DNA of 64,000 bases. It comes from Pseudomonas asiatica. GTDB taxonomy: Bacteria; Pseudomonadota; Gammaproteobacteria; Pseudomonadales; Pseudomonadaceae. The translations under genes and the position numbers were made by a program. Below the pieces are notes generated by a model. That model saw nothing but the letters and a program-made list of their open reading frames with translations, was not told the origin of the DNA and did not search any database. How positions within the stretch are numbered: the first letter of the stretch is position 1; each line of letters starts with the position of its first letter. The DNA lies in assembly GCF_040214835.1 (NCBI RefSeq), contig NZ_CP157874.1, forward strand, positions 810,001-874,000. The letters are read 5' to 3'. Shown piece after piece: positions 1-64,000 of the stretch.

Positions 1-865
1 GAGTGGTGTGCTCGGCAAGGCTGCGGATAGCGGTGATCTTGGCGCTTGTCCATCTAGCGGTTTGCTCGACCGCACTCAACATGTACAACAACCAAGGCTC
101 CCAGGCTTGTTCTCGCGTAACATCAAGTAGCAGTCGATAATAGTCGTTGCGATTGGCGATGATAAAACGGCTCAGGTAAAGGATGGGCAGGTTCAACAGA
201 CCTTGCTCAATGAGAAACAGAATATTGAGCACGCGACCGGTACGACCGTTGCCGTCGGAGAATGGGTGAATAGCTTCGAACTGATAGTGCCCCACGGCCA
301 TGCGCACCAGAGGGTCCAGCTCGGTTTCGTTGTGCAGGAAACGCTCCCAATTTGCGAGCAAGTCGCGTAGATGGCTTTCACCTTCTGGCGGCGTATAGAT
401 GACTTCGCCCGTGCGGTCATTGGCGAGCTGTGTGCCTGGAACACGGCGTACGTCCATGTTCACGCCTTTCAGCGTACGACAGATCTCGACTGCTGTCCCA
501 GTGGACAGGGGGCGTTCGGAAAGTGACTGGAAACCACGATACAGAGCGGTTCGGTAGCGCAGCGCTTCCTTGGTGGCGGGGTCTGCATGTCCGTCACTAT
601 CTTGTGCGTGTTGAAACAACATGTCAGTCGTTGTGACGATACTTTCGATTTCCGAGCTGTCTTTGGCCTCCAGTAACGGTAGGGTGTTGATCAACATCGT
701 CTGGTTCGGGATCAGTTCAGCGGCCTGTTTCAGCTCCCCCAAGGCTGTACGTGCTTCGATGCAGCGTTTGAGCACTGCCCGTGTTTCCAGTTCAGCGGCT
801 GGTGGCAAGGCAGGAAGCTGATTGAACGGTTTGCCGGCCTGCCAGGGTAGGTGGGAAGCAGTCAT
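1..865 (-). CDS. fic: Fic family protein (3' end cut by window edge)
   Basis: About 288 codons are visible; the C-terminus lies outside the window. The Fic core motif [12 protein letters not shown] is at about residues 200-211, so the catalytic His and nucleotide-binding loop are intact. Fic enzymes usually transfer AMP from ATP to Ser/Thr/Tyr of target proteins. An N-terminal SSEIES stretch (about 70-75) fits the class II auto-inhibitory helix (S-x3-E), with Glu74 as the likely gate. ATG at 865 is the first good start; no separate antitoxin gene is visible beside it. It is read away from an intergenic region with phased repeats (893-989) that may be its operator. Targets cannot be told from sequence. 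Confidence 0.9.
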
Positions 866-892
866 ACACGAGCGCCTGATCGGAAATGAATG

Positions 893-989
893 TGTCGCTA
901 TTTTGTGATTTCAGCGACACGTTTTGTCAATGTGTCGCTGCCAGCGACATGTTTACCAAACGTGTTCTCGAAATGGTATTTTTGCGACA
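893..989. promoter_or_regulatory. Phased TGTCGCT/AGCGACA half-site array upstream of fic
   Basis: Heptamers lie at 893-899 (TGTCGCT), 913-919 (AGCGACA), 933-939 (TGTCGCT), 943-949 (AGCGACA), with a one-mismatch copy at 983-989 (TGCGACA). The start positions differ by 20, 20, 10 and 40 bp, so all copies lie on one face of the helix. The 933-949 pair is a perfect 7-3-7 palindrome. It lies immediately upstream of the fic start, so an operator is the simplest reading; the binding protein is unknown. Confidence 0.6.
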
Positions 990-1007
990 TATCCTGTGAA
1001 GCCTGTA

Positions 1008-1106
1008 CCGGCCTCTTCGCGGGCAAGCCCGCTCCCACAGGTACGGTGCTGCCCTTCAGGCCTGCGCTATCCCTGTGGGAGCGGGTTTACCCGCGAAGAG
1101 GCCGGT
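1008..1106. repeat. REP pair, family A
   Basis: Two inverted copies of the P. putida-type REP (core CCGGCCTCTTCGCGGG, then CCCGCTCCCACAGG) face each other across about 30 bp. It lies between the fic regulatory region and the 3' end of the DUF6124 gene. No RAYT transposase gene is in the window. Confidence 0.85.
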
Positions 1107-1129
1107 GAGCCCGGCATCAATTCCAGGCC

Positions 1130-1375
1130 TTACTCGCGGTTCAACAGCAACTGGTTGAGCGCCCGGGTCATTTGCACGTTATGCACGGTATTGACCAACA
1201 ACCCGATGCCCGGTTCGCCAGCGTTGGCGCAGATGTATTCGTCGAGGGTGTCCTCGATGCCAAGCAGCAACTGCGAGACGTATCGCAGTGCCTCGGGTGA
1301 GGGCAAGTCGTTGTTGATGGTGTAGAACGGGCGGGAGCCAGGTTTTACAGGTGGATCGGGCACAAGTTTATTCAT
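1130..1375 (-). CDS. DUF6124 family small protein
   Basis: 81-residue protein starting MNKLVPDPP and containing a central helix-rich part resembling the small DUF6124/DUF3077 proteins that are common and multicopy in Pseudomonas. Function is unknown; it has no signal peptide or membrane segment. ATG at 1375 is preceded by AGGGAA about 6 bases upstream, and this Shine-Dalgarno overlaps the 3' strand of a long RNA stem (see 1384-1469), so translation is probably controlled by leader structure. It is a stand-alone gene with REP elements on both sides. Confidence 0.7.
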   Translation of the reverse strand: MNKLVPDPPVKPGSRPFYTINNDLPSPEALRYVSQLLLGIEDTLDEYICANAGEPGIGLLVNTVHNVQMTRALNQLLLNRE

Positions 1376-1383
1376 TGCGTTTC

Positions 1384-1469
1384 CCTAGGTCGGTCAGGAG
1401 CTACCACCCCATTCCCTCTCACAGGATCGGGTGGCAGCCGTACGCGGGGTGAGAGACCGGAGACCTAGG
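1384..1469 (-). ncRNA. Candidate structured 5' leader (pseudoknot) of the DUF6124 gene
   Basis: Read on the minus strand, three helices can form. Stem 1 pairs 1469-1455 with 1395-1384 (12 pairs with a 3-nt bulge) and encloses everything. Stem 2 pairs 1455-1449 with 1422-1416 (7 pairs; base 1455 could belong to either stem 1 or stem 2). Stem 3 pairs 1438-1429 with 1409-1400 (10 pairs). Stems 2 and 3 interleave, giving a pseudoknot. The only irregular pair in stem 3 is G-U on the minus strand but A-C on the plus strand, which supports minus-strand RNA. Stem 1 covers the edge of the Shine-Dalgarno sequence of the downstream gene. Prediction by eye only. Confidence 0.5.
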
Positions 1470-1795
1470 AACCCGGCCAGGACCAAGCCTGCCCGCGCAC
1501 AGCTACCGTTGAGGTTGCAACCAGATCAGCACGGGCTCTCACACCCGGTCGCCATTTGTGACGACCCAGGGAAATTAGCCCTGATGCACCTGTTCAACAA
1601 CAGAGAAACGGCTGCGGCGCGGGTAGGATAATTCCCAAGCTACTTCCAGCTGAAGCATTTGGTTTCAGGTTGGGAAAAGTCTTACATCTGAGGGGGGCAA
1701 GGCGAGGGCTTCGCCCTCGATCGCCGGCAAGCCAGCTCCCACAGGGATGGCACATGGCTTGCCGGCGAAAGGGCCGCAAAGCGGCCCCGGAAATC
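1470..1795. other. Intergenic region with hairpin and REP
   Basis: No gene seen. A perfect 5-bp hairpin (GGTCG/CGACC) lies at about 1548-1567, and a REP-like pair (see 1704-1789) fills the end next to the aldehyde dehydrogenase gene. The promoter of the DUF6124 transcript should lie here, but no convincing boxes were found. Confidence 0.4.
1704..1789. repeat. REP-like inverted pair, variant with GCCGGCAAGCC core
   Basis: Inverted arms TCGCCGGCAAGCC and GGCTTGCCGGCGA flank a short spacer and are followed by the GGGCCGCAAAGCGGCCC hairpin just after the stop codon of the minus-strand aldehyde dehydrogenase gene. It may also act in 3' end formation for that gene. Confidence 0.7.
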
Positions 1796-3226
1796 TCAAC
1801 CCAGACAACGCGTCACATGCTTGACCGATTGGTAGGCCGACAACCCCCAAGGCCCCAGCTCACGCCCGATTCCGCTACCCTTGGTGCCACCCCACGAGGT
1901 CTCGACGAACACCGCCTGCACCGAGTTGATCCACACATGGCCAACCTCCAGCGCATCGGCCACCCGCTCGGCGCGCTCCAGGTCGGCGGAGCACACCGTA
2001 GCCACCAGCCCGAAGCGGCTATCGTTGGCCTCGGCAATCGCCTGTTCCTCGGTCCCAAAGCGACGCGCGCACAGCACCGGGCCAAAGATTTCCTCGGTCC
2101 ACAGGCGGCTGTCTTTCGGCACATCGGCATACAGCGTCGGGCTGACGAACCAGCCATCACGGTCCAGCGCCTTGCCACCGGCCAGGCACTGCAGGCCTTC
2201 TTCCCGCGCCGTGGCAAAGTAGCCGGCCACCTTCAGCCACTGCGCCTGGCTGGTCAGCGGCCCCATGTCGACCTCTTCGGTCAATGGATTACCGACCCGT
2301 AGCTGTTCCAGTGCGGCCTGCAAACGCGGCAGCAATGCATCGGCAATGCCGTCCTGCACCAGCAGCCGCGAAGTGGCCGAGCACATCTGCCCGGCGTTCC
2401 AGGTAATGCCGGCGACGATCCACTCCACCGCCTGGCCCACGTCGCAATCATCGAACACCACGATCGCCGACTTGCCGCCCAGCTCCAGCGTCACCGGCCG
2501 GCACTGCGCCGAAGCGCTGCGCATTACCTGGCTACCGACACTGTTGCTGCCGGTGAACGACAGCTTGTCCAGGCCATTGTGGTTGCTCAGCGCAGCACCG
2601 GTCTCGGCCTTGCCGTTGACGATGTTCAGCACCCCGGGCGGCAGCCCCAGGGCATCGGCGATCTGGCCGTAGGCCTGTTCGATCAGCGGGGTGACTTCCG
2701 ATGGCTTGAGCACCACGGTGCAACCGGCGGCCAGGGCCGGGGCGAGCTTCCAGGCGCTGGTCACCAGCGGGAAATTCCACGGCACGATCAGGCCGACCAC
2801 GCCCACCGGTTCCAGGCGGGTGCGAGCGCTGAAACCCGGTGCAGCCAACGGCACATCGCGGTTCTTCGATGGCAGTTGCTCGGCCAGTTCGGCGTAGTAG
2901 CCGAAGGTGGCGATGGCATCGTCCAGGTCGATTTCCGCCTCGTGACGTGGCTTGCCGTTGTTGCGCATCTGCAAGGCGATCAACGCTTCGCGGCGCTGCC
3001 CGAGCTGTTCGGCAAAGCCGCGCAGGTAGGCGGCGCGTTCGCTGGCGCTGGTGTTTTTCCAGGCGGGCAGGGCGCCACGGGCAGCGGTCACTGCCTGGTC
3101 TACCTGGGCGACGCTGGCGGCCATCAGTTCGGCAAACGGTTGCCCAAGGGCCGGGTCATTGACGCTGATGCAGTCGCTGCCCTGGCCTTCGACCCAGCGG
3201 CCGGCAATGTAGTGGGAAGTGGTCAT
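1796..3226 (-). CDS. NAD(P)-dependent aldehyde dehydrogenase
   Basis: 476 residues, the usual ALDH length. Key residues are in place: Asn151 (PWNF), Glu248 (LELGGK) and nucleophile Cys282 (NAGQMC). It oxidises an aldehyde to an acid with NAD(P)+; the best general match is the betaine/aminobutyraldehyde group, but the substrate cannot be fixed. It starts 13 bp after the NCS1 permease stop codon, so permease and dehydrogenase are probably co-transcribed. That suggests catabolism of an imported amine or nucleobase-like compound. It faces away from the ectoine locus and is not clearly part of it. Confidence 0.88.
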   Translation of the reverse strand: MTTSHYIAGRWVEGQGSDCISVNDPALGQPFAELMAASVAQVDQAVTAARGALPAWKNTSASERAAYLRGFAEQLGQRREALIALQMRNNGKPRHEAEIDLDDAIATFGYYAELAEQLPSKNRDVPLAAPGFSARTRLEPVGVVGLIVPWNFPLVTSAWKLAPALAAGCTVVLKPSEVTPLIEQAYGQIADALGLPPGVLNIVNGKAETGAALSNHNGLDKLSFTGSNSVGSQVMRSASAQCRPVTLELGGKSAIVVFDDCDVGQAVEWIVAGITWNAGQMCSATSRLLVQDGIADALLPRLQAALEQLRVGNPLTEEVDMGPLTSQAQWLKVAGYFATAREEGLQCLAGGKALDRDGWFVSPTLYADVPKDSRLWTEEIFGPVLCARRFGTEEQAIAEANDSRFGLVATVCSADLERAERVADALEVGHVWINSVQAVFVETSWGGTKGSGIGRELGPWGLSAYQSVKHVTRCLG

Positions 3227-3239
3227 GGTCGTTTTCCAG

Positions 3240-4739
3240 TCAGGCCATTTCGGCGGTGGTTACCGGCGTGTGCGCGGTACTTTTGCAACGCACCCAACGC
3301 GGGCCCTGGGGGCCATACACGCCGGCAGGTTCGGGGAACAGGTTGAGCAGCAGCAGGTACAGCACGCCGGCCAGCCCCAGGGTGACCGGCAGGCTCAGGT
3401 CGATGCCGCCGGCCAGGTCGCCCAGCGGGCCGACGAACTGCCCTGGCAGGTTGACGAAGCACAGGCCCACCGCCGCGCTGGGGATCCACGCCCCCATGCC
3501 GCGCCAGTTCCAGCCATGCAGGAACCAGTAGTGGCCGCCACGCTGGCCGCGGGTGAACACCTGCAGGTCGTCGGCATGGTAGAAGCCGCGGCGGGTGATC
3601 AGGCCGAGGATCATGATCACCATCCACGGGCTGGTGCAGGTGATGATCAGCACGGCGAAAGTTGACACGCTCTGCACCAGGTTGAAGGTGAAGCGGCCGA
3701 CGAAGATGAAGCCGATCGCCAGCACGCCGATCAGCAGTGTGGCGCCGGCACGGCTGAGCAGGCGTGGGAACACGCTGGACATGTCCAGGCCGGTGCCGTA
3801 CAGCGCCGTGGTACCGGTGGACATGCCGCCGATCACCGCAATCAGGCACACCGGCAGGAAGAACCAGCTTGGCGCCACCGCCAGCAGGCCACCGACGTAG
3901 TTGTTGGCGGCGATGTAGTCCGGCGCCTGGGTGGCCACCAGGGTGGCGGTGCACAGGCCGAACAGGAACGGGATCAGTGTCGCGCCCTGGGCCGCGATCA
4001 CCGCCAGCATGATGCGCGCCTTGGGCGTTTCACGCGGGATGTAGCGCGACCAGTCGCCGAGGAACGCACCGAATGACACCGGGTTGCTCATGGCCAGGAT
4101 CGCCGCACCGACGAATGCCGCCCAGAAGCCCGCCTGGCCGAGGTTTACGCTGCCCGCATAACCGGCGTCGAACGGCCCGGCAAAGGCAACGATGCCCAGC
4201 AGGAACAGCAGGCTCGAGGCCCACACGGCAATCTTGTTGACCCACAGCATGAAGCGGAAGCCGAAGATGCACACCACCAGCACCAGCACCGCGAACAGGC
4301 CATAGGCCAGGCCCAGGGTCAGGTCGGTTTCCGGCAGGCCGGCCAGGCGTTTGGCGCCGCCGACCAGGGCGTCGCCCGAGCTCCACACCGACAGCGAAAA
4401 GAACGCCACCGCGGTGAGCAGCGACAGGAACGAACCGACGATGCGCCCGTGCACGCCAAAGTGCGCCCCAGACGACACCGCGTTGTTGGTGCCGTTGAGC
4501 GCGCCGAACAGGCCCATGGGCGCAAGGATCAGCGCGCCCACGCCGACGCCGAGCAGGATCGCCCACACACCGGCCTGGAACGACAGCCCGAACAGCACCG
4601 GGAAGCTGCCCAGCACGGCCGTGGCGAAGGTATTGGCGCCGCCGAAGATCAGGCGGAACAGGTCCAGCGGGGAGGCGTCGCGTTGATCGTCGGGGATCTG
4701 TTCGACGCCGTTGGTCTCGATACCGGTCGAGTGGCTCAT
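3240..4739 (-). CDS. NCS1 family nucleobase:cation symporter
   Basis: 499-residue integral membrane protein with about 12 hydrophobic segments. Family-typical features include the N-terminal segment with GANTFATAV, NNAVSSGAHFGV and the SNPVSFGAFLGDWSRY stretch of cytosine/purine/hydantoin permeases. Such carriers import nucleobases, hydantoins, allantoin or thiamine precursors with Na+ or H+. The neighbouring aldehyde dehydrogenase (downstream, same strand) and NTF2-like protein (upstream) may process the imported compound. Substrate unknown. Confidence 0.87.
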   Translation of the reverse strand: MSHSTGIETNGVEQIPDDQRDASPLDLFRLIFGGANTFATAVLGSFPVLFGLSFQAGVWAILLGVGVGALILAPMGLFGALNGTNNAVSSGAHFGVHGRIVGSFLSLLTAVAFFSLSVWSSGDALVGGAKRLAGLPETDLTLGLAYGLFAVLVLVVCIFGFRFMLWVNKIAVWASSLLFLLGIVAFAGPFDAGYAGSVNLGQAGFWAAFVGAAILAMSNPVSFGAFLGDWSRYIPRETPKARIMLAVIAAQGATLIPFLFGLCTATLVATQAPDYIAANNYVGGLLAVAPSWFFLPVCLIAVIGGMSTGTTALYGTGLDMSSVFPRLLSRAGATLLIGVLAIGFIFVGRFTFNLVQSVSTFAVLIITCTSPWMVIMILGLITRRGFYHADDLQVFTRGQRGGHYWFLHGWNWRGMGAWIPSAAVGLCFVNLPGQFVGPLGDLAGGIDLSLPVTLGLAGVLYLLLLNLFPEPAGVYGPQGPRWVRCKSTAHTPVTTAEMA

Positions 4740-4833
4740 GGTGATGCTCCAGCGCGGTTGTTGTGGGCCGGCGCAGTACGCGGGCCTTATTGTGGGTGCG
4801 ATGGCAGGGCGGCAGGGCCGCGTAAATGGATGA

Positions 4834-5223
4834 TCAGGCCGGCGATACGACCGACAGGTGCTCGTGGCAGGCCAGCCACCTTTCGCCGTGGCGGCGGAAG
4901 ACGATGGTCTCGCGCTCGCTCAACTGGTGTTCTTCGCCGGCGATGCGGATGTGCGTGGCCACATCATGCATGAAGATCGCCACGTCACCTTGCAGGCTCA
5001 CCTGGACATTGCCCGATTCGCAGGCGAGCACCGCAAACCCGTCGGCCTGCCACTGGGCCCAGAGTTGCTCGTAGGCATGGCGCGACAGCAGCGGTTGCGG
5101 CAGGGTGTGGAAAAGGAAGGTGGCGTCTTCGCTGAAGCAGGCGAAATAGCGAGCAGTGTCGTTGCTGGCGAACGCCGCAACGAGGTCGGCGGCGGCTTGC
5201 CGTACCTGGAGTGTCTGGTCCAC
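4834..5223 (-). CDS. NTF2-like / SnoaL-type small protein
   Basis: 129 residues with the cone-shaped NTF2-like pattern (DLVAAFASNDTARYFACFSEDATFLFHT near the N-terminus, later VSLQGDVAIFMHDV and RHGERWLACHEHLS). Members may be enzymes or ligand-binding proteins; function is not predictable here. The only in-frame start that keeps the whole domain is GTG at 5223, with GAGG about 10 bases upstream. It is the first gene of a minus-strand run with the NCS1 permease and aldehyde dehydrogenase, 95 bp from the permease. Confidence 0.72.
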   Translation of the reverse strand: MDQTLQVRQAAADLVAAFASNDTARYFACFSEDATFLFHTLPQPLLSRHAYEQLWAQWQADGFAVLACESGNVQVSLQGDVAIFMHDVATHIRIAGEEHQLSERETIVFRRHGERWLACHEHLSVVSPA

Positions 5224-5702
5224 GGGAGTGGCCTCACGGTTCTTGTGATTGTGGTGAAGCGATTCTGGTGGCGGTTGGCGAGGGGAAAAATCGCTGCGGG
5301 CAAATAATCAGTTCAGGAATTTGTGAAGTGATGGCTGCGCTTTCTCAGGTTTCGCGCCGCGCATCATGTGGGAGCGGGCGTGCCCGTTCTCATAAGGCTG
5401 CACATAACTCATTGAATTAGCAGGGACCCTGTGGGAGCGGCTTTAGCCGCGAACACCGGCGCAGCCGGTGCCAGGCACCGCGTTGGATTCTTCGCGGCTA
5501 AAGCCGCTCCCACAGGGGATTGCGCCAACTTTTAGAATTTGAGCAAGACAGTTGCTCCCACAGGGTATGCGGACCGCTTGTGAATTCGGCTCTCTACGCG
5601 ACAGCGCAGCCCAAAGGGCTTTCAGCTATCCAGCTGTCATCTGACTGCAACGAATATTCCGCAACCTTTCTGCCATCTCCCCGTGCCTCATTGCGAGTTC
5701 GA
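5224..5702. other. Divergent intergenic region with REP units
   Basis: About 480 bp between the NTF2-like gene (minus) and the CorA-like gene (plus). It holds a single partial REP at about 5370-5392 and a composite REP pair at 5428-5518. The rest (5224-5360 and 5520-5702) should hold both promoters, but no clear boxes were seen. The CorA reading frame is open back to 5520, but that extension crosses REP edge sequence and is probably not coding. Confidence 0.5.
5428..5518. repeat. Composite REP pair, family C
   Basis: Arms CTGTGGGAGCGGCTTTAGCC and its inverse flank a shared centre containing GAACACCGGCGCAGCCGGTG. The whole ~90-bp unit recurs almost unchanged at 28528-28615, so the pair seems to spread as one unit. 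Confidence 0.85.
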
Positions 5703-6722
5703 ATGGGCCATCCCGCGCTGCATCTGCCACAGGACCACGACCTGTTCGGCCTGCTCTACGCCTTCGCCTTCCGCCCTGGCCAGCCGGGGCGCGAAATCGA
5801 TTCGGCGCAGTTGTTGCGCACGCTCGGCCAGCCGCTGGAACCTGGCGAGTTTCTGTGGGTGCACCTGAACCTGGCCCACGCTGCCTGCGAACGCTGGCTG
5901 CGCACCCACCTGCAGTTGCCCGAAGCCTTCTTCGAAACCCTGCGCGAAGGTTCGCGCTCGACCCGTATCGAACACGCCGACTCGGCGCTGCTGGCAGTGG
6001 TCAACGATGTGGTGTTCAACTTCGGCCTGGTGTCCTCGGACATCTCCACGCTGTGGGCCTGCGCCAGCAGCCAGTTGCTGGTGAGCGCGCGGTTGCAGCC
6101 GCTGCATTCGGTGGACAAGCTGCGCTCGTCGGTGAAGCATGGCGAGCGCTTTCATTCATCCATCGAGTTGCTGGTCCATCTGTTGCGCGACCAGGGCGAT
6201 GTGCTGACCCAGATCGTGCGTGAAACCACCACCAGCGTCGACCGCATCGAAGACCAGTTGCTGTCCCAGCGCCTGAGCGACAACCGCGCCGAACTGGGCA
6301 GCATGCGCCGGGTGCTGGTGCGCCTGCAGCGCCTGCTGGCGCTGGAGCCGGGGGCGCTGCTGCGCCTGCTCAACCGGCCGCCCGACTGGCTGCAGGAACA
6401 GGACATACGCCAGCTGCGCGCGGCCACAGAAGAGTTCACCCTGGTGATCAGCGACCTCACCGCCCTCGGTGAGCGGATCAAGCTGCTGCAGGAAGAAATC
6501 GCCGCCAAGCTCAACGAGCAGACCAACCGCACCCTGTTCACCCTGACCGTGGTGACCGTGCTGGCGCTGCCCATCAACATCATCGCCGGTTTCTTCGGCA
6601 TGAACGTCGGGGGTGTGCCGCTGGCGGAAAACCCCCACGGCTTCTGGGTGCTGGTGGCGCTGGTGGCGACCTTCACCGTGCTGGTGGGGCGCTGGGCGTT
6701 TCGCAAGCGGCGCGAGTACTGA
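5703..6722 (+). CDS. CorA/ZntB-type divalent cation transporter
   Basis: 339 residues from ATG 5703 (the frame stays open upstream, but those codons look non-coding). A long soluble N-terminal domain with coiled-coil helices is followed by two C-terminal membrane segments. The family signature GMN is at about residue 299, at the end of the first segment (IIAGFFGMNVGG), followed by the periplasmic loop VPLAENPHGFW. The loop and overall form fit the ZntB subgroup (zinc, proton-linked) better than classic CorA Mg2+ channels. It stands alone between divergent and convergent neighbours. Confidence 0.88.
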   Translation: MGHPALHLPQDHDLFGLLYAFAFRPGQPGREIDSAQLLRTLGQPLEPGEFLWVHLNLAHAACERWLRTHLQLPEAFFETLREGSRSTRIEHADSALLAVVNDVVFNFGLVSSDISTLWACASSQLLVSARLQPLHSVDKLRSSVKHGERFHSSIELLVHLLRDQGDVLTQIVRETTTSVDRIEDQLLSQRLSDNRAELGSMRRVLVRLQRLLALEPGALLRLLNRPPDWLQEQDIRQLRAATEEFTLVISDLTALGERIKLLQEEIAAKLNEQTNRTLFTLTVVTVLALPINIIAGFFGMNVGGVPLAENPHGFWVLVALVATFTVLVGRWAFRKRREY

Positions 6723-6737
6723 CGCGACAATCGTCGG

Positions 6738-7592
6738 TCAGTTCGCCTCCCGCACTGCACTGAGGAACGCCCGGGTCCGCTCCTGTTGCGGGTTTTCGTA
6801 GATCTGCGCCGGCGTCCCCTGTTCGTGGATCTGCCCCTTGTAGAAGAAGCACACCCGATCCGCGAACTCCCTGGCAAAGCCCATCTGATGCGTCACCATC
6901 AGCATGGTCAGGTTGTGCTCGCTGCCCAACCGGCGGATCACGTTCAGCACCTCGCCACACAATTCCGGGTCCAGCGCCGAGGTCACTTCGTCGAACAGCA
7001 TCACCTTGGGCCGCATCGCCAGCGCCCGGGCAATCGCCACGCGCTGTTGCTGGCCACCGGACAACTGCGACGGGTAATGCTCGAACTTGTTGCCCAGGCC
7101 AACCATCTCCAGCAGCTCGGCAGCCCGTTCGCGCGCCTCGGCCGGCTTCACGCCCAACACCTGGACCGGGGCCTCGATCACGTTCTGCAAGGCACTCATG
7201 TGCGGGAACAGGTTGAAGCTCTGGAACACCATGCCGATCTTCGCCCGCACTTTGCGTACATGGCGCTCGTTGGCGATGAGCTGCGCGCCGTTGCGCCCGG
7301 GCATGTGGGTGAGCGATTCGCCATCGACTTCGATCATGCCCTGGTCGATGCCCTCAAGCGTCATCAGTACCCGCAGCAACGTCGACTTGCCCGAGCCGCT
7401 GGGGCCGATGATCGCCACCTTTTCGCCGGGGGCGACATCGAGGTTGAGGCCGTCGAGCACGGTGAAGCTGCCGTAGCGTTTGGTCACGTCCTTGAAGCTG
7501 ACGATCGGTTGGGCAATGGCCGGTGTGGGCATGTGGGTGTCCAGCGGCTGAGTGGCGGTGGCAGTGGCGAAGTGGGTCACAGGGGCGATCAT
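6738..7592 (-). CDS. ehuA: Ectoine/hydroxyectoine ABC transporter ATP-binding protein
   Basis: 284 residues. Walker A GPSGSGKST at 63-71, signature LSGGQQQRVAIARAL, Walker B VMLFDEVTSALD: a complete polar amino acid-type ATPase. It is last of ehuB-C-D-A, with the start codon overlapping the ehuD stop by one base (TGATG). The first 20 residues are not part of the ABC fold; Met21 (MPTPAIAQ) is an alternative start. The assignment to ectoine uptake rests on its position in this locus. Confidence 0.85.
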   Translation of the reverse strand: MIAPVTHFATATATQPLDTHMPTPAIAQPIVSFKDVTKRYGSFTVLDGLNLDVAPGEKVAIIGPSGSGKSTLLRVLMTLEGIDQGMIEVDGESLTHMPGRNGAQLIANERHVRKVRAKIGMVFQSFNLFPHMSALQNVIEAPVQVLGVKPAEARERAAELLEMVGLGNKFEHYPSQLSGGQQQRVAIARALAMRPKVMLFDEVTSALDPELCGEVLNVIRRLGSEHNLTMLMVTHQMGFAREFADRVCFFYKGQIHEQGTPAQIYENPQQERTRAFLSAVREAN

Positions 7593-8248
7593 CAGCGGAG
7601 CTCCAGGCGCACTTCAAGGCGCCGAACGAGGTAGGCCAGAGCGACGCTCAAGGCCAGGAAGAACAGACCGACCAGGGTGATCGGCTCGAGGTAGCGGAAG
7701 CTTTCGGAGCCGATGTTCTTGGCCTGCTGCATGATTTCCACCACGGTGATGGCCGACAGCACCGGGGTGTCCTTGAGCATGGCGATCAGGTAGTTGCCCA
7801 ACGGCGGCAGGATCGGCCGAATCGCCTGGGGCAGGATGACTGCCCGGTAGGCGGTCCACGGCGCGAAGTTGAGGGCGACCACCGCTTCCCACTGGCTGCG
7901 CGCTACCGAGTCGAGGCCGCCGCGGTAAACCTCGGCCAGGTAACAGGCGTAGTGCACGCCGATACCGATGATGCCGGCCTGCATGGCCGTCATGTTGACC
8001 CCGTAGTTGGGCAGCACGTAGTAGAGGAAATACACCTGGATCAGCAGCGGCGTACTGCGGATGAACTCGATCAGCAATGCCACCGGCCACGACAGCCAGG
8101 CCTGGCGGCTGCGTCGGGCGATGGCCAGGAACAGGCCCAGCACCACTGCGATCAGGAAGCCAACCAAGGTGATGCCCAGGGTTTTCAGCGACGCCTGCAG
8201 CAAGTCGGGCAGGATTTGCGCGACGTAGTTCCAGTCCCAGAAATTCAT
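7592..8248 (-). CDS. ehuD: Ectoine ABC transporter permease EhuD
   Basis: 218 residues, about five membrane segments, with the His/Glu/Gln-type permease EAA loop (YRAVILPQAIRPILPPLGN). It is paired with EhuC to form the membrane channel of a polar amino acid-type importer. The start codon overlaps the ehuC stop in an ATGA, showing translational coupling. Specificity is assigned from context. Confidence 0.85.
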   Translation of the reverse strand: MNFWDWNYVAQILPDLLQASLKTLGITLVGFLIAVVLGLFLAIARRSRQAWLSWPVALLIEFIRSTPLLIQVYFLYYVLPNYGVNMTAMQAGIIGIGVHYACYLAEVYRGGLDSVARSQWEAVVALNFAPWTAYRAVILPQAIRPILPPLGNYLIAMLKDTPVLSAITVVEIMQQAKNIGSESFRYLEPITLVGLFFLALSVALAYLVRRLEVRLELR

Positions 8249-8904
8249 GACAGGCTCCCCCGCAGGCGACCGCGGCTCAGGCGCCGTTCGACCCGACGCA
8301 TGAGGAAGTTGATGACCTGCGCCAGGACGAAGTAGAGCAGCAGGGTGAGGCTGAAGATTTCCAGGGTCTGGAAGGTCGCCTGGTCCAGTTGACGGGCGCG
8401 GAAGCTAAGGTCCGACAGGGTGATCAGCGACACCAGCGAGGTGTTCTTCAGCAGTTCGATCAGCAGGTTGGTGCCAGGTGCGATGGCCGCCAGCAATGCC
8501 TGCGGCAGGATGATCCGCCGGAAGCGGGTGGTGGCGGGCATGTTCAGCGCGGTGCAGGCTTCGTACTGCCCCTTGGCCACCGAGCTGATCGCCCCGCGCA
8601 TCACTTCGGCACCGTAGGCACCGATATGCAGCCCGAGGCCGACGATGGCCACGGTGTAGGCGCTGAGTTCGAGGTTGAACGGTGGCAGCGGCAATACGAA
8701 GAACAGCCAGAACAACTGCACCAGCAACGAGGTGCCGCGGAACAGCTCGATGTAGGCCACGCACAGCCAGCTCAATGGCCGCCATGACGAACGCCGGCCG
8801 AGGGCGGCGAGGATCGCGGCGACGATGGCCAGCAGCGAGCCGAAGAAGGTGACCTGGATGGTGATCCAGGCGCCTTGCAGTAACAACGGTATCAATTCAC
8901 CCAT
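8245..8904 (-). CDS. ehuC: Ectoine ABC transporter permease EhuC
   Basis: 219 residues, five or so membrane helices, EAA loop FRRIILPQALLAAIAPGTN. Second permease of the importer. ATG 8904 is preceded by AGGT at proper distance. It lies 62 bp downstream of ehuB, a gap that may lower expression relative to the binding protein, as in many ABC operons. Confidence 0.85.
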   Translation of the reverse strand: MGELIPLLLQGAWITIQVTFFGSLLAIVAAILAALGRRSSWRPLSWLCVAYIELFRGTSLLVQLFWLFFVLPLPPFNLELSAYTVAIVGLGLHIGAYGAEVMRGAISSVAKGQYEACTALNMPATTRFRRIILPQALLAAIAPGTNLLIELLKNTSLVSLITLSDLSFRARQLDQATFQTLEIFSLTLLLYFVLAQVINFLMRRVERRLSRGRLRGSLS

Positions 8905-8966
8905 GGTTCGACCTGAATAATCGGATTACACAGGGAATGGCACGGCAAGCGCCATGCCACCTCGAT

Positions 8967-9821
8967 TCACTGCTGGGCACAGAGCTCGGCGGCGGTCTTG
9001 TCAGTCACGTTGCTGCGGTCGAAGCCGAACGGCGCGACGGTCTTCAGATGCTCCTCGCTGCCCAGCCACTTCTTCATCTCGGCGTTGACCGCGTCGCGCA
9101 GGGCCTTGTCCTCGGGGCGGAAGGCCAGGGCACCGTAGCCGGTGTGGGCCGGGTCATCGGTGAAGTCGCTGATCGCCTCGACCTTGTCGCCCCCCTTTTT
9201 TGCCAGGCCCTTCATGGTCAGCTGGGTGCCCACGGCAGCATCGGCGCGGCCGGCGCGCACGGCCTGCAACTGGGCGGTGGTGTCCGGCACCTGAAGGATC
9301 TGCGCATCCGTGATGCCGGAGTCGCGGGCATAGGCGAGGTTGACCGTGCCGGCCATGATCGCCAGCTTCACGTCCGGGTTCCTGGCGATGTCGGCGTAGC
9401 TGTGCAGGTTCTTCGGATTGCCCTGTGCCACCAGCAGGGTGTCGGGCAGGGCGTACTGCGGGTCGGTGAAGATCACCTGCTTGCAGCGTGCCGGGGTGAT
9501 GTACATGCCGGCGGCAATCACATCGAAGCGCCCGGCGCGCAAGCCCGGGATCAACGAACCCCACTCGGTGAGCACGCCATCGACCTGTTTGATGCCCATT
9601 TTCCCGAAGATGATCTTGGCGATTTCCGGTGACTCCCCGGTTACCCGGCCATCGGTCTCGGTGAAGGCAAACGGGGTTTCGTTGGCGTAGCCGATGCGGA
9701 TGTGGCTGGTTTCCTTGATTTCGTCCAGGCTGGCGGCCTGGGCGCTGGCAAGCACACCGAAGGTGGCACAGGCCATCAGCAGGCGTTGAAAGGGGCGTGG
9801 AACGTTGAAAGGCTGGCTCAT
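8967..9821 (-). CDS. ehuB: Ectoine/hydroxyectoine substrate-binding protein EhuB
   Basis: 284 residues from ATG 9821 (AGGAG 8 bases upstream). A signal peptide ends near ASAQA, then comes a family 3 solute-binding protein with two lobes (IRIGYANETPFAFTE at the front, GLRAGRFDVIAAGMYITP in the middle). It delivers ectoines to EhuCDA in the periplasm. First gene of the minus-strand import operon, divergent from the MocR regulator. The intergenic region carries motif ATTGCNCTAGNACANT (9981-9996). Confidence 0.85.
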   Translation of the reverse strand: MSQPFNVPRPFQRLLMACATFGVLASAQAASLDEIKETSHIRIGYANETPFAFTETDGRVTGESPEIAKIIFGKMGIKQVDGVLTEWGSLIPGLRAGRFDVIAAGMYITPARCKQVIFTDPQYALPDTLLVAQGNPKNLHSYADIARNPDVKLAIMAGTVNLAYARDSGITDAQILQVPDTTAQLQAVRAGRADAAVGTQLTMKGLAKKGGDKVEAISDFTDDPAHTGYGALAFRPEDKALRDAVNAEMKKWLGSEEHLKTVAPFGFDRSNVTDKTAAELCAQQ

Positions 9822-9980
9822 CAATGAAGCTCCTGTTTGTTATAAAAACCGTCGTCGACGGCTCTGTGTTAGGAGGCAGTGGAGCAAAACAGCGAAAACA
9901 GGTCGGTCTTTTGTTCGAAGCTGCCGGGCAGCGGGAGTTCGACCTTGGGCCGAGCATACAAAAGCTGAAACGGCCATTGC

Positions 9981-9997
9981 ATTGCACTAGGACAATT
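9981..9997. promoter_or_regulatory. Candidate EnuR operator between ehuB and enuR
   Basis: ATTGCACTAGGACAATT here matches ATTGCCCTAGTACATTC at 11591-11607 before eutB: the shared pattern is ATTGCNCTAGNACANT. The copy here is also a near inverted repeat (ATTG-N8-CAAT). Both divergent ends of the import operon and the catabolic operon therefore carry the same box, as expected for the pathway regulator. Confidence 0.5.
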
Positions 9998-10057
9998 GCC
10001 CGAAGCACTTGTACGGGGGATGCTGTGACCCTGGCCCCGGCAAGTGAAGCGAACATC

Positions 10058-11455
10058 ATGATGCACAGTTGGAAGGCAGCCCTGGACGCCGCCCGCATCG
10101 GCGAGTCCAAATACAAGATCCTGGTCCAGGCCGTCACCGGCGAGATCGAGCGCGGCGTATTGGTACATGACCAGCGCCTGCCACCGCAGCGCCAGGTAGC
10201 CGATGCCCTGGGCATCAGCGTGCAGACCGTGACCAATGCCTACAAGGAACTGGAGCGCCAAGGCCTGGTGCGTTGCGAGATCGGCCGTGGCAGTTTCGTC
10301 AGCCGGCGCATGAGCGACCGTGTGTCGGATGACATCATCGACCTGCCCGAGCGTACCCTGGTCGACTTCTCCATCACCCGCATCCTGCACACCCAGGTGC
10401 ATGAGCGCATCTGGCGCGACACCTGCGCCGAGCTGGCCGTGGAAGAGGAGCAGCCGTGGATCCATGCCTACCGGCCCATCGCCGGTTTCGAGAGCCACCG
10501 CGAGGCGGCGGTGCGCTGGCTTGCCGGCCTGGGCATGCAGGTCGAGCGTGACGATGTGCTGGTCACCAACGGCGCCGCCCACGCCATCTTCCTGGCCCTG
10601 GCCTCGCTGGCCGGGCCGGATGATGTGGTGCTGTGCGAGGGGTTGACCGACCATGGCGTGATCGGTAATTCACAGGTGCTCGGTTTCACCCTCAAAGGCC
10701 TGGAGATGGACCGCGAGGGTATCAACCCGGAGCATTTCGAGGACATCTGCAGCAACGAGCGGGTGACCGCGCTGGTGTGCACACCCAACCTCAACAACCC
10801 GACCGTCAGCCTGATGCCCGACAGCCGTCGCCAGGAGATTGCCGAAATTGCCCGGCGCTTTGGCGTGCATATCATCGAAGATGACGTTTACGGGCCGCTA
10901 CTGGGTGGCAGCCATGCCAGGCCACTCAGTTCCTATGCGCCGGAGCTGTCGTTCTACTGCACCAGCATGACCAAGTCGGTGCTTACCGGCCTGCGCGTGG
11001 GCTACCTGGCCATGCCCAAGCGCCTGGCGCTGCGCACCGAGAGCATCTTGCGGGTCAACAGCTGGATGGCCACGCCCTTGGTGGCGGAAATTGCATCGCG
11101 CTGGATCAACGATGGGCGCGCGGCGCAGCTGGTGGCGCTGCAGCGCACCTTGCTGGGCGAGCGTCAGGTGTTGTTGCGTGAGTACCTGGGGGATTATGTG
11201 CGTGGTCAGCACGCGCATGCCCTGGGGGCGTGGCTGAACATTCCCGAGCGCTGGGAAGTGGACAGCCTGGTGCGTGCCTTGCGCCGCCGGCAGATTGCGG
11301 TGACGCCGCCGGAGCCGTTCCTGGTGCGCGGTACACCGCGGCCACGGGCCGTGCGCTTGTGCGTGGGCGCCGAGTGTTCCGAGGCAAAGCTGCGCCAGGC
11401 CTTTGGCGATATGCGGGAGTTGTTCGGGCAGTATCCGCAGATCCACGAGCTTTGA
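10058..11455 (+). CDS. enuR: MocR-type GntR regulator of ectoine catabolism (EnuR-like)
   Basis: 465 residues from ATG 10058 (a GTG at 10025 with GGGGGA just upstream would add 11). The N-terminal winged helix (LPPQRQVADALGISVQTVTNAYKELERQGLV) is followed by a class I aminotransferase-like domain with the PLP lysine in YCTSMTKSVLTGLRVGY. MocR proteins of this type sense diaminobutyrate derivatives made from ectoine as PLP adducts and release the operators. Divergent from ehuB and upstream of eutB-doeD, the place expected for EnuR. Confidence 0.82.
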   Translation: MMHSWKAALDAARIGESKYKILVQAVTGEIERGVLVHDQRLPPQRQVADALGISVQTVTNAYKELERQGLVRCEIGRGSFVSRRMSDRVSDDIIDLPERTLVDFSITRILHTQVHERIWRDTCAELAVEEEQPWIHAYRPIAGFESHREAAVRWLAGLGMQVERDDVLVTNGAAHAIFLALASLAGPDDVVLCEGLTDHGVIGNSQVLGFTLKGLEMDREGINPEHFEDICSNERVTALVCTPNLNNPTVSLMPDSRRQEIAEIARRFGVHIIEDDVYGPLLGGSHARPLSSYAPELSFYCTSMTKSVLTGLRVGYLAMPKRLALRTESILRVNSWMATPLVAEIASRWINDGRAAQLVALQRTLLGERQVLLREYLGDYVRGQHAHALGAWLNIPERWEVDSLVRALRRRQIAVTPPEPFLVRGTPRPRAVRLCVGAECSEAKLRQAFGDMRELFGQYPQIHEL

Positions 11456-11460
11456 GCGGC

Positions 11461-11568
11461 CTGTACCGGCCTCTTCGCGGGTAAACCCGCTCCCACAGGT
11501 TCCGTGCGAGGTTCAGGAAATGCGCGATTCCTGTGGGAGCGGGTTTACCCGCGAAGAGGCCGGTACAG
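11461..11568. repeat. REP pair, family A
   Basis: Two inverted family A REP units directly after the regulator stop codon and before the eutB promoter; a possible mRNA 3' end stabiliser. Confidence 0.85.
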
Positions 11569-11590
11569 GCAAAAACAAATTCCCCGGCAA

Positions 11591-11607
11591 ATTGCCCTAG
11601 TACATTC
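11591..11607. promoter_or_regulatory. Candidate EnuR operator upstream of eutB
   Basis: ATTGCCCTAGTACATTC, 63 bp before the eutB start, shares ATTGCNCTAGNACANT with 9981-9997. Only two copies were spotted, so the motif needs support from other genomes. Confidence 0.45.
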
Positions 11608-11669
11608 ATCACGACAATTTTCGCCTCATACACTCCGCCCAACATCAGCTCACTTGTTGGGTCCCGGTC

Positions 11670-12641
11670 ATGTCAGCGCTCTCGCTTCACGATCTCTACC
11701 TCGCCCGCCAGCGTATCCACGGCCTGGTGCGCAGCACGCCGCTGGAACTTTCCCCCAGCCTGTCACGGCACCTGGGCACGCCGGTCTACCTGAAGCTCGA
11801 AGCCCTGCAGACCACCGGCAGCTTCAAGCTGCGCGGCGCCAGCAATGCCATCGCCGCACTCAGCGCGGAACAACGCGCTTGCGGCGTGGTTACGGCCTCC
11901 ACCGGCAATCACGGCCGGGCGGTGGCCCACGCTGCTGCGCAACTGGGCGTGAAGGCAACCGTGTTTCTTTCGCAACTGGTGCCAGCCAACAAGGTCCAGG
12001 CCATCCGCGACCTGGGCGCCGAAGTGTGCATCGTCGGCCACTCCCAGGACGATGCCCAACAGGCCGCGCAACAACATGCCGGGCAACAGGGTGCAACGCT
12101 GATTCCACCTTTCGATCACCCCCAGGTCATCGCCGGCCAGGGCACGCTGGGCCTGGAAATCATCGAGCAGTTGCCCGAGGTGGAGCAGGTGCTGATTCCG
12201 CTCTCCGGTGGTGGCCTGTTCGCGGGTGTGGCGTTGGCCATGAAAAGCATAAAGCCGGCGATCACCACCCATGGCATCAGCATGCAGCGCGGCGCGGCGA
12301 TGTACGCCAGCCTGCAGGCCGGCAGGCCAGTCGAGGTAGAGGAGCTGCCGACACTCGCCGACTCGCTTGGTGGCGGCATCGGCCTGGGCAACCAGCACAC
12401 CCTGAGCATGACCCAGCGCCTGCTCGACCAACTCCACCTGCTGCCGGAAGCGTCGATCGCCAATGGCATGCGCCACGCCTACCAGCACGAGCGGTTGGTA
12501 CTCGAAGGTGCCGGCGCAGTCGGCATCGCCGCGCTGCTCGACGGCCTGGTGACGGCCCGCGGCCCGGTCGTGGTGGTGGTCAGCGGGCGCAACGTTGACA
12601 GCGCACAGCATCAGCGCGTCCTCAACGGCGGCGACGCCTGA
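11670..12641 (+). CDS. eutB: Hydroxyectoine utilization dehydratase EutB
   Basis: 323 residues of the threonine dehydratase (PLP fold type II) family. PLP lysine K53 in TTGSFKLRGASNA; phosphate-binding SGGGLFAG near the middle; no C-terminal ACT domain, as expected for EutB. It is thought to work with EutA and EutC to turn hydroxyectoine into ectoine. First gene of the catabolic operon. eutA, normally beside it, is not in this window. Confidence 0.85.
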   Translation: MSALSLHDLYLARQRIHGLVRSTPLELSPSLSRHLGTPVYLKLEALQTTGSFKLRGASNAIAALSAEQRACGVVTASTGNHGRAVAHAAAQLGVKATVFLSQLVPANKVQAIRDLGAEVCIVGHSQDDAQQAAQQHAGQQGATLIPPFDHPQVIAGQGTLGLEIIEQLPEVEQVLIPLSGGGLFAGVALAMKSIKPAITTHGISMQRGAAMYASLQAGRPVEVEELPTLADSLGGGIGLGNQHTLSMTQRLLDQLHLLPEASIANGMRHAYQHERLVLEGAGAVGIAALLDGLVTARGPVVVVVSGRNVDSAQHQRVLNGGDA

Positions 12642-12672
12642 AATTCACGTTTCCTTCACTGGAGGTATTCGA

Positions 12673-13665
12673 ATGCCGGCCATCACCTTGCTCAGCGAAG
12701 CCGACCTGCGTAGCTGCATCACCCTCGACCGCAACGCGATCGATGCCATCGAGCAGGCCTTTGCCCTGCTTGCCACGGCCAAGGTGGCGATGCCGCCGAT
12801 CCTGCGCCTGGATGTGCCCGAGCACAACGGTGAGGTGGACGTGAAAACCGCCTACCTGCCAGGGCTGGAGCGTTTCGCGATCAAGGTCAGCCCGGGCTTT
12901 TTCGACAACCCCAAGCTTGGCCTGCCCAGCCTCAACGGCATGATGATGCTGCTGTCGGCCCGCACTGGCCTGCTCGATGCCTTGCTCCTCGACAATGGCT
13001 ACCTCACCGCCGTGCGCACCGCTGCAGCCGGTGCGGTAGCTGCACGCTGGCTGTCGCGGCAGGACAGCCGCAGCGTGGCCTTGATCGGCAGTGGCGAACA
13101 GGCACGCCTGCAGCTGCAGGCACTGCGCCTGGTGCGGCCGATCGAGCAGGTCAAGGTGTGGGGGCGCGATGCGCAGAGAACCGCAGCGTTATGTGACGAC
13201 CTGGGGCGTGATGGGCAACTGCAGGTACAGGCCTGCGACAGTGTCGACCAGGCCATGCAGGCGGTCGATATCGCCATCACCTGCACCCCCAGCCGCGAGC
13301 CGCTGATCCAGCCGCATCACCTGCAACCGGGGCTGCACATCACTGCCATGGGCTCGGATGCCGAGCACAAGAACGAGATCGCGCCCACGGCCCTGGCCCG
13401 GCTTGATCGTTATGTCGCCGACCGCCTGAGCCAGACCCGCGTGCTGGGCGAACTGCACCACGCCTTGCGCGCTGGCGCGGTCAGCGAGCAGGCCATTCAT
13501 TCCGAGCTGGGCCAGATCATCGCCGGCCTGCACCCGGGCCGTGTGCAGGCCGAAGAGGTCACCCTGTGCGACCTGACCGGCACCGGGGCCCAGGACACCG
13601 CCATCGCCAACCTTGCCTTCGAACGCGCAATCGCCGCCCACAAAGGCCTGGCGTTTCACAGCTGA
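12673..13665 (+). CDS. eutC: Ectoine utilization protein EutC (ornithine cyclodeaminase family)
   Basis: 330 residues from ATG 12673, preceded by GGAGG; the longer frame from 12595 overlaps eutB and is unlikely. Ornithine cyclodeaminase/mu-crystallin fold with Rossmann motif VALIGSGEQARLQ and the NAD-binding stretch ITCTPSREPLI. Proposed to act with EutB in the hydroxyectoine branch. 31 bp after eutB, co-transcribed. Confidence 0.85.
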   Translation: MPAITLLSEADLRSCITLDRNAIDAIEQAFALLATAKVAMPPILRLDVPEHNGEVDVKTAYLPGLERFAIKVSPGFFDNPKLGLPSLNGMMMLLSARTGLLDALLLDNGYLTAVRTAAAGAVAARWLSRQDSRSVALIGSGEQARLQLQALRLVRPIEQVKVWGRDAQRTAALCDDLGRDGQLQVQACDSVDQAMQAVDIAITCTPSREPLIQPHHLQPGLHITAMGSDAEHKNEIAPTALARLDRYVADRLSQTRVLGELHHALRAGAVSEQAIHSELGQIIAGLHPGRVQAEEVTLCDLTGTGAQDTAIANLAFERAIAAHKGLAFHS

Positions 13666-13701
13666 CAGTTTTCACAACCCACTCACAAGAAGGGCATCCG
13701 T

Positions 13702-14892
13702 ATGTCACAGACAGTGGTCAACCTGCCATTCGGTCGGCAGGAGTACGCCCAGCGCCTGGCCAAGACCCGCGCGGCCATGCAGGCACAGGGCCTGGAGCTT
13801 TTGCTGGTTACCGATCCATCGAACATGGCCTGGCTCACCGGCTATGACGGCTGGTCGTTCTACGTGCACCAGTGCGTGCTGCTGGCGCTCGATGGCGAGC
13901 CGATCTGGTTTGGCCGCGGCCAGGACGCCAATGGCGCAAGGCGCACGGTGTTCATGCAGCACGACAACATCGTCGGCTACCCGGACATCTATGTGCAGTC
14001 ACGCGAGCGCCACCCGATGGACTACCTGTGCCAGGAGGTGATTCTGGCCAAGGGCTGGGGCGGCCTGAGCATCGGCGTGGAGATGGACAACTACTACTTC
14101 AGCGCGGCGGCCTACCAGGCGCTGTGCAAGCACCTGCCACAGGCGCGTTTCAGCGATGCCGCCGGGCTGGTCAACTGGCAGCGGGCGGTCAAGTCGCCGC
14201 AGGAAATCGAATACATGCGTATCGCCGCGCGCATCGTCAAACAGATGCACGGGTGCATCCTCGAACGCATCGAGCCCGGCATGCGCAAGAACGAGCTGGT
14301 GGCCGAGATCTACCGCAGCGGCATCCTCGGTGTCGATGGCCATGGCGGCGACTACCCGGCCATCGTGCCGTTGCTGCCGACTGGCGCTGATGCCAGCGCG
14401 CCGCACCTTACCTGGGACGATTCCCCGTTCACCCGCGGCGCCGGCACGTTCTTCGAGATTGCCGGCTGCTACAAGCGCTACCACTGCCCGCTGTCGCGCA
14501 CCGTGTACCTGGGCAAGCCGCCGCAACACTTTCTCGATGGCGAAAAGGCGGTGGTCGAAGGTATCGCGGCCGGCCTCGATGCCGCGCGGCCAGGCAACAC
14601 CACCGGTGACATCGCCAGGGCGTTCTTCCGCGTACTGGAGAAGTTCGGCATACACAAGGACAGCCGCTGTGGTTACCCGATCGGTATCAGCTACCCGCCA
14701 GATTGGGGCGAGCGCACCATGAGCCTGCGCCCGAGCGACACCAGCGTGCTGCAACCGGGCATGACCTTCCACTTCATGCCGGGGCTGTGGATGGATGACT
14801 GGGGCCTGGAGATCACCGAAAGCATCCTCATCACCGAGACCGGGGTCGAGACCCTGTGCAACGTGCCGCGCCAGCTGTTCGTGAAGGACTGA
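13702..14892 (+). CDS. doeA: Ectoine hydrolase DoeA (EutD), M24 fold
   Basis: 396 residues: an N-terminal creatinase-like domain, then the pita-bread domain. It opens the ectoine ring to N-acetyl-diaminobutyrate isomers. Metal ligands of M24 peptidases are not conserved: the usual first Asp is Glu in FFEIAGCYKRYH, the second position reads CPLSRT, and the usual His site reads GYPIGISY. This fits a creatinase-like, metal-free hydrolase. SD AAGGGC before ATG 13702; three bases separate its stop from the doeB start. Confidence 0.88.
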   Translation: MSQTVVNLPFGRQEYAQRLAKTRAAMQAQGLELLLVTDPSNMAWLTGYDGWSFYVHQCVLLALDGEPIWFGRGQDANGARRTVFMQHDNIVGYPDIYVQSRERHPMDYLCQEVILAKGWGGLSIGVEMDNYYFSAAAYQALCKHLPQARFSDAAGLVNWQRAVKSPQEIEYMRIAARIVKQMHGCILERIEPGMRKNELVAEIYRSGILGVDGHGGDYPAIVPLLPTGADASAPHLTWDDSPFTRGAGTFFEIAGCYKRYHCPLSRTVYLGKPPQHFLDGEKAVVEGIAAGLDAARPGNTTGDIARAFFRVLEKFGIHKDSRCGYPIGISYPPDWGERTMSLRPSDTSVLQPGMTFHFMPGLWMDDWGLEITESILITETGVETLCNVPRQLFVKD

Positions 14893-14895
14893 CCC

Positions 14896-15915
14896 ATGAA
14901 TGCGATCGCACAGGCCGCCGCCACGGTGGCCAACCCCATCACCTGTACCTTGGATTTCGAGCAGGATGGCGTGCAGCACGGCTTCCTCAAGCTGCCGTAC
15001 TCGCGTGACGACTCGGCCTGGGGGGCGGTGATGATTCCGCTGACGGTGGTCAGGAACGGCAATGGCCCGACAGCCTTGCTCACGGGGGGCAATCACGGTG
15101 ACGAATACGAAGGCCCGGTGGCGCTGAGCAAGCTGGCCCAGCAGCTGCAGGCCGGGCAGGTAAGCGGGCGGGTGATCATCGTGCCGTTCATGAACACACC
15201 GGCGTTCCAGGCGGGCACCCGCACCTCGCCGATCGACCGGGGCAACCTCAACCGCAGCTTCCCTGGCCGGCCTGATGGCAGCGTGACGGAAAAGATCGCC
15301 GACTATTTCCGCCGCACCTTGCTGCCGTTGGCCGATATTGTCCTGGACATCCACTCCGGTGGTCGCACCCTCGATTTCCTGCCGTTCGCTGCATGCCATG
15401 TGCTGCCCGACAAGGCCCAGCAGGCCCGTTGTGAAGCCGGCATGCAGGCCTTCGCCGCGCCCTACAGCATGCGCATGCTCGAGCTGGATGCGCAGGCGAT
15501 GTACGACACCGCGGCAGAAGAGCAGGGCAAGGTGTTCATCACCACCGAACTGGGCGGTGGTGGCACCTCCACGGCGAAAAGCGTGGCCCTGGCGGAGCGC
15601 GGCGTGCGCAATGTGCTGATCCACGCCGGCATCCTCGCCGGCGAAGTGGAGCAGGGCGAGACAACCCTGCTGGACATGCCCGATGGCGATTGCTTCATCG
15701 CCAGCGAGCACGACGGATTGCTGGAGATGTGCCGCGACCTGGGCGAAACGGTCAGCCAGGGCGAAGTGATCGCCCGTATCCATGACATCCGCCGCACCGG
15801 CAGCGCCCCGGTCGAGTACCGCGCCCGACGCAATGGCTTGCTCGCAGCCCGGCACTTTCCCGGCCTGGTGCAGTGCGGCGACACCCTGGCGGTGATCGCC
15901 GACGTACTGGCCTGA
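14896..15915 (+). CDS. doeB: N-acetyl-L-2,4-diaminobutyrate deacetylase DoeB
   Basis: 339 residues of the succinylglutamate desuccinylase/aspartoacylase zinc family. Zinc ligands appear in GGNHGDEYEG (His67, Glu70) and in LDIHSGG near residue 153. It removes the acetyl group from the product of DoeA, giving 2,4-diaminobutyrate and acetate. Immediately downstream of doeA. Confidence 0.88.
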   Translation: MNAIAQAAATVANPITCTLDFEQDGVQHGFLKLPYSRDDSAWGAVMIPLTVVRNGNGPTALLTGGNHGDEYEGPVALSKLAQQLQAGQVSGRVIIVPFMNTPAFQAGTRTSPIDRGNLNRSFPGRPDGSVTEKIADYFRRTLLPLADIVLDIHSGGRTLDFLPFAACHVLPDKAQQARCEAGMQAFAAPYSMRMLELDAQAMYDTAAEEQGKVFITTELGGGGTSTAKSVALAERGVRNVLIHAGILAGEVEQGETTLLDMPDGDCFIASEHDGLLEMCRDLGETVSQGEVIARIHDIRRTGSAPVEYRARRNGLLAARHFPGLVQCGDTLAVIADVLA

Positions 15916-15951
15916 ACCTGGCGTCACGACAACGAGGTATGGAGAACAGTC

Positions 15952-17418
15952 ATGTCACACCACTACCCATTCAACAGCCTGTGCCACGTCGATGGCCAAT
16001 GGCTGCACAGCCACAGTGGCAACAGCGTCGCCGTGCATGACCCGGCCAACCGCCAGGTCATCGGCCATGTGCCGCTGCTCGACCATGAGCAGATCGTCGC
16101 CGCGGTGGATGCCGCCCAGCGGGCTTTCCCGGCCTGGCGCCAGCAGAGCCTGGACAGCCGCGCTGCGCTGTTGCGGCGCTGGGCCGAATTGATGCTCGAG
16201 CACCAGGAGGCTCTGGCGCGCATTCTCAGCGAGGAGCAGGGCAAGCCGCTGGCCGAAGCACGCGGTGAAATCGCCTATGCGGCAAGCTTCATCCCCTGGT
16301 TTGCCGAGGAGGCCCGGCGCCTCAACGGGCAGACCATCCCCAGCCATATTCCGGGTGCCCAGCTGAGTACGCTGAAGGAGCCCGTCGGGGTCTGCGCGCT
16401 GCTCACCCCGTGGAACTTCCCCAGCGCCATGATCACCCGCAAGGCGGCTGCGGCGTTGGCGGCCGGCTGCACGGTGGTGGTCAAGCCGGCCCACGAAACA
16501 CCGTTCTCGGCGCTGGCCCTGGCCCAGCTGGCAGAGGACGCCGGCTTCCCGCCGGGGGTGTTCAACGTGGTGATTGGCGAGCCGCAGATGGCCATGGAAA
16601 CCCTGGTGCGCGACAGCCGCGTGCGGGCGGTCAGCTTCACCGGCTCGACCCGGGTCGGCAAGCTGGTGCTGCAAGCCGCGGCTCAGGATGTGAAGAAAGT
16701 GGCGCTGGAGCTGGGCGGCAACGCGCCGTTCATCGTCTGCGCCGATGCCGACCTGGAGCTGGCCGTGCGGGTGGCCGTGGCCGCCAAGTTCCAGACGTCT
16801 GGCCAGGACTGCTGCGCGGCCAACCGGATCATGGTGCAGCGGCCGTTGTACGAAGCATTCCTGGCGCGCTTCGCCGAAGCGGTGCGGGCGCTGAAGGTTG
16901 GCCCGGCGATGGTCGATAGTGAGGAGACGGCCGCAGAGGTCGGCCCGTTGATGCACCAGGCCGCCTTCGATGCCACCCAGGCCCGGGTCGAGGACGCCCT
17001 GCAGCGTGGCGCCCGGCGCCTGGTCGGTGGCGAGGGCCATGCGCTGGGTGGCTGGTTCTTCCAGCCGACGGTGCTTGCCGATGTCACGCCGGCGATGCGC
17101 ATCTACCAGGAAGAAAACTTCGCGCCGATTGCCGGGGTCATGCCGTTCGACACGCTGGAGCAGGCCATCACCATGGCCAATGACACCGAGTACGGCCTGG
17201 CTGCCTACATCGTCGGCAACCGCCTCGATGTCGTGCACCCGCTGGTGCGCCGGCTCGACCACGCGATGGTGGCGATCAACGGCGTCAAGTTCACCGGCCA
17301 CCCCATCCCGTTCGGCGGCATGAAGGCCTCGGGCCTGGGCCGCGAAGGCGGCAGCGAGGGCTTCGAACCCTTCGTCGAAACCAAATACGTTTGCTTGCAC
17401 CACCACGGTCAGTTCTAA
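15952..17418 (+). CDS. doeC: Aldehyde dehydrogenase, probably aspartate-semialdehyde dehydrogenase DoeC
   Basis: 488 residues, GabD-like. Catalytic Asn155 (PWNF), Glu253 (LELGG) and Cys287 (GQDC) are present. In ectoine breakdown the transaminase product aspartate semialdehyde is oxidised to aspartate by a GabD-like enzyme, so context favours DoeC; on sequence alone succinate-semialdehyde dehydrogenase is equally possible. 36 bp after doeB and 12 bp before doeD. Confidence 0.75.
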   Translation: MSHHYPFNSLCHVDGQWLHSHSGNSVAVHDPANRQVIGHVPLLDHEQIVAAVDAAQRAFPAWRQQSLDSRAALLRRWAELMLEHQEALARILSEEQGKPLAEARGEIAYAASFIPWFAEEARRLNGQTIPSHIPGAQLSTLKEPVGVCALLTPWNFPSAMITRKAAAALAAGCTVVVKPAHETPFSALALAQLAEDAGFPPGVFNVVIGEPQMAMETLVRDSRVRAVSFTGSTRVGKLVLQAAAQDVKKVALELGGNAPFIVCADADLELAVRVAVAAKFQTSGQDCCAANRIMVQRPLYEAFLARFAEAVRALKVGPAMVDSEETAAEVGPLMHQAAFDATQARVEDALQRGARRLVGGEGHALGGWFFQPTVLADVTPAMRIYQEENFAPIAGVMPFDTLEQAITMANDTEYGLAAYIVGNRLDVVHPLVRRLDHAMVAINGVKFTGHPIPFGGMKASGLGREGGSEGFEPFVETKYVCLHHHGQF

Positions 17419-17430
17419 GGAGTGTTTGCC

Positions 17431-18816
17431 ATGAGCCAAGATTTCAGCCAGCTGTTCGAACAGGACCGCGCCCACTTCATGCACCCCTCGACCCACGCCC
17501 ATGACCACGCCAGCGGCGCGCTCAAGGGCCGGATCATCACCGGTGCCGAGGGCATCCGCCTGCGTGACCATGAAGGCCGCGAACTGATCGACGCATTCGC
17601 CGGCCTGTACTGCGTGAACATCGGTTACGGGCGTACCGAGGTCGCTGACGCCATCCATCGCCAGGCCAAGGAGCTGGCGTATTACCACACCTACGTCGGC
17701 CACTCGACCGAGGCGATCATCGAGCTTTCCAGCCGCATCATCGACTGGGCGCCGGCCGGGATGAAAAAGGTCTATTACGGCCTGTCGGGGTCCGATGCCA
17801 ACGAGACCCAGGTCAAGCTGGTGCGCTACTACAACAACATCCTCGGTCGCCCACTCAAGAAGAAGATCATCTCTCGCGACCGCGGCTATCACGGCTCGGG
17901 CATCATGACCGGCAGCCTTACCGGCCTGCCCAGCTTCCACCAGCATTTCGACCTGCCGGTGGAGGGCGTCAAGCATACGGTCTGCCCGCACTGGTACCGC
18001 AAGGCACCGGCCGGCATGGATGAGCAGGCCTTCGTGCGCTATTGCGCCGACGAGCTGGAGCAACTGATCCTGGCCGAAGGGCCCGACACCGTCGCCGCGT
18101 TCATTGGCGAGCCGCTGATGGGCACTGGTGGCATCATCGTGCCGCCGAAGGGCTACTGGAAGGCGATCCAGGCTGTGCTCGATCGCTACGACGTGCTGCT
18201 GATCGCCGACGAAGTGGTGTGCGCCTTCGGCCGCCTGGGCTCGAAGATGGGCAGCCAGCGCTACGACATCCGCCCGGACCTGATCACCACGGCCAAGGGC
18301 CTGACCAGCGCCTATGCGCCGCTGTCGGCAGTGATCGTTGGTGAGAAGGTGTGGAACGTGATCGAAGAGGGCTCGCAGAAGGCCGGCCCGATGGGCCACG
18401 GCTGGACCTACTCCGGGCACCCGATCTGCGCGGCGGCGGCGCTGGCCAACCTGGATATTCTCGAGCGCGAGAACCTGACCGAGAATGCCGAAGTGGTGGG
18501 GGCATACCTGAACCGGCGCATGCGCGAAACCTTCGAAGGCCACCCGCTGGTAGGTGAAGTACGGGGTGACGGCATGCTTTGCGCGGTCGAATTCATGGCC
18601 GATCGCGAGGCGCGCACGGCGTTCGACCCGGCGTTGAAAGTCGGGCCACAGGTATCGGCAGCGTGTCTTGAGCGCGGGATGATCGCCCGGGCCATGCCGC
18701 ATGGTGACATTCTCGGCTTTGCACCGCCGTTGGTGCTGGACCAGGAGGATGCCGAAAAGATCGTCGCCATCACCAGGGCGGCGGTCGATGAGGTGGCTGG
18801 CAAGGTGCTCGGCTGA
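17431..18816 (+). CDS. doeD: L-2,4-diaminobutyrate transaminase DoeD (class III)
   Basis: 461 residues from ATG 17431 with AAGGAG 9 bases upstream. Class III aminotransferase: Asp260 (LLIADEVVCAFGR) contacts PLP nitrogen, Lys289 (LITTAKGLTSAY) forms the aldimine. It converts diaminobutyrate to aspartate semialdehyde, linking DoeB to the dehydrogenase. Last clear gene of the catabolic operon. Confidence 0.85.
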   Translation: MSQDFSQLFEQDRAHFMHPSTHAHDHASGALKGRIITGAEGIRLRDHEGRELIDAFAGLYCVNIGYGRTEVADAIHRQAKELAYYHTYVGHSTEAIIELSSRIIDWAPAGMKKVYYGLSGSDANETQVKLVRYYNNILGRPLKKKIISRDRGYHGSGIMTGSLTGLPSFHQHFDLPVEGVKHTVCPHWYRKAPAGMDEQAFVRYCADELEQLILAEGPDTVAAFIGEPLMGTGGIIVPPKGYWKAIQAVLDRYDVLLIADEVVCAFGRLGSKMGSQRYDIRPDLITTAKGLTSAYAPLSAVIVGEKVWNVIEEGSQKAGPMGHGWTYSGHPICAAAALANLDILERENLTENAEVVGAYLNRRMRETFEGHPLVGEVRGDGMLCAVEFMADREARTAFDPALKVGPQVSAACLERGMIARAMPHGDILGFAPPLVLDQEDAEKIVAITRAAVDEVAGKVLG

Positions 18817-18940
18817 GCATTGCAGGGGCTGCCATGCGGCCCCATCCCCGGCCTCGGCAGGCGAACCGACTGACGGTCCCACCCATCCCGCATCCTTGCC
18901 TACGCTGATATTCCAACCCGCTGAGGCAAGGAGAACCGTC

Positions 18941-19561
18941 ATGGCCTTCCAATACAAGCGTCTGGACAAGAACAACGCCGCCGTGCTGCTGGTCGACCAC
19001 CAGACCGGCCTGCTCTCGCTGGTAAGGGACATCGACCCCGACCGCTTCAAGAACAACGTCCTGGCCCTGTCGGACCTGGCCAAGTACTTCAAGCTGCCGA
19101 CCATTCTCACCACCAGTTTCGAGACCGGCCCCAACGGGCCGCTGGTGCCCGAACTGAAAGAGCAGTTCCCCGACGCCCCGTACATCGCCCGGCCTGGCAA
19201 CATCAACGCCTGGGACAACGAGGACTTCGTCAAGGCCGTCAAGGCCACCGGCAAGAAGCAGTTGCTGATCGCCGGCGTGGTGACCGAAGTGTGCGTGGCC
19301 TTCCCGGCACTGTCGGCGCTGGAGGAGGGCTTCGAGGTATTCGTCGTCACCGATGCCTCCGGCACCTTCAACGAACTGACCCGTGACTCGGCCTGGCGGC
19401 GCATGGAGGCCGCCGGGGCGCAACTGATGACCTGGTTCGGCGTGGCCTGCGAACTGCACCGTGACTGGCGCAACGACATCGAAGGGCTGGGGACCCTGTT
19501 CTCCAACCATATTCCGGACTACCGCAACCTGATGACCAGCTACAACAAACTGGCCAAGTAA
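18941..19561 (+). CDS. YcaC-like isochorismatase-family hydrolase
   Basis: 206 residues from ATG 18941 (AAGGAG upstream). The catalytic Cys118 in VVTEVCVAFP and Asp19 in LLVDHQTG are present. Hydrolases of this family cleave C-N or ether bonds; the YcaC substrate is unknown. It follows doeD after 124 bp that include a weak REP-like palindrome, so it may have its own promoter. A role in ectoine breakdown is possible but not shown. Confidence 0.8.
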   Translation: MAFQYKRLDKNNAAVLLVDHQTGLLSLVRDIDPDRFKNNVLALSDLAKYFKLPTILTTSFETGPNGPLVPELKEQFPDAPYIARPGNINAWDNEDFVKAVKATGKKQLLIAGVVTEVCVAFPALSALEEGFEVFVVTDASGTFNELTRDSAWRRMEAAGAQLMTWFGVACELHRDWRNDIEGLGTLFSNHIPDYRNLMTSYNKLAK

Positions 19562-19587
19562 TCCGGCCTCGAAGGCACCCCCGTGCC

Positions 19588-19661
19588 TTGTGGGAGCGGG
19601 TTCACCCGCGAATGCGTCGGTAGCTTCAATGACGCATTCGCGGGTAAACCCGCTCCCACAC
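19588..19661. repeat. REP pair, family A variant
   Basis: Inverted arms TGTGGGAGCGGGTTCACCCG and CGGGTAAACCCGCTCCCACA across a short centre with GAATGCGTC/GACGCATTC. Between the YcaC-like gene and ppk2. Confidence 0.8.
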
Positions 19662-19791
19662 CCTCCCTGGAACACTCACCAGCACTCGCAGAATCAATGA
19701 GATAGAAGCAAGCCTGCGAAATCCACAAGCGAAGCGGCAAACTGCCATGGATCGACCATACTGACTCTTCATTCGCCCTCAGGAGAGTGCC

Positions 19792-20610
19792 ATGTCGAAG
19801 TCGTCCAGGAAAAAAGACACCAAGGACCAGCCGGAGAAACTGGGCGGCAAGGCGTACGAGAAGGCACTCAAGCAGCTGCATGTGGAGCTGGTGAAGCTGC
19901 AGGAATGGGTGGTGGCCAAGGGCCTGAAGGTGTGCATTGTCTTCGAGGGCCGCGATGGCGCCGGCAAGGGCGGTACCATCAAGGCCATTACCGAGCGCGT
20001 CAGCCCGCGAGTATTCCGCGTGGTGGCGCTGCCGGCGCCAACCGAGCGGGAAAAGAGCCAGATGTATGTGCAACGCTACCTGGGCCACCTGCCTGCCGCG
20101 GGCGAGGTAGTGATCTTCGACCGCAGCTGGTACAACCGCGCCGGTGTCGAGCGAGTGATGGGCTTCTGCAGTGAAGAGCAGAGCAGCAAGTTTCTCACCG
20201 TGGTGCCGCTGTTCGAAAAGATGATGGTCGAGTCGGGGATCATCCTCATCAAGTACTGGCTGGAGGTCAGCGCCGAAGAGCAGACCCGCCGCCTGCAGGA
20301 CCGCATCAACGATGGCCGCAAGCTGTGGAAGCTATCGCCGATGGACCTCAAGTCGTACACCCGCTGGGATGAATACACCCGGGCCCGCGACGACATGTTC
20401 GCCGCCTCCGATTCGTCCTGGGCACCGTGGTTCATGGCCCATTCCAACGACAAGCGCCGTGCCCGGCTGAACATCATCAGCCATCTGCTGACGCGCATTC
20501 CCTACAAGGACATTACCCGCGACGGGCTGGTGAAGTTGCCCAAGCGCGGCAAGATCGGCAAATACAAGGCCGTCAACTACCCGTTCAAAGTCGTCGAAGA
20601 GCGTTTCTGA
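19792..20610 (+). CDS. ppk2: Polyphosphate kinase 2
   Basis: 272 residues, single PPK2 domain. Walker A GRDGAGKG at 53-60, Walker B region FDRSWYNRAGVE near 110-120, lid region rich in Arg/Lys around 165-180. It uses polyphosphate to phosphorylate nucleotides; the short one-domain form fits class I or III (NDP or NMP acceptors, not decided). Strong SD (AGGAG) before ATG 19792. Confidence 0.88.
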   Translation: MSKSSRKKDTKDQPEKLGGKAYEKALKQLHVELVKLQEWVVAKGLKVCIVFEGRDGAGKGGTIKAITERVSPRVFRVVALPAPTEREKSQMYVQRYLGHLPAAGEVVIFDRSWYNRAGVERVMGFCSEEQSSKFLTVVPLFEKMMVESGIILIKYWLEVSAEEQTRRLQDRINDGRKLWKLSPMDLKSYTRWDEYTRARDDMFAASDSSWAPWFMAHSNDKRRARLNIISHLLTRIPYKDITRDGLVKLPKRGKIGKYKAVNYPFKVVEERF

Positions 20611-20645
20611 TCTCTCCCCACGGGGGGCAGCGAGGGTGCGAGCCT

Positions 20646-21842
20646 ATGCCGCATGATGGCAGCCTGTTGCAGGCGACGGTGGTGTTCCTGTTGGCCGTGG
20701 TGCTTCTGGTACCGCTGGCGCAGCGTTTGAAAATGGGGGCGGTGCCCGGCTATCTGCTGGCGGGCATCCTGATAGGGCCATCGGTGTTTGGCCTGCTGAA
20801 CAACCCGGATAACGTGGCACGCCTGTCGGAGATGGGTGTGGTGATGCTGCTGTTCGTCATCGGCCTGGAGCTGTCGCCGCGGCGTTTGTGGAGCATGCGC
20901 CGGGCGCTGTTTGGCGTCGGCTCGCTACAAGTGGGCCTGAGCGCTGTGCTGCTTGGCCTGCTGGCGTACTGGCTGTTCGGCCAGTCGAAGCCGGCTGCCA
21001 TCGTGCTGGGCCTGGGCCTGGCGCTGTCGTCCACCGCGTTTGGCCTGCAGGTACTGGCCGAGCGCAAGGACCTGGGCAAGCCGCACGGCCGCCTGGCCGT
21101 TGCGATCCTGCTGTTCCAGGACATTGCCGCGATCCCGCTGATTGCCGTGGTGCCGCTGCTCGGTGGTGATGTCAGCACCGCCGACGAAGGTGCCTGGCCG
21201 GTGCTGGCGGTGGTGGTTGGCATAGGTGTGCTGATCATCTTTGGCCGCTACCTGTTGACCCCTGTCTTCAAATGGACAGTCGGTTCGGGCCTGCCCGAGC
21301 TGTCGACCGCTACTGCCTTGCTGGTGGTGCTGGGCACCGCCTGGGTGATGGAGCACGTGGGCGTGTCGATGGCGCTGGGGGCATTTCTGGCGGGCGTGTT
21401 GATGGCCGAGTCGCCTTTTCGCCACGAACTGGAAACCCAGATCGAGCCCATCAAAGGTTTGCTGCTGGGGCTGTTCTTCGTTGGCGTAGGGATGAGCGCC
21501 GACCTGCGCTTGCTGTTCGGCATGCCGTTAATGGTGCTGGGGCTGACCCTGCTGCTGGTGGTCATCAAGTTGCCGCTGCTGTATGGCCTGGGCCGCACGG
21601 CGGGTGGGCTGAACCAGGCCCAGGCGTTGTGCCTGGGCGTGGTGCTGGCCTCTGGCGGCGAGTTTGCCTTCGTGGTGTTCAAGCTGGCGCTGGACCATCA
21701 GGTGCTGGCGCAGCAGGTGCATGACCTGCTGGTGCTGGCCATCACCTTGTCGATGGCGGTAGTGCCGTTGGTAATGATGGCCCTGGCGCGGCAGTTGCGT
21801 GACGACAGCCCCACACAGGCAACCCCTGAAGCGGGCCACTGA
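20646..21842 (+). CDS. Kef-type (CPA2) monovalent cation/proton antiporter, without RCK domain
   Basis: 398 residues from ATG 20646. About 12 membrane segments; CPA2 features include LAGILIGPSVFGLL, the ALSSTAFGLQVL helix break and LLFQDIAAIPLIA. KefB/KefC proteins carry a C-terminal RCK/TrkA-N gating domain and reach about 600 residues; here the protein ends directly after the last helix. It starts 35 bp after ppk2 and could share its transcript. Substrate (K+ or Na+ against H+) unknown. Confidence 0.82.
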   Translation: MPHDGSLLQATVVFLLAVVLLVPLAQRLKMGAVPGYLLAGILIGPSVFGLLNNPDNVARLSEMGVVMLLFVIGLELSPRRLWSMRRALFGVGSLQVGLSAVLLGLLAYWLFGQSKPAAIVLGLGLALSSTAFGLQVLAERKDLGKPHGRLAVAILLFQDIAAIPLIAVVPLLGGDVSTADEGAWPVLAVVVGIGVLIIFGRYLLTPVFKWTVGSGLPELSTATALLVVLGTAWVMEHVGVSMALGAFLAGVLMAESPFRHELETQIEPIKGLLLGLFFVGVGMSADLRLLFGMPLMVLGLTLLLVVIKLPLLYGLGRTAGGLNQAQALCLGVVLASGGEFAFVVFKLALDHQVLAQQVHDLLVLAITLSMAVVPLVMMALARQLRDDSPTQATPEAGH

Positions 21843-21881
21843 ATCGCGCCACATGGCGCGCGTATAGTTCGGAGGTGAAGC

Positions 21882-22979
21882 ATGCAACCGGGTATCAAGC
21901 TGGACAGCCGCCTGTCGCGGGGCTTGCTCGATGTGCTCATCAAGGCCGGCCTGGTGGCTGCCCTGGTGATATTCGCCTTCCAGACGTTCCAGCCGTTCCT
22001 GGAGCTGATGCTGTGGTCGGTGATCCTGGCGGTGACCTTGTACCCGTTGTATTGCCGCATCCAGCGCCGCACAGGGCTCAAGGACGGGCTTTCGGCGACG
22101 CTGGTAGTTCTGCTGGTACTGGTCGTGCTGCTGGTGCCGATCTACCTGGTGGTGATGTCTATCGGCGAATCGGTGGACAGCCTGGTGACGTTGCTGAAAA
22201 GCGGGGCCTGGAGCGTGCCGGCACCTCCCGATTCGGTGGCGGCCTGGCCGCTGATCGGGCCGAAGGTGCATGCCCTGTGGCTGGCAGCCTCGGAAAACAT
22301 GGCCGGTGTGCTGAACCAGTGGATGCCCCAGCTCAAGGATGCCGGGCGCACGGTGCTGGGGGCTGCAGCCAGCGCAGGCGGCGCGTTCCTGTTGTTCATC
22401 GCGGCGATCATCGTCTCGGGCATCATCATGGCGTTCGGTGACCGCGGCGAAATCGCGGCGCAGCGCATAGCCATGCGGGTGTCGGGCGAGGAGCGCGGCA
22501 AGCCACTGGCCAAACTGTGCACCGCCACCATTCGCGCGGTGGCCCAGGGCGTGATCGGCATTGCCTTCATCCAGATGCTGCTGATCGGTGTCGGCTTCGT
22601 CATCAAAGGGGTACCGGGGGCCGGGATGCTGGCCATCGTCATCCTCATGCTGGGGATTGCCCAGGCACCGGCCACGTTGATCACGGTGCCGGTGATCATC
22701 TACATCTTCAACGTCGAAGGCTTTACCGTGGCGACCATCATCTTCGCCATCTACAGCTTCGTCGCCGGGCTTGCCGACAACGTGCTCAAGCCGCTGCTGC
22801 TGGGGCGCGGGGTGGATGTGCCGATGCCGGTGGTGCTGATCGGGGCACTGGGCGGCATGGTGGTCAAAGGCATCATCGGCCTGTTCATCGGCCCGGTGAT
22901 CCTGGGCGTCACTTATGTACTGTTCTGGCAATGGGTGGCGCTGCAGGTGCCGGAAAACCCCGTCAAGCCGTCGGCGTGA
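21882..22979 (+). CDS. AI-2E family (PerM-like) transporter
   Basis: 365 residues with about eight membrane segments and the family motif region GVGFVIKGVPGAGMLAIVI plus the C-terminal GALGGMVVKGIIGLFIGPVILG. Family members export small compounds or ions; the AI-2 link holds only for a few. SD GGAGG ahead of ATG 21882. First of a run leading into an efflux system. Confidence 0.82.
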   Translation: MQPGIKLDSRLSRGLLDVLIKAGLVAALVIFAFQTFQPFLELMLWSVILAVTLYPLYCRIQRRTGLKDGLSATLVVLLVLVVLLVPIYLVVMSIGESVDSLVTLLKSGAWSVPAPPDSVAAWPLIGPKVHALWLAASENMAGVLNQWMPQLKDAGRTVLGAAASAGGAFLLFIAAIIVSGIIMAFGDRGEIAAQRIAMRVSGEERGKPLAKLCTATIRAVAQGVIGIAFIQMLLIGVGFVIKGVPGAGMLAIVILMLGIAQAPATLITVPVIIYIFNVEGFTVATIIFAIYSFVAGLADNVLKPLLLGRGVDVPMPVVLIGALGGMVVKGIIGLFIGPVILGVTYVLFWQWVALQVPENPVKPSA

Positions 22980-22992
22980 GTCAAGGCCTGCC

Positions 22993-24513
22993 ATGCCCGG
23001 ACGCTTCTGTGGTTGTGCACTGAGCCTGGCTGCCATGTTGGTGGGCTGTACCCAGGTCGGCCCGGATTTCCAGCCGCCGCAGGACCCGTGGCTGAGCACC
23101 TGGAACACCCCGCTGCTGGAGCAAGCCGGGCAGCAGGCCGCGGCGCCCGACCTGCGCCAGTGGTGGGCCGTGTTCGCCGACCCGGCCCTGGATGCCTTGA
23201 TCGCCGAGGCCGATGCCAACAACAGCAACCTGAGCGTGGCCGGCTTGCGCATTGCCGAAGCCCGCGCCCAGTTGGCCATCGTGCAGACCGGGCGTTATCC
23301 ACAGCTGCAGCAGCTGCGAGCCCAGAGCCTGTACCTCAAGCAGGACCAGTCCGGCACTGCCACCGCGCGTGATTCGGTGTTCTGGCAATCCAGCGCGGGC
23401 TTCGACATCGGCTGGGAAATCGACTTCTGGGGGCGCTTCAGCCGCGCCATCGAAAGCGCCGACGCCGTCTACTTCGCCTCCCAGGCCAATTACGCCGATG
23501 CCATGCTGCTGTTGCGTGCGCAGGTGGCCGACACCTACTTTGCCCTGCGCACCACCGAGGCGCGGCTGGATATCGCCGAAGAAAACGCCCGCCGCCAGGC
23601 GCGCAGCCTGGAGATAACCGAGCGGCTGTTCCGTCATGGCGAAAACGACGAACTCGACTGGCAACAGGCGCGCACCCAGTACCTGGCTACCCAGGCCACC
23701 ATCCCCGAGTTTCAGAACCAGCTCAATGCCCTGCGCAATGTGCTGTGCTCGCTGCTGGGCCGGCCGCCCGGGCCGCTGCCACAGCTGGATGCCGGCCACG
23801 GCCAGTTGCCGTTGCCGGACCGTGCCGTGCTGCAGGGCGTGCCCGCCAGCCTGCTGCAGCGCCGCCCGGACATCCGCGCCGCCGAGCAGGCGGTGGCGGC
23901 GCAGTCGGCGCTGGTCGGGGTGGCCGAGGCCGACCTTTATCCACAGCTGAGCCTGCTGGGCAGCATCGGCTGGAGCTTCGTCACGTCCAATCACCTGCCC
24001 GATACCTTCGACATCGCCGCCGGGCCCAGCCTGATCTGGAACCCGTTCGACTACGGCCGGCGCAAGAACGCCGTGCGCGTGGAAGATGCCCGCTTGCAGC
24101 AGCTGATCGAGCTGTACCACCAGGGCGTGCGCGAAGCCGCCCGCGAGGCCGACGATGCCGCCAGCGGGCTGGTGCGCTCGCTGCAGAGCGCAAGCATCCG
24201 CGACCAGGCCTCGCAGGCCGCGCAGCGCTCGCTGAGCCTGGCCAGCTCGCAGTACCGCGAAGGCTTTGCCGACTTCCAGCGCGTGCTCGACGCCCAGCAA
24301 CTGCTGCTGCAGCAACAGGACGGCTACCTGGTCAGCCGCGGCAATGCCGTCAGCAGCCTGGTGACGCTGTACAAGGCCCTGGGCGGCGGCTGGGACGCCA
24401 GCCGCGCACCGATCGACCCGGCCACCCGCCAGCAGATGCAGCAACGCACAGATTGGGGCGAACTGCTCGACGAGCCAGCCCCCAGCGCACATGAACAAGG
24501 TGAAACGAAATGA
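22993..24513 (+). CDS. Outer membrane efflux lipoprotein (NodT family)
   Basis: 506 residues. Lipobox AMLVGC gives a lipid-anchored Cys near residue 18. Two OEP repeats of TolC type follow, with typical stretches GWEIDFWGRFSRAIESA and LLQRRPDIRAAEQAVAAQ. It forms the outer membrane exit duct for the HlyD/DUF2955 pair downstream; its end overlaps the next start as ATGA. Confidence 0.87.
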   Translation: MPGRFCGCALSLAAMLVGCTQVGPDFQPPQDPWLSTWNTPLLEQAGQQAAAPDLRQWWAVFADPALDALIAEADANNSNLSVAGLRIAEARAQLAIVQTGRYPQLQQLRAQSLYLKQDQSGTATARDSVFWQSSAGFDIGWEIDFWGRFSRAIESADAVYFASQANYADAMLLLRAQVADTYFALRTTEARLDIAEENARRQARSLEITERLFRHGENDELDWQQARTQYLATQATIPEFQNQLNALRNVLCSLLGRPPGPLPQLDAGHGQLPLPDRAVLQGVPASLLQRRPDIRAAEQAVAAQSALVGVAEADLYPQLSLLGSIGWSFVTSNHLPDTFDIAAGPSLIWNPFDYGRRKNAVRVEDARLQQLIELYHQGVREAAREADDAASGLVRSLQSASIRDQASQAAQRSLSLASSQYREGFADFQRVLDAQQLLLQQQDGYLVSRGNAVSSLVTLYKALGGGWDASRAPIDPATRQQMQQRTDWGELLDEPAPSAHEQGETK

Positions 24514-25607
24514 GCGACGCCACGCCGACGTCCCCTCCGCCAGCCCCCGATCGCGGCATGCGCTGGGTGCTGCTGCTGATTGCCGTGAGCCTGCTGTGGT
24601 ACCTGCTGGCCGACCGTTTCACGCCCTATACCCAGCAGGCCCGCCTGCAGGCCTACGTGGTGCCGGTGAGTGCCGAGGTGGCCGGGCAGGTGAAGCGTGT
24701 GGCGGTGGGCAACAACCAGGAAGTACGCAAGGGCGATGTGCTGTTCGAACTGGACCAGGAACAGTACCGCATCGCCCTGGCCCGCGCCGAAGCCGACCTG
24801 GACACGGTACGCCGGCAGATCGGCGCCCACACCGCTGGCATCGACTCGGCCCAGGCGGCGCTGGTGGCGGCCCAGGCCAACGAGCGCAAGGCGCGGCAGG
24901 ACGCCGAGCGGCTCAAGCGCCTGATCGATGAAGACCCGGGCACGGTGTCGGTGCGCCGCCTGGAGGGCGCCCAGGCCAACCGCGACCAGGCCATCAGCCA
25001 GGTCGCGGCAGCCCGTGCCGAAGTGGAGCGGGCCCGTGAGCAGCAGGGCGGGGCGCAGGACGACAACGCCCAACTGCGCAGCGCGGCGGCCAATGTGGAA
25101 AAAGCCCGGCTGGACCTGGCGCGCACCGTGGTACGCGCCGATGCAAACGGGTTGATCACCGACCTGCGCACCGACGTTGGCCACTATGTCGGCGCCGGCA
25201 GCCCGATGATGACCCTGATCGCCATCCATGACGTGTGGATAAGTGCCGACATGACCGAAAACAACCTCGGTCGGCTGCGCCCAGAAACCCCGGTGCTGGT
25301 AGTGCTCGATGCGCTGCCTGGCACGGTGTTGAAGGGGCGCATTCGCAGCATCGGCTACGGCGTGAGCGTGGGCCAGAGCAACCCGCCGGGCACGTTGCCG
25401 ACCGTGCAGAACAGCCGCGAGTGGCTGCGCTCGGCGCAACGCTTCCCGGTGATCGTCGAACTGGAGCGTGACCAGTTGCAGGACAAGAGCGGTTTGCGGG
25501 TCGGCGGCCAGGCCGAAGTCATGGCCCTGCCAACCGAGGGCAACCCCTTGAACCTGCTGGGCCGGCTGTTCATGTGGCTGATGAGCTGGCTGTCGTATGC
25601 CTATTGA
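24510..25607 (+). CDS. HlyD/EmrA-type membrane fusion protein
   Basis: 365 residues: one N-terminal membrane helix, a biotinyl-lipoyl-like half motif (VPVSAEVAGQVKRVAVGNNQEVRKGD), a long coiled coil, then the second half motif and a beta-barrel. It bridges the inner membrane DUF2955 protein and the outer membrane duct. Overlaps both neighbours (4 bp and 11 bp), so these three are translated together. Confidence 0.87.
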   Translation: MSDATPTSPPPAPDRGMRWVLLLIAVSLLWYLLADRFTPYTQQARLQAYVVPVSAEVAGQVKRVAVGNNQEVRKGDVLFELDQEQYRIALARAEADLDTVRRQIGAHTAGIDSAQAALVAAQANERKARQDAERLKRLIDEDPGTVSVRRLEGAQANRDQAISQVAAARAEVERAREQQGGAQDDNAQLRSAAANVEKARLDLARTVVRADANGLITDLRTDVGHYVGAGSPMMTLIAIHDVWISADMTENNLGRLRPETPVLVVLDALPGTVLKGRIRSIGYGVSVGQSNPPGTLPTVQNSREWLRSAQRFPVIVELERDQLQDKSGLRVGGQAEVMALPTEGNPLNLLGRLFMWLMSWLSYAY

Positions 25608-26619
25608 GCTGCGCCGCCTGCGCGCCCTGCGCCTGGCCTGGGGCGTGGCGCTGTGCCTGGCGGTGAGTTTTGGCATCGGCCTGCCGGTGCCGATCCTGGC
25701 GCCGGTGTTCGCGGTGCTGTTGCTGGCCATGCGCAGCCAGCCCTTGCCCCTGCGTGCGGCCCCGGCCCTGGCGGTGCTGGTGCTGCTTGCCTGCGGTAGC
25801 GGGCTGCTGCTGATTCCGCTGCTGCGCCATGCCCCGGTGAGTGGGGTGTTGCTGGTGGGGGTGGGGGTTTTCCTGACCTTGCGTTATGCGCTGAAGGGCG
25901 GCAACGGCCTGCTGGCCAATTTGCTGGTGATCGGCCTGACCATGATCGCTGCTGCCGGCACCAGCGACTTCAGCCTGGCGCTGTCGGTGGTCGAAGCGCT
26001 GGCCAAAGGCATGCTGCTGGCGGTGCTGGGTACCGCGGCAGCGCATGTGCTGTTTCCCGAACCGGCCGATGCGCCGGCGCAACCGGCACCGCCTCTGCTC
26101 GACAGTGACCAGGTGAGCTGGGTCGCCTTGCGTGCCACGCTGATCGTCATGCCGGCCTTCTTGCTGGCGCTGATCGCCCCGGACCAGTACATGCCGCTGA
26201 TCATGAAGGCAGTGAGCCTGGGGCAGCAGGCCGGCGAAACCCGCGCGCGGCATGCCAGCCGCGAGCTGATCGGCTCGACCTTGCTTGCCGGGTTGCTGGC
26301 GATACTGATGTGGGGCGCGTTGAGCCTGTTCGTGCACCTGTGGATGTTTTTCCTGTGGGTGCTGCTGTTCGTTCTCTGGCAGGGGCGCAGGCTTTACCGT
26401 GCAGTGGATACCAGGCAAAGCCCGGCGTACTGGGTGAGTTGCCTGACGACCATGCTGATCTTGCTGGGGCAGTCGGTGCAGGACAGCGCGGGCGGGCAGG
26501 ATGTGTACCGCGCCTTTGCCGTGCGCATGGCGCTGTTTCTGGCGGTGTCGGTGTATGCCAGTGTCATGCTGATCTGGATAGACCGGCTTCGGATGCGGCG
26601 TGGGCTTCTTCGCGGGTGA
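25597..26619 (+). CDS. DUF2955 / FUSC-like inner membrane exporter subunit
   Basis: 340 residues with two sets of hydrophobic helices, as in DUF2955 proteins related to the fusaric acid/aromatic acid exporters. Paired with a HlyD protein and an outer membrane factor it should form a tripartite efflux pump. Substrate unknown. Starts inside the HlyD gene end (11-bp overlap). Confidence 0.82.
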   Translation: MPIELRRLRALRLAWGVALCLAVSFGIGLPVPILAPVFAVLLLAMRSQPLPLRAAPALAVLVLLACGSGLLLIPLLRHAPVSGVLLVGVGVFLTLRYALKGGNGLLANLLVIGLTMIAAAGTSDFSLALSVVEALAKGMLLAVLGTAAAHVLFPEPADAPAQPAPPLLDSDQVSWVALRATLIVMPAFLLALIAPDQYMPLIMKAVSLGQQAGETRARHASRELIGSTLLAGLLAILMWGALSLFVHLWMFFLWVLLFVLWQGRRLYRAVDTRQSPAYWVSCLTTMLILLGQSVQDSAGGQDVYRAFAVRMALFLAVSVYASVMLIWIDRLRMRRGLLRG

Positions 26620-26696
26620 ACCCGCTCCCACAGGTATCGCGTTGCCCATGGGATCACGCAATTCTTGTGGGAGCGGGTTTACCCGCGAAGAGGCCA
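26604..26696. repeat. REP pair, family A, between convergent genes
   Basis: Inverted family A units at the convergent junction of the DUF2955 gene and the SulP gene; the first unit overlaps the last codons of the DUF2955 gene. Confidence 0.8.
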
Positions 26697-26708
26697 GCCC
26701 AGGAAAAC

Positions 26709-28421
26709 CTAGGGCTTCCAGTCAACCCCACTCTCTTCCAGGTAGGCATCCACCGCTGCCCCAACAGTGGGATGAAACGCCGACTCCCCCATATGCTCGA
26801 ACAACTCGAACTGCCGCATCTTGTCCTTTACCGGGTCCTTCATCTCGGCAAACTGCAACTCCACCCCCCGCGCCTCCAGCGCCCGGTCCAATTCGGCCAG
26901 CATGTCCGCCGAGGTGATATCGATGCTTGTCACCGGCTCTGCCGCGATCACCAGCCGTTGAACCGGGGTAGGCGATGCATCCACCGCCGCCATCACCGTG
27001 CTCTGGAACTGTTCGGCATTGGCAAAGAACAGCGGCGCATCCCAACGCAGCAGCACCAGCCCCGGAATGCGTCGGGCCTGTGGATAACGCTGCACATCAT
27101 GGTAACCGCGGGTGCCATCCACCCGTCCCAGCACCGCATGATGCGGCCGCCAGCCGTCCCACAGGAACTCGATCACCGATATCGCCACGGCAATGCAGAT
27201 GCCGGGAATGGCCCCGAATACCGCTACGCCGACGAAGCAGGTGAACGACAGCCAGAACTCCCATTGCTGCATGCGGAAGATGCGCTTGAGGTCGGCAAAC
27301 TCGAACAGGCCCAACGCTGCGGCAATCACCACCGCCGCCAGGGCGCTGTTAGGCAGGTGTTGCATCAGGTTGGGCGCCACCAGCAGCAACAGCGTCACCG
27401 CCAGCGCGCCGATGATGCCGGTGAGCTGGGTCTGCGAGCCGGCCGCCTCGGCCACGGGGGTGCGTGACGAGCTGCTGCTGATGGGGATGCCCTGGAACAG
27501 CCCCGAGGCCAGGTTGGCCACGCCCAGGCCGAACATTTCCTGGTTGGGGTTGACCGGGGTCTTCATGCGCGCGGCGTAGGAACGTGACAGCACGCTGGTA
27601 TCGGCGAACGACACCAGTGCCACCGCGATGCCGCCGAGCAGTACCTCCACCAGGTCGATATCGCTGACCCAGGGGAACACGAAGCTGGGCAGCCCCTGGG
27701 GCAGTTCGCCGAGCACTTTCACACCTTGCTGGTCGAGCCCCAGCAGGCTCACCGCAAGCGTGGCCAGCACCACTGCAATGAGAATGCCCGGCAAGCGCTT
27801 GAACGGCTTGAGCAGCAGGATCAGCGCCAGGCTACCGCCACCGACCACGAAGCTTGGCCAATGGCCTTCGCCGGCGAGCAAGGCCTGGATCAGGTTCCAG
27901 GTATCCCGCAGAGGGCCCTGGCTGTCGACCGACAGGCCGAACAGTTTGGGCAACTGGCTGATCAGCACCGTGAGGGCGATGCCATTCATGTAGCCATAGC
28001 GGATCGGCTTGGACAGCAACTCTGTGATGAAGCCCAGGCGCAGCAGACCGGCGATCACGCAGAACGCCCCGGCCACCAGGGCCATCATGCTGGCGATGGC
28101 GATTGCCCGTTGCGGGTCGCTGGCGGCGTACTGCACCACCACCGCCAGGATCGGTGCGGCCAATGCCGAGTCCGGGCCCAGCACCAGGATGCGGCTGGGG
28201 CCGAACAGGGCATAGGCCAGCAGCGGGATGATGGTGGCGTACAGCCCGTAGATGCCGGGTACGCCAGACGCTTCGGCATAGGCGATGCCCACCGGCACCA
28301 GCATGGTGGTGAGCACCAGGCCGGCGGCGATGTCTTTGGGCAGCCAGGCGGGTTGGTAGTGGAGCAGGGTGACCAGGCCGGGTAACCAGCGTTGCCAGTC
28401 GAGGCGGGGTTTTTCAGGCAT
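26709..28421 (-). CDS. SulP family anion transporter with STAS domain
   Basis: 570 residues from ATG 28421 (a GTG at 28454 would add 11). Transmembrane part with the SulP signature (VGIAYAEASGVPGIYGLYATIIP), then a C-terminal STAS domain from about residue 430 (RIPGLVLLRWDAPLFFANAEQF; SIDITSADMLAELDRALEARG). Transports sulfate, bicarbonate or related anions. Single-gene unit flanked by REP elements. Confidence 0.87.
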   Translation of the reverse strand: MPEKPRLDWQRWLPGLVTLLHYQPAWLPKDIAAGLVLTTMLVPVGIAYAEASGVPGIYGLYATIIPLLAYALFGPSRILVLGPDSALAAPILAVVVQYAASDPQRAIAIASMMALVAGAFCVIAGLLRLGFITELLSKPIRYGYMNGIALTVLISQLPKLFGLSVDSQGPLRDTWNLIQALLAGEGHWPSFVVGGGSLALILLLKPFKRLPGILIAVVLATLAVSLLGLDQQGVKVLGELPQGLPSFVFPWVSDIDLVEVLLGGIAVALVSFADTSVLSRSYAARMKTPVNPNQEMFGLGVANLASGLFQGIPISSSSSRTPVAEAAGSQTQLTGIIGALAVTLLLLVAPNLMQHLPNSALAAVVIAAALGLFEFADLKRIFRMQQWEFWLSFTCFVGVAVFGAIPGICIAVAISVIEFLWDGWRPHHAVLGRVDGTRGYHDVQRYPQARRIPGLVLLRWDAPLFFANAEQFQSTVMAAVDASPTPVQRLVIAAEPVTSIDITSADMLAELDRALEARGVELQFAEMKDPVKDKMRQFELFEHMGESAFHPTVGAAVDAYLEESGVDWKP

Positions 28422-28527
28422 GGGGCGTGCGTCCGGGGGAGGGTGCTGAATCACAGCTTAGATGCTGAATTCCGGGGCCGCTCTGCGGCCCTTTCGCTTT
28501 GATGCGAGGTCCGGAAAATGCGTGGTA

Positions 28528-28615
28528 CCTGTGGGAGCGGGCATGCCCGCGAACACCGGCGCAGCCGGTGCCATGCACCGCGTTGGATTCTTCGCGGCTA
28601 AAGCCGCTCCCACAG
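28528..28615. repeat. Composite REP pair, family C
   Basis: Nearly the same unit as 5428-5518, including the central GAACACCGGCGCAGCCGGTG. The left arm differs by a few compensated bases (GGGCATGCCCG), which keeps the hairpin. Confidence 0.85.
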
Positions 28616-28643
28616 TGGGCGCGTGCTGCTTGCCAGATGCCAG

Positions 28644-28682
28644 AAAAAACAAAACCCCTTGAGGCGTTGGCCTCAAGGGGTT
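28644..28682 (-). terminator. Rho-independent terminator after ychF
   Basis: On the minus strand a 13-bp stem (AACCCCTTGAGGC with its inverse) is followed by a T-rich run. Ends the pth-ychF transcript. Confidence 0.88.
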
Positions 28683-28704
28683 CGTGGGTACTGCAGTCTG
28701 CCGC

Positions 28705-29805
28705 TTAAACGTTGAAGCGGAAGTGCATCACGTCACCGTCCTTGACGATGTAGTCCTTGCCTTCCAAACGCCATTTACCGGCTTCCTTGGCACCGCTCTC
28801 ACCCTTGAACTGGATGAAGTCGTCATAGGCCACCACTTCAGCGCGGATGAAGCCTTTTTCGAAGTCGGTGTGGATCACGCCAGCGGCTTGTGGTGCAGTG
28901 GCACCGACGCGCACGGTCCAGGCACGTACTTCCTGCACGCCGGCAGTGAAGTAGGTCTGCAGGTTCAGCAGCTCGTAACCGGCGCGGATAACGCGGTTCA
29001 GGCCAGGTTCTTCCAGGCCCAGGGCCTCGAGGAACATGTCCTTCTCTTCACCGTCTTCCAGCTCGGCGATTTCCGCTTCGATCTTGTTGCACACCGGCAC
29101 CACTACCGCGCCTTCTTCCTCGGCGATGGCCTTGACCACGTCCAGGTGCGGGTTGTTGTCGAAGCCGTCTTCGGCCACGTTGGCGATGTACATGACCGGC
29201 TTGCTGGTCAGCAGGTGGAAGCCGCGGATGACCGCCTTGTCTTCGGCGCTCATGTTCTTCATCAGGCTGCGCGCAGGCTTGCCTTCGGTGAAGTGCGGGA
29301 TCAGCTGTTCGAGGATGGCCTTCTGCGCCAGGGCTTCCTTGTCGCCGCCCTTGGCGTTGCGGGCAACCTTCTGCAGTTGCTTCTCGCAGCTGTCGAGGTC
29401 GGCGAAGATCAGCTCGAGGTCGATGATCTCGATGTCACGCTTGGGGTCGACGCTGTTGGAAACGTGGATCACGTTCTCGTCTTCGAAGCAGCGCACCACG
29501 TGGGCAATGGCGTCGGTCTCGCGGATGTTGGCGAGGAACTTGTTGCCCAGGCCTTCGCCTTTCGAGGCACCAGCCACCAGGCCGGCGATGTCGACGAACT
29601 CCATGGTGGTCGGCAGGATGCGGTTTGGCTTGACGATCTCAGCCAAGGCATTCAAGCGCGCATCGGGCATCGGCACGATGCCGCTGTTAGGCTCGATAGT
29701 GCAGAAGGGGAAGTTCTCCGCCGCGATGCCAGACTTGGTCAGGGCGTTGAACAGGGTGGACTTGCCGACGTTGGGCAGGCCGACGATGCCGCAATTGAAA
29801 CCCAT
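28705..29805 (-). CDS. ychF: Redox-regulated ATPase / GTPase YchF (OLA1 family)
   Basis: 366 residues. P-loop [15 protein letters not shown] at 8-22 in a TRAFAC-class fold, then coiled coil and C-terminal TGS domain ([20 protein letters not shown]). The family prefers ATP and binds ribosomes. 24 bp after pth; terminator follows at once. Confidence 0.95.
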
Positions 29806-29829
29806 GGGTATTCCCCTCTCTAAAGGAAA

Positions 29830-30414
29830 TCAGGCCTTCTGGCTGTGCAGCTCGCGCATCGCCTTGGCGAAGTCGCCGGCAAGCACGTCCGGCAGCACGC
29901 CGAGGGCAAAATCGATGCTGGCGTCGAGCTTCTCCTGCTCGGCGCGCGGCGCGCGGCCCAGGACGAAGTTGGAGACCAGTTTGGCGTCGCCCGGGTGGCC
30001 GATGCCAAGCCGCAGGCGGTGGAAGTCGTTCTGGTTGCCGAGCTGCGCGATGATGTCGCGCAGGCCGTTGTGCCCACCATGGCCACCGCCGCGCTTGAGC
30101 TTGGCGACGCCCGGGGGCAGGTCGAGTTCGTCATGCGCCACCAGGATCGCTTCCGGCTTGATGCGGAAGAAATTGGCCAAGGCCGCCACGGACTGGCCGC
30201 TACGGTTCATGTAGGTGGTGGGGATGAGCAGACGAACGTCGTTGCCCTGATGGCTGAACTTAGCCGTCAGGCCGAAATATTTGCGGTCAGCGGTCAACGA
30301 GACGCGCTGGGCGCTGGCAATGCGTTCAACGAAAAGAGCCCCTGCGTTATGCCGGGTCTGTTCGTATTCGGGGCCGGGGTTACCCAGGCCGACGATCAAC
30401 TGGATGGCGGTCAC
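29830..30414 (-). CDS. pth: Peptidyl-tRNA hydrolase
   Basis: 194 residues. Catalytic His20-type motif [17 protein letters not shown], substrate-binding [10 protein letters not shown] and HDELDLPPG are all present. Recycles peptidyl-tRNA released from stalled ribosomes. Conserved neighbour of rplY and ychF. Confidence 0.96.
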
Positions 30415-30440
30415 GTCAGGGGCTCTTCCTTGGAGTTGGT

Positions 30441-30469
30441 GGGTTACAGGGCGCGCGGCACTGTAACCC
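30441..30469. other. Perfect hairpin in the rplY-pth gap
   Basis: 9-bp inverted repeat GGGTTACAG / CTGTAACCC across 11 bases, 24 bp after the rplY stop. No T-run follows on the minus strand, so it is more likely an RNA-processing or partial-attenuation hairpin than a full terminator. Confidence 0.4.
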
Positions 30470-30493
30470 GATCAACGCCGGCGTGCGAGTGGA

Positions 30494-31087
30494 TTACTCG
30501 GCAGCGCCTTCTGCTTCTGGAGCAACGCGTGGAGCGTGAACGTTGGCAACAGCTTTGTCATCACCGTGGGCCAGAGCTACGAACTCTACGCCTTTCGGAG
30601 CTTTCAGGTCCGACAGGTGGATGATGGTGCCGATTTCAGCGTTGGCCAGGTCGACTTCGATGAACTCAGGCAGGTCTTTGGCTTCGCAGGAAACTTCGAT
30701 CTCGGCTTCTACGTGGGAGATCTCGCCGCCTTTCTTGACCGGGGCTTCTTCGTTGATGAAGTGAACCGGTACCTTGGCGGTCAGTTTCTGGCCAGCAACG
30801 ACGCGAACGAAGTCGGCGTGCATGATGAAGCCTTTGGCCGGGTGGCGCTGCAGAGCCTTGACCACGACGTTTTGCTTGGCGCCGTCGACGTTCAGTTCCA
30901 GAACGTGGCTGAAGGCAGCCTCGTTTTCGAACAGCTTGGTGATTTCCTTGGCCAGGATGGTCAGGGACTGGGCGTCCTGGTTACCACCGTAGACAACGGC
31001 TGGGATGTTCGCGGAGTGACGCAGGCGGCGGCTCGCACCTTTCCCCAGGTCAGTACGCGCTTGGGCGTTCAGAGTGAATTCGGTCAT
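30494..31087 (-). CDS. rplY: 50S ribosomal protein L25 (CTC form)
   Basis: 197 residues from ATG 31087 ([23 protein letters not shown]). N-terminal 5S rRNA-binding L25 domain and a C-terminal TL5/CTC beta domain, ending in an acidic Ala/Glu tail. The longer upstream frame runs toward the prs terminator and is not coding. Confidence 0.95.
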
Positions 31088-31144
31088 TTTGTTTCTCCAA
31101 AATAGCCCCCCGAGGGCGTTTGCGACCAGCGCCAACGGGGATGG

Positions 31145-31188
31145 CAAAAAAGCCCCGCCCCAACAACCAGTGTTGGGGCGGGGCGCTT
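31145..31188 (-). terminator. Terminator between prs and rplY
   Basis: Minus strand: GC-rich 14-bp stem (GCCCCGCCCCAACA with its inverse) followed by six T. Placed after the prs stop and before the rplY start, so rplY needs its own promoter or read-through. Confidence 0.85.
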
Positions 31189-31208
31189 TTCGTCAGCGTG
31201 TGTTCCGC

Positions 31209-32150
31209 TTAGCGGAACATCGCACTGATCGATTCTTCGTTGCTGATGCGGCGGACCGCTTCAGCGACAACCGGTGCGATATCCAGCTGGCGGATACGGT
31301 CACAGGCTTGAGCAGCGGCGGACAGCGGAACGGTGTTGGTCACCACCAGCTCGTCCAGTACCGACTTCTCGATGTTCTCGATCGCGCGGCCCGACAGGAC
31401 AGGGTGCGTGCAGTAGGCGTAAACCTTGGCAGCGCCGTGTTCTTTCAGGGCTTTGGCCGCGTGGCACAGGGTGCCGGCGGTGTCGACCATGTCGTCTACC
31501 AGGATGCAGGTGCGCCCTTCGACGTCGCCGATGATGTGCATCACCTCGGAGTGGTTAGCCTTCTCGCGGCGCTTGTCGATGATACCCAGGTCGACGCCCA
31601 GGGACTTGGCGACGGCACGTGCGCGCACGACACCACCGATGTCCGGGGAGACGATCATCAGGTTCTCGAAACGCTGGTCCTCGATATCGTCGACCAGTAC
31701 GGGCGAGCCGTAGATGTTGTCGACCGGGATATCGAAGAAACCCTGGATCTGGTCAGCGTGCAGGTCGACGGTGAGTACACGGTCGATACCTACGACAGTG
31801 AGCATGTCAGCGACGACTTTGGCGCTGATGGCTACACGTGCCGAACGCGGACGGCGGTCCTGGCGGGCGTATCCGAAGTAAGGAATCACGGCGGTGATTC
31901 GGGATGCTGAGGAGCGGCGGAAGGCGTCGGCCATCACTACCAGTTCCATCAGGTTATCGTTGGTCGGGGCACAGGTCGGCTGAATAATGAAGACGTCTTT
32001 ACCGCGGACATTTTCATTGATCTCAGTGCTGATCTCGCCGTCGGAGAACTTACCGACAGAGACGTCACCGAGAGGGATATGCAGCTGACGTACGACACGC
32101 CGAGCCAGATCGGGGTTGGCATTCCCCGTAAAGACCATCATCTTGGACAC
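31209..32150 (-). CDS. prs: Ribose-phosphate pyrophosphokinase
   Basis: 313 residues from GTG 32150 ([17 protein letters not shown]). Flexible loop and ATP-binding [14 protein letters not shown] loop [11 protein letters not shown]. It makes PRPP for nucleotide, His and Trp synthesis, and supplies the upp and hpt enzymes encoded in the same window. The start is GTG rather than ATG; ATG four codons in would remove the conserved N-terminus. Confidence 0.95.
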
Positions 32151-32197
32151 GCGCAGTACCTGAAGGCTGAGGGTAACCTGGATGAGTATAAGGAAAA

Positions 32198-32272
32198 TGG
32201 CAGGGGCGGCTGGATTCGAACCAACGCATGGCAGGATCAAAACCTGCTGCCTTACCGCTTGGCGACGCCCCT
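32198..32272 (-). tRNA. tRNA-Gln (anticodon UUG)
   Basis: 75 nt including encoded CCA. Acceptor AGGGGCG pairs with CGCCCCT; anticodon stem GCAGG/CCTGC with loop TTTTGAT (anticodon TTG); T arm GGTTCGAATCC. Located between ispE and prs, as in other Pseudomonas. No integrase or att duplication beside it. Confidence 0.95.
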
Positions 32273-32292
32273 GTATCTGTTGCTGCGAACGC

Positions 32293-33153
32293 TTATGCGC
32301 TCGACTTCTTGACCAGACTTTGCAGCTTGCGATGCAACATCGAAACGTTGCTTCCTTTCGCCACAAACCCTGTTTGGGTCGCTGAAAGAAGGGCCAGAAC
32401 TTTATCAGCTTCGGCTTTGCTTGGGAAGGCCCCAAACACACAACTTCCAGTACCGGTCAGTCGAGCCTCAGTGAATTTACCCAGTGAATTCAACGCATTG
32501 CGAACTTCCGGGTAACTCTGCTCTACCACCGGTTGGCAGTCATTTCGACTGTTTCCCTCGGGAACGGGGCGCATCTTAAGGGGGAGTGAATCACGTGTCA
32601 ACTGTGGATGTGAAAAAATTTCTACTGTGCTGACAGACACTTGCGGCACCAGCACGACATACCACGGCTCTTCCGGGTCGACCGGGGTCAGTTGTTCACC
32701 CACGCCCTGGGCGAACGCCGCGTGGCCGCGCACGAATACCGGTACGTCGGCGCCCAGGCTCAGGCCCAGTGCTGCCAGGCGGTCTTCGTCCCAGTCCAGT
32801 TGCCACAGGTGGGCGAGGGCCAACAGGGTAGTGGCGGCATCCGAGCTGCCACCGCCGATGCCGCCGCCCATGGGCAGCACCTTGCTCAGCCAGATGTCGG
32901 CGCCCATCGTCGTGCCGGATTGTTCCTGCAGCTTGCGCGCGGCACGCACGATCAGGTTGCTGTCGTGCGGCACCGCCTCGATCTCGGTATGCAGGCGGAT
33001 CACGCCGTCATCACGCACGGCAAAGCTGAGTTCGTCGCCGTGATCGAGAAACTGGAACACGGTTTCCAGCTCGTGATAGCCGTCCGCGCGGCGGCCGATG
33101 ATGTGCAGCCACAGGTTGAGCTTGGCCGGGGCGGGCAGGGTAAGGGTTTGCAT
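32293..33153 (-). CDS. ispE: 4-diphosphocytidyl-2-C-methyl-D-erythritol kinase
   Basis: 286 residues, GHMP kinase. ATP loop [17 protein letters not shown]-terminal [21 protein letters not shown]. Fourth step of the MEP isoprenoid route. Three bases after the lolB stop; both belong to one minus-strand operon. Confidence 0.95.
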
Positions 33154-33156
33154 GTA

Positions 33157-33774
33157 TCAGTGCCCCAGCTGGCGCGGCTGCCAGTCCTTGACCACCAGGG
33201 TCACGTCGAGGTTTTTGCCGTGCAGCTTCAGGCGCTCGGGCAGCCAGTAGCCGTTCTGCTCGGTGTAGCTCAGGTACTGCACCTGCCAGCCATCCTGGTC
33301 GAGGCTGGCCAGCCGGCTGTCGCCGTCCAGGGTCAGCTTGCTCTTGCTGTCGGGGGCGGGCAGGCCGCGTACCCACCAGACCAGGTGCGAGACCGGCAAC
33401 TGCCAGCCCAGTTGTTCTTCCAGCAGCGCTTCGGGGCTGGGTGCCTCGTAGCGGCCCTGGTTGGCCACTTCCAGTACCACGCCGCCGGGGCGGCCGGTCA
33501 GGCGTGCGGCGCCACGGCCCAGCGGGCCGGCCAGGCGAATGTCGTAGTAGTCCTGGCGTTGCAGCCAGAACAGCGTGCCGCTGCCCGACTCGCGCGGGGC
33601 ACGGATGCCGACCTTGCCGTTGATCTGCCAGCCATCGAGGCTGCTCAGCTGCTCTTTATGGGCGCGCCACTGCTGCGGGTCGCCGTGGCCCTGCAGGGCC
33701 TCGCGGCTACCGAAGCCGGCACAGCCGGCCAGCAGGGCGATCAGGGTGAAGGTAATGCAATGGCGCAGGAACAT
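33157..33774 (-). CDS. lolB: Outer membrane lipoprotein receptor LolB
   Basis: 205 residues with signal peptide and lipobox LLAGC, then the LolB beta-barrel ([24 protein letters not shown]). Receives lipoproteins from LolA and places them in the outer membrane. Confidence 0.93.
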
Positions 33775-33778
33775 GGCG

Positions 33779-35500
33779 TTAGAGAGTCTCGGATCCGGTC
33801 AGGCGCAGAATGGTCTTGCGCAGGATGGGGCTGTCGGCCTGGGCTTCGAAGCCCTTGGCCCAGACCTGGCGGGCTTCGCGGCGCTTGCCGTTGGCCCATA
33901 GCACTTCGCCCAGGTGGGCGGCCACTTCGTGGTCGGGGAAGCTGGCAAAGGCCTTGCGCAGGTAGGTTTCAGCCTCGTCGAGGTTGCCCAGGCGGTAATT
34001 GACCCAGCCCAGGCTGTCGAGTACCGCCGGGTCGTCCGGGGTCAGCTGATGGGCTTTGTCGATCAGCGCCTTGGCTTCGCTGTAGCGGGTGGTGCGGTCG
34101 GCCAGGGTGTAGCCGAGGGCGTTCAGGGCCATGGCGTTTTCCGGTTCGCGGGCGATGATGGCGCGCAGGTCTTTTTCCATCTGCGGCAGGTCGTCACGCT
34201 TTTCCGCCAGCATGGCGCGGGTGTAAAGCAGGTTGAGGTCGTCCGGGTAGCGCTGGATGGCTTGCTGCAGCACCTGGCTGGCCTGGGCGTCCTTGTTGTT
34301 GTTGCTGTAGCTTTCCGATTCGATCAGGAACAGCTGGATGGTGTAGTCCGGCTGGGCTTCGCGGGCATCGGCGAGCAGGCGTGAGGCTTCGGTACCACGG
34401 CCGTTGGCGATCAGGATGTCAGCCTGGCGCAGTTGCGCCGGCAGGTAGTCGGGGCCCGGGCCGACCAGGGCGTATTCACGCAGGGCGCCTGCAGGGTCGT
34501 GGCGCTCCTCGCGGATGCGGCCCAGGTTCAGGTGCGCGGCGTCGACGTTGCTGTCGCGTTCGATCAGCTCCTGCAGGTAGCCCTCGGCTTCATCCCAGTC
34601 CTTGTTCTCCAGGCACACCAGGGCCAGCGAATAGCGCAGCTCGTCGTCCTCGGGGTATTGCTGGACCAGGCTGAGGAACTCGCCCTTGGCATCGGCGATG
34701 CGGTCCTGTTCGACCAGGGTGCGGGCGTAGGTCAGGCGCAGGCGCTTGTCGTCCGGGTTGTCGCGAATCGCCCCGCGCAGCAGTGGCAGGGCCTCCGGGC
34801 CGCGATCCAGGGCTTGCAGCAGGCGCGCGCGCAGCAGGATCGGGGCGATTTCGCCGTTTTGCGGCGGGTGCGACTCGAGCAGTTCCAAGGCTTCTTCGGC
34901 CTTGCCGTCCTGGTTCAGCAGCAGGGCCTTGCCGAACACCAGTTGACCGTTGTCCGGGTACTTCACCAGCAGGCGTTCGAAGCTTTGCAGCAGGCCGTCG
35001 CGGGTGCTCTGGTCGGTTTCGGCGGCGGACAGGGCGAGGAAATCGAAATGGGTGTCGCCCTGGCCCTGCAGGACCTTTTCCATGTACGTCATGGAGTCGT
35101 CATAGCGGCCGGCGCGGGCAAGCTGGATGGCGGCGGCGCGCTGGGCATCGAGGTTCTGCGGGTCGTTGCGGGCCCAGACCAGGGCGTTGTCCAGTGCCGG
35201 TTCATCGGCGCCGAGGTATTCGGCAATGCGGTAGGCGCGCTCGGAAACCCCGGGGTCCTGGGTTTTCGCGGCCTGGTCGGTGTAGTTGGCCAGGGCGATG
35301 TCGAAGCGGTTGCGCTGGCCGGCCAGTTCTGCCACCAGCAGGCTATAGAGCGTGTCCTGCTTGAACGAGCCATACACCACGGGCTTTTCCGCCTCGCTCT
35401 TGCCGGCCTCGGCGACGGGGGGCTCGGCCTTTTGCGGGGCCAGGCTCTGGCAGCCCTGGAGCAGGGCGAAGGCAAGCAGCAATGCGTATGGTTTGTTCAT
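33779..35500 (-). CDS. TPR-repeat lipoprotein (PA4667-like)
   Basis: 573 residues with lipobox LLQGC at about 13-17 and many tetratricopeptide repeats through to the end (for example [29 protein letters not shown] units near 490-530). Probably an outer-membrane-anchored scaffold; function not established. Directly before lolB-ispE. Codons 62-80 have a diverged partial copy at 42957-43022 on the other side of the island. Confidence 0.88.
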
Positions 35501-35687
35501 AGAAGGCTTTAAGAGGACTCACCGGCGGTCGGAGCATGATGACACAAGCGCGGGGGCAAACCCACCTGCGAAGGTCGTGGTTTACAGGCTGGGTGGTGCA
35601 GAGTGGGACAGCGGGGTGGGGGAGAGGTTCGAAGGGGCTTCTGACACAATGACCCAGCCCCTGCCTGCACCGACAATTTTGTCGAGA

Positions 35688-36413
35688 TCACAGGTCAGGA
35701 TAGATCCGCTCGTATAGTGCCACGTCGCTGGGGCAGTCAATTTCTCCCCAGGGAGCGTGCGTCGCCACGCCGGCGACTGGAAAACCTTCGCTGACTAGTG
35801 CCCCTAATAGCGATGTCATGTCAGTCTGGTCGCGTGCCTGAGGCGTGAGCCCTTGCAATTGCCTTTTCAACGCCTGCCAACCCGCTGGCGTGACTTTGAA
35901 CAAGCCTATGTACTGGCCCTGAATGACCTCAAGACTGGTAGCGGTCTGTCCAATAGCGCTCACCAATCCATCGACTAAGCGGAAGTTCTCCAGGTCTGGT
36001 AGCGGATCGTTGAAGCGTTGCTGCCAGAGACGCACTGCAGCGGGATCGTAGCCCAGGACAATATCGGCTGGATGGTTAATTAGCTCGGATACTAGGGTGC
36101 TGTCGTAGAAGATGTCACCGTAGCTAACAAGGCAAGGCTCTGCGCTCAACCAACCGCTGGCGCAATTTAGAGAGCTGAAAATACCGGAGCTGTGCCAGCG
36201 GTGGTTGTGAAACAAAGTGTCGGCGAATGGTGCAAGCATTTCGCTTCGATAGCCTGCAACGATGCCAACCTCGCTGACATCGCATCGACGGAGCGTTTCA
36301 ATCGCGCGCTGTAGCAGTGGCACACCATTAAAGGGTACCAAGGCCTTGGGGCGTTCATCGGTCAGGGCTTGTAAGCGACTCCCGCGACCTGCAGCAAGAA
36401 TAATGGCTTTCAT
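35688..36413 (-). CDS. Nucleotidyltransferase, probable CTP:phosphoglutamine cytidylyltransferase
   Basis: 241 residues from ATG 36413 (GGAG 9 bases upstream). LAAGRGSRL at 6-14, the RPKAL lysine near 24, metal-binding SYGDIFYD around 97-104, and a second acid in EIDCPSDVALYE near the end: LicC-like fold. Alone it could be a phosphocholine-type enzyme. Next to the glutamine kinase-like and amidotransferase genes it best fits the Campylobacter Cj1416 role: CTP + L-glutamine phosphate to CDP-L-glutamine. Start overlaps the previous stop as ATGA. Confidence 0.72.
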   Translation of the reverse strand: MKAIILAAGRGSRLQALTDERPKALVPFNGVPLLQRAIETLRRCDVSEVGIVAGYRSEMLAPFADTLFHNHRWHSSGIFSSLNCASGWLSAEPCLVSYGDIFYDSTLVSELINHPADIVLGYDPAAVRLWQQRFNDPLPDLENFRLVDGLVSAIGQTATSLEVIQGQYIGLFKVTPAGWQALKRQLQGLTPQARDQTDMTSLLGALVSEGFPVAGVATHAPWGEIDCPSDVALYERIYPDL

Positions 36414-37012
36414 GAAAAAGCTCCAAAGGCATGTCGCACGCGTTGAATATCCAATGGATCGGCAGGTAGTTCTCGCTCGGGGTGCCACATGATCCCGGTA
36501 TGCCGACGGTGGTCGTCATACACAGCCTCGATCACGCCGTCGTCGGCCAGGGCTAGTACGCGGTAGCCGTCGGGCGCCTCCCGAAAGCCGTATTCATGAT
36601 AGGAATTCACTCGCCGCCGTTGTTCTTGCATGTTGATCATGTGTTCGCCTACATGGCCGGCCAAGCGTTCCAAAGTGCCGCCAGCTCGCGTCAACATTAC
36701 CTGCATGCCGCGGCATACACCGAGCACCGGAAGCCGTAGATTTTCCGCAAGATCAAGCAAGACCCTCTCAGTGGCGTCGCGTGTGTCGGCTGTCCCACTC
36801 AGGGCCTGGCAGCTCCCTCCACCAGTAAGCAAGAGGCCCTGAGGGCGCAATGATTGGACTAGCGCCATGCTGACTCTCGGATCGTTTGGAAGGTACAGCG
36901 GGGTCAGCCCACATTGGTCTAAGAATTCAACCCAGCGTTGGTCGAGCGCGTCCCGCCATTCCTGGCGTTCGGCGTTGAACTGCCTGAGCATGGTCATCCC
37001 AACCAAAATCAT
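36410..37012 (-). CDS. Class I glutamine amidotransferase, probable gamma-glutamyl-CDP-amidate hydrolase
   Basis: 200 residues from ATG 37012, overlapping the kinase stop as ATGA. Catalytic triad visible: Cys100 (GVCRGMQ), His177 and Glu179 (HPERE). Length and position match Cj1417, which cuts CDP-L-glutamine into cytidine diphosphoramidate and glutamate. Generic alternative: a gamma-glutamyl-GABA hydrolase-like enzyme (PuuD), but no polyamine genes are nearby. Confidence 0.74.
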   Translation of the reverse strand: MILVGMTMLRQFNAERQEWRDALDQRWVEFLDQCGLTPLYLPNDPRVSMALVQSLRPQGLLLTGGGSCQALSGTADTRDATERVLLDLAENLRLPVLGVCRGMQVMLTRAGGTLERLAGHVGEHMINMQEQRRRVNSYHEYGFREAPDGYRVLALADDGVIEAVYDDHRRHTGIMWHPERELPADPLDIQRVRHAFGAFS

Positions 37013-39369
37013 GCCAGCACCTGTATACGCCGCTCGGCGCAGTCGAGCAGCAGGCTTGTCGCCGCCAATAGGGTTTTGAATCGAGTATCGCCCACGCCGA
37101 TAGCTGCGGGAATGGCAAACTCTCGGGCTCGGATCGACATATGCGAGTTCTCGCCTCCGTAGGCGGTGATGAAACCAGCAATGCGGTGGGTAAAAATCCA
37201 ATCAAAACCCGGATCAGCGTTTTCGATTAAGACAATGCAATCCTCAATGTCCGGTGCCAATTGCCCAGGAAGCACTAGGGCCACCCGCGCGTGAGTGGCA
37301 CGTCGAGTGATGAAGTTGGGATTGCACCAGTGCACTCGATGGCCGAATAGATCTTGCGGCTGACAGATGATGCTTGGCGTACGGACTAACTGCGTTTCAT
37401 GCCAGCGGCTGCGGTTGTGGGCAATCGCTTGATGCAAACGTTTGCGATCGATGTCGGCGTAAACGCTGGTAAATTCGGTGATTTGCGCAAAGCTGAGTTG
37501 GTCGCGGTCAAAACCATGTACCTCACCCCAATCGCATAGTGAGCGCAAAACATCCGAAACAAACGCTGCATAGAGGTATTTGAGCTTCTCGCGCGATGCA
37601 ATAGCGGCCTGAGCAAATTGCAGGAACTGCTCGGCGGAAACGTTAAGACCGCACTGGTCAAAAGCTTGCTGAATGGCGTTGACCTGGGCCCGAGATACAG
37701 TTAGCCCGTTCATAGATTTTTGGGGCCGCTGTAATGGGCGCTGCCAGTCAAAATAACGCTCCGGAGTCTCGTCGTAGCGTGACACACGTATATCGTAGGT
37801 ACCCGGCCGGACATGACCGTGCAGCTTTAGGAAATCGTCCTTATGCAACGTCTGGAAATCGCTGGCCATCTCGCGACCGATACTATTGACCCCTCCGGTC
37901 ACATGATCGATGAAACCGGCAGATACTACCCCCGCTGTTTCCAGCGATTTAATTATTGCGGTACCTATGAACGCTGCACGGGCAGCGCCAGCGAATATTT
38001 CAGCGACCACGTTGGCCGCCGATAGGCCATTCCTCATACGTTGCAAGGACTCGCGCCGAGGTTCCCCCGCCATTAAACTCTGCACCTTGTCAGTAATACT
38101 CGGTAGGCGTGTCAGGTCGGAGAAGAACGGGCCGCTGGGGGAGATAATGTGCTCGGTCAACTGGCGTAGCTCGTTCAAGTAGCATTCGTGCTGCTCGGTA
38201 CTAAGAGTCCGGAGCGCCGGCAGCGCGGCAGCGGCACCGGGGCTAGTAAGCTCTGGCGTGAAGCAAGTAGGAATGATCGCGAACTCGATCTTGTCATGCA
38301 GATGAGGATGCATGGCCAAATAGTCGCCGCACTGTTCGACTACGCGCTCGGCAACATCTTGAGGTACCGAGGCAGGGATGAATGACTCGATGCTGTGGGC
38401 AATGCAGATGTAAGGAGAGCCACCCACCTGGTACATCAGCGGTTTGCGCCGCAGATCCCGGTAGCCGTATCGGAACCTGGCAGAGGCCCAATTAAGGTCA
38501 GTGATCAGCTCCTTATATAGCGAGTAGGCTAGCGCCCGCGGCTTGGTACCGATCATTTCCGCCGGGTTCCAGTCCGGCATAAGGCCAAGGAAGGCGGTCG
38601 ACGCAGGACGCGGATGGCGTTGCTTGCAGATCAGCTCTTCGAGCTGAGAGGCCTCGTGCTCCAAAACTTTGCGTAGTTGGGCGTCGGCAAGTGCGCTGGC
38701 ATTACGGGGCCCATCCGCGGTCATGGGACGCACTTGGAATAGCAGAGGGCCATCGACAGTGATCGCGAACTCTATGTCCAAGGCATCGTGCCCGGTTAGA
38801 ACTTGTACCTCTTCGAGCAACGAAAACAGCCCTGGTAATTCCGCAGGCTCGCTTGCCGCCTCGCTGCCAAGGGAGACGAAAGCGTGCACAGTCTCGTTGC
38901 CGGCAGTGACACCGTCGGTGCTGGCACCTAGTACATAGTCAACTACGTAATATGGCAAACCCGTCTCTGGATCACGGGTCATCGCCACTCCGCTGGCCAA
39001 TACACCTCTCGCCATCTGCTGCACCAGCACCTCATCGCGCTCGCGAGCTAGGCCGTAGGATGCGATCACCGTCTTGATGGCTTCGCCGAGTGCCTGGCCG
39101 CCACATACATCTAGAATTGACGCGTACATCCCTGCACCGGAATGGCCGTCGCGGTCTTCGGCTAGACAGCTGGATCTTACAATCAGCGGCTCATCGCCAA
39201 AGAACGCCTGACAGTGCGCGATCACTGCCTGCCAGTCCTCCCGCCACTGTGCCACGGTGAATCGATGAAGGGGCAACACTTGCCCGGTGCTCAGAAGTGG
39301 TGCCAGTTGCTGCAGGGTATCGGCCTTGCCGGAAAAAGTGAACACGGGAGAAGGATTTACCGAGTGCAT
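37009..39369 (-). CDS. PEP-synthase-like L-glutamine kinase
   Basis: 786 residues. N-terminal PPDK/PEP-synthase ATP-binding domain (LIVRSSCLAEDRDGHSGAG near 60-78, then SGVAMTRDPETGLPYYVVDY), a long middle part, and a C-terminal swivelling domain with the phosphorylatable His743 in GGENSHMSIRARE. There is no PEP-binding TIM barrel after it, unlike PEP synthase, but like Cj1418, which phosphorylates the amide nitrogen of L-glutamine. AGGGAAG precedes ATG 39369. Third gene from the 3' end of the island operon. Confidence 0.78.
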   Translation of the reverse strand: MHSVNPSPVFTFSGKADTLQQLAPLLSTGQVLPLHRFTVAQWREDWQAVIAHCQAFFGDEPLIVRSSCLAEDRDGHSGAGMYASILDVCGGQALGEAIKTVIASYGLARERDEVLVQQMARGVLASGVAMTRDPETGLPYYVVDYVLGASTDGVTAGNETVHAFVSLGSEAASEPAELPGLFSLLEEVQVLTGHDALDIEFAITVDGPLLFQVRPMTADGPRNASALADAQLRKVLEHEASQLEELICKQRHPRPASTAFLGLMPDWNPAEMIGTKPRALAYSLYKELITDLNWASARFRYGYRDLRRKPLMYQVGGSPYICIAHSIESFIPASVPQDVAERVVEQCGDYLAMHPHLHDKIEFAIIPTCFTPELTSPGAAAALPALRTLSTEQHECYLNELRQLTEHIISPSGPFFSDLTRLPSITDKVQSLMAGEPRRESLQRMRNGLSAANVVAEIFAGAARAAFIGTAIIKSLETAGVVSAGFIDHVTGGVNSIGREMASDFQTLHKDDFLKLHGHVRPGTYDIRVSRYDETPERYFDWQRPLQRPQKSMNGLTVSRAQVNAIQQAFDQCGLNVSAEQFLQFAQAAIASREKLKYLYAAFVSDVLRSLCDWGEVHGFDRDQLSFAQITEFTSVYADIDRKRLHQAIAHNRSRWHETQLVRTPSIICQPQDLFGHRVHWCNPNFITRRATHARVALVLPGQLAPDIEDCIVLIENADPGFDWIFTHRIAGFITAYGGENSHMSIRAREFAIPAAIGVGDTRFKTLLAATSLLLDCAERRIQVLA

Positions 39370-39428
39370 ATGTCTTCCCTAATCAGTCCAATCAGTCCTT
39401 CGCAGGGGGCTGTCAGTTTGTGTCAGGT

Positions 39429-40739
39429 TTAAGCCAACTCGGCGCCGGTATAAGTCGCGAGTTCAAGGCCGTAAAGTGAGGACAGCTCGCGCAGGAAGCG
39501 ATTGCCCTTTTTCGCCGCAGCGTAGGGGCAGTCGTCCTCAACGATGACGTGGCCAATTGTGCCGATGTTGCCGCTATAGACGTTTACCGCCTGGCCAGGC
39601 GCAACGTGGGCGGTGCAAAACCGGATGTTGTACTTGTCCAGTAATGGCTGTAGGGAGTCGGGGGCGTAGTCGTTGGCGATATGACCGCCATTGCGGGAGG
39701 CGACAGTTACGACGCTACCTGCGCGCTGAAGCACTGAGTCGTCAATTAGAATGGGCTCGCCTAGGTGCAGACGGACTAGCAGTTCGAACGGGTCGATGCC
39801 GGTCAGCATCCGGTACATCTGCGGCGCTACGCTACCCATCATGCGTGCGTTGATCTCCACTAGACAGGGCCCTTTGGCATCGCGCAACAGTTCAACATGA
39901 TAAAGGCCAACATCCAGCCCCAGAGCGCTGAACACTGCCTGCACATATGCTTTGATCTCGTCGCGCTGTGCTGCGTCAAGGCCTGACGGCATGGTCGCGG
40001 TCATTTCTAATATTTCGCTATGGTCGGCGCGGAAACGGATGGTGGTCGCAAAGCAGGAGACCTTGGCGTCTTGGACGATGACTTCCGCTGAATGCAATGT
40101 ACCGTCGATGTATTGCTCGACCAGATAGTCGCTGCTTATCAAGTGGTCGATCATAGGATCAGCACCCTTGCGACTCTGGCGCAGCTCGGCGAGAAAGGCG
40201 TCAAAGTCGGCCTGGCTATGGCAAATGGCGGAAAACTGCTTGGCGAATCCGCGGGTCGGCTTGACAACGAATGGCAGCGACAAACTCGGAGCGACCCCGT
40301 TGATCAGTTGCTCTTCGCTCAGTACTTCAAAATCAGGAGAGCGTAGTCCGTGTGCCCGCAGCGTCTCGCGCAATCGACTCTTGTATACCGCCCCGCACAG
40401 AGCTTCGTACCTCGGGTAGAGGGTGCCGATACGCTGGGCCTCACGCGCCACCGGTACTATGGCTGCTTCTGAGGTAGAGATGAGGGCGTCAATAGGACGC
40501 TCTGCGTGCAGGTTGGCCAACAACTGGCTGAGTTCGCCGTCTTCCAGATTATCGATACGCAAATAAGTATCCACATATCGCAGGTAAGGCTCGAGACGGG
40601 AGGTGTCGTCCTTGATCGAGATCGTCAGGAACGAGGCGTCGCGCTGATGAATGAAGGTGACATGGCAGCCAAGCCGTTTGGCTGCCTCAAAAGCCAGCAG
40701 GCCGCTTACGGTGCTGTCGACGAAAACCACGTGTTTCAT
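39429..40739 (-). CDS. ATP-grasp carboxylate-amine ligase
   Basis: 436 residues. N-terminal preATP-grasp part with cofactor-like MKHVVFVDSTVSG, ATP-grasp core (LPFVVKPTRGFAKQFS; metal-binding HVELLRDAKGPCLVEINARMMG), and a C-terminal extension. Resembles L-amino acid ligases that make dipeptides or amides by acyl-phosphate chemistry. In this operon it could join an amino acid to the P-N moiety or to its acceptor. 59 bp before the glutamine kinase gene; substrate unknown. Confidence 0.75.
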   Translation of the reverse strand: MKHVVFVDSTVSGLLAFEAAKRLGCHVTFIHQRDASFLTISIKDDTSRLEPYLRYVDTYLRIDNLEDGELSQLLANLHAERPIDALISTSEAAIVPVAREAQRIGTLYPRYEALCGAVYKSRLRETLRAHGLRSPDFEVLSEEQLINGVAPSLSLPFVVKPTRGFAKQFSAICHSQADFDAFLAELRQSRKGADPMIDHLISSDYLVEQYIDGTLHSAEVIVQDAKVSCFATTIRFRADHSEILEMTATMPSGLDAAQRDEIKAYVQAVFSALGLDVGLYHVELLRDAKGPCLVEINARMMGSVAPQMYRMLTGIDPFELLVRLHLGEPILIDDSVLQRAGSVVTVASRNGGHIANDYAPDSLQPLLDKYNIRFCTAHVAPGQAVNVYSGNIGTIGHVIVEDDCPYAAAKKGNRFLRELSSLYGLELATYTGAELA

Positions 40740-40751
40740 TGGAACCTCGGA

Positions 40752-41369
40752 TTACCAGGGATGAAAGTAAATGGTGCTGAGCCCGAACAGCATTGCGAAG
40801 CAAGCGACCGTCGAAAGTGCGCCATACTTGGGAATTCTCAAGCTGGTGACCTGGAGGATGCCGACCAGGGCCACCAGGCCGACGATCACACCGGCACCGT
40901 AATGCCCGGCCGATAGCCCCATCAGCGCCAGCGCAAAGACAAATCCTGAATATGTGGTGGGTAGTCCCTGATATCCCCCGTCAGCCGATGTGCTGGGCAT
41001 GCCAAACAGCGATAACCGCAAAATGGCCGTGAAAACCAGAGTTGCTGCGGCCAGCGTGGCCGAAAGAGACTGGTCGAGGATTAGGATGACAAGGGCTGGC
41101 GTGATGCTGAAATTGAGCAAGTCGGCAAAACTGTCTAGATGCTTGCCGAAGGCCCGTTGCGCGTTGTTCGCCGCCAGGTAGCGTCGGGCTATGTGGCCGT
41201 CAAGGAAATCGAGCATCGCGGCCAGGCAAATCACCGTTGCCGCCAGAACGAACCGTCCTTGCAACGCAAAATAAACAGTACCGAAGGCCAAGCCGATATT
41301 GAACATTGTTAATATGTTCGCCAAATCCAAAAGGCGGACGAACGGAAATACACGCGCCAATGTGGGCAT
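40752..41369 (-). CDS. PssA-like CDP-alcohol phosphotransferase
   Basis: 205 residues, about six membrane helices. CDP-alcohol motif D-x2-D-G-x2-A-R-x12-G-x3-D-x3-D is in DFLDGHIARR to FGKHLDSFAD; the spacer is 12 rather than the usual 8-9. Enzymes of this fold move a phosphoryl-R group from a CDP-linked donor to an alcohol, releasing CMP. The neighbours should make CDP-NH2, so a phosphoramidate transfer is plausible (inference). AAGGAG before ATG 41369. Confidence 0.75.
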   Translation of the reverse strand: MPTLARVFPFVRLLDLANILTMFNIGLAFGTVYFALQGRFVLAATVICLAAMLDFLDGHIARRYLAANNAQRAFGKHLDSFADLLNFSITPALVILILDQSLSATLAAATLVFTAILRLSLFGMPSTSADGGYQGLPTTYSGFVFALALMGLSAGHYGAGVIVGLVALVGILQVTSLRIPKYGALSTVACFAMLFGLSTIYFHPW

Positions 41370-41392
41370 ATTGTTCTCCTTGAAGAAGCTAT

Positions 41393-42586
41393 TTAGACAG
41401 GCTGTTTTCCCTTGATCGCAACTGTCTTTCGAAGGGCGTTGGTTGCGACGAAATAGAAAGCAACGAAGATAGCGCTCGTGCTGAACAGGCCTGCATACTT
41501 AACCAGAATTGAACCGACGAAGATGGTAATTATCATGCCTAAGTACACCCCGGCATACTGGACAGATGCCATCAACGGCATGGCACTGGTAGGTGTGCTC
41601 CTGACAAGATCGGCTTGCAACTTGAAAAATGTCAATTCGAAAAAGAATATGTATAAAAAATACGCGATGTAACTGGACTGAATATCATGGCCGAACGCTG
41701 CGAGCATCATGAACAGGCCGCTGACTACAGCCATCGGCATAGGTAGCGGTCGCAAATTACACTTGTCCAAACGATAGAACAGTACTGCGCCCACCAAAGC
41801 TGCCACACTATTGACGGCCTGCAACAAGCCGACATACACCTCTCCCAAGCCCAGCACATGTGCCGGTAACAGCACCCTGGACACATTGAAGAAACCCTGA
41901 AAAAGGCTGACGAAGACGATGAACTGATAGAGGCTGAGGCGTAGCGCGGGATACTCCTGCAAAAGCGAACCAAGGGCAGTCAATAGTCTTGGTGCGACCT
42001 GCACGGTGATCGGAGGCTTTGTTGGCGCAGGTAGTAGATAGCCCGCCAAAGCCGCGATGGAAAAAAGACTGACAGTAATGAGCAGGGCTAACCCAGGCGT
42101 CATGTTGGCTTTGAACAGTACCAGACTGATGCCTGCCAGGCCGCCGGCAATGAATTGTGCGGTGAGTGTCAGAGGCACTGAGCTGGCGATTTGCGCACTC
42201 GGGAAATAACACTTGATGGCAACAATACGTCCTACCCGTTGCAGCGCATCCAGGGCGCCAATGACTACCGCGCCTAACACGGCGACTTCCACATGATGTG
42301 GCAGGATCTTGTAGGTGACCGCCGCGCAGCCCAGCGACAGCAAGTTGGCACTCCACAGCAAGGTGCGTGGCGCTAGATAGTCAGCCAGGCGGTAGATAGG
42401 AGCGACAAGAATTACCGGTAGAACCATTGGCGCAAACAGCACCACTTGGGAAAGTATTAGGCTGGCAGTATTAGCATAAATATAGTAGGAAAGATAAATA
42501 TAACTCAGCGTAGAGGCCGAAATGGCACACAAGTTAACGCCCCAAAGGAGCACTGAGTGCCTACGAGATGCAGCAAATTCTTCCAT
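41393..42586 (-). CDS. MFS-type transporter
   Basis: 397 residues, roughly 11-12 membrane helices arranged in two halves, without a signal peptide. First gene of the island operon and 23 bp ahead of the CDP-alcohol enzyme, so it is probably the exporter (or self-protection pump) for the product. Family specificity cannot be read. The Shine-Dalgarno sequence is weak, and a perfect TATAAT lies only 12 bp before the ATG. Confidence 0.72.
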   Translation of the reverse strand: MEEFAASRRHSVLLWGVNLCAISASTLSYIYLSYYIYANTASLILSQVVLFAPMVLPVILVAPIYRLADYLAPRTLLWSANLLSLGCAAVTYKILPHHVEVAVLGAVVIGALDALQRVGRIVAIKCYFPSAQIASSVPLTLTAQFIAGGLAGISLVLFKANMTPGLALLITVSLFSIAALAGYLLPAPTKPPITVQVAPRLLTALGSLLQEYPALRLSLYQFIVFVSLFQGFFNVSRVLLPAHVLGLGEVYVGLLQAVNSVAALVGAVLFYRLDKCNLRPLPMPMAVVSGLFMMLAAFGHDIQSSYIAYFLYIFFFELTFFKLQADLVRSTPTSAMPLMASVQYAGVYLGMIITIFVGSILVKYAGLFSTSAIFVAFYFVATNALRKTVAIKGKQPV

Positions 42587-42597
42587 TGCTCGCGCCT

Positions 42598-42603
42598 ATT
42601 ATA
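42598..42603 (-). promoter_or_regulatory. Candidate -10 box of the island operon
   Basis: Minus-strand TATAAT. With usual spacing, transcription would begin about five bases before the MFS start codon, giving a near-leaderless mRNA; the -35 region (GCTTCA, 17 bp away) is poor. Alternative promoters in the AT-rich DNA upstream are equally possible. Confidence 0.3.
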
Positions 42604-42956
42604 TAGCTTCCTGCCATGCATGAAGCATACCCTGCATAGAAAATCGTTTTGAGATAGTTAAACAAGAATTAAAAAAATGCTTGTTTTGGGCGCGTCACCA
42701 AGTAAGTGTGCATCATTGCAGTCCGTCAACATCTTTACTAACCCTCACCAACATAGCTTCTAATCATCAGCAAAATTAGTAGATAGAAATAAACCGACTG
42801 ACTGATAAAGCCATGCTATCCCACTCGTATCGCTGTCTCGGTGAGGAATATCGATGTGGCGGCGTCAAGACTAGGTGCGGAAGGAGGGTAGGGCAACAGC
42901 TGGGCATGTATTTGGGAAATGGACTACAAGACTGTGGATAAGTCTTATGGACATAT

Positions 42957-43022
42957 GTCAAAAGTCTTCTCGACCCGGTCGGCGTAGTTGGCTAGGGCGA
43001 TGTCGAGCCGATGGCTCTGGCT
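42957..43022 (-). pseudogene. Remnant of a TPR lipoprotein gene
   Basis: Minus-strand translation gives LDIALANYADRVEKT, against [15 protein letters not shown] at residues 66-80 of the intact TPR lipoprotein (33779-35500). Over the best 33 bases there are about 4 mismatches. A stop codon follows after a few residues and no more of the gene is recognisable upstream. Same orientation as the intact gene. Confidence 0.6.
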
Positions 43023-43070
43023 TTTGCTGTGACTGTTGCTTCTAAGCGCGCGGTAGATCAGGTGCTGCAG

Positions 43071-43215
43071 ATTGTGACTTCAGGAGGCCGAGCGTAGGGC
43101 TTGCTCCCGGGAGGGCTGCGCTGCAGGCCTCATCCTGGGGCCCAGCGCTTGACGGGCATCCATGCCCGTCACCTCTATGCGCAAGGCCTGCGTTCGGCCT
43201 CCTGAGGTCGCGAAG
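43071..43215. repeat. Palindromic intergenic element upstream of hemA
   Basis: About 145 bp bounded by imperfect inverted arms (CTTCAGGAGGCCGAGCG at 43078-43094 and CGTTCGGCCTCCTGAGG at 43191-43207), with an inner perfect hairpin GACGGGCATCCATGCCCGTC at 43151-43170. Looks like a MITE or structured-RNA element that I believe recurs in Pseudomonas intergenic DNA; no second copy in this window. Confidence 0.6.
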
Positions 43216-43390
43216 ATCAAGATCAGGATCAAAAGCCAGATCAAAAGCCGGCAAGACCTGAAAACACCGCTAGATCAGGCTACGAAAAGGCGATAGCCGC
43301 ACGACTATCAGCGCAATAGCGAACGGTGGTTGTCCAAAAACCTGCGAAAGAGGACAATTATCGGCTTCCCGTCACAACCAGCGACCTTGC

Positions 43391-44668
43391 ATGGCCTTTC
43401 TTGCACTTGGTATCAACCATAAGACTGCCTCGGTAGACGTACGCGAGCGCGTGGCGTTTACCCCAGAGCAGCTGGTAGACGCCCTGCAGCAGCTCTGCCG
43501 GCTGACATCCAGCCGCGAAGCGGCGATTCTGTCGACCTGCAACCGTAGCGAGCTCTATATCGAGCAGGACCACCTGTCCGCCGATGTGGTGCTGCAATGG
43601 CTCGCCGACTACCACCGCCTCAGCCTGGACGAGCTGCGCGCCAGCGCCTACGTGCACGAAGAGCACGAGGCGGTGAAGCACATGATGCGGGTGGCCTCCG
43701 GCCTGGACTCGCTGGTGCTCGGCGAGCCGCAGATCCTCGGCCAGATGAAGTCCGCCTACGCCGTGGCGCGCGAGGCTGGCACCGTCGGCCCATTGCTCGG
43801 GCGCCTGTTCCAGGCCACTTTCAGCGCCGCCAAGCAGGTGCGCACTGACACCGCCATCGGCGAAAACCCGGTGTCGGTGGCGTTTGCCGCGGTCAGCCTG
43901 GCCAAGCAGATCTTCAGCGACCTGGGCCGCAGCCAGGCCCTGCTGATCGGCGCCGGCGAAACCATCACCCTGGTCGCCCGCCACCTGCATGAGCAGGGCG
44001 TGCGCCGCATTGTCGTGGCCAACCGTACCCTTGAGCGGGCCAGCATCCTGGCCGAGCAGTTCGGTGCGCACGCCGTTCTGCTGGCCGACATCCCCCAGGA
44101 ACTGGCCAACAGCGACATCGTCATCAGCTCCACCGCCAGCCAGTTGCCGATCCTCGGCAAGGGCGCGGTCGAGAGCGCGCTGAAACAGCGCCGGCACAAG
44201 CCGATTTTCATGGTCGACATTGCTGTACCGCGCGATATCGAAACCGAAGTCGGCGAACTCGACGACGTCTACCTGTACACTGTCGATGACCTGCACGACG
44301 TGGTGGCGGAAAACCTCAAGAGTCGCCAGGGCGCGGCCCAGGCCGCCGAAGAGCTGGTGTCGGTGGGGGCCGAAGACTTCATGCTGCGCCTGCGCGAGCT
44401 GGCCGCGGTGGATGTGCTCAAGGCCTATCGCCAGCAAAGCGAGCGCCTGCGCGACGAAGAACTGCAAAAGGCCCAGCGACTGCTGGCCAACGGCGGCAAC
44501 CCCGAAGAGGTACTGGCCCAACTGGCCCGGGGGCTGACCAACAAACTCCTGCACGCGCCCAGCGTGCAATTGAAAAGGCTCTCGGCCGAGGGCCGCCTCG
44601 ATGCGCTGGCCATGGCCCAGGAACTCTTTGCCCTCAACGAGGGCTCGACGGACAAATCCCCGCAATGA
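43391..44668 (+). CDS. hemA: Glutamyl-tRNA reductase
   Basis: 425 residues. N-terminal catalytic Cys in [11 protein letters not shown] (near residue 50), NADPH domain with [19 protein letters not shown]-terminal dimerisation helix. First step of tetrapyrrole synthesis from Glu-tRNA; hemH in this window makes the last step. Overlaps prfA by 4 bp (ATGA). Confidence 0.96.
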
Positions 44669-45747
44669 AAGCGTCGCTGCTGAACAAACTGGAAATCCTC
44701 CAGGACCGCTTCGAAGAACTCACCGCACTGCTCGGTGATGCCGAGGTCATTTCCGACCAGACGCGCTTTCGCGCCTATTCCCGTGAATACGCCGAAGTCG
44801 AGCCGGTCTACGCTGCTTATAAAGAGTGGCGCAAAGTCCAGGACGACCTCGAAGGTGCCCAGGCGCTGCTCAAGGACAGTGACCCGGACCTGCGCGAAAT
44901 GGCCGTGGAAGAAGTGCGTGAAGCCAAGGAACAACTGCTGACGCTGGAGTCGCAGCTGCAACGCATGCTGTTGCCCAAGGACCCCAACGACGGCCGCAAC
45001 GTGTTCCTCGAAATCCGTGCCGGCACCGGTGGCGACGAGGCGGCGATCTTCTCCGGCGACCTGTTCCGCATGTATTCGCGCTACGCCGAAAAGCGTGGCT
45101 GGCGCCTGGAAATCCTCTCCGAGAACGAAGGCGAGCACGGCGGCTACAAGGAAATCATCGCCCGCGTCGAGGGTGAGAGCGTGTACGGCAAGCTCAAGTT
45201 CGAGTCCGGCGCACACCGCGTACAGCGCGTGCCCGAAACAGAATCCCAGGGCCGTATCCACACCTCCGCGTGCACCGTGGCGGTACTGCCCGAGCCGGAC
45301 GAACAGGCGGCCATCGAGATCAACCCGGCCGACCTGCGCGTGGACACCTACCGCGCATCCGGTGCCGGTGGCCAGCACGTCAACAAGACCGACTCGGCGA
45401 TCCGGATCACCCACTTGCCCACCGGTATCGTGGTCGAGTGCCAGGAAGAGCGCTCGCAGCACAAGAACCGTGCTCGCGCCATGTCCTGGCTGTCGGCCAA
45501 GCTCAACGACATGCAGACCAGCGCCGCGCAGAACGCCATCGCCACCGAGCGCAAGCTGCTGGTCGGCTCGGGTGACCGTTCGGAGCGCATCCGTACGTAC
45601 AATTATCCACAGGGCCGGGTGACCGACCACCGCATCAACCTGACCCTGTACTCGCTGGACGACATCCTCGCCGGCGGCGTGGAGGCGGTGATCGAACCGC
45701 TGCTGGCCGAATACCAGGCCGATCAACTGGCTGCCCTGGGGGACTGA
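44665..45747 (+). CDS. prfA: Peptide chain release factor 1
   Basis: 360 residues. GGQ loop in [16 protein letters not shown]-terminal coiled coil, usual length. Reads UAA and UAG. Start overlaps hemA stop; its end shares a base with the prmC start. Confidence 0.97.
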
Positions 45748-46577
45748 TGACCATCATCGCCAGCCTGCTGCGCAACGCGCAGTTGCCAGAATCGCCCACC
45801 GAGCGGCTGGATGCCGAGCTGCTGTTGGCCGCGGCCATCGGCAAGTCGCGCAGCTACCTGCACACCTGGCCCGAGCGAATCGTCAGCAGCGAAGATGCCG
45901 AGACCTATGCCGGCTACCTGCAGCGCCGCCGTGGCGGCGAACCGGTCGCCTACATTCTCGGGCTGCAGGGCTTCTGGAAGATCGACCTGGAGGTGGCGCC
46001 GCATACCCTGATCCCGCGGCCGGATACCGAGCTGCTGGTCGAAGCCGCGCTTGAACTGCAACCCGCCACGCCGGCCAAGGTCCTTGACCTGGGCACCGGC
46101 ACCGGCGCGATTGCCCTGGCCCTGGCCAGCGATCGCCCGGCCTGGCAGGTAACTGCAGTGGACCGGGTGGAGGAGGCCGCCGCCCTGGCCGAGCGCAATC
46201 GCCAGCGCCTGGGCCTGGCGAACGCCCAGGTACGGCTCAGCCACTGGTTCGACAGCCTGGCCGGCGAGCGTTTCGACCTGATTGTCAGCAACCCGCCCTA
46301 CATCGCCGCCGCAGACCCGCACCTGGTCGCCGGTGATGTACGCTTCGAACCCAGCAGCGCGCTGGTGGCCGGCGATGATGGCCTGGACGACTTGCGCGTG
46401 ATCGCTGCCCAGGCCCCCGCGCACCTGGTGCCGGGTGGCTGGTTGCTGCTGGAGCACGGCTACGATCAGGCAGTGGCGGTGCGCGCCTTGCTGGCTGAAC
46501 AAGGCTTCATCGAGGTCGCCAGCCGCACGGACCTGGGCGGCCATGAACGCATTACCCTGGGGCGCCTGCCATGCTGA
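45747..46577 (+). CDS. prmC: Release factor glutamine methyltransferase
   Basis: 276 residues. SAM-binding VLDLGTGTGAIALALA and catalytic NPPY in IVSNPPYIAA. Methylates the glutamine of the GGQ loop in the release factor encoded just upstream. Confidence 0.96.
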   Translation: MTIIASLLRNAQLPESPTERLDAELLLAAAIGKSRSYLHTWPERIVSSEDAETYAGYLQRRRGGEPVAYILGLQGFWKIDLEVAPHTLIPRPDTELLVEAALELQPATPAKVLDLGTGTGAIALALASDRPAWQVTAVDRVEEAAALAERNRQRLGLANAQVRLSHWFDSLAGERFDLIVSNPPYIAAADPHLVAGDVRFEPSSALVAGDDGLDDLRVIAAQAPAHLVPGGWLLLEHGYDQAVAVRALLAEQGFIEVASRTDLGGHERITLGRLPC

Positions 46578-47326
46578 GTGATCAGGAACTGCTGCGTTAC
46601 AGCCGGCAGGTATTGCTGGCCCAGATCGACATCGACGGCCAGTTGCGGCTCAAGCAGAGCAAGGCGCTGATCGTCGGGCTCGGTGGCCTTGGCTCGCCAG
46701 TCGCCTTGTACCTGGCCGCTGCCGGGGTGGGTGAGCTGCACCTGGCCGACTTCGACACCGTCGACCTGACCAACCTGCAACGCCAGGTGATCCACGACAG
46801 TGCGAGCGTCGGCATGAGCAAGGTCGATTCGGCCTTGCAGCGCTTGCAGGCGATCAACCCGGAAATCAGCCTGGTTGCCCATCGCCAGGCTCTGGACGAG
46901 GACTCGCTGGCGGCAGCGGTGGCAGCAGTGGACCTGGTGCTGGACTGCTCTGACAATTTCGGTACCCGCGAGGCGGTCAACGTCGCCTGTGTCGCGGCTG
47001 GCAAGCCGCTGGTCAGCGGTGCGGCGATCCGCCTGGAAGGGCAGTTGTCGGTATTCGACCCACGGCGTGACTACAGCCCTTGCTACCACTGCCTGTACGG
47101 CCATGGTAGCGAAGCCGAACTGACCTGCAGCGAAGCCGGTGTGATCGGCCCGCTGGTGGGCCTGGTGGGCAGCCTGCAGGCGCTGGAGGCGATGAAGCTG
47201 CTGGCCGGGTTCGGCGAGCCGCTGGTCGGCCGCCTGCTGCTGATCGATGCTCTCGGCACTCGTATCCGCGAGCTACGGGTCAAGCGCGACCCGGCCTGTG
47301 CGGTCTGCGGCAAGCGCGATGGCTGA
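46571..47326 (+). CDS. moeB: Molybdopterin-synthase adenylyltransferase MoeB
   Basis: 251 residues, E1-like fold. Nucleotide loop [19 protein letters not shown], Arg finger near LQRQVIHD, zinc pairs in YHCLYG and CAVCGKRDG. Activates the C-terminus of a sulfur carrier protein (MoaD or ThiS type). Overlaps prmC by 7 bp and murI by 8 bp. Confidence 0.92.
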
Positions 47327-48116
47327 GCGCTCGGCGCCGGTCGGCGTGATGGATTCCGGAGTCGGCGGCTTGTCGGTGCTCGCAGAGATCCAGCGCCTGC
47401 TGCCCAACGAGACGCTGCTGTACGTGGCCGATTGCGGGCACATACCCTACGGCGAGAAGTCGCCCGACTATATCCGTGAGCGTCTCCGACGCATTGCTGC
47501 GTTCTTCCATGAACAGGGTGCCAAGGCCATGGTACTGGCCTGCAATACCGCCACGGTGGCGGCGGTGGCCGACCTGCGCGAGTTGTACCCGACCTGGCCG
47601 CTGGTGGGCATGGAGCCGGCGGTGAAGCCTGCTGCCGCCGCCACGCGCTCGGGCGTGGTCGGTGTGCTGGCCACCACCGGTACCCTGCAGAGCGCCAAGT
47701 TCGCCGCCTTGCTCGACCGCTTTGCCAATGACGTGCAGGTCATCACCCAACCTTGCCCGGGGCTGGTCGAGCTGATCGAGACCGGCGACCTGGCCAGCCC
47801 GGCGCTGCGCCAGCTGCTGCAAGGTTATGTGCAGCCGTTGCTGGCCGCTGGCTGCGACACGTTGATCCTCGGCTGTACCCATTACCCCTTCCTGCGCCCG
47901 TTGCTGGCCGGCATGGTGCCAGCCGACGTGGCCATCATCGACACCGGTGCCGCAGTGGCGCGCCAACTGCAGCGGCTGCTGGGCGCGGATGACCTGCTGG
48001 CCGATGGGCCAGCCCGGGATACCCGCTTCTGGACCAGTGCCGATCCGCAATCACTCAGACAAATCCTACCTTTGCTGTGGCATAAGTCCGACAGTGTGCA
48101 AAGCTTTTCATTGTGA
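47319..48116 (+). CDS. murI: Glutamate racemase
   Basis: 265 residues from ATG 47319. Catalytic cysteines in LACNTATV and [10 protein letters not shown]-terminal [13 protein letters not shown]. Supplies D-glutamate for peptidoglycan. The upstream part of the open frame lies inside moeB and is not coding. Confidence 0.95.
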
Positions 48117-48217
48117 AAAAAATGTGAAAAGAAGCTGAACTATCGTACCACTGCCGTTTTCTATCGCTTTGCCTGACATGAGGCGGATACCAATAACAGC
48201 AAAGAAGGATGTTGCTC

Positions 48218-48736
48218 ATGAAGAAGCTGCTTGGCTTGGCGGCGGCTGCCGTCTTCACCCTGGGGCACTCACTGGCGGCGCAGGCTGCCGACGTTTCGTT
48301 TTCGGTGGGGCAGACCGGTGACTCGACCATGGTCTACCGATTGGGGCTGCAATCGAATTGGGACGCGAGCTGGTGGCAGACCAGCGTCGGGCGCCTGACG
48401 GGGTACTGGGATGGGGCCTACACCTATTGGGATGGTGACGAGACCGCGAGCAACCATAGCCTGTCGTTCGCGCCGGTGTTCGTCTACGAGTTTGCCGGGG
48501 AGTCGGTGAAGCCTTATATAGAGGCGGGGATTGGCGTGGCGGCATTCTCCAGCACCGAGCTGGAAGACAACGAGCTGGGCTCGGCATTCCAGTTCGAGGA
48601 CCGTATCGGCTTTGGATTGCGCTTTGCCGGTGGGCATGAGATTGGCGTGCGGGCGATTCACTATTCCAACGCAGGCATCAAGCAGCCCAACGATGGGGTG
48701 GAGAGCTATAGCCTGCATTACCGCATGGCGCTCTGA
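48218..48736 (+). CDS. pagL: PagL-type lipid A 3-O-deacylase
   Basis: 172 residues from ATG 48218 (AAGGA 9 bases away; ATG 48209 would sit on the SD). Signal peptide to about AAQAA, then an eight-strand outer membrane barrel. Active-site pattern H-x-S in AIHYSNAGIKQP and a following Glu (NDGVE). Removes the 3-O acyl chain of lipid A. Confidence 0.87.
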   Translation: MKKLLGLAAAAVFTLGHSLAAQAADVSFSVGQTGDSTMVYRLGLQSNWDASWWQTSVGRLTGYWDGAYTYWDGDETASNHSLSFAPVFVYEFAGESVKPYIEAGIGVAAFSSTELEDNELGSAFQFEDRIGFGLRFAGGHEIGVRAIHYSNAGIKQPNDGVESYSLHYRMAL

Positions 48737-48742
48737 GCTCTC

Positions 48743-48840
48743 CTGTGCCGGCCTCTTCGCGGGTGAACCCGCTCCCACAGCACCCCCTATATCTTGAGTG
48801 CAGTGGTGTACCTGTGGGAGCGGGTTTACCCGCGAAGAAG
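48743..48840. repeat. REP pair, family A
   Basis: Inverted family A units between convergent pagL and the SDR gene; the second unit ends ~20 bp before the SDR stop codon. Confidence 0.85.
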
Positions 48841-48859
48841 GCAGTGCCGATGCCAGGCT

Positions 48860-49558
48860 CTAGCGCGTCAACGGCCACAGGCTATTGAGATCCAAAGCCT
48901 CCAGCACAAGCTCGGGCTCCCTCTGCGGCCACCGCCGCAGCAGTTCTTCTGCCGCATTCTGCGGCGTCCACGCCTCCGGTATCGCCTGCGCCGGTGTCAC
49001 AGGTGTCTTCAACGACTGCGGCCCCACCACGGTCAGCTCAACCCCCTGCGCCTTCAACGCCTGACGCTGCTCGCGCATCCACTGCGGCATGTTGTTCCAG
49101 CCCGCAGGCGCCTGCGTCGGTGCATGCAGCTGCAGCGCCGAATAACGGTTGAACACCGCCATCACCTGCGGTGAGTCACCCTTCGCCAGCAAAGGCAGCG
49201 CTTTGGCCAGGCAATGCTCGCCGGCCAACTGGTTGTCAGTGACGATCGCCTCGAACAACTCGCTGTCCGCCACATCGTCCGCCAGGTAATCACTGGTACC
49301 GGCATTGATGATCAAACCGTCCAGCGCGCACCAGGCATGGCATATCTGCTGGCTGGCCTGGGCCGCCTGGTGTTCTTCGTGCAACTGCCACGGCAAGCGC
49401 AACAGCTGGCTGCCATAGCGTGCAGCCAAGGCATCCAGTGCCTCGCCATGCCTGCCGCTTGCAGCTACCCGGTGTCCTTGCTCGAGTAACCCCTCCACTA
49501 ATGCCAGGCCTAGTCCATTGCCTGCTCCCGTCACCCAGATACTGCGTGCGTTGTTCAA
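48860..49558 (-). CDS. Short-chain dehydrogenase-like protein
   Basis: 232 residues from TTG 49558, which overlaps the photolyase stop as TTGA; no better start keeps the cofactor loop. TGAGNGLG and INAG motifs of SDRs are present, but the usual catalytic Y-x3-K reads YSALQ, without the Lys. It may be a non-canonical or non-enzymatic SDR. Last gene of the MerR-phr unit. Confidence 0.82.
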   Translation of the reverse strand: MNNARSIWVTGAGNGLGLALVEGLLEQGHRVAASGRHGEALDALAARYGSQLLRLPWQLHEEHQAAQASQQICHAWCALDGLIINAGTSDYLADDVADSELFEAIVTDNQLAGEHCLAKALPLLAKGDSPQVMAVFNRYSALQLHAPTQAPAGWNNMPQWMREQRQALKAQGVELTVVGPQSLKTPVTPAQAIPEAWTPQNAAEELLRRWPQREPELVLEALDLNSLWPLTR

Positions 49559-50997
49559 GATGCTGCCCTCTGATCCTGCCGGCGCGGGAGGTTCTTGAAT
49601 GCCTCCAGTGCGCGCTGACGACTGCTGTCGAGATCGACAATTGGACTGTGATAGGAATATCTAGCAAAAAGATCGGCCGACTTCACGGGGAAATGAATGG
49701 CTTTTTCATCCAGCCCCTGCAATTCCGGCAGCCAGTGCCGAATGAAACGCCCCTGCGGGTCGAAACGCTGCGACTGTGAAACCGGGTTGAAGATGCGGAA
49801 ATAGGGCACTGCGTCGGTGCCAGTGGACGCGCTCCACTGCCAGCCACCGTTGTTGGCGGCCAGGTCGCCGTCTATCAGGTGGCGCATGAAATGCCGCTCG
49901 CCCTTGCGCCAGTCGATCAACAGGTTCTTGCTGAGGAACATGGCCACGATCATGCGCAGGCGGTTGTGCATCCACCCGGTATCCAGCAGTTGGCGCATGG
50001 CGGCGTCGATGATCGGGAAGCCGGTCCGGCCCTGTTCCCAGGCTTCGAGGTCGGCCGGTGCATCGCGCCAGGGCAGGGCTTCGGTCTGGGCGCGGAAGGC
50101 GCGGTGACGCGAGACCTGTGGATAACCGGTCAGGATGTGTTTGTAGAATTCGCGCCAGAGCAGCTCGTTGATCCAGGTTTGCACGCCGCTGCTGCCGCTG
50201 TCGAACTCGCCGCGGTTGCTGGCCAGGGCGCCGTGCAGGCACTGGCGCGGTGAAATCACGCCTGCGGCCAGGTAGGCCGAGAGCTGGCTGGTGCCGGGCT
50301 TGGCAGGCAAGTCGCGCAGCTGTTGGTAGTCGTCGATGGTTTCGTCGAGAAAACGGGTCAGCCGCGCCTGCGCTTCGGCTTCGCCGGCCGGCCAGTGGTC
50401 GCGCAGTGCTTGCGCGGGTTTTTCGAAACCGTCCACGTGCTGGGGGATCGGGTCGCTGCTGACCTGCAGCGGTGCCTGGCGTTTCACCCGCTGGGCCAGC
50501 GCGGGGAGGCCGCGGTGCAGGTGCTCCAGGCAGTTCTTCTTGAACTGGCTGAACACCTGGAAGTAGTCGCCGCTGCGGGTAAGGATGGTGCCAGGGCGGA
50601 ACAACAGCTGGTCGAGGTGGCTGTGGGCCTGGATGGACGACTTTTCCAGCAGCGCGCGGGTGGCCTCGTCGCGACGTTGCTCGTTGATGCCGTACTCCTC
50701 GTTCCAGTGCACGCTTTGCACCTGATGCTGGCGGCAGACATCGAGTACGGCCTGTGGCGCCTGGTCCCAGGTGTCGATCCTGCGGATCAGCAGGGGGATG
50801 TTCAGGCGCTCCAGCGCCTGGCGCAGGTCGCGCAGGTTGCGCAGCCAGAAGTCGACTTTGCAGGCGGCGTCGTCGTGGGCCAGCCATTGCCCGGGGCTGA
50901 CCAGCCACAGGGCGAGGGCCGGGCCGCGTTCGCTGGCGGCGCTTAGCGCGGTGTTGTCATCGATGCGCAGGTCGCTGCGCAGCCAGGTCAGGTGCAT
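49555..50997 (-). CDS. phr: Deoxyribodipyrimidine photolyase
   Basis: 480 residues. N-terminal antenna domain (LTWLRSDLRIDDNTAL) and FAD domain with ELLWREFYKHIL and the TGWMHNRLRMIVAMFLSKNL region; class I CPD type. Repairs UV dimers with blue light. Overlaps the MerR regulator gene by 10 bp, so both are co-expressed. Confidence 0.94.
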   Translation of the reverse strand: MHLTWLRSDLRIDDNTALSAASERGPALALWLVSPGQWLAHDDAACKVDFWLRNLRDLRQALERLNIPLLIRRIDTWDQAPQAVLDVCRQHQVQSVHWNEEYGINEQRRDEATRALLEKSSIQAHSHLDQLLFRPGTILTRSGDYFQVFSQFKKNCLEHLHRGLPALAQRVKRQAPLQVSSDPIPQHVDGFEKPAQALRDHWPAGEAEAQARLTRFLDETIDDYQQLRDLPAKPGTSQLSAYLAAGVISPRQCLHGALASNRGEFDSGSSGVQTWINELLWREFYKHILTGYPQVSRHRAFRAQTEALPWRDAPADLEAWEQGRTGFPIIDAAMRQLLDTGWMHNRLRMIVAMFLSKNLLIDWRKGERHFMRHLIDGDLAANNGGWQWSASTGTDAVPYFRIFNPVSQSQRFDPQGRFIRHWLPELQGLDEKAIHFPVKSADLFARYSYHSPIVDLDSSRQRALEAFKNLPRRQDQRAAS

Positions 50998-51887
50998 GGT
51001 GCGGTCATCTCTCCAGGCTGGCGGTCATGGGCTTGCAGCAAACGCAATGCCGCCTGTGGGGTATCGAACAGGGCAAGGTTGGGCAGCCTGAGGGCACGCA
51101 GCCGGGCTTCGTGCAGCGCCAGCATCGGCCCGCCGGCAAGGGTCGGTACGCGCAGGTTGGACAGGGTGCGTTGCAGCGCCTTGTCATCGATGCGTGGCCC
51201 CAGGTGCAGCAGCACGGCGCGCGGCTTGAGCATGGTGACGGCGCGTTGCAGGTGCGCGCCGGCAATGGTGTGCTCCAGTACTTCGACCGGCAGGCCGTTA
51301 CTGGTGAACAGCCAGGCGCACAACCACAAACCGGGGCTGAAGGTGTGTTCGCTGTCTTCGGTCAGCAAGATGGCAGGGCCTTGCAGCAACTGGTTGTCGT
51401 GGTAGACCCGGGCGCCCAGCTTGCTGCGCAGCCAGCTGTGGAAAAACACCTGCTCCAGCCGTGCATTGAAATAGTTGCGCCAGCGCAGGTCGAGGAGGTC
51501 GAGCAGCGGCAACAGCAATTGCTCGCACAGGGTGACAGCCGGGTACAGGGCCATCGCCTGGTTGAGCTGCTGGTCGAGGGCGCGCTGCGACAGCGTGGCG
51601 ATGGCCTCGACCAGTTGGAACTGCCGGGCTTGCCAGTCGCCTTTCGGTGGCGTGCTGGCCGGTTTGTCGAGCAGCTCGCGTACCTGGCCGACGGAGGCGC
51701 CGCGTTGCAGCCAGGCGAGGATCGCCTCGACGCGTTCGACCTGCTCCAGCGGATACAGGCGATGGCCCTTGGCGGTACGCTGGGGCTTGAGCAGGCCGTA
51801 GCGGCGCTCCCAGGCGCGCAGGGTGACGGGATTGACGCCCGTGCGGCGAGCCAGTTCGCCGATGGGCAACAGGATTTCAGACGGCAT
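50988..51887 (-). CDS. MerR-family regulator, class II LitR type (PplR1-like)
   Basis: 299 residues. N-terminal MerR helix (IGELARRTGVNPVTLRAWERRYG), then a B12-binding-like C-terminal domain. The usual D/E-x-H-x2-G cobalamin motif is altered (EHTFSPG), so it should not bind B12 as CarH does. From memory, class II LitR proteins in P. putida control light-induced genes including phr. Candidate binding sites lie at 52861-52890, 52911-52940 and 53980-54010. Overlaps the DUF523 gene by 11 bp. Confidence 0.82.
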   Translation of the reverse strand: MPSEILLPIGELARRTGVNPVTLRAWERRYGLLKPQRTAKGHRLYPLEQVERVEAILAWLQRGASVGQVRELLDKPASTPPKGDWQARQFQLVEAIATLSQRALDQQLNQAMALYPAVTLCEQLLLPLLDLLDLRWRNYFNARLEQVFFHSWLRSKLGARVYHDNQLLQGPAILLTEDSEHTFSPGLWLCAWLFTSNGLPVEVLEHTIAGAHLQRAVTMLKPRAVLLHLGPRIDDKALQRTLSNLRVPTLAGGPMLALHEARLRALRLPNLALFDTPQAALRLLQAHDRQPGEMTAPCT

Positions 51888-52845
51888 TGCGCAGGCCCAG
51901 GCGCTCGGGGTGCGGCTGCAGGTAGGCCTGCTGCTGCAGATACGGGTCGGGGTGCTTGCGCAAATGGTGCTTGAGCAGGGTCAGCGGCACTACCAGCGGT
52001 ACCACGCCTTGCTGGTATTGGCCGATGATGGCTTGCAGCTCGGCTTTGTCCTGCTGTGTGAGGGTGTCCTTGAAGTAGCCGCTCAGATGCTGCAGCACGT
52101 TGCAATGAGTGCCACGGCTGGCACAGCGACGCAGGGCCTGCATCAGCTGGCTGAAATAGCGCGGGCCGATGCTTTGCGGGTCATCATCCTTGCTCATGCT
52201 GCCGAGCAGGCGCCCAAGGCTGCGGTAGGCCTGCGGGTTGTTGGCCATCAGCAGGTACTTGTAGCGCGAGTGGAACCGCACCAGGGCGCCACGGCTCAGG
52301 CCTTCGGCCAGCAGGCGCTGCCAGTCGGCATAGGCGTACACACGGCTGATGAAGTTCTCGCGCAGCACAGGGTCGTGCAGGCGGCCTTCTTCTTCCACCG
52401 GCAGATCCGGGCGCCGTGCGCAGAACGCCTGGGCATACACGCCCCGCCCACCGTGGAAGGCCGGGTGGCCATTGTCCTGGTACACCTTGACCCGCTCCAG
52501 GCCACAGGAAGGCGATTTCTGCATGAAGATGTAGCCGCAGATATCGTCGAGTTCGGCTGCCATTTGCTCGCCGTAGTTGCGCAGCGGGCCGGTCAGGTCC
52601 ATGCCGGGGTTACGGGTGCCTACCACTTCCGGCTGCTCGGGGTTGCCGACCAGTCGGATCGGGTCGCGCGGCACGCCCAGGCCGATGGCCACTTCCGGGC
52701 ACACCGGCAACCAGTCGAAATGTTCCTCGAGTTGCATACGGCACAGGTCGGAGGCCTTGTGGCCACCGTTATAGCGCACGCTGTGCCCGGTCAGGCAGGC
52801 GCTGATGGCGATACGCGGCTTGCTGTGGGCAAATGAGTCGTGCAT
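51877..52845 (-). CDS. DUF523 and DUF1722 domain protein
   Basis: 322 residues. N-terminal DUF523 (ISACLTGHSVRYNGGHK, PEVAIGLGVPRDPIRLV, KSPSCG) and C-terminal DUF1722 from about 190. Cysteines in ACLTG and SPSCG may be functional. Function unknown; it recurs with photolyase genes. Strong SD GGAGG. First gene of the operon with MerR, phr and SDR. Confidence 0.85.
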   Translation of the reverse strand: MHDSFAHSKPRIAISACLTGHSVRYNGGHKASDLCRMQLEEHFDWLPVCPEVAIGLGVPRDPIRLVGNPEQPEVVGTRNPGMDLTGPLRNYGEQMAAELDDICGYIFMQKSPSCGLERVKVYQDNGHPAFHGGRGVYAQAFCARRPDLPVEEEGRLHDPVLRENFISRVYAYADWQRLLAEGLSRGALVRFHSRYKYLLMANNPQAYRSLGRLLGSMSKDDDPQSIGPRYFSQLMQALRRCASRGTHCNVLQHLSGYFKDTLTQQDKAELQAIIGQYQQGVVPLVVPLTLLKHHLRKHPDPYLQQQAYLQPHPERLGLRNAV

Positions 52846-52860
52846 GGGCTGCCTCCAAAA

Positions 52861-52890
52861 ACCTGTACGAGACTAAAAAATTGTACAGGT
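52861..52890. promoter_or_regulatory. Candidate light-regulator operator 1
   Basis: Perfect inverted repeat ACCTGTAC-N14-GTACAGGT, 16 bp before the DUF523 start codon. Inner form TGTACG-N12-TGTACA fits the T(G/A)TACA-N12-TGTA(C/T)A pattern I recall for P. putida class II LitR. Same spacing as the two other sites. Confidence 0.65.
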
Positions 52891-52910
52891 TCATTCCAGC
52901 ACAGCCCGGA

Positions 52911-52940
52911 AGTTATGCAAACCAGTTTTTTTGTATAACC
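52911..52940. promoter_or_regulatory. Candidate light-regulator operator 2
   Basis: AGTTATGC-N14-GTATAACC, inner TATGCA-N12-TGTATA. Exactly 50 bp from operator 1 and in the same gap. Left arm has two mismatches to a perfect palindrome. Confidence 0.55.
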
Positions 52941-52945
52941 CTACA

Positions 52946-53971
<1,026 letters not shown>

Positions 53972-53979
53972 TCAGGCAA

Positions 53980-54010
53980 ACCTGTACAATGCTCAAATGT
54001 TGTATAAGGT
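53980..54010. promoter_or_regulatory. Candidate light-regulator operator 3
   Basis: ACCTGTAC-N14-GTATAAGGT; the inner part TGTACA-N12-TGTATA matches the pattern fully. It lies between the divergent FAD oxidoreductase and TIGR01777 genes, so it could serve both. Confidence 0.65.
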
Positions 54011-54119
54011 TATTCCGTGTTGGCAGGCAGGTTGGCCTATGTTTATCCGAGAGCGTCGGGTCAAAAAAGTGCCTTGATGTTAAAAATAGACCACCGCCGC
54101 ATTCTGCGAGGACACAGCC

Positions 54120-55025
54120 ATGCATATATTGCTGACAGGCGGCACCGGGTTGATTGGCAAGCACCTGTGCCAGTACTGGCTCGGCCAGGGTCATCGCCTG
54201 ACGGTATGGAGCCGGCGACCTGAGCAGGTGCCCCAAATTTGTGGGAACGGCGTGCGTGGCATTGCCCGCCTGGAGCAACTGGAGGCGGATGATCATCTGG
54301 ACGCAGTGATCAACCTGGCCGGTGCGCCGATTGCCGATCGGCCCTGGACGGCGGCCCGGCGCAACCTGCTGTGGGCCAGCCGCGTCACCCTTACCGAGCA
54401 GTTGCTGGCTTGGCTGGGCAGCCGCGAGCAGCGCCCGGAAGTGCTGATCTCCGGCTCTGCGGTGGGCTGGTATGGAGACGGTGGCGAACGCGAGCTGACC
54501 GAGGCTTCACCGCCGGTGCGCGAAGATTTTGCCAGCCAGCTGTGCATTGCCTGGGAAGAGACAGCGCTGCGTTCCCAGGCCCAGGGCATTCGCGTGGTGC
54601 TGGTGCGTACCGGGTTGGTTCTGGCCAGTGATGGCGGCTTTTTGTCGCGCCTGCGCCTGCCCTTCAAACTGGGGCTGGGCGGGCCTTTGGGCGACGGGCG
54701 GCAGTGGATGCCTTGGGTCCATATAGAAGACCAGGTCGCCCTGATTGATTTTCTCTTGCAGCACAAGGATGCCAGCGGTCCTTATAATGCCTGCGCCCCG
54801 GAGCCGGTGCGCAACCGCGAGTTCGCCAGGCGCCTTGGCCGCACCTTGCACCGGCCGGCGCTGCTGCCAGTGCCGGCACTGCTGCTCAAGGCCGGGCTGG
54901 GTGAGCTGTCGACCCTGCTGCTCGGCGGGCAGCGCGCCCGCCCGTTACGCTTGCTGGCGGCAGGCTTCACTTTCCGCTTCAACGATTTGCAATCGGCCCT
55001 GGACAACCTGTCCAGTCGCCTCTGA
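54120..55025 (+). CDS. TIGR01777 family NAD-dependent epimerase-like protein
   Basis: 301 residues. [18 protein letters not shown] at the N-terminus and a DUF1731 C-terminal part ([18 protein letters not shown]). YfcH/SulA-like extended SDR; reaction unknown. SD GAGG before ATG 54120. 13 bp before hemH, with which it may be co-transcribed. Confidence 0.88.
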
Positions 55026-55038
55026 CATAGGACGCTGC

Positions 55039-56052
55039 ATGACCGATCACGCCCTGCTGCTGGTCAACCTAGGTTCCCCGGCCTCCACCTCGGTGGCCGA
55101 TGTGCGCCGCTACCTCAACCAGTTCCTCATGGACCCGTACGTGATCGACCTGCCCTGGCCGGTGCGGCGCCTGCTGGTGTCGCTGATCCTGGTCAAGCGC
55201 CCGGAGCAGTCGGCGCACGCCTATGGCTCGATCTGGTGGGAGGAGGGCTCGCCGCTGGTGGTGCTGACCCGTCGCCTGCAGGCGGCGATGGTCGAGCACT
55301 GGCCCCATGGCCCGGTGGAGATTGCCATGCGCTATGGCCAGCCGGCCTTGCCCGAGGTACTGGAGCGCCTGGTGGCACAGGGTGTGCGCAAGGTGACCCT
55401 TGCGCCGCTGTACCCGCAGTTCGCCGACAGCACGGTGACCACTGTGGTGGAACTGGCCAGGCAGACGGTCAATGAACGCCAGTTGCCGTTGCAGCTGCGC
55501 GTGCTGCAGCCGTTCTACGAGCACCCGGACTACATCGAGGCACTGGTCGCCAGCGCCCGGCCTTACCTGGAGCAGGATTACGATCACCTGTTGCTGAGCT
55601 TCCATGGCTTGCCGGAGCGGCACCTGAAGAAGCTGGACCCGACCGGCAAGCATGACTTCCAGGCGGCCGACTGCTGCAAGGATGCCAGTGCCGATATGCG
55701 CGCGGTGTGCTACCGCGGGCAGTGCCTGGCAACGGCCAGGGCCTTTGCGCAGAAAATGGGCATACCCGATGGCAAATGGTCGGTGTCGTTCCAGTCACGG
55801 CTGGGGCGGGCCAAGTGGATCGAACCCTATACCGAGGCGCGGCTGGACGAGCTGGCCAAGGCCGGGGTGAAGAAGCTGCTGGTAATGTGCCCGGCGTTCG
55901 TGGCCGATTGCATCGAAACCCTGGAAGAGATCGGCATGCGCGGGAGCGAGCAGTTTGTCGAGGCCGGCGGGCAGGAGCTGGTGCTGGTGCCTTGCCTGAA
56001 TGATCACCCGGAGTGGGTGAAGGCGCTGGCGGGAATGTGCGAAAAGGCCTGA
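55039..56052 (+). CDS. hemH: Ferrochelatase
   Basis: 337 residues from ATG 55039. Catalytic His in [13 protein letters not shown] and acidic channel in [13 protein letters not shown], with [17 protein letters not shown]. Inserts Fe2+ into protoporphyrin IX, last step of haem synthesis. The longer frame upstream lies in the TIGR01777 gene and is not coding. Confidence 0.95.
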
Positions 56053-56057
56053 TTTGC

Positions 56058-56163
56058 CGGGGCTGCTTTGCAGCCCTGTCGCGACACAAGGCCGCTCCTA
56101 CAGGGGACCGCGATCTCTTTGTAGGAGCGGCCTTGTGTCGCGACAGGGCCGCAAAGCGGCCCC
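56058..56163. repeat. REP pair, family B
   Basis: Arms with core GTCGCGACACAAGGCCGCTCC and inverse, plus flanking GCTTTGCAGC/GCAAAGC stretches. Differs from family A in the loop-side sequence. At the convergent hemH/uraA junction. Confidence 0.85.
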
Positions 56164-56169
56164 AGGATC

Positions 56170-57444
56170 TCAAGGCAACTGATCATCCAGCTTCTTGTGC
56201 TTCCAGCCATCATTGCCCGGCAAGATCAGGTTCAGGGCGATAGCCACGATGGCGCACAGGGCGATGCCCTTCAGGCCCCAGTCATCCGGGCCATCACCGC
56301 TGCCGATCAGCACGCCGCCAATACCGAACACCAGGGTCACCGACACGATCACCAGGTTGCGCGCTTCGGCCAGGTCGATCTTGTGGCGGATCATGGTGTT
56401 CATGCCCACCGCCGCGATCGAGCCGAACAGCAGGCACAGGATGCCACCCATCACCGGTACCGGGATGCTTTGCAGCAGTGCGCCGAACTTGCCGATGAAG
56501 GCCAGGGTGATGGCGAAGACCGCCGCCCAGGTCATGATCTTCGGGTTGTAGTTCTTGGTCAGCATCACCGCGCCGGTCACTTCGGCATAGGTGGTGTTGG
56601 GCGGGCCGCCGAACAGGCCGGCTGCGGTGGTGGCCAGGCCGTCGCCCAGCAGGGTGCGGTGCAGGCCGGGCTTCTTCAGGTAGTCGCGGCCGGTCACGCT
56701 GCCGACCGCGATCACGCCGCCGATGTGCTCGATCGCCGGTGCCAGGGCAACCGGGACGATGAACAGGATGGCCTGCCAGTTGAACGCTGGCGCGGTGAAG
56801 TTGGGCAGCTCCAGCCACGGTGCGGCGGCGATCTTGGCAGTGTCGACCACGCCAAAGGCGAACGACAGGGCAAAGCCTACCAGCACGCCGGCAATGATCG
56901 GCACCAGACGGAAGATGCCCTTGCCGAACACGGCGACGATCAGCGTTGTCAGCAGGGCCGGCATCGAGATCATCATGGCGGTCTTGTAGGGCAGCAGCAC
57001 ACTGCCGTCACCGGCCTTGCCCATCGCCATGTTGGCGGCGATCGGCGCCATGGCCAGGCCGATGGAGATGATCACCGGGCCGATCACCACCGGCGGCAGC
57101 ATGCGGTCGATGAAACCGGTGCCTTTGATTTTCACCATCAGGCCCATGAAGGTGTACACGAAACCTGCGGCCATCACGCCGCCCATGGTCTCGGCCAGGC
57201 CGAACTGGCCCTTGGCGAGGATGATCGGGGTGATGAAGGCAAAGCTCGAGGCCAGGAACACGGGTACCTGGCGGCCGGTGACCAGCTGGAACAGCAGGGT
57301 GCCGATGCCGGCGGTGAACAGCGCGACGTTCGGATCGAGGCCGGTGATCAGTGGCATCAGCACCAGCGCGCCAAATGCCACGAAGAGCATCTGCGCGCCC
57401 GAAACGACCTGGCGCCAGAGCGGGTCGTTGAAGCCGTCCTGCAT
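56170..57444 (-). CDS. uraA: Uracil-xanthine permease (NCS2)
   Basis: 424 residues, about 14 helices; NCS2 features in AIEHIGGVIAVGSVTGRDYLKKPGLHRTLLGDGLAT and GGPPNTTYAEVTGA. Imports uracil with H+. Two bases after the upp stop, so transport and salvage are one unit. Confidence 0.93.
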   Translation of the reverse strand: MQDGFNDPLWRQVVSGAQMLFVAFGALVLMPLITGLDPNVALFTAGIGTLLFQLVTGRQVPVFLASSFAFITPIILAKGQFGLAETMGGVMAAGFVYTFMGLMVKIKGTGFIDRMLPPVVIGPVIISIGLAMAPIAANMAMGKAGDGSVLLPYKTAMMISMPALLTTLIVAVFGKGIFRLVPIIAGVLVGFALSFAFGVVDTAKIAAAPWLELPNFTAPAFNWQAILFIVPVALAPAIEHIGGVIAVGSVTGRDYLKKPGLHRTLLGDGLATTAAGLFGGPPNTTYAEVTGAVMLTKNYNPKIMTWAAVFAITLAFIGKFGALLQSIPVPVMGGILCLLFGSIAAVGMNTMIRHKIDLAEARNLVIVSVTLVFGIGGVLIGSGDGPDDWGLKGIALCAIVAIALNLILPGNDGWKHKKLDDQLP

Positions 57445-57446
57445 GG

Positions 57447-58085
57447 TCAGGCGTCCTTTTGCTTGGTGCCGAAGATCTTGTCACCGGCATCGCCCAGGCC
57501 CGGCACGATGTAGCCGTGTTCGTTCAGGCGCTGGTCGATCGAGGCGGTGTAGATCTGCACGTCCGGGTGGGCTTTTTCCACCACTTCGATGCCTTCTGGC
57601 GCGGCGACCAGAACCATGGCGCGGATCTCTTTGCAGCCGGCCTTCTTCAGCAGGTCGATGGTGGCGACCATCGAACCGCCGGTGGCCAGCATCGGGTCGA
57701 TGATCAGGGCCAGGCGCTGGTTGATGTCCGGCGCGAGCTTTTCCAGGTAGGTGTGGGCTTCGAGGGTTTCCTCGTTGCGGGCAACGCCGACGGCGCTGAC
57801 CTTGGCACCCGGGATCAGGCTGAGCACGCCGTCGAGCATGCCGATGCCGGCACGCAGGATCGGCACCACGGTAATCTTCTTGCCGGCGATTTTTTCAACT
57901 TGCACCTTGCCGCACCAGCCGTCGATCTCGTAGGTTTCGAGCGGCAGGTCCTGGGTGGCTTCGTAGGTCAGGAGCGCGCCGACTTCCTGGGCAAGTTCGC
58001 GAAAATTCTTGGTGCTGATATCGGCACGGCGCATCAGGCCGAGCTTGTGGCGGATCAGCGGATGGCGGATCTCACGAGTGGGCAT
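57447..58085 (-). CDS. upp: Uracil phosphoribosyltransferase
   Basis: 212 residues from ATG 58085 ([16 protein letters not shown]). PRPP loop [17 protein letters not shown] and the C-terminal uracil-binding [11 protein letters not shown]. Converts uracil and PRPP to UMP. An upstream Met in frame would add 8 residues not typical of the family. Confidence 0.96.
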
Positions 58086-58246
58086 AGGGGGGCTCCGAAA
58101 GGCGGGCAAAAAAACCGCGCTAGATTAATCTATTCAGCCTGTGCTGTCGTCTGGTCATTCTGGACGTTAGTCCATAAATGCTTGATCTGTGACGAGCGGA
58201 TGCGTACCTTTGCCCGCTTTTCCAAAATGCACCCCCGGAGAGCGCC

Positions 58247-58804
58247 ATGTCCGCCGATCTCGAGCATATCCGTCAAGTCATGCGTGAAGCTGACTGCCTG
58301 TACACCGAAGCCGAAGTCGAAGCGGCCATCGCCAAAGTCGGCGAGCAGATCTGCAAGGACCTGCACGACAAGAACCCGGTTGTGTTCTGCGTGATGAACG
58401 GCGGCCTGATCTTCTCCGGCAAACTGCTGACCCACCTGCAGTTCCCACTGGAAGCCAGCTACCTGCACGCCACCCGCTACCGCAACCAGACCAGCGGCGG
58501 CGAGCTGTTCTGGAAGGCCAAGCCCGAAGTGTCGTTCATCGACCGTGACGTACTGATCGTCGATGACATCCTCGACGAAGGCCACACCCTCAGCGCCATC
58601 ATCGAGTTCTGCAAGCATGCCGGCGCGCGCTCGGTGCACACCGCGGTACTGATCGACAAGGACCATGACCGCAAGGCCAGCCCGGAGCTCAAGGCCAACT
58701 ACGTGGGCCTGCCCTGCGTCGACCGCTACATCTTCGGTTATGGCATGGATTACAAAGGCTACTGGCGCAACGCCAACGGCATCTTCGCCGTAAAGGGGCT
58801 GTGA
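58247..58804 (+). CDS. hpt: Hypoxanthine-guanine phosphoribosyltransferase
   Basis: 185 residues. PRPP motif VLIVDDILDEGHTL, purine-binding KANYVGLPCVDRYIFGYGMD. Salvages hypoxanthine and guanine. Divergent from upp-uraA. Its stop overlaps a GTG (GTGA) of the cupin gene frame. Confidence 0.94.
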   Translation: MSADLEHIRQVMREADCLYTEAEVEAAIAKVGEQICKDLHDKNPVVFCVMNGGLIFSGKLLTHLQFPLEASYLHATRYRNQTSGGELFWKAKPEVSFIDRDVLIVDDILDEGHTLSAIIEFCKHAGARSVHTAVLIDKDHDRKASPELKANYVGLPCVDRYIFGYGMDYKGYWRNANGIFAVKGL

Positions 58805-58806
58805 TC

Positions 58807-59280
58807 ATGCGCCAGCCTGCGTTCATCGACCAATCGCTGTTCGCCGGGCTGGCCGCACAGGCTGCCGCCAACCCACGCGGGCGGCAGCATCACAATTTCC
58901 ATGAGATGGAAGAGCCTTGCCACCGCATGGCGGTCGGGCTGCAACCGAGCACCTACATCCCTCCGCATCGGCACCTCCGCGATGACAAAGCCGAAACGCT
59001 GGTCGTGCTTAAGGGTTGCCTGGGCCTGCTGCTCTTCGACGAGCAGGGGGCGGTGACCGACAAGCGAGTGCTGAAGGCGGGGGGTGACTGCCTGGGTGTG
59101 GACCTGGCACCTGGTATTTATCATGGGCTGGTGGTGCTGGAGCCGGACAGCATCATGTTCGAGTGCAAGGCCGGGCCGTATCGGCCGGTGGGTGAAGGCG
59201 AGCATGCGCACTGGGCTCCGCGCGAAGGTGAAGAAGGCGTGGCCGAGTACCAGGCCTGGATGCGCGCGCAGTTCGATTGA
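58807..59280 (+). CDS. WbuC-like cupin metalloprotein
   Basis: 157 residues from ATG 58807 (GTG 58801 possible, would overlap hpt). Start MRQPAFIDQSLF resembles WbuC family proteins. Cupin motifs YIPPHRHLRDDKAETLVVLKG and GIYHGLVVLEPDS give the His/Glu metal site. Function unknown. Probably translated with hpt. Confidence 0.8.
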   Translation: MRQPAFIDQSLFAGLAAQAAANPRGRQHHNFHEMEEPCHRMAVGLQPSTYIPPHRHLRDDKAETLVVLKGCLGLLLFDEQGAVTDKRVLKAGGDCLGVDLAPGIYHGLVVLEPDSIMFECKAGPYRPVGEGEHAHWAPREGEEGVAEYQAWMRAQFD

Positions 59281-59300
59281 TGTCGGGCCGGCGCACTCAA

Positions 59301-59419
59301 CTGTAGGAGCGGCCTTGTGTCGCGATCGGGCTGCGCAGCAGCCCCTCGATTGAAGCTTCGCCACCAACATGGCCGGGGCCGCTTTGCGGCCCATCGCGAC
59401 ACAAGGCCGCTCCTACAAG
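59301..59419. repeat. REP pair, family B
   Basis: Inverted arms GTAGGAGCGGCCTTGTGTCG and its inverse, with GGCTGCGCAGCAGCC and GGGGCCGCTTTGCGGCCC hairpins inside. Confidence 0.85.
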
Positions 59420-59467
59420 AGCCTGTGCAGGCCGTGCTAGAGTGCTCCTTCATTCAAGGAGCCTCAC

Positions 59468-59938
59468 ATGCGTGCGTTTCTTCCCCTCCTGCTGGCGGTC
59501 AGCCTGCCACTCGCCGCCGCACCGCTGCACAGCCAGTTCCTGCCACCTGACGACCAGTCCCTGCGCCAGGAAGCGCCGACTGGCCAGCAATTGCTGCAAG
59601 TGACCGACTACTCGGTGGTAGTGGGTACCCAGCGCCAGTCCGACCAGCAGCCGATCCCGATCACCTCGTCGTTGCAGGTGCGCCTCAAGGGCAAGCCGCT
59701 GAGCAAGGGAGCGACCATAGCCCAGGTGCTGCTGACTTTTGACGGTGAAGCGGCCAAGAGCCTGAAGAAACCCGTATACGACGACAAAACCCGCACCCTG
59801 AGCCTGAATTACCCGCTCAGCGACTACCGCGTGATCATGGACCTGCTGCGCAACGAGACGCTTTATGTGCAGTTTCTCACGTACGGCAACGGCCACGTCT
59901 GGGCCGACCTGCACACCGGTACCGTACGTACGCGTTGA
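59468..59938 (+). CDS. Conserved periplasmic protein of unknown function
   Basis: 156 residues. Signal peptide MRAFLPLLLAVSLPLAAAP, then a beta-rich mature part with no motif I recognise. SD AAGGAG directly upstream. Found between the cupin gene and the PA4642-like gene. Confidence 0.72.
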   Translation: MRAFLPLLLAVSLPLAAAPLHSQFLPPDDQSLRQEAPTGQQLLQVTDYSVVVGTQRQSDQQPIPITSSLQVRLKGKPLSKGATIAQVLLTFDGEAAKSLKKPVYDDKTRTLSLNYPLSDYRVIMDLLRNETLYVQFLTYGNGHVWADLHTGTVRTR

Positions 59939-60006
59939 GGCGCCCGGCCTGCGGGGGGTACACTGCCGGCCTTCGAAATTTCGTGATGGTCCAGTTGGAG
60001 TCGGCA

Positions 60007-60297
60007 ATGCGTAAAGACAAGAAACAGGTAATCGGTGACGAGATCAGCGACGACTACATCAAGTCGTTCCTTCAGTTCGAGCCGGCCGATGGCGTGACAT
60101 CGCCGTCGCTGCACAAGCTGGTCAAGGCCTACCGCGGCCTGCGCATCGACGATTTCGAGCGTTTTGTCGGCTTCTTCGTCGAGGCTGGGCTGGACCTGGA
60201 TGGCAAGGACGAGCACGGCAAGACCTTTGTCGAGCAGATTGCCGACCAGCGCAATGCGTCGGATTACATCGAGATCATCGCCAAGGCCCGTGGCTGA
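60007..60297 (+). CDS. PA4642 family small protein
   Basis: 96 residues from ATG 60007 (GGAG upstream). All-alpha, charged, starting MRKDKKQVIGDEISDDY; C-terminal EHGKTFVEQIADQRNA resembles an ankyrin-like end. Conserved in Pseudomonas beside mqo, function unknown. The longer frame upstream would begin inside the preceding gene. Confidence 0.8.
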   Translation: MRKDKKQVIGDEISDDYIKSFLQFEPADGVTSPSLHKLVKAYRGLRIDDFERFVGFFVEAGLDLDGKDEHGKTFVEQIADQRNASDYIEIIAKARG

Positions 60298-60310
60298 TTT
60301 GTAAACCTGC

Positions 60311-60413
60311 TCCGGCCTCTTCGCGGGTAAACCCGCTCCCACAGGTACAGCACAGCCCTTAGCTGTGGTGCGGTCCTTGTGGGAGCGGGTTTACCCGCGA
60401 AAGGGCCGGAACA
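60311..60413. repeat. REP pair, family A
   Basis: Inverted family A units between the convergent PA4642-like gene and mqo, just before their shared terminator. Confidence 0.85.
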
Positions 60414-60433
60414 GGCTTACTAGGATCCAGGCA

Positions 60434-60465
60434 CAAAAAAACGCCCCGAGGGGCGTTTTTTCGTA
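60434..60465. terminator. Bidirectional terminator
   Basis: AACGCCCC-GA-GGGGCGTT stem flanked by A-run on the left and T-run on the right, so it can end transcripts from both sides (PA4642-like gene and mqo). Confidence 0.9.
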
Positions 60466-60474
60466 CCGACCGAA

Positions 60475-61983
60475 TCAGGCGTAATGCTTGGCCGCCGGGC
60501 TGCTTTCCACCAGGTCCAGCGCAACGTCGTTGTCGGCACTGATCTTGTGGTACAGGGCAGCATCGGTCGCCAGGGTCTTCTCGCGAGCCGGGAAGATTTC
60601 CTTGAGCTTGGCAGCCCAGGCACCTTTGGCCTGCTCGGGGAAGCAGCGCTCAATCAGTTCCAGCATGATCGACACGGTCACCGAAGCACCCGGCGATGCG
60701 CCGAGCAGTGCAGCCAGGCTGCCGTCCTGGGCCGAGACCAGCTCGGTACCGAACTGCAGAACGCCGCCTTTCTTCGGGTCTTTCTTGATGATCTGCACGC
60801 GCTGACCAGCCACTTCCAGGCGCCAGTCTTCGGCCTTGGCCTGCGGGTAGAAGCGACGCAGGGCTTCCAGGCGCTGCTCCATCGACTGCATCACTTCGCT
60901 GACCAGGTACTTGGTCAGGTCCATGTTGTCACGGGCCACGGCCAGCATCGGGCCGATGTTGCCCATGCGCACCGACAGCGGCAGGTCCATCAGCGAACCG
61001 TGCTTGAGGAACTTGGTGGTAAAGCCGGCATAGGGGCCGAACAGCAGCGATTTCTTGCCATCGACCACGCGGGTATCCAGGTGCGGTACCGACATCGGTG
61101 GGGCGCCGACCGCAGCCTGGCTGTAGACCTTGGCCTGGTGCTGCTTGACGATTTCCGGGTTGTCGCAACGCAGCCACTGGCCGCTGACCGGGAAGCCGCC
61201 GAAACCTTTGCTTTCCGGGATGCCCGACAGCTGCAGCAGCGGCAGGGCCGCGCCACCGGCGCCGAGGAAGACGAAGCGGGCGTCCACTTCACGGCTGCCG
61301 CCGCTGTTGACGTCCTTGATGCTCACGGTCCAGCCCTTGCCGTTACGGCGCAGGCCGACGACCTTCTTGCTGTACTTGACCTGAGCATCCTGCGAGTCGC
61401 CCAGCAGCTTCAGCAGCTTGTTGGTCAGGGCGCCGAAGTTGACGTCGGTGCCCTTGAGCACGCGGGTGGCGGCGATGTGCTGGTCGGCCGGGCGGCCTGG
61501 CATCATCAGCGGCATCCAGTCATTCATCACGGCCTTGTCTTCGGTGTATTCCATGTCCGCGAAGGCATGGTGCTGCTTGAGCAACTCATAGCGCTTCTTG
61601 AGGAAGGAAACACCCTTGTCACCCTCGACGTAGCTCAGGTGCGGGACAGGGTTGATGAAGGCACGTGCCGAGCCGAAGTTGCCCTTCTTGCTCAGGTAGG
61701 CCCAGAACTGGCGCGAAACCTCGAACTGGGTGTTGATGTGCACGGCCTTCTTGATGTCGATGCTGCCATCGGCGGCCTGGGGCGTATAGTTAAGCTCGCA
61801 CAGGCCGGCGTGGCCGGTGCCTGCGTTGTTCCAGGGGTTGGAGCTTTCCGCGGCTCCGGAGTCCATCGCCTCCACGACCTCAAGCTTCAGGGTCGGGTCG
61901 AGCTCCTTGAGCAGTACGGCCAGGGTGGCACTCATGATGCCCGCGCCTACCAGTACCACATCAACCGATTCGTTCTGCGCCAT
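60475..61983 (-). CDS. mqo: Malate:quinone oxidoreductase
   Basis: 502 residues. FAD-binding start [44 protein letters not shown] and [19 protein letters not shown] of the Mqo family. Membrane-associated malate oxidation in the citrate cycle. Ends just by the bidirectional terminator. Confidence 0.95.
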
Positions 61984-62583
61984 TTAACGCGTCTCCACAA
62001 TCTACAGCTACCTAATTGACAGCATAGGACCTGGGTTCGCCAGGGTCGCCATGTCCGACTTTTCGCAGTTCTTGCAACTTCCGCGGACACCGCCAATCAG
62101 TCTTCGGGTTCGCGTATTGAACGCGGTTTGCCACGGGTGCGGCAATTCGACTTATGGTCAAGGTGTCGTGCGTGCGTTATGGAACGGCTCAGACACTCAT
62201 ACGGTATGAGCGCATTTGCCGCCTGTTCAGGGCTGTTCGGGACACATCTGCCGCTTTTGCACATGCCAGACTGTTCATTTGCTCGCCACACTCTTGTGAA
62301 GTTGTGAAAACCGTTTTTTCACGCTCTTTTGGAGACGTGAACCTCAAAAGGGGACTGCGCGATGGCAACCCGCAGGTTCATGCAGTGTGAAGGGCCGGAA
62401 AAGCAGGCACGACAGCCGATGCAAGACCTGAGTGGAAGGCTCTCTGTGGGCGAAGCGTTGAAGTTGCCGGGGTCAATCGGCGAGTGCGGGGCCCGATCAG
62501 GAGACGTCCTTATAATCGGGGGGAGATTATAGCGATGTCGCGGGCAGAAATGTCGCCATTCGTGGTTTTTATTGCAGCGTTTG
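61984..62583. other. Long intergenic region upstream of mqo
   Basis: About 600 bp. Contains an imperfect GTGAAAA/TTTTCAC hairpin near 62306-62324 and a small possible reading frame at 62362-62532; otherwise nothing recognised. mqo promoter should be near 62000-62050, but boxes are unclear. Confidence 0.45.
62362..62532 (+). CDS. Possible small protein, 56 residues
   Basis: ATG 62362 with AAAAGGGGA 7 bases upstream; the product begins MATRRFMQCEGPEKQ. No family recognised, no membrane segment. Kept only because of the good SD; it could also be part of a non-coding RNA. Low confidence. Confidence 0.25.
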   Translation: MATRRFMQCEGPEKQARQPMQDLSGRLSVGEALKLPGSIGECGARSGDVLIIGGRL

Positions 62584-62817
62584 TCAGGCCGCGAGGATGC
62601 GCTGGTGCCAGCGGCGGCTTGCGCGGGCGCAAACCCGGGCACTGGCGGGCAGTTCGCCGCCCAGCCAGGCGAGCTGGATTTCGCCGATCTGGACCCAGCC
62701 GCTGCCGCTGGGCGCCTGGCTGCATTGCTTGAAGGCCAGGCATTTGCCGTTCGCGTCGAGGCGGGCATAGGTGTTGTGGCGCGGGCGTTGGAAGAGCAGG
62801 GTCCAGAGCGAGGCCAT
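62584..62817 (-). CDS. Small conserved protein of unknown function
   Basis: 77 residues from ATG 62817 (AGGA about 10 bases upstream). Contains WTLLFQRPRHNTYARLD and a Trp/Gly-rich centre; no known domain. Divergent from the YajG lipoprotein gene. The overlapping longer frame in another phase (62510-62851) lacks a proper SD. Confidence 0.6.
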   Translation of the reverse strand: MASLWTLLFQRPRHNTYARLDANGKCLAFKQCSQAPSGSGWVQIGEIQLAWLGGELPASARVCARASRRWHQRILAA

Positions 62818-62963
62818 GGCAGCGAGTCCTGTGCGTTAGGGCTTGGCGCAAGGATAAGGGCGCGGCGATGAAACGATTGTGACAAGCGGGCCAGGCCGAT
62901 GACTGGTCGATGCGTGGCTAGGTATACTGTGGGCCTTCGCCGCTTTTTTCTGGAGTAACGCGC

Positions 62964-63548
62964 ATGTTGCAACGTCTGTTGTTCGGTTTGATCGCCGTGG
63001 CCAGCCTCAGCCTGGTCGGTTGTGCCCACAGCCCGCAACAACTCAATCCGCAACCCACGCTCAAGGCCCAGCTCGCCCCGGTCGGCCATGGCCAGCCGGT
63101 AGTGGTCCGTGTGGTTGACGGCCGGGCCTCGCAGTCCCTGGGCACTCGCGGTGGCATGTACCCCGAGACCAGCACCATCAGCGTCAGCGGTAACGACATC
63201 GTGCCCAAGCTGCAGGCCCAGGCCGAAGCTGCCGTGCGCCTGCTCGGCTTCACCCCGACGCCGAACGCCTACAACGCGCCGCAGCTGACCGTGACCCTGG
63301 CCGAGCTGAAGTACCAGTCGCCGAAAGACAACCTGTACGTGACCGAGGCTACCATCGGCGCCACCTTCCGTGCCGACGTGTCCAATGGCGGCCGCCGCTA
63401 CAGTGGCCGTTACGGCGCTTCGCTGGACCAGCGTTTCGGCATGGCGCCGAACCAGGAAACCAACACCCAGCTGGTGGGCGATGTGCTGAGCGATGCCCTG
63501 ACCCGCATGTTCAAGGACCCGACCATCGGTCAAGTGCTGGGGCAGTAA
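62964..63548 (+). CDS. YajG family lipoprotein
   Basis: 194 residues, signal peptide with lipobox LSLVGC. Mature part beta/alpha as in YajG (VVVRVVDGRASQSLGTRGG; later YSGRYGASLDQRFGMAP). Outer membrane-associated, role unknown. Followed by a good terminator. Confidence 0.88.
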   Translation: MLQRLLFGLIAVASLSLVGCAHSPQQLNPQPTLKAQLAPVGHGQPVVVRVVDGRASQSLGTRGGMYPETSTISVSGNDIVPKLQAQAEAAVRLLGFTPTPNAYNAPQLTVTLAELKYQSPKDNLYVTEATIGATFRADVSNGGRRYSGRYGASLDQRFGMAPNQETNTQLVGDVLSDALTRMFKDPTIGQVLGQ

Positions 63549-63567
63549 GCCTTCAGCTGTAAAACAA

Positions 63568-63603
63568 AGCCCGCTGCCTGTGTTCCAGGCAGCGGGTTTT
63601 TTG
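63568..63603 (+). terminator. Rho-independent terminator after the yajG-like gene
   Basis: CCCGCTGCCTG-N6-CAGGCAGCGGG stem followed by TTTTTTG; stands 20 bp after the stop codon. Confidence 0.9.
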
Positions 63604-63608
63604 TTGTC

Positions 63609-63631
63609 TGTGCCCGCGAAGAGGCCGGCAA
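63609..63631. repeat. Single REP half-unit
   Basis: CCCGCGAAGAGGCCGG fragment of the family A REP, without a partner. Confidence 0.6.
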
Positions 63632-63745
63632 ATCTTCATGCCATGCCAGATGAAATTTGATGACACTTTGTCGCCTGGGCCGGGCGTCTGGGCATGACTT
63701 GGGTAGAATGCCGGCCTTTGCCGTCGCTCATACCGAGGTTGCGTG

Positions 63746-64000
63746 ATGTCCTTGCAAGTGCTCTGGGGGTTCCTGGCCGCCCACCCGACCAAGCTGATCA
63801 ATCTGCTGGCGTTGCTGCTGACCTGCCCGGGCGGGTTGCTGCTGCACAGTGCACGGCGGCGCGAGGCCGAGACCCGCGAATACATGGCGGTGGACGAGGG
63901 GGTGGTGGACGCGTTCGACCTGCGGGTGCCGCGCTACTTCTACATTCTCGGTTTTTCGTGCCTGGCGATGGCGCTGCTGTTGTCCTGGTTCAGTACCTGG
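63746..64000 (+). CDS. Unknown membrane protein, 3' end outside window
   Basis: 85 codons visible from ATG 63746. Hydrophobic segments near residues 18-35 and 70-85 flank a charged stretch (SARRREAETREY). No family recognised. SD GAGG about 8 bases upstream. Confidence 0.55.
   Translation, partial: MSLQVLWGFLAAHPTKLINLLALLLTCPGGLLLHSARRREAETREYMAVDEGVVDAFDLRVPRYFYILGFSCLAMALLLSWFSTW

Follow-up and report, generated by a model that had tools for sequence, protein, structure and literature searches.

A compact six-gene operon in the window, the whole 64,000-nucleotide stretch of DNA analysed here, appears to be built for phosphorus-nitrogen (P-N) chemistry, and we put at about even the chance that its product is a small exported peptide bearing an O-phosphoramidate (O-PO2-NH2) group. 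An earlier note on this DNA had suggested that the product could be an exported small P-N metabolite as opposed to a surface sugar. Our analysis supports that reading, because APS-kinase-family and methyltransferase genes are missing, the phosphotransferase resembles phosphatidylserine synthase (PSS), and the ATP-grasp protein resembles amino-acid ligases.

The operon lies on an inserted segment

The genome is a single contig of 5.85 Mb, and the nearest named hosts of the operon's relatives are Pseudomonas. All six genes are on the minus strand and run from 42586 to 35688 with small gaps or ATGA overlaps between them. The first encodes an MFS transporter (41393..42586, 397 aa), followed by a PSS-like CDP-alcohol phosphotransferase (40752..41369, 205 aa), an ATP-grasp ligase similar to L-amino acid ligases (39429..40739, 436 aa), a Cj1418-type L-glutamine kinase family protein (37009..39369, 786 aa), a Cj1417-type class I amidotransferase/hydrolase (36410..37012, 200 aa), and a MobA/LicC-like cytidylyltransferase that takes the place of Cj1416 in the trio (35688..36413, 241 aa). 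The amidotransferase gene has an ATGA overlap at both ends, at its junctions with the kinase and the nucleotidyltransferase genes. Upon re-reading, these overlaps and the outer limits 35688..42586 were as the earlier note had given them, and the companions it had listed beside the trio (ATP-grasp ligase, CDP-alcohol phosphotransferase and MFS protein) are all present. A Pfam scan backs the family call for five of the six proteins, the exception being the MFS protein, which matches PF07690 (6.7e-6, 25.7 bits) under the cut-off of 33.4 and has no match among the NCBIfam models. Its place as first gene is kept in four other genomes, and we propose that it is the exporter.

The operon is apparently an acquired, accessory element. 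In blastn comparisons with six related genomes, homology ends at about 35565-35580 and restarts at 43303-43314, bounding an inserted segment of 7.7 kb (35580..43303), and the GC content of the operon is 55.6% versus 64.1% for the rest of the window. The insert sits between a TPR gene and hemA, which adjoin in all six related genomes examined by tblastn. Measured from the tblastn ends, hemA and TPR lie 176 to 257 bp apart in four relatives, 2.3 kb apart in L139 and 7.9 kb apart here; in L141 the distance is estimated at about 180 bp, since the TPR match there begins at residue 42. Upstream of the operon lies a 29-nt inverted repeat (43076..43209) with arms that are 86% complementary and 76 nt apart. 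The complete six-gene order is repeated elsewhere in the genus, in four further genomes (L010, L011, L012, which we take to be the same genome as L142, and L143), and no hemA or TPR match was seen in the available stretches around those operons. The phosphotransferase is present in 3 of 298 genus genomes, its own genome counted.

We scanned ten flanking genes, five per side and passing over the ORF at 30494-31147, and found nine housekeeping-type families and one TPR protein. None of the ten belongs to a capsule or surface-polysaccharide family, in agreement with the earlier statement that capsule genes are absent nearby. The only methyltransferase in the operon or these ten genes is a PrmC-type protein of the housekeeping flank.

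The trio is predicted to make CDP-NH2

According to the earlier note, a kinase grouping with ordinary PEP synthases or rifampicin phosphotransferases would refute its reading, and the scores do not show such a grouping. The protein scores 784.9 bits against NF004508 (cut-off 501), versus at most 47.6 bits against PEP-synthase models and 26.8 bits against rifampicin phosphotransferase. We take the NF004508 family to be the Cj1418 type, although the model itself is titled 'hypothetical protein' and its tie to Cj1418 comes from the name 'glutamine kinase' on some relatives in the source and from background on the family. The domain scan and the alignment agree with the build that had been described: an ATP domain (PF01326 at 49-152) and a swivelling His domain (PF00391 at 709-778), with no match to a PEP barrel in the Pfam scan. 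His743 lies within GGENSHMS and is invariant across 26 aligned rows, the window's own included.

For the amidotransferase, the claim of a Cj1417-type hydrolase holds in part. The protein matches PF07722 (2.2e-24), its best NCBIfam model is NF045546, gamma-glutamyl-CDP-amidate hydrolase, and the expected residues Cys100, His177 and Glu179 are all present, presumably forming the catalytic triad of a class I amidotransferase. The score of 92.7 bits, however, obtained with the protein scanned as 36413-37096 and so with an N-terminus 28 residues longer than the gene call, is short of the NF045546 cut-off of 250. Five other trio hydrolases were scanned and all of them miss the same cut-off (84.8-106.1 bits), so it may be specific to Campylobacter-like enzymes. 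Three of the five (L091, L062 and L051) are encoded at loci that also have an APS kinase gene and a methyltransferase gene. The nucleotidyltransferase matches PF12804 (6.6e-20), and its second-best sequence match in the PDB is LicC (1jyk, 3.1e-9), which bears out the LicC-like assignment.

From what is known of these families, the kinase would use ATP to phosphorylate the amide nitrogen of L-glutamine, the cytidylyltransferase would add CMP from CTP to give CDP-L-glutamine, and the amidotransferase would strip off glutamate to leave cytidine diphosphoramidate (CDP-NH2). These three predicted steps are strongly grounded in family evidence, and we consider it highly probable that the trio yields CDP-NH2.

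A proposed transfer of the phosphoramidate to an amino acid

The phosphotransferase has PSS as both its closest fold and its best sequence match. The CDP-alcohol motif and the serine-contact residues are kept (Asp54, Asp57, Asp79, Ser80, Asp83, Arg118 and Phe122). Like MjPSS (7pow/7b1k), it has the fold, the CDP-alcohol motif, and the MjPSS serine contacts Asp62, Ser63, Asp66 and Phe105 together with Arg101. Unlike MjPSS, it scores below the cut-off for pssA (66.9 bits against TIGR00473, cut-off 107), it has Lys in place of Ala59 and has lost Arg104, and its gene stands beside a CDP-NH2-type trio instead of lipid genes. At a helix start it carries a GLPTTY motif that is invariant in, and peculiar to, the operon enzyme. 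We propose that this protein is a putative CDP-NH2:amino-acid O-phosphoramidoyl transferase. It would accept CDP-NH2 as a CDP-alcohol look-alike, and a small amino acid, L-serine being the likeliest, would attack the beta-phosphorus through its hydroxyl, releasing CMP and forming O-phosphoramidoyl-serine.

Structural comparison places the ATP-grasp protein closest to the L-amino acid ligases over its whole chain, with the fold aligning up to residue 425-426, at 15-21% identity to BL00235, BacD/YwfE and RizA in the structural alignments. LAL_C2 (PF18603) is not among its five Pfam matches at E 0.001, though a sequence this divergent may still carry the domain. The protein belongs to a discrete family, with identities dropping from at least 43% to 29%. 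This enzyme would join O-phosphoramidoyl-serine to another amino acid, and the MFS protein would export the dipeptide. We infer the transfer and ligation steps from fold, residues and gene company, and propose export from gene order; we likewise infer the acceptor, the peptide, the order of transfer and ligation, the partner amino acid and the biological target.

O-phosphoramidoyl-serine would share the skeleton of phosphinothricin, with O replacing CH2 and NH2 replacing CH3. We offer tentatively, and with more doubt than belief, the idea that the operon's product is dipeptides of O-phosphoramidoyl-L-serine, a natural phosphinothricin isostere free of P-C bonds. In this idea a phospholipid-type enzyme would move the NH2-phosphoryl group from CDP-NH2 onto a free amino acid. 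Once competitors had taken up and cleaved the peptide, the freed amino acid would imitate the tetrahedral intermediate formed by glutamine synthetase or by glutamine amidotransferases; the compound could be an antimetabolite. Because of the likeness to phosphinothricin, and because that compound inhibits glutamine synthetase, glutamine metabolism would be the first candidate target, a suggestion drawn from the product and not from the sequence.

Other acceptors have to be weighed against serine. The phosphoramidate might be passed to an amine, for example an ornithine-like side chain, to give a phaseolotoxin-like P-N peptide with an N-linkage. The changes at MjPSS positions 59 and 104 leave the choice of acceptor free. 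In the part of the source available, the phaseolotoxin cluster, from Pseudomonas, holds phtL (pyruvate phosphate dikinase by annotation), phtS (adenylylsulfate kinase) and phtU (L-amino acid ligase) (PMC3927611). We find this route unlikely, however, as the fold and serine contacts of the phosphotransferase are those of an O-phosphatidyltransferase, and the amidinotransferase, aminotransferase and APS-kinase families match none of the six proteins.

Transfer to a lipid alcohol such as diacylglycerol, or to another membrane acceptor, would give a modified lipid and leave the ligase and the MFS protein to act elsewhere. The fold is shared with the membrane CDP-alcohol phosphotransferases of lipid synthesis, and diacylglycerol is the established acceptor of choline phosphotransferases; we judge this outcome quite improbable. 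Of similarly low probability is an ordinary extra PSS that works on CDP-DAG apart from CDP-NH2, with the trio serving another transferase. PSS is indeed the top match by both sequence and fold, but the genome already has a second PSS-like gene elsewhere (L101), and the operon enzyme falls under the pssA cut-off and has its own invariant motif. It also stands with the trio in five operons, and a relative is linked to the trio in A. vitis.

Distribution of the trio and two branches of the kinase

We surveyed 93 kinase loci outside the window: 80 from a genome scan (the top-ranked, by likeness to the window kinase, among at least 581 that were confirmed), four plasmid loci hand-chosen from 15 records, and nine from 369 class genomes. 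The class-genome loci are only about 5 kb each and other loci end at contig ends, making the absence of a gene uncertain there. In this sample, drawn mainly from the top of a ranking of at least 581, the trio is complete within 6 kb at 86 of the 93 loci, or at 85 if L094, whose nucleotidyltransferase match falls inside the kinase frame, is set aside. Given this count from a sample so chosen, and given the six-gene order shared with four other genomes, the co-occurrence of the trio is not chance. Among the matches listed, the kinase family is accompanied by its two partner genes in many phyla.

In Campylobacter, Cj1415, a CDP-NH2 kinase that we take to belong to the APS-kinase family, adds a 3'-phosphate to CDP-NH2, and capsule transferases then act. 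An APS-kinase-family gene lies within 6 kb at 65 of the 86 trio loci and is absent at 21, again with 80 of the 93 loci being the best of at least 581. By source, it is found at 62 of 74 genome-scan loci (from the best 80 of at least 581), one of three plasmid loci and two of nine class-genome loci. At eight of the 65 it is fused to the kinase, and PF01583 was verified on two representatives. A Pfam scan of the six window proteins found no member of this family, and no dedicated gene was seen elsewhere in the genome, where the two matches were a strong one within a 638-aa frame and a partial one of 22.4 bits. A CDP-alcohol phosphotransferase occurs at four of the 86 trio loci (L006, L010, L011 and L012), a count made with our own profile as opposed to the general PF01066 over all loci, which may miss other CDP-alcohol enzymes. 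The survey profiles were trained on proteins of the surveyed loci themselves, including the A. vitis phosphotransferase; L006 is in the training set and was also found by the window protein alone (72 bits) and by PF01066.

In a quick tree of 107 kinases, in which the neighbourhoods of related rows are not independent, the window falls within a 19-row clade (SH-aLRT 99). None of the seven rows of this clade with known neighbours (the window, L010, L011, L012, L006, L007 and L021) has the APS-kinase gene, versus 68 of 78 rows in the other main clade. Ten rows lie outside both: the genome's own PEP synthase, which fills 20% of the alignment columns and has an unreliable position, and nine outside loci that all lack the gene. 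Those nine loci show that lack of the gene is not confined to the window's clade. Twelve P proteins and the own PEP synthase make up the 13 rows with no neighbourhood label. The APS-kinase-type Pseudomonas loci (L042, L051, L054, L055 and L076) are all within the 78-row clade, and therefore both kinds occur in the genus. Among the matches listed, then, the trio spans many phyla and two branches: a large one in which most loci have an APS-kinase-family gene, and a smaller one, with the window operon in it, in which none was seen.

These data bear on whether the operon is part of a capsule-type (MeOPN) module that depends on genes elsewhere in the genome for the missing Cj1415 and transferase steps. 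The trio is common to both pathways, but the genome shows no dedicated APS-kinase-family gene, the operon and the ten scanned flanking genes hold no surface gene and no methyltransferase except the PrmC-type protein, and the window kinase falls in the other clade while APS-kinase-type Pseudomonas exist separately. We consider such a module very unlikely. The least probable reading, one that can barely be entertained, makes the large protein a relative of PEP synthase or rifampicin phosphotransferase that acts on a different substrate. The ATP and His domains are in common, but the NF004508 score dwarfs those of the other models, there is no PEP barrel match, and the gene sits in the trio.

Comparison with known systems

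Among the open-access papers listed by our searches and judged mainly by title and opening abstract lines, none described the six-gene operon, which is weak evidence of absence, as several listings gave only the best of thousands and subscription papers and preprints fall mostly outside that scope. P-N peptides are already known in Pseudomonas; a route through CDP-NH2 and a phosphotransferase would be new. If the proposed transfer is true, it gives CDP-NH2 a second fate and the CDP-alcohol phosphotransferase family a new donor, and provides a compact way, with six genes, to make P-N amino-acid natural products. If the phosphinothricin-like reading is also true, CDP-NH2 would serve generally as a P-N donor, one branch leading to capsules and the other to natural products.

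In the portions of the literature we found, the glutamine-kinase route has a single characterised use, the Campylobacter capsule. As excerpted, these sources report that Cj1415-Cj1418 convert glutamine, ATP and CTP to CDP-phosphoramidate 3'-phosphate (PMC11800397) and that Cj1418 is the L-glutamine kinase (PMC10971088), and a review, in the part available, terms the kinase C. jejuni-specific (PMC9561416). Like this capsule O-methyl phosphoramidate module, the window operon has neighbouring genes of the kinase, hydrolase and cytidylyltransferase families that form one set. Unlike it, the operon has no APS-kinase-family gene, no methyltransferase and no capsule or surface genes in the ten scanned flanks, and it adds the CDP-alcohol phosphotransferase, the ATP-grasp protein and the MFS protein.

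Phaseolotoxin, a P-N peptide antimetabolite of Pseudomonas syringae, is made by a 23-gene cluster that, in the available part of the source, has genes annotated as PPDK-like and L-amino acid ligase, a likeness to the operon at the level of annotation (PMC3927611). The same part lists amidinotransferase, ornithine aminotransferase and APS-kinase annotations, unlike the window operon, where a Pfam scan of the six proteins found none of the three, and the portion of the gene table available shows no CDP-alcohol phosphotransferase (PMC3927611). By analogy, P-N chemistry may be common to the two systems. With bialaphos/phosphinothricin of Streptomyces the analogy is one of product only. Phosphinothricin inhibits glutamine synthetase and is obtained from a tripeptide, according to the part of the source available (PMC6271674), and the proposed product would be isosteric and also peptide-delivered. 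The Streptomyces compounds, unlike our proposal, have P-C bonds and a different pathway, and we claim no kinship of genes; were the operon's product the phosphinothricin isostere, inhibitors of glutamine metabolism would gain a new class, the P-N counterpart of bialaphos.

Insertion site between hemA and the TPR gene

The operon of the window occupies a gap between hemA and a TPR gene, and in locus L139 (genome G003) this same gap holds a different insert of 2 kb (about 3880-5980) whose ORFs are 335 and 134 aa long, which suggests that the site is a recurrent acceptor of accessory genes. Upstream of the window operon, a short stretch at 42974-43021 is similar (78-83% over 35-48 nt) to the beginning of the neighbouring TPR gene of five among six relatives. 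This stretch is possibly a leftover of the insertion event.

The trio and related genes in other contexts

The trio (glutamine-kinase-family protein, amidotransferase/hydrolase and cytidylyltransferase) also occurs in other gene settings. On a Vibrio alfacsensis plasmid (L009, 7359-13024), where the trio locus lacks an APS-kinase match, the three genes are followed by one for a CDP-glycerol glycerophosphotransferase-family protein, which might represent a third type of CDP-NH2 transferase. In Microbacteriaceae VKM Ac-2855 (L021, 8950-17107), the kinase of the trio falls in the clade of the window's kinase, and the genes that follow the trio encode an alpha-amylase-family protein, a Pfam-unmatched protein, a glycosyltransferase and an MFS protein; the product is perhaps a P-N sugar compound. 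A candidate for a further P-N cluster is found in Streptacidiphilus pinicola (L034, about 3959-18368), where the trio is accompanied by genes for an APS kinase, a protein whose GDSL match is below the cut-off, an LAL_C2-containing L-amino acid ligase, a class III aminotransferase, an MFS protein and a LuxR-type regulator.

At the A. vitis locus L006, a minus-strand run (4095-7713) diverges from the adjoining operon and encodes a class II tRNA-synthetase-like protein, a TauD-type dioxygenase, asparaginase II and a second LysE exporter. These genes and the operon may serve one common product. On a Cupriavidus taiwanensis plasmid (L007), a glutamine-kinase-family gene (7962-10304) adjoins TPP enzyme and aminotransferase genes, with no match to either of the other trio genes nearby and nifK ~7.5 kb away.

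A relative of the window's ATP-grasp belongs to a six-gene Pseudomonas cluster (L151, 3539-10858) encoding a PLP enzyme, HMGL-like, haem-oxygenase-like and unknown proteins, the ATP-grasp and an MFS protein. Gene sizes in L152 are similar, the family scan having covered L151 only, and the L151/L152 cluster looks like another small-molecule operon.
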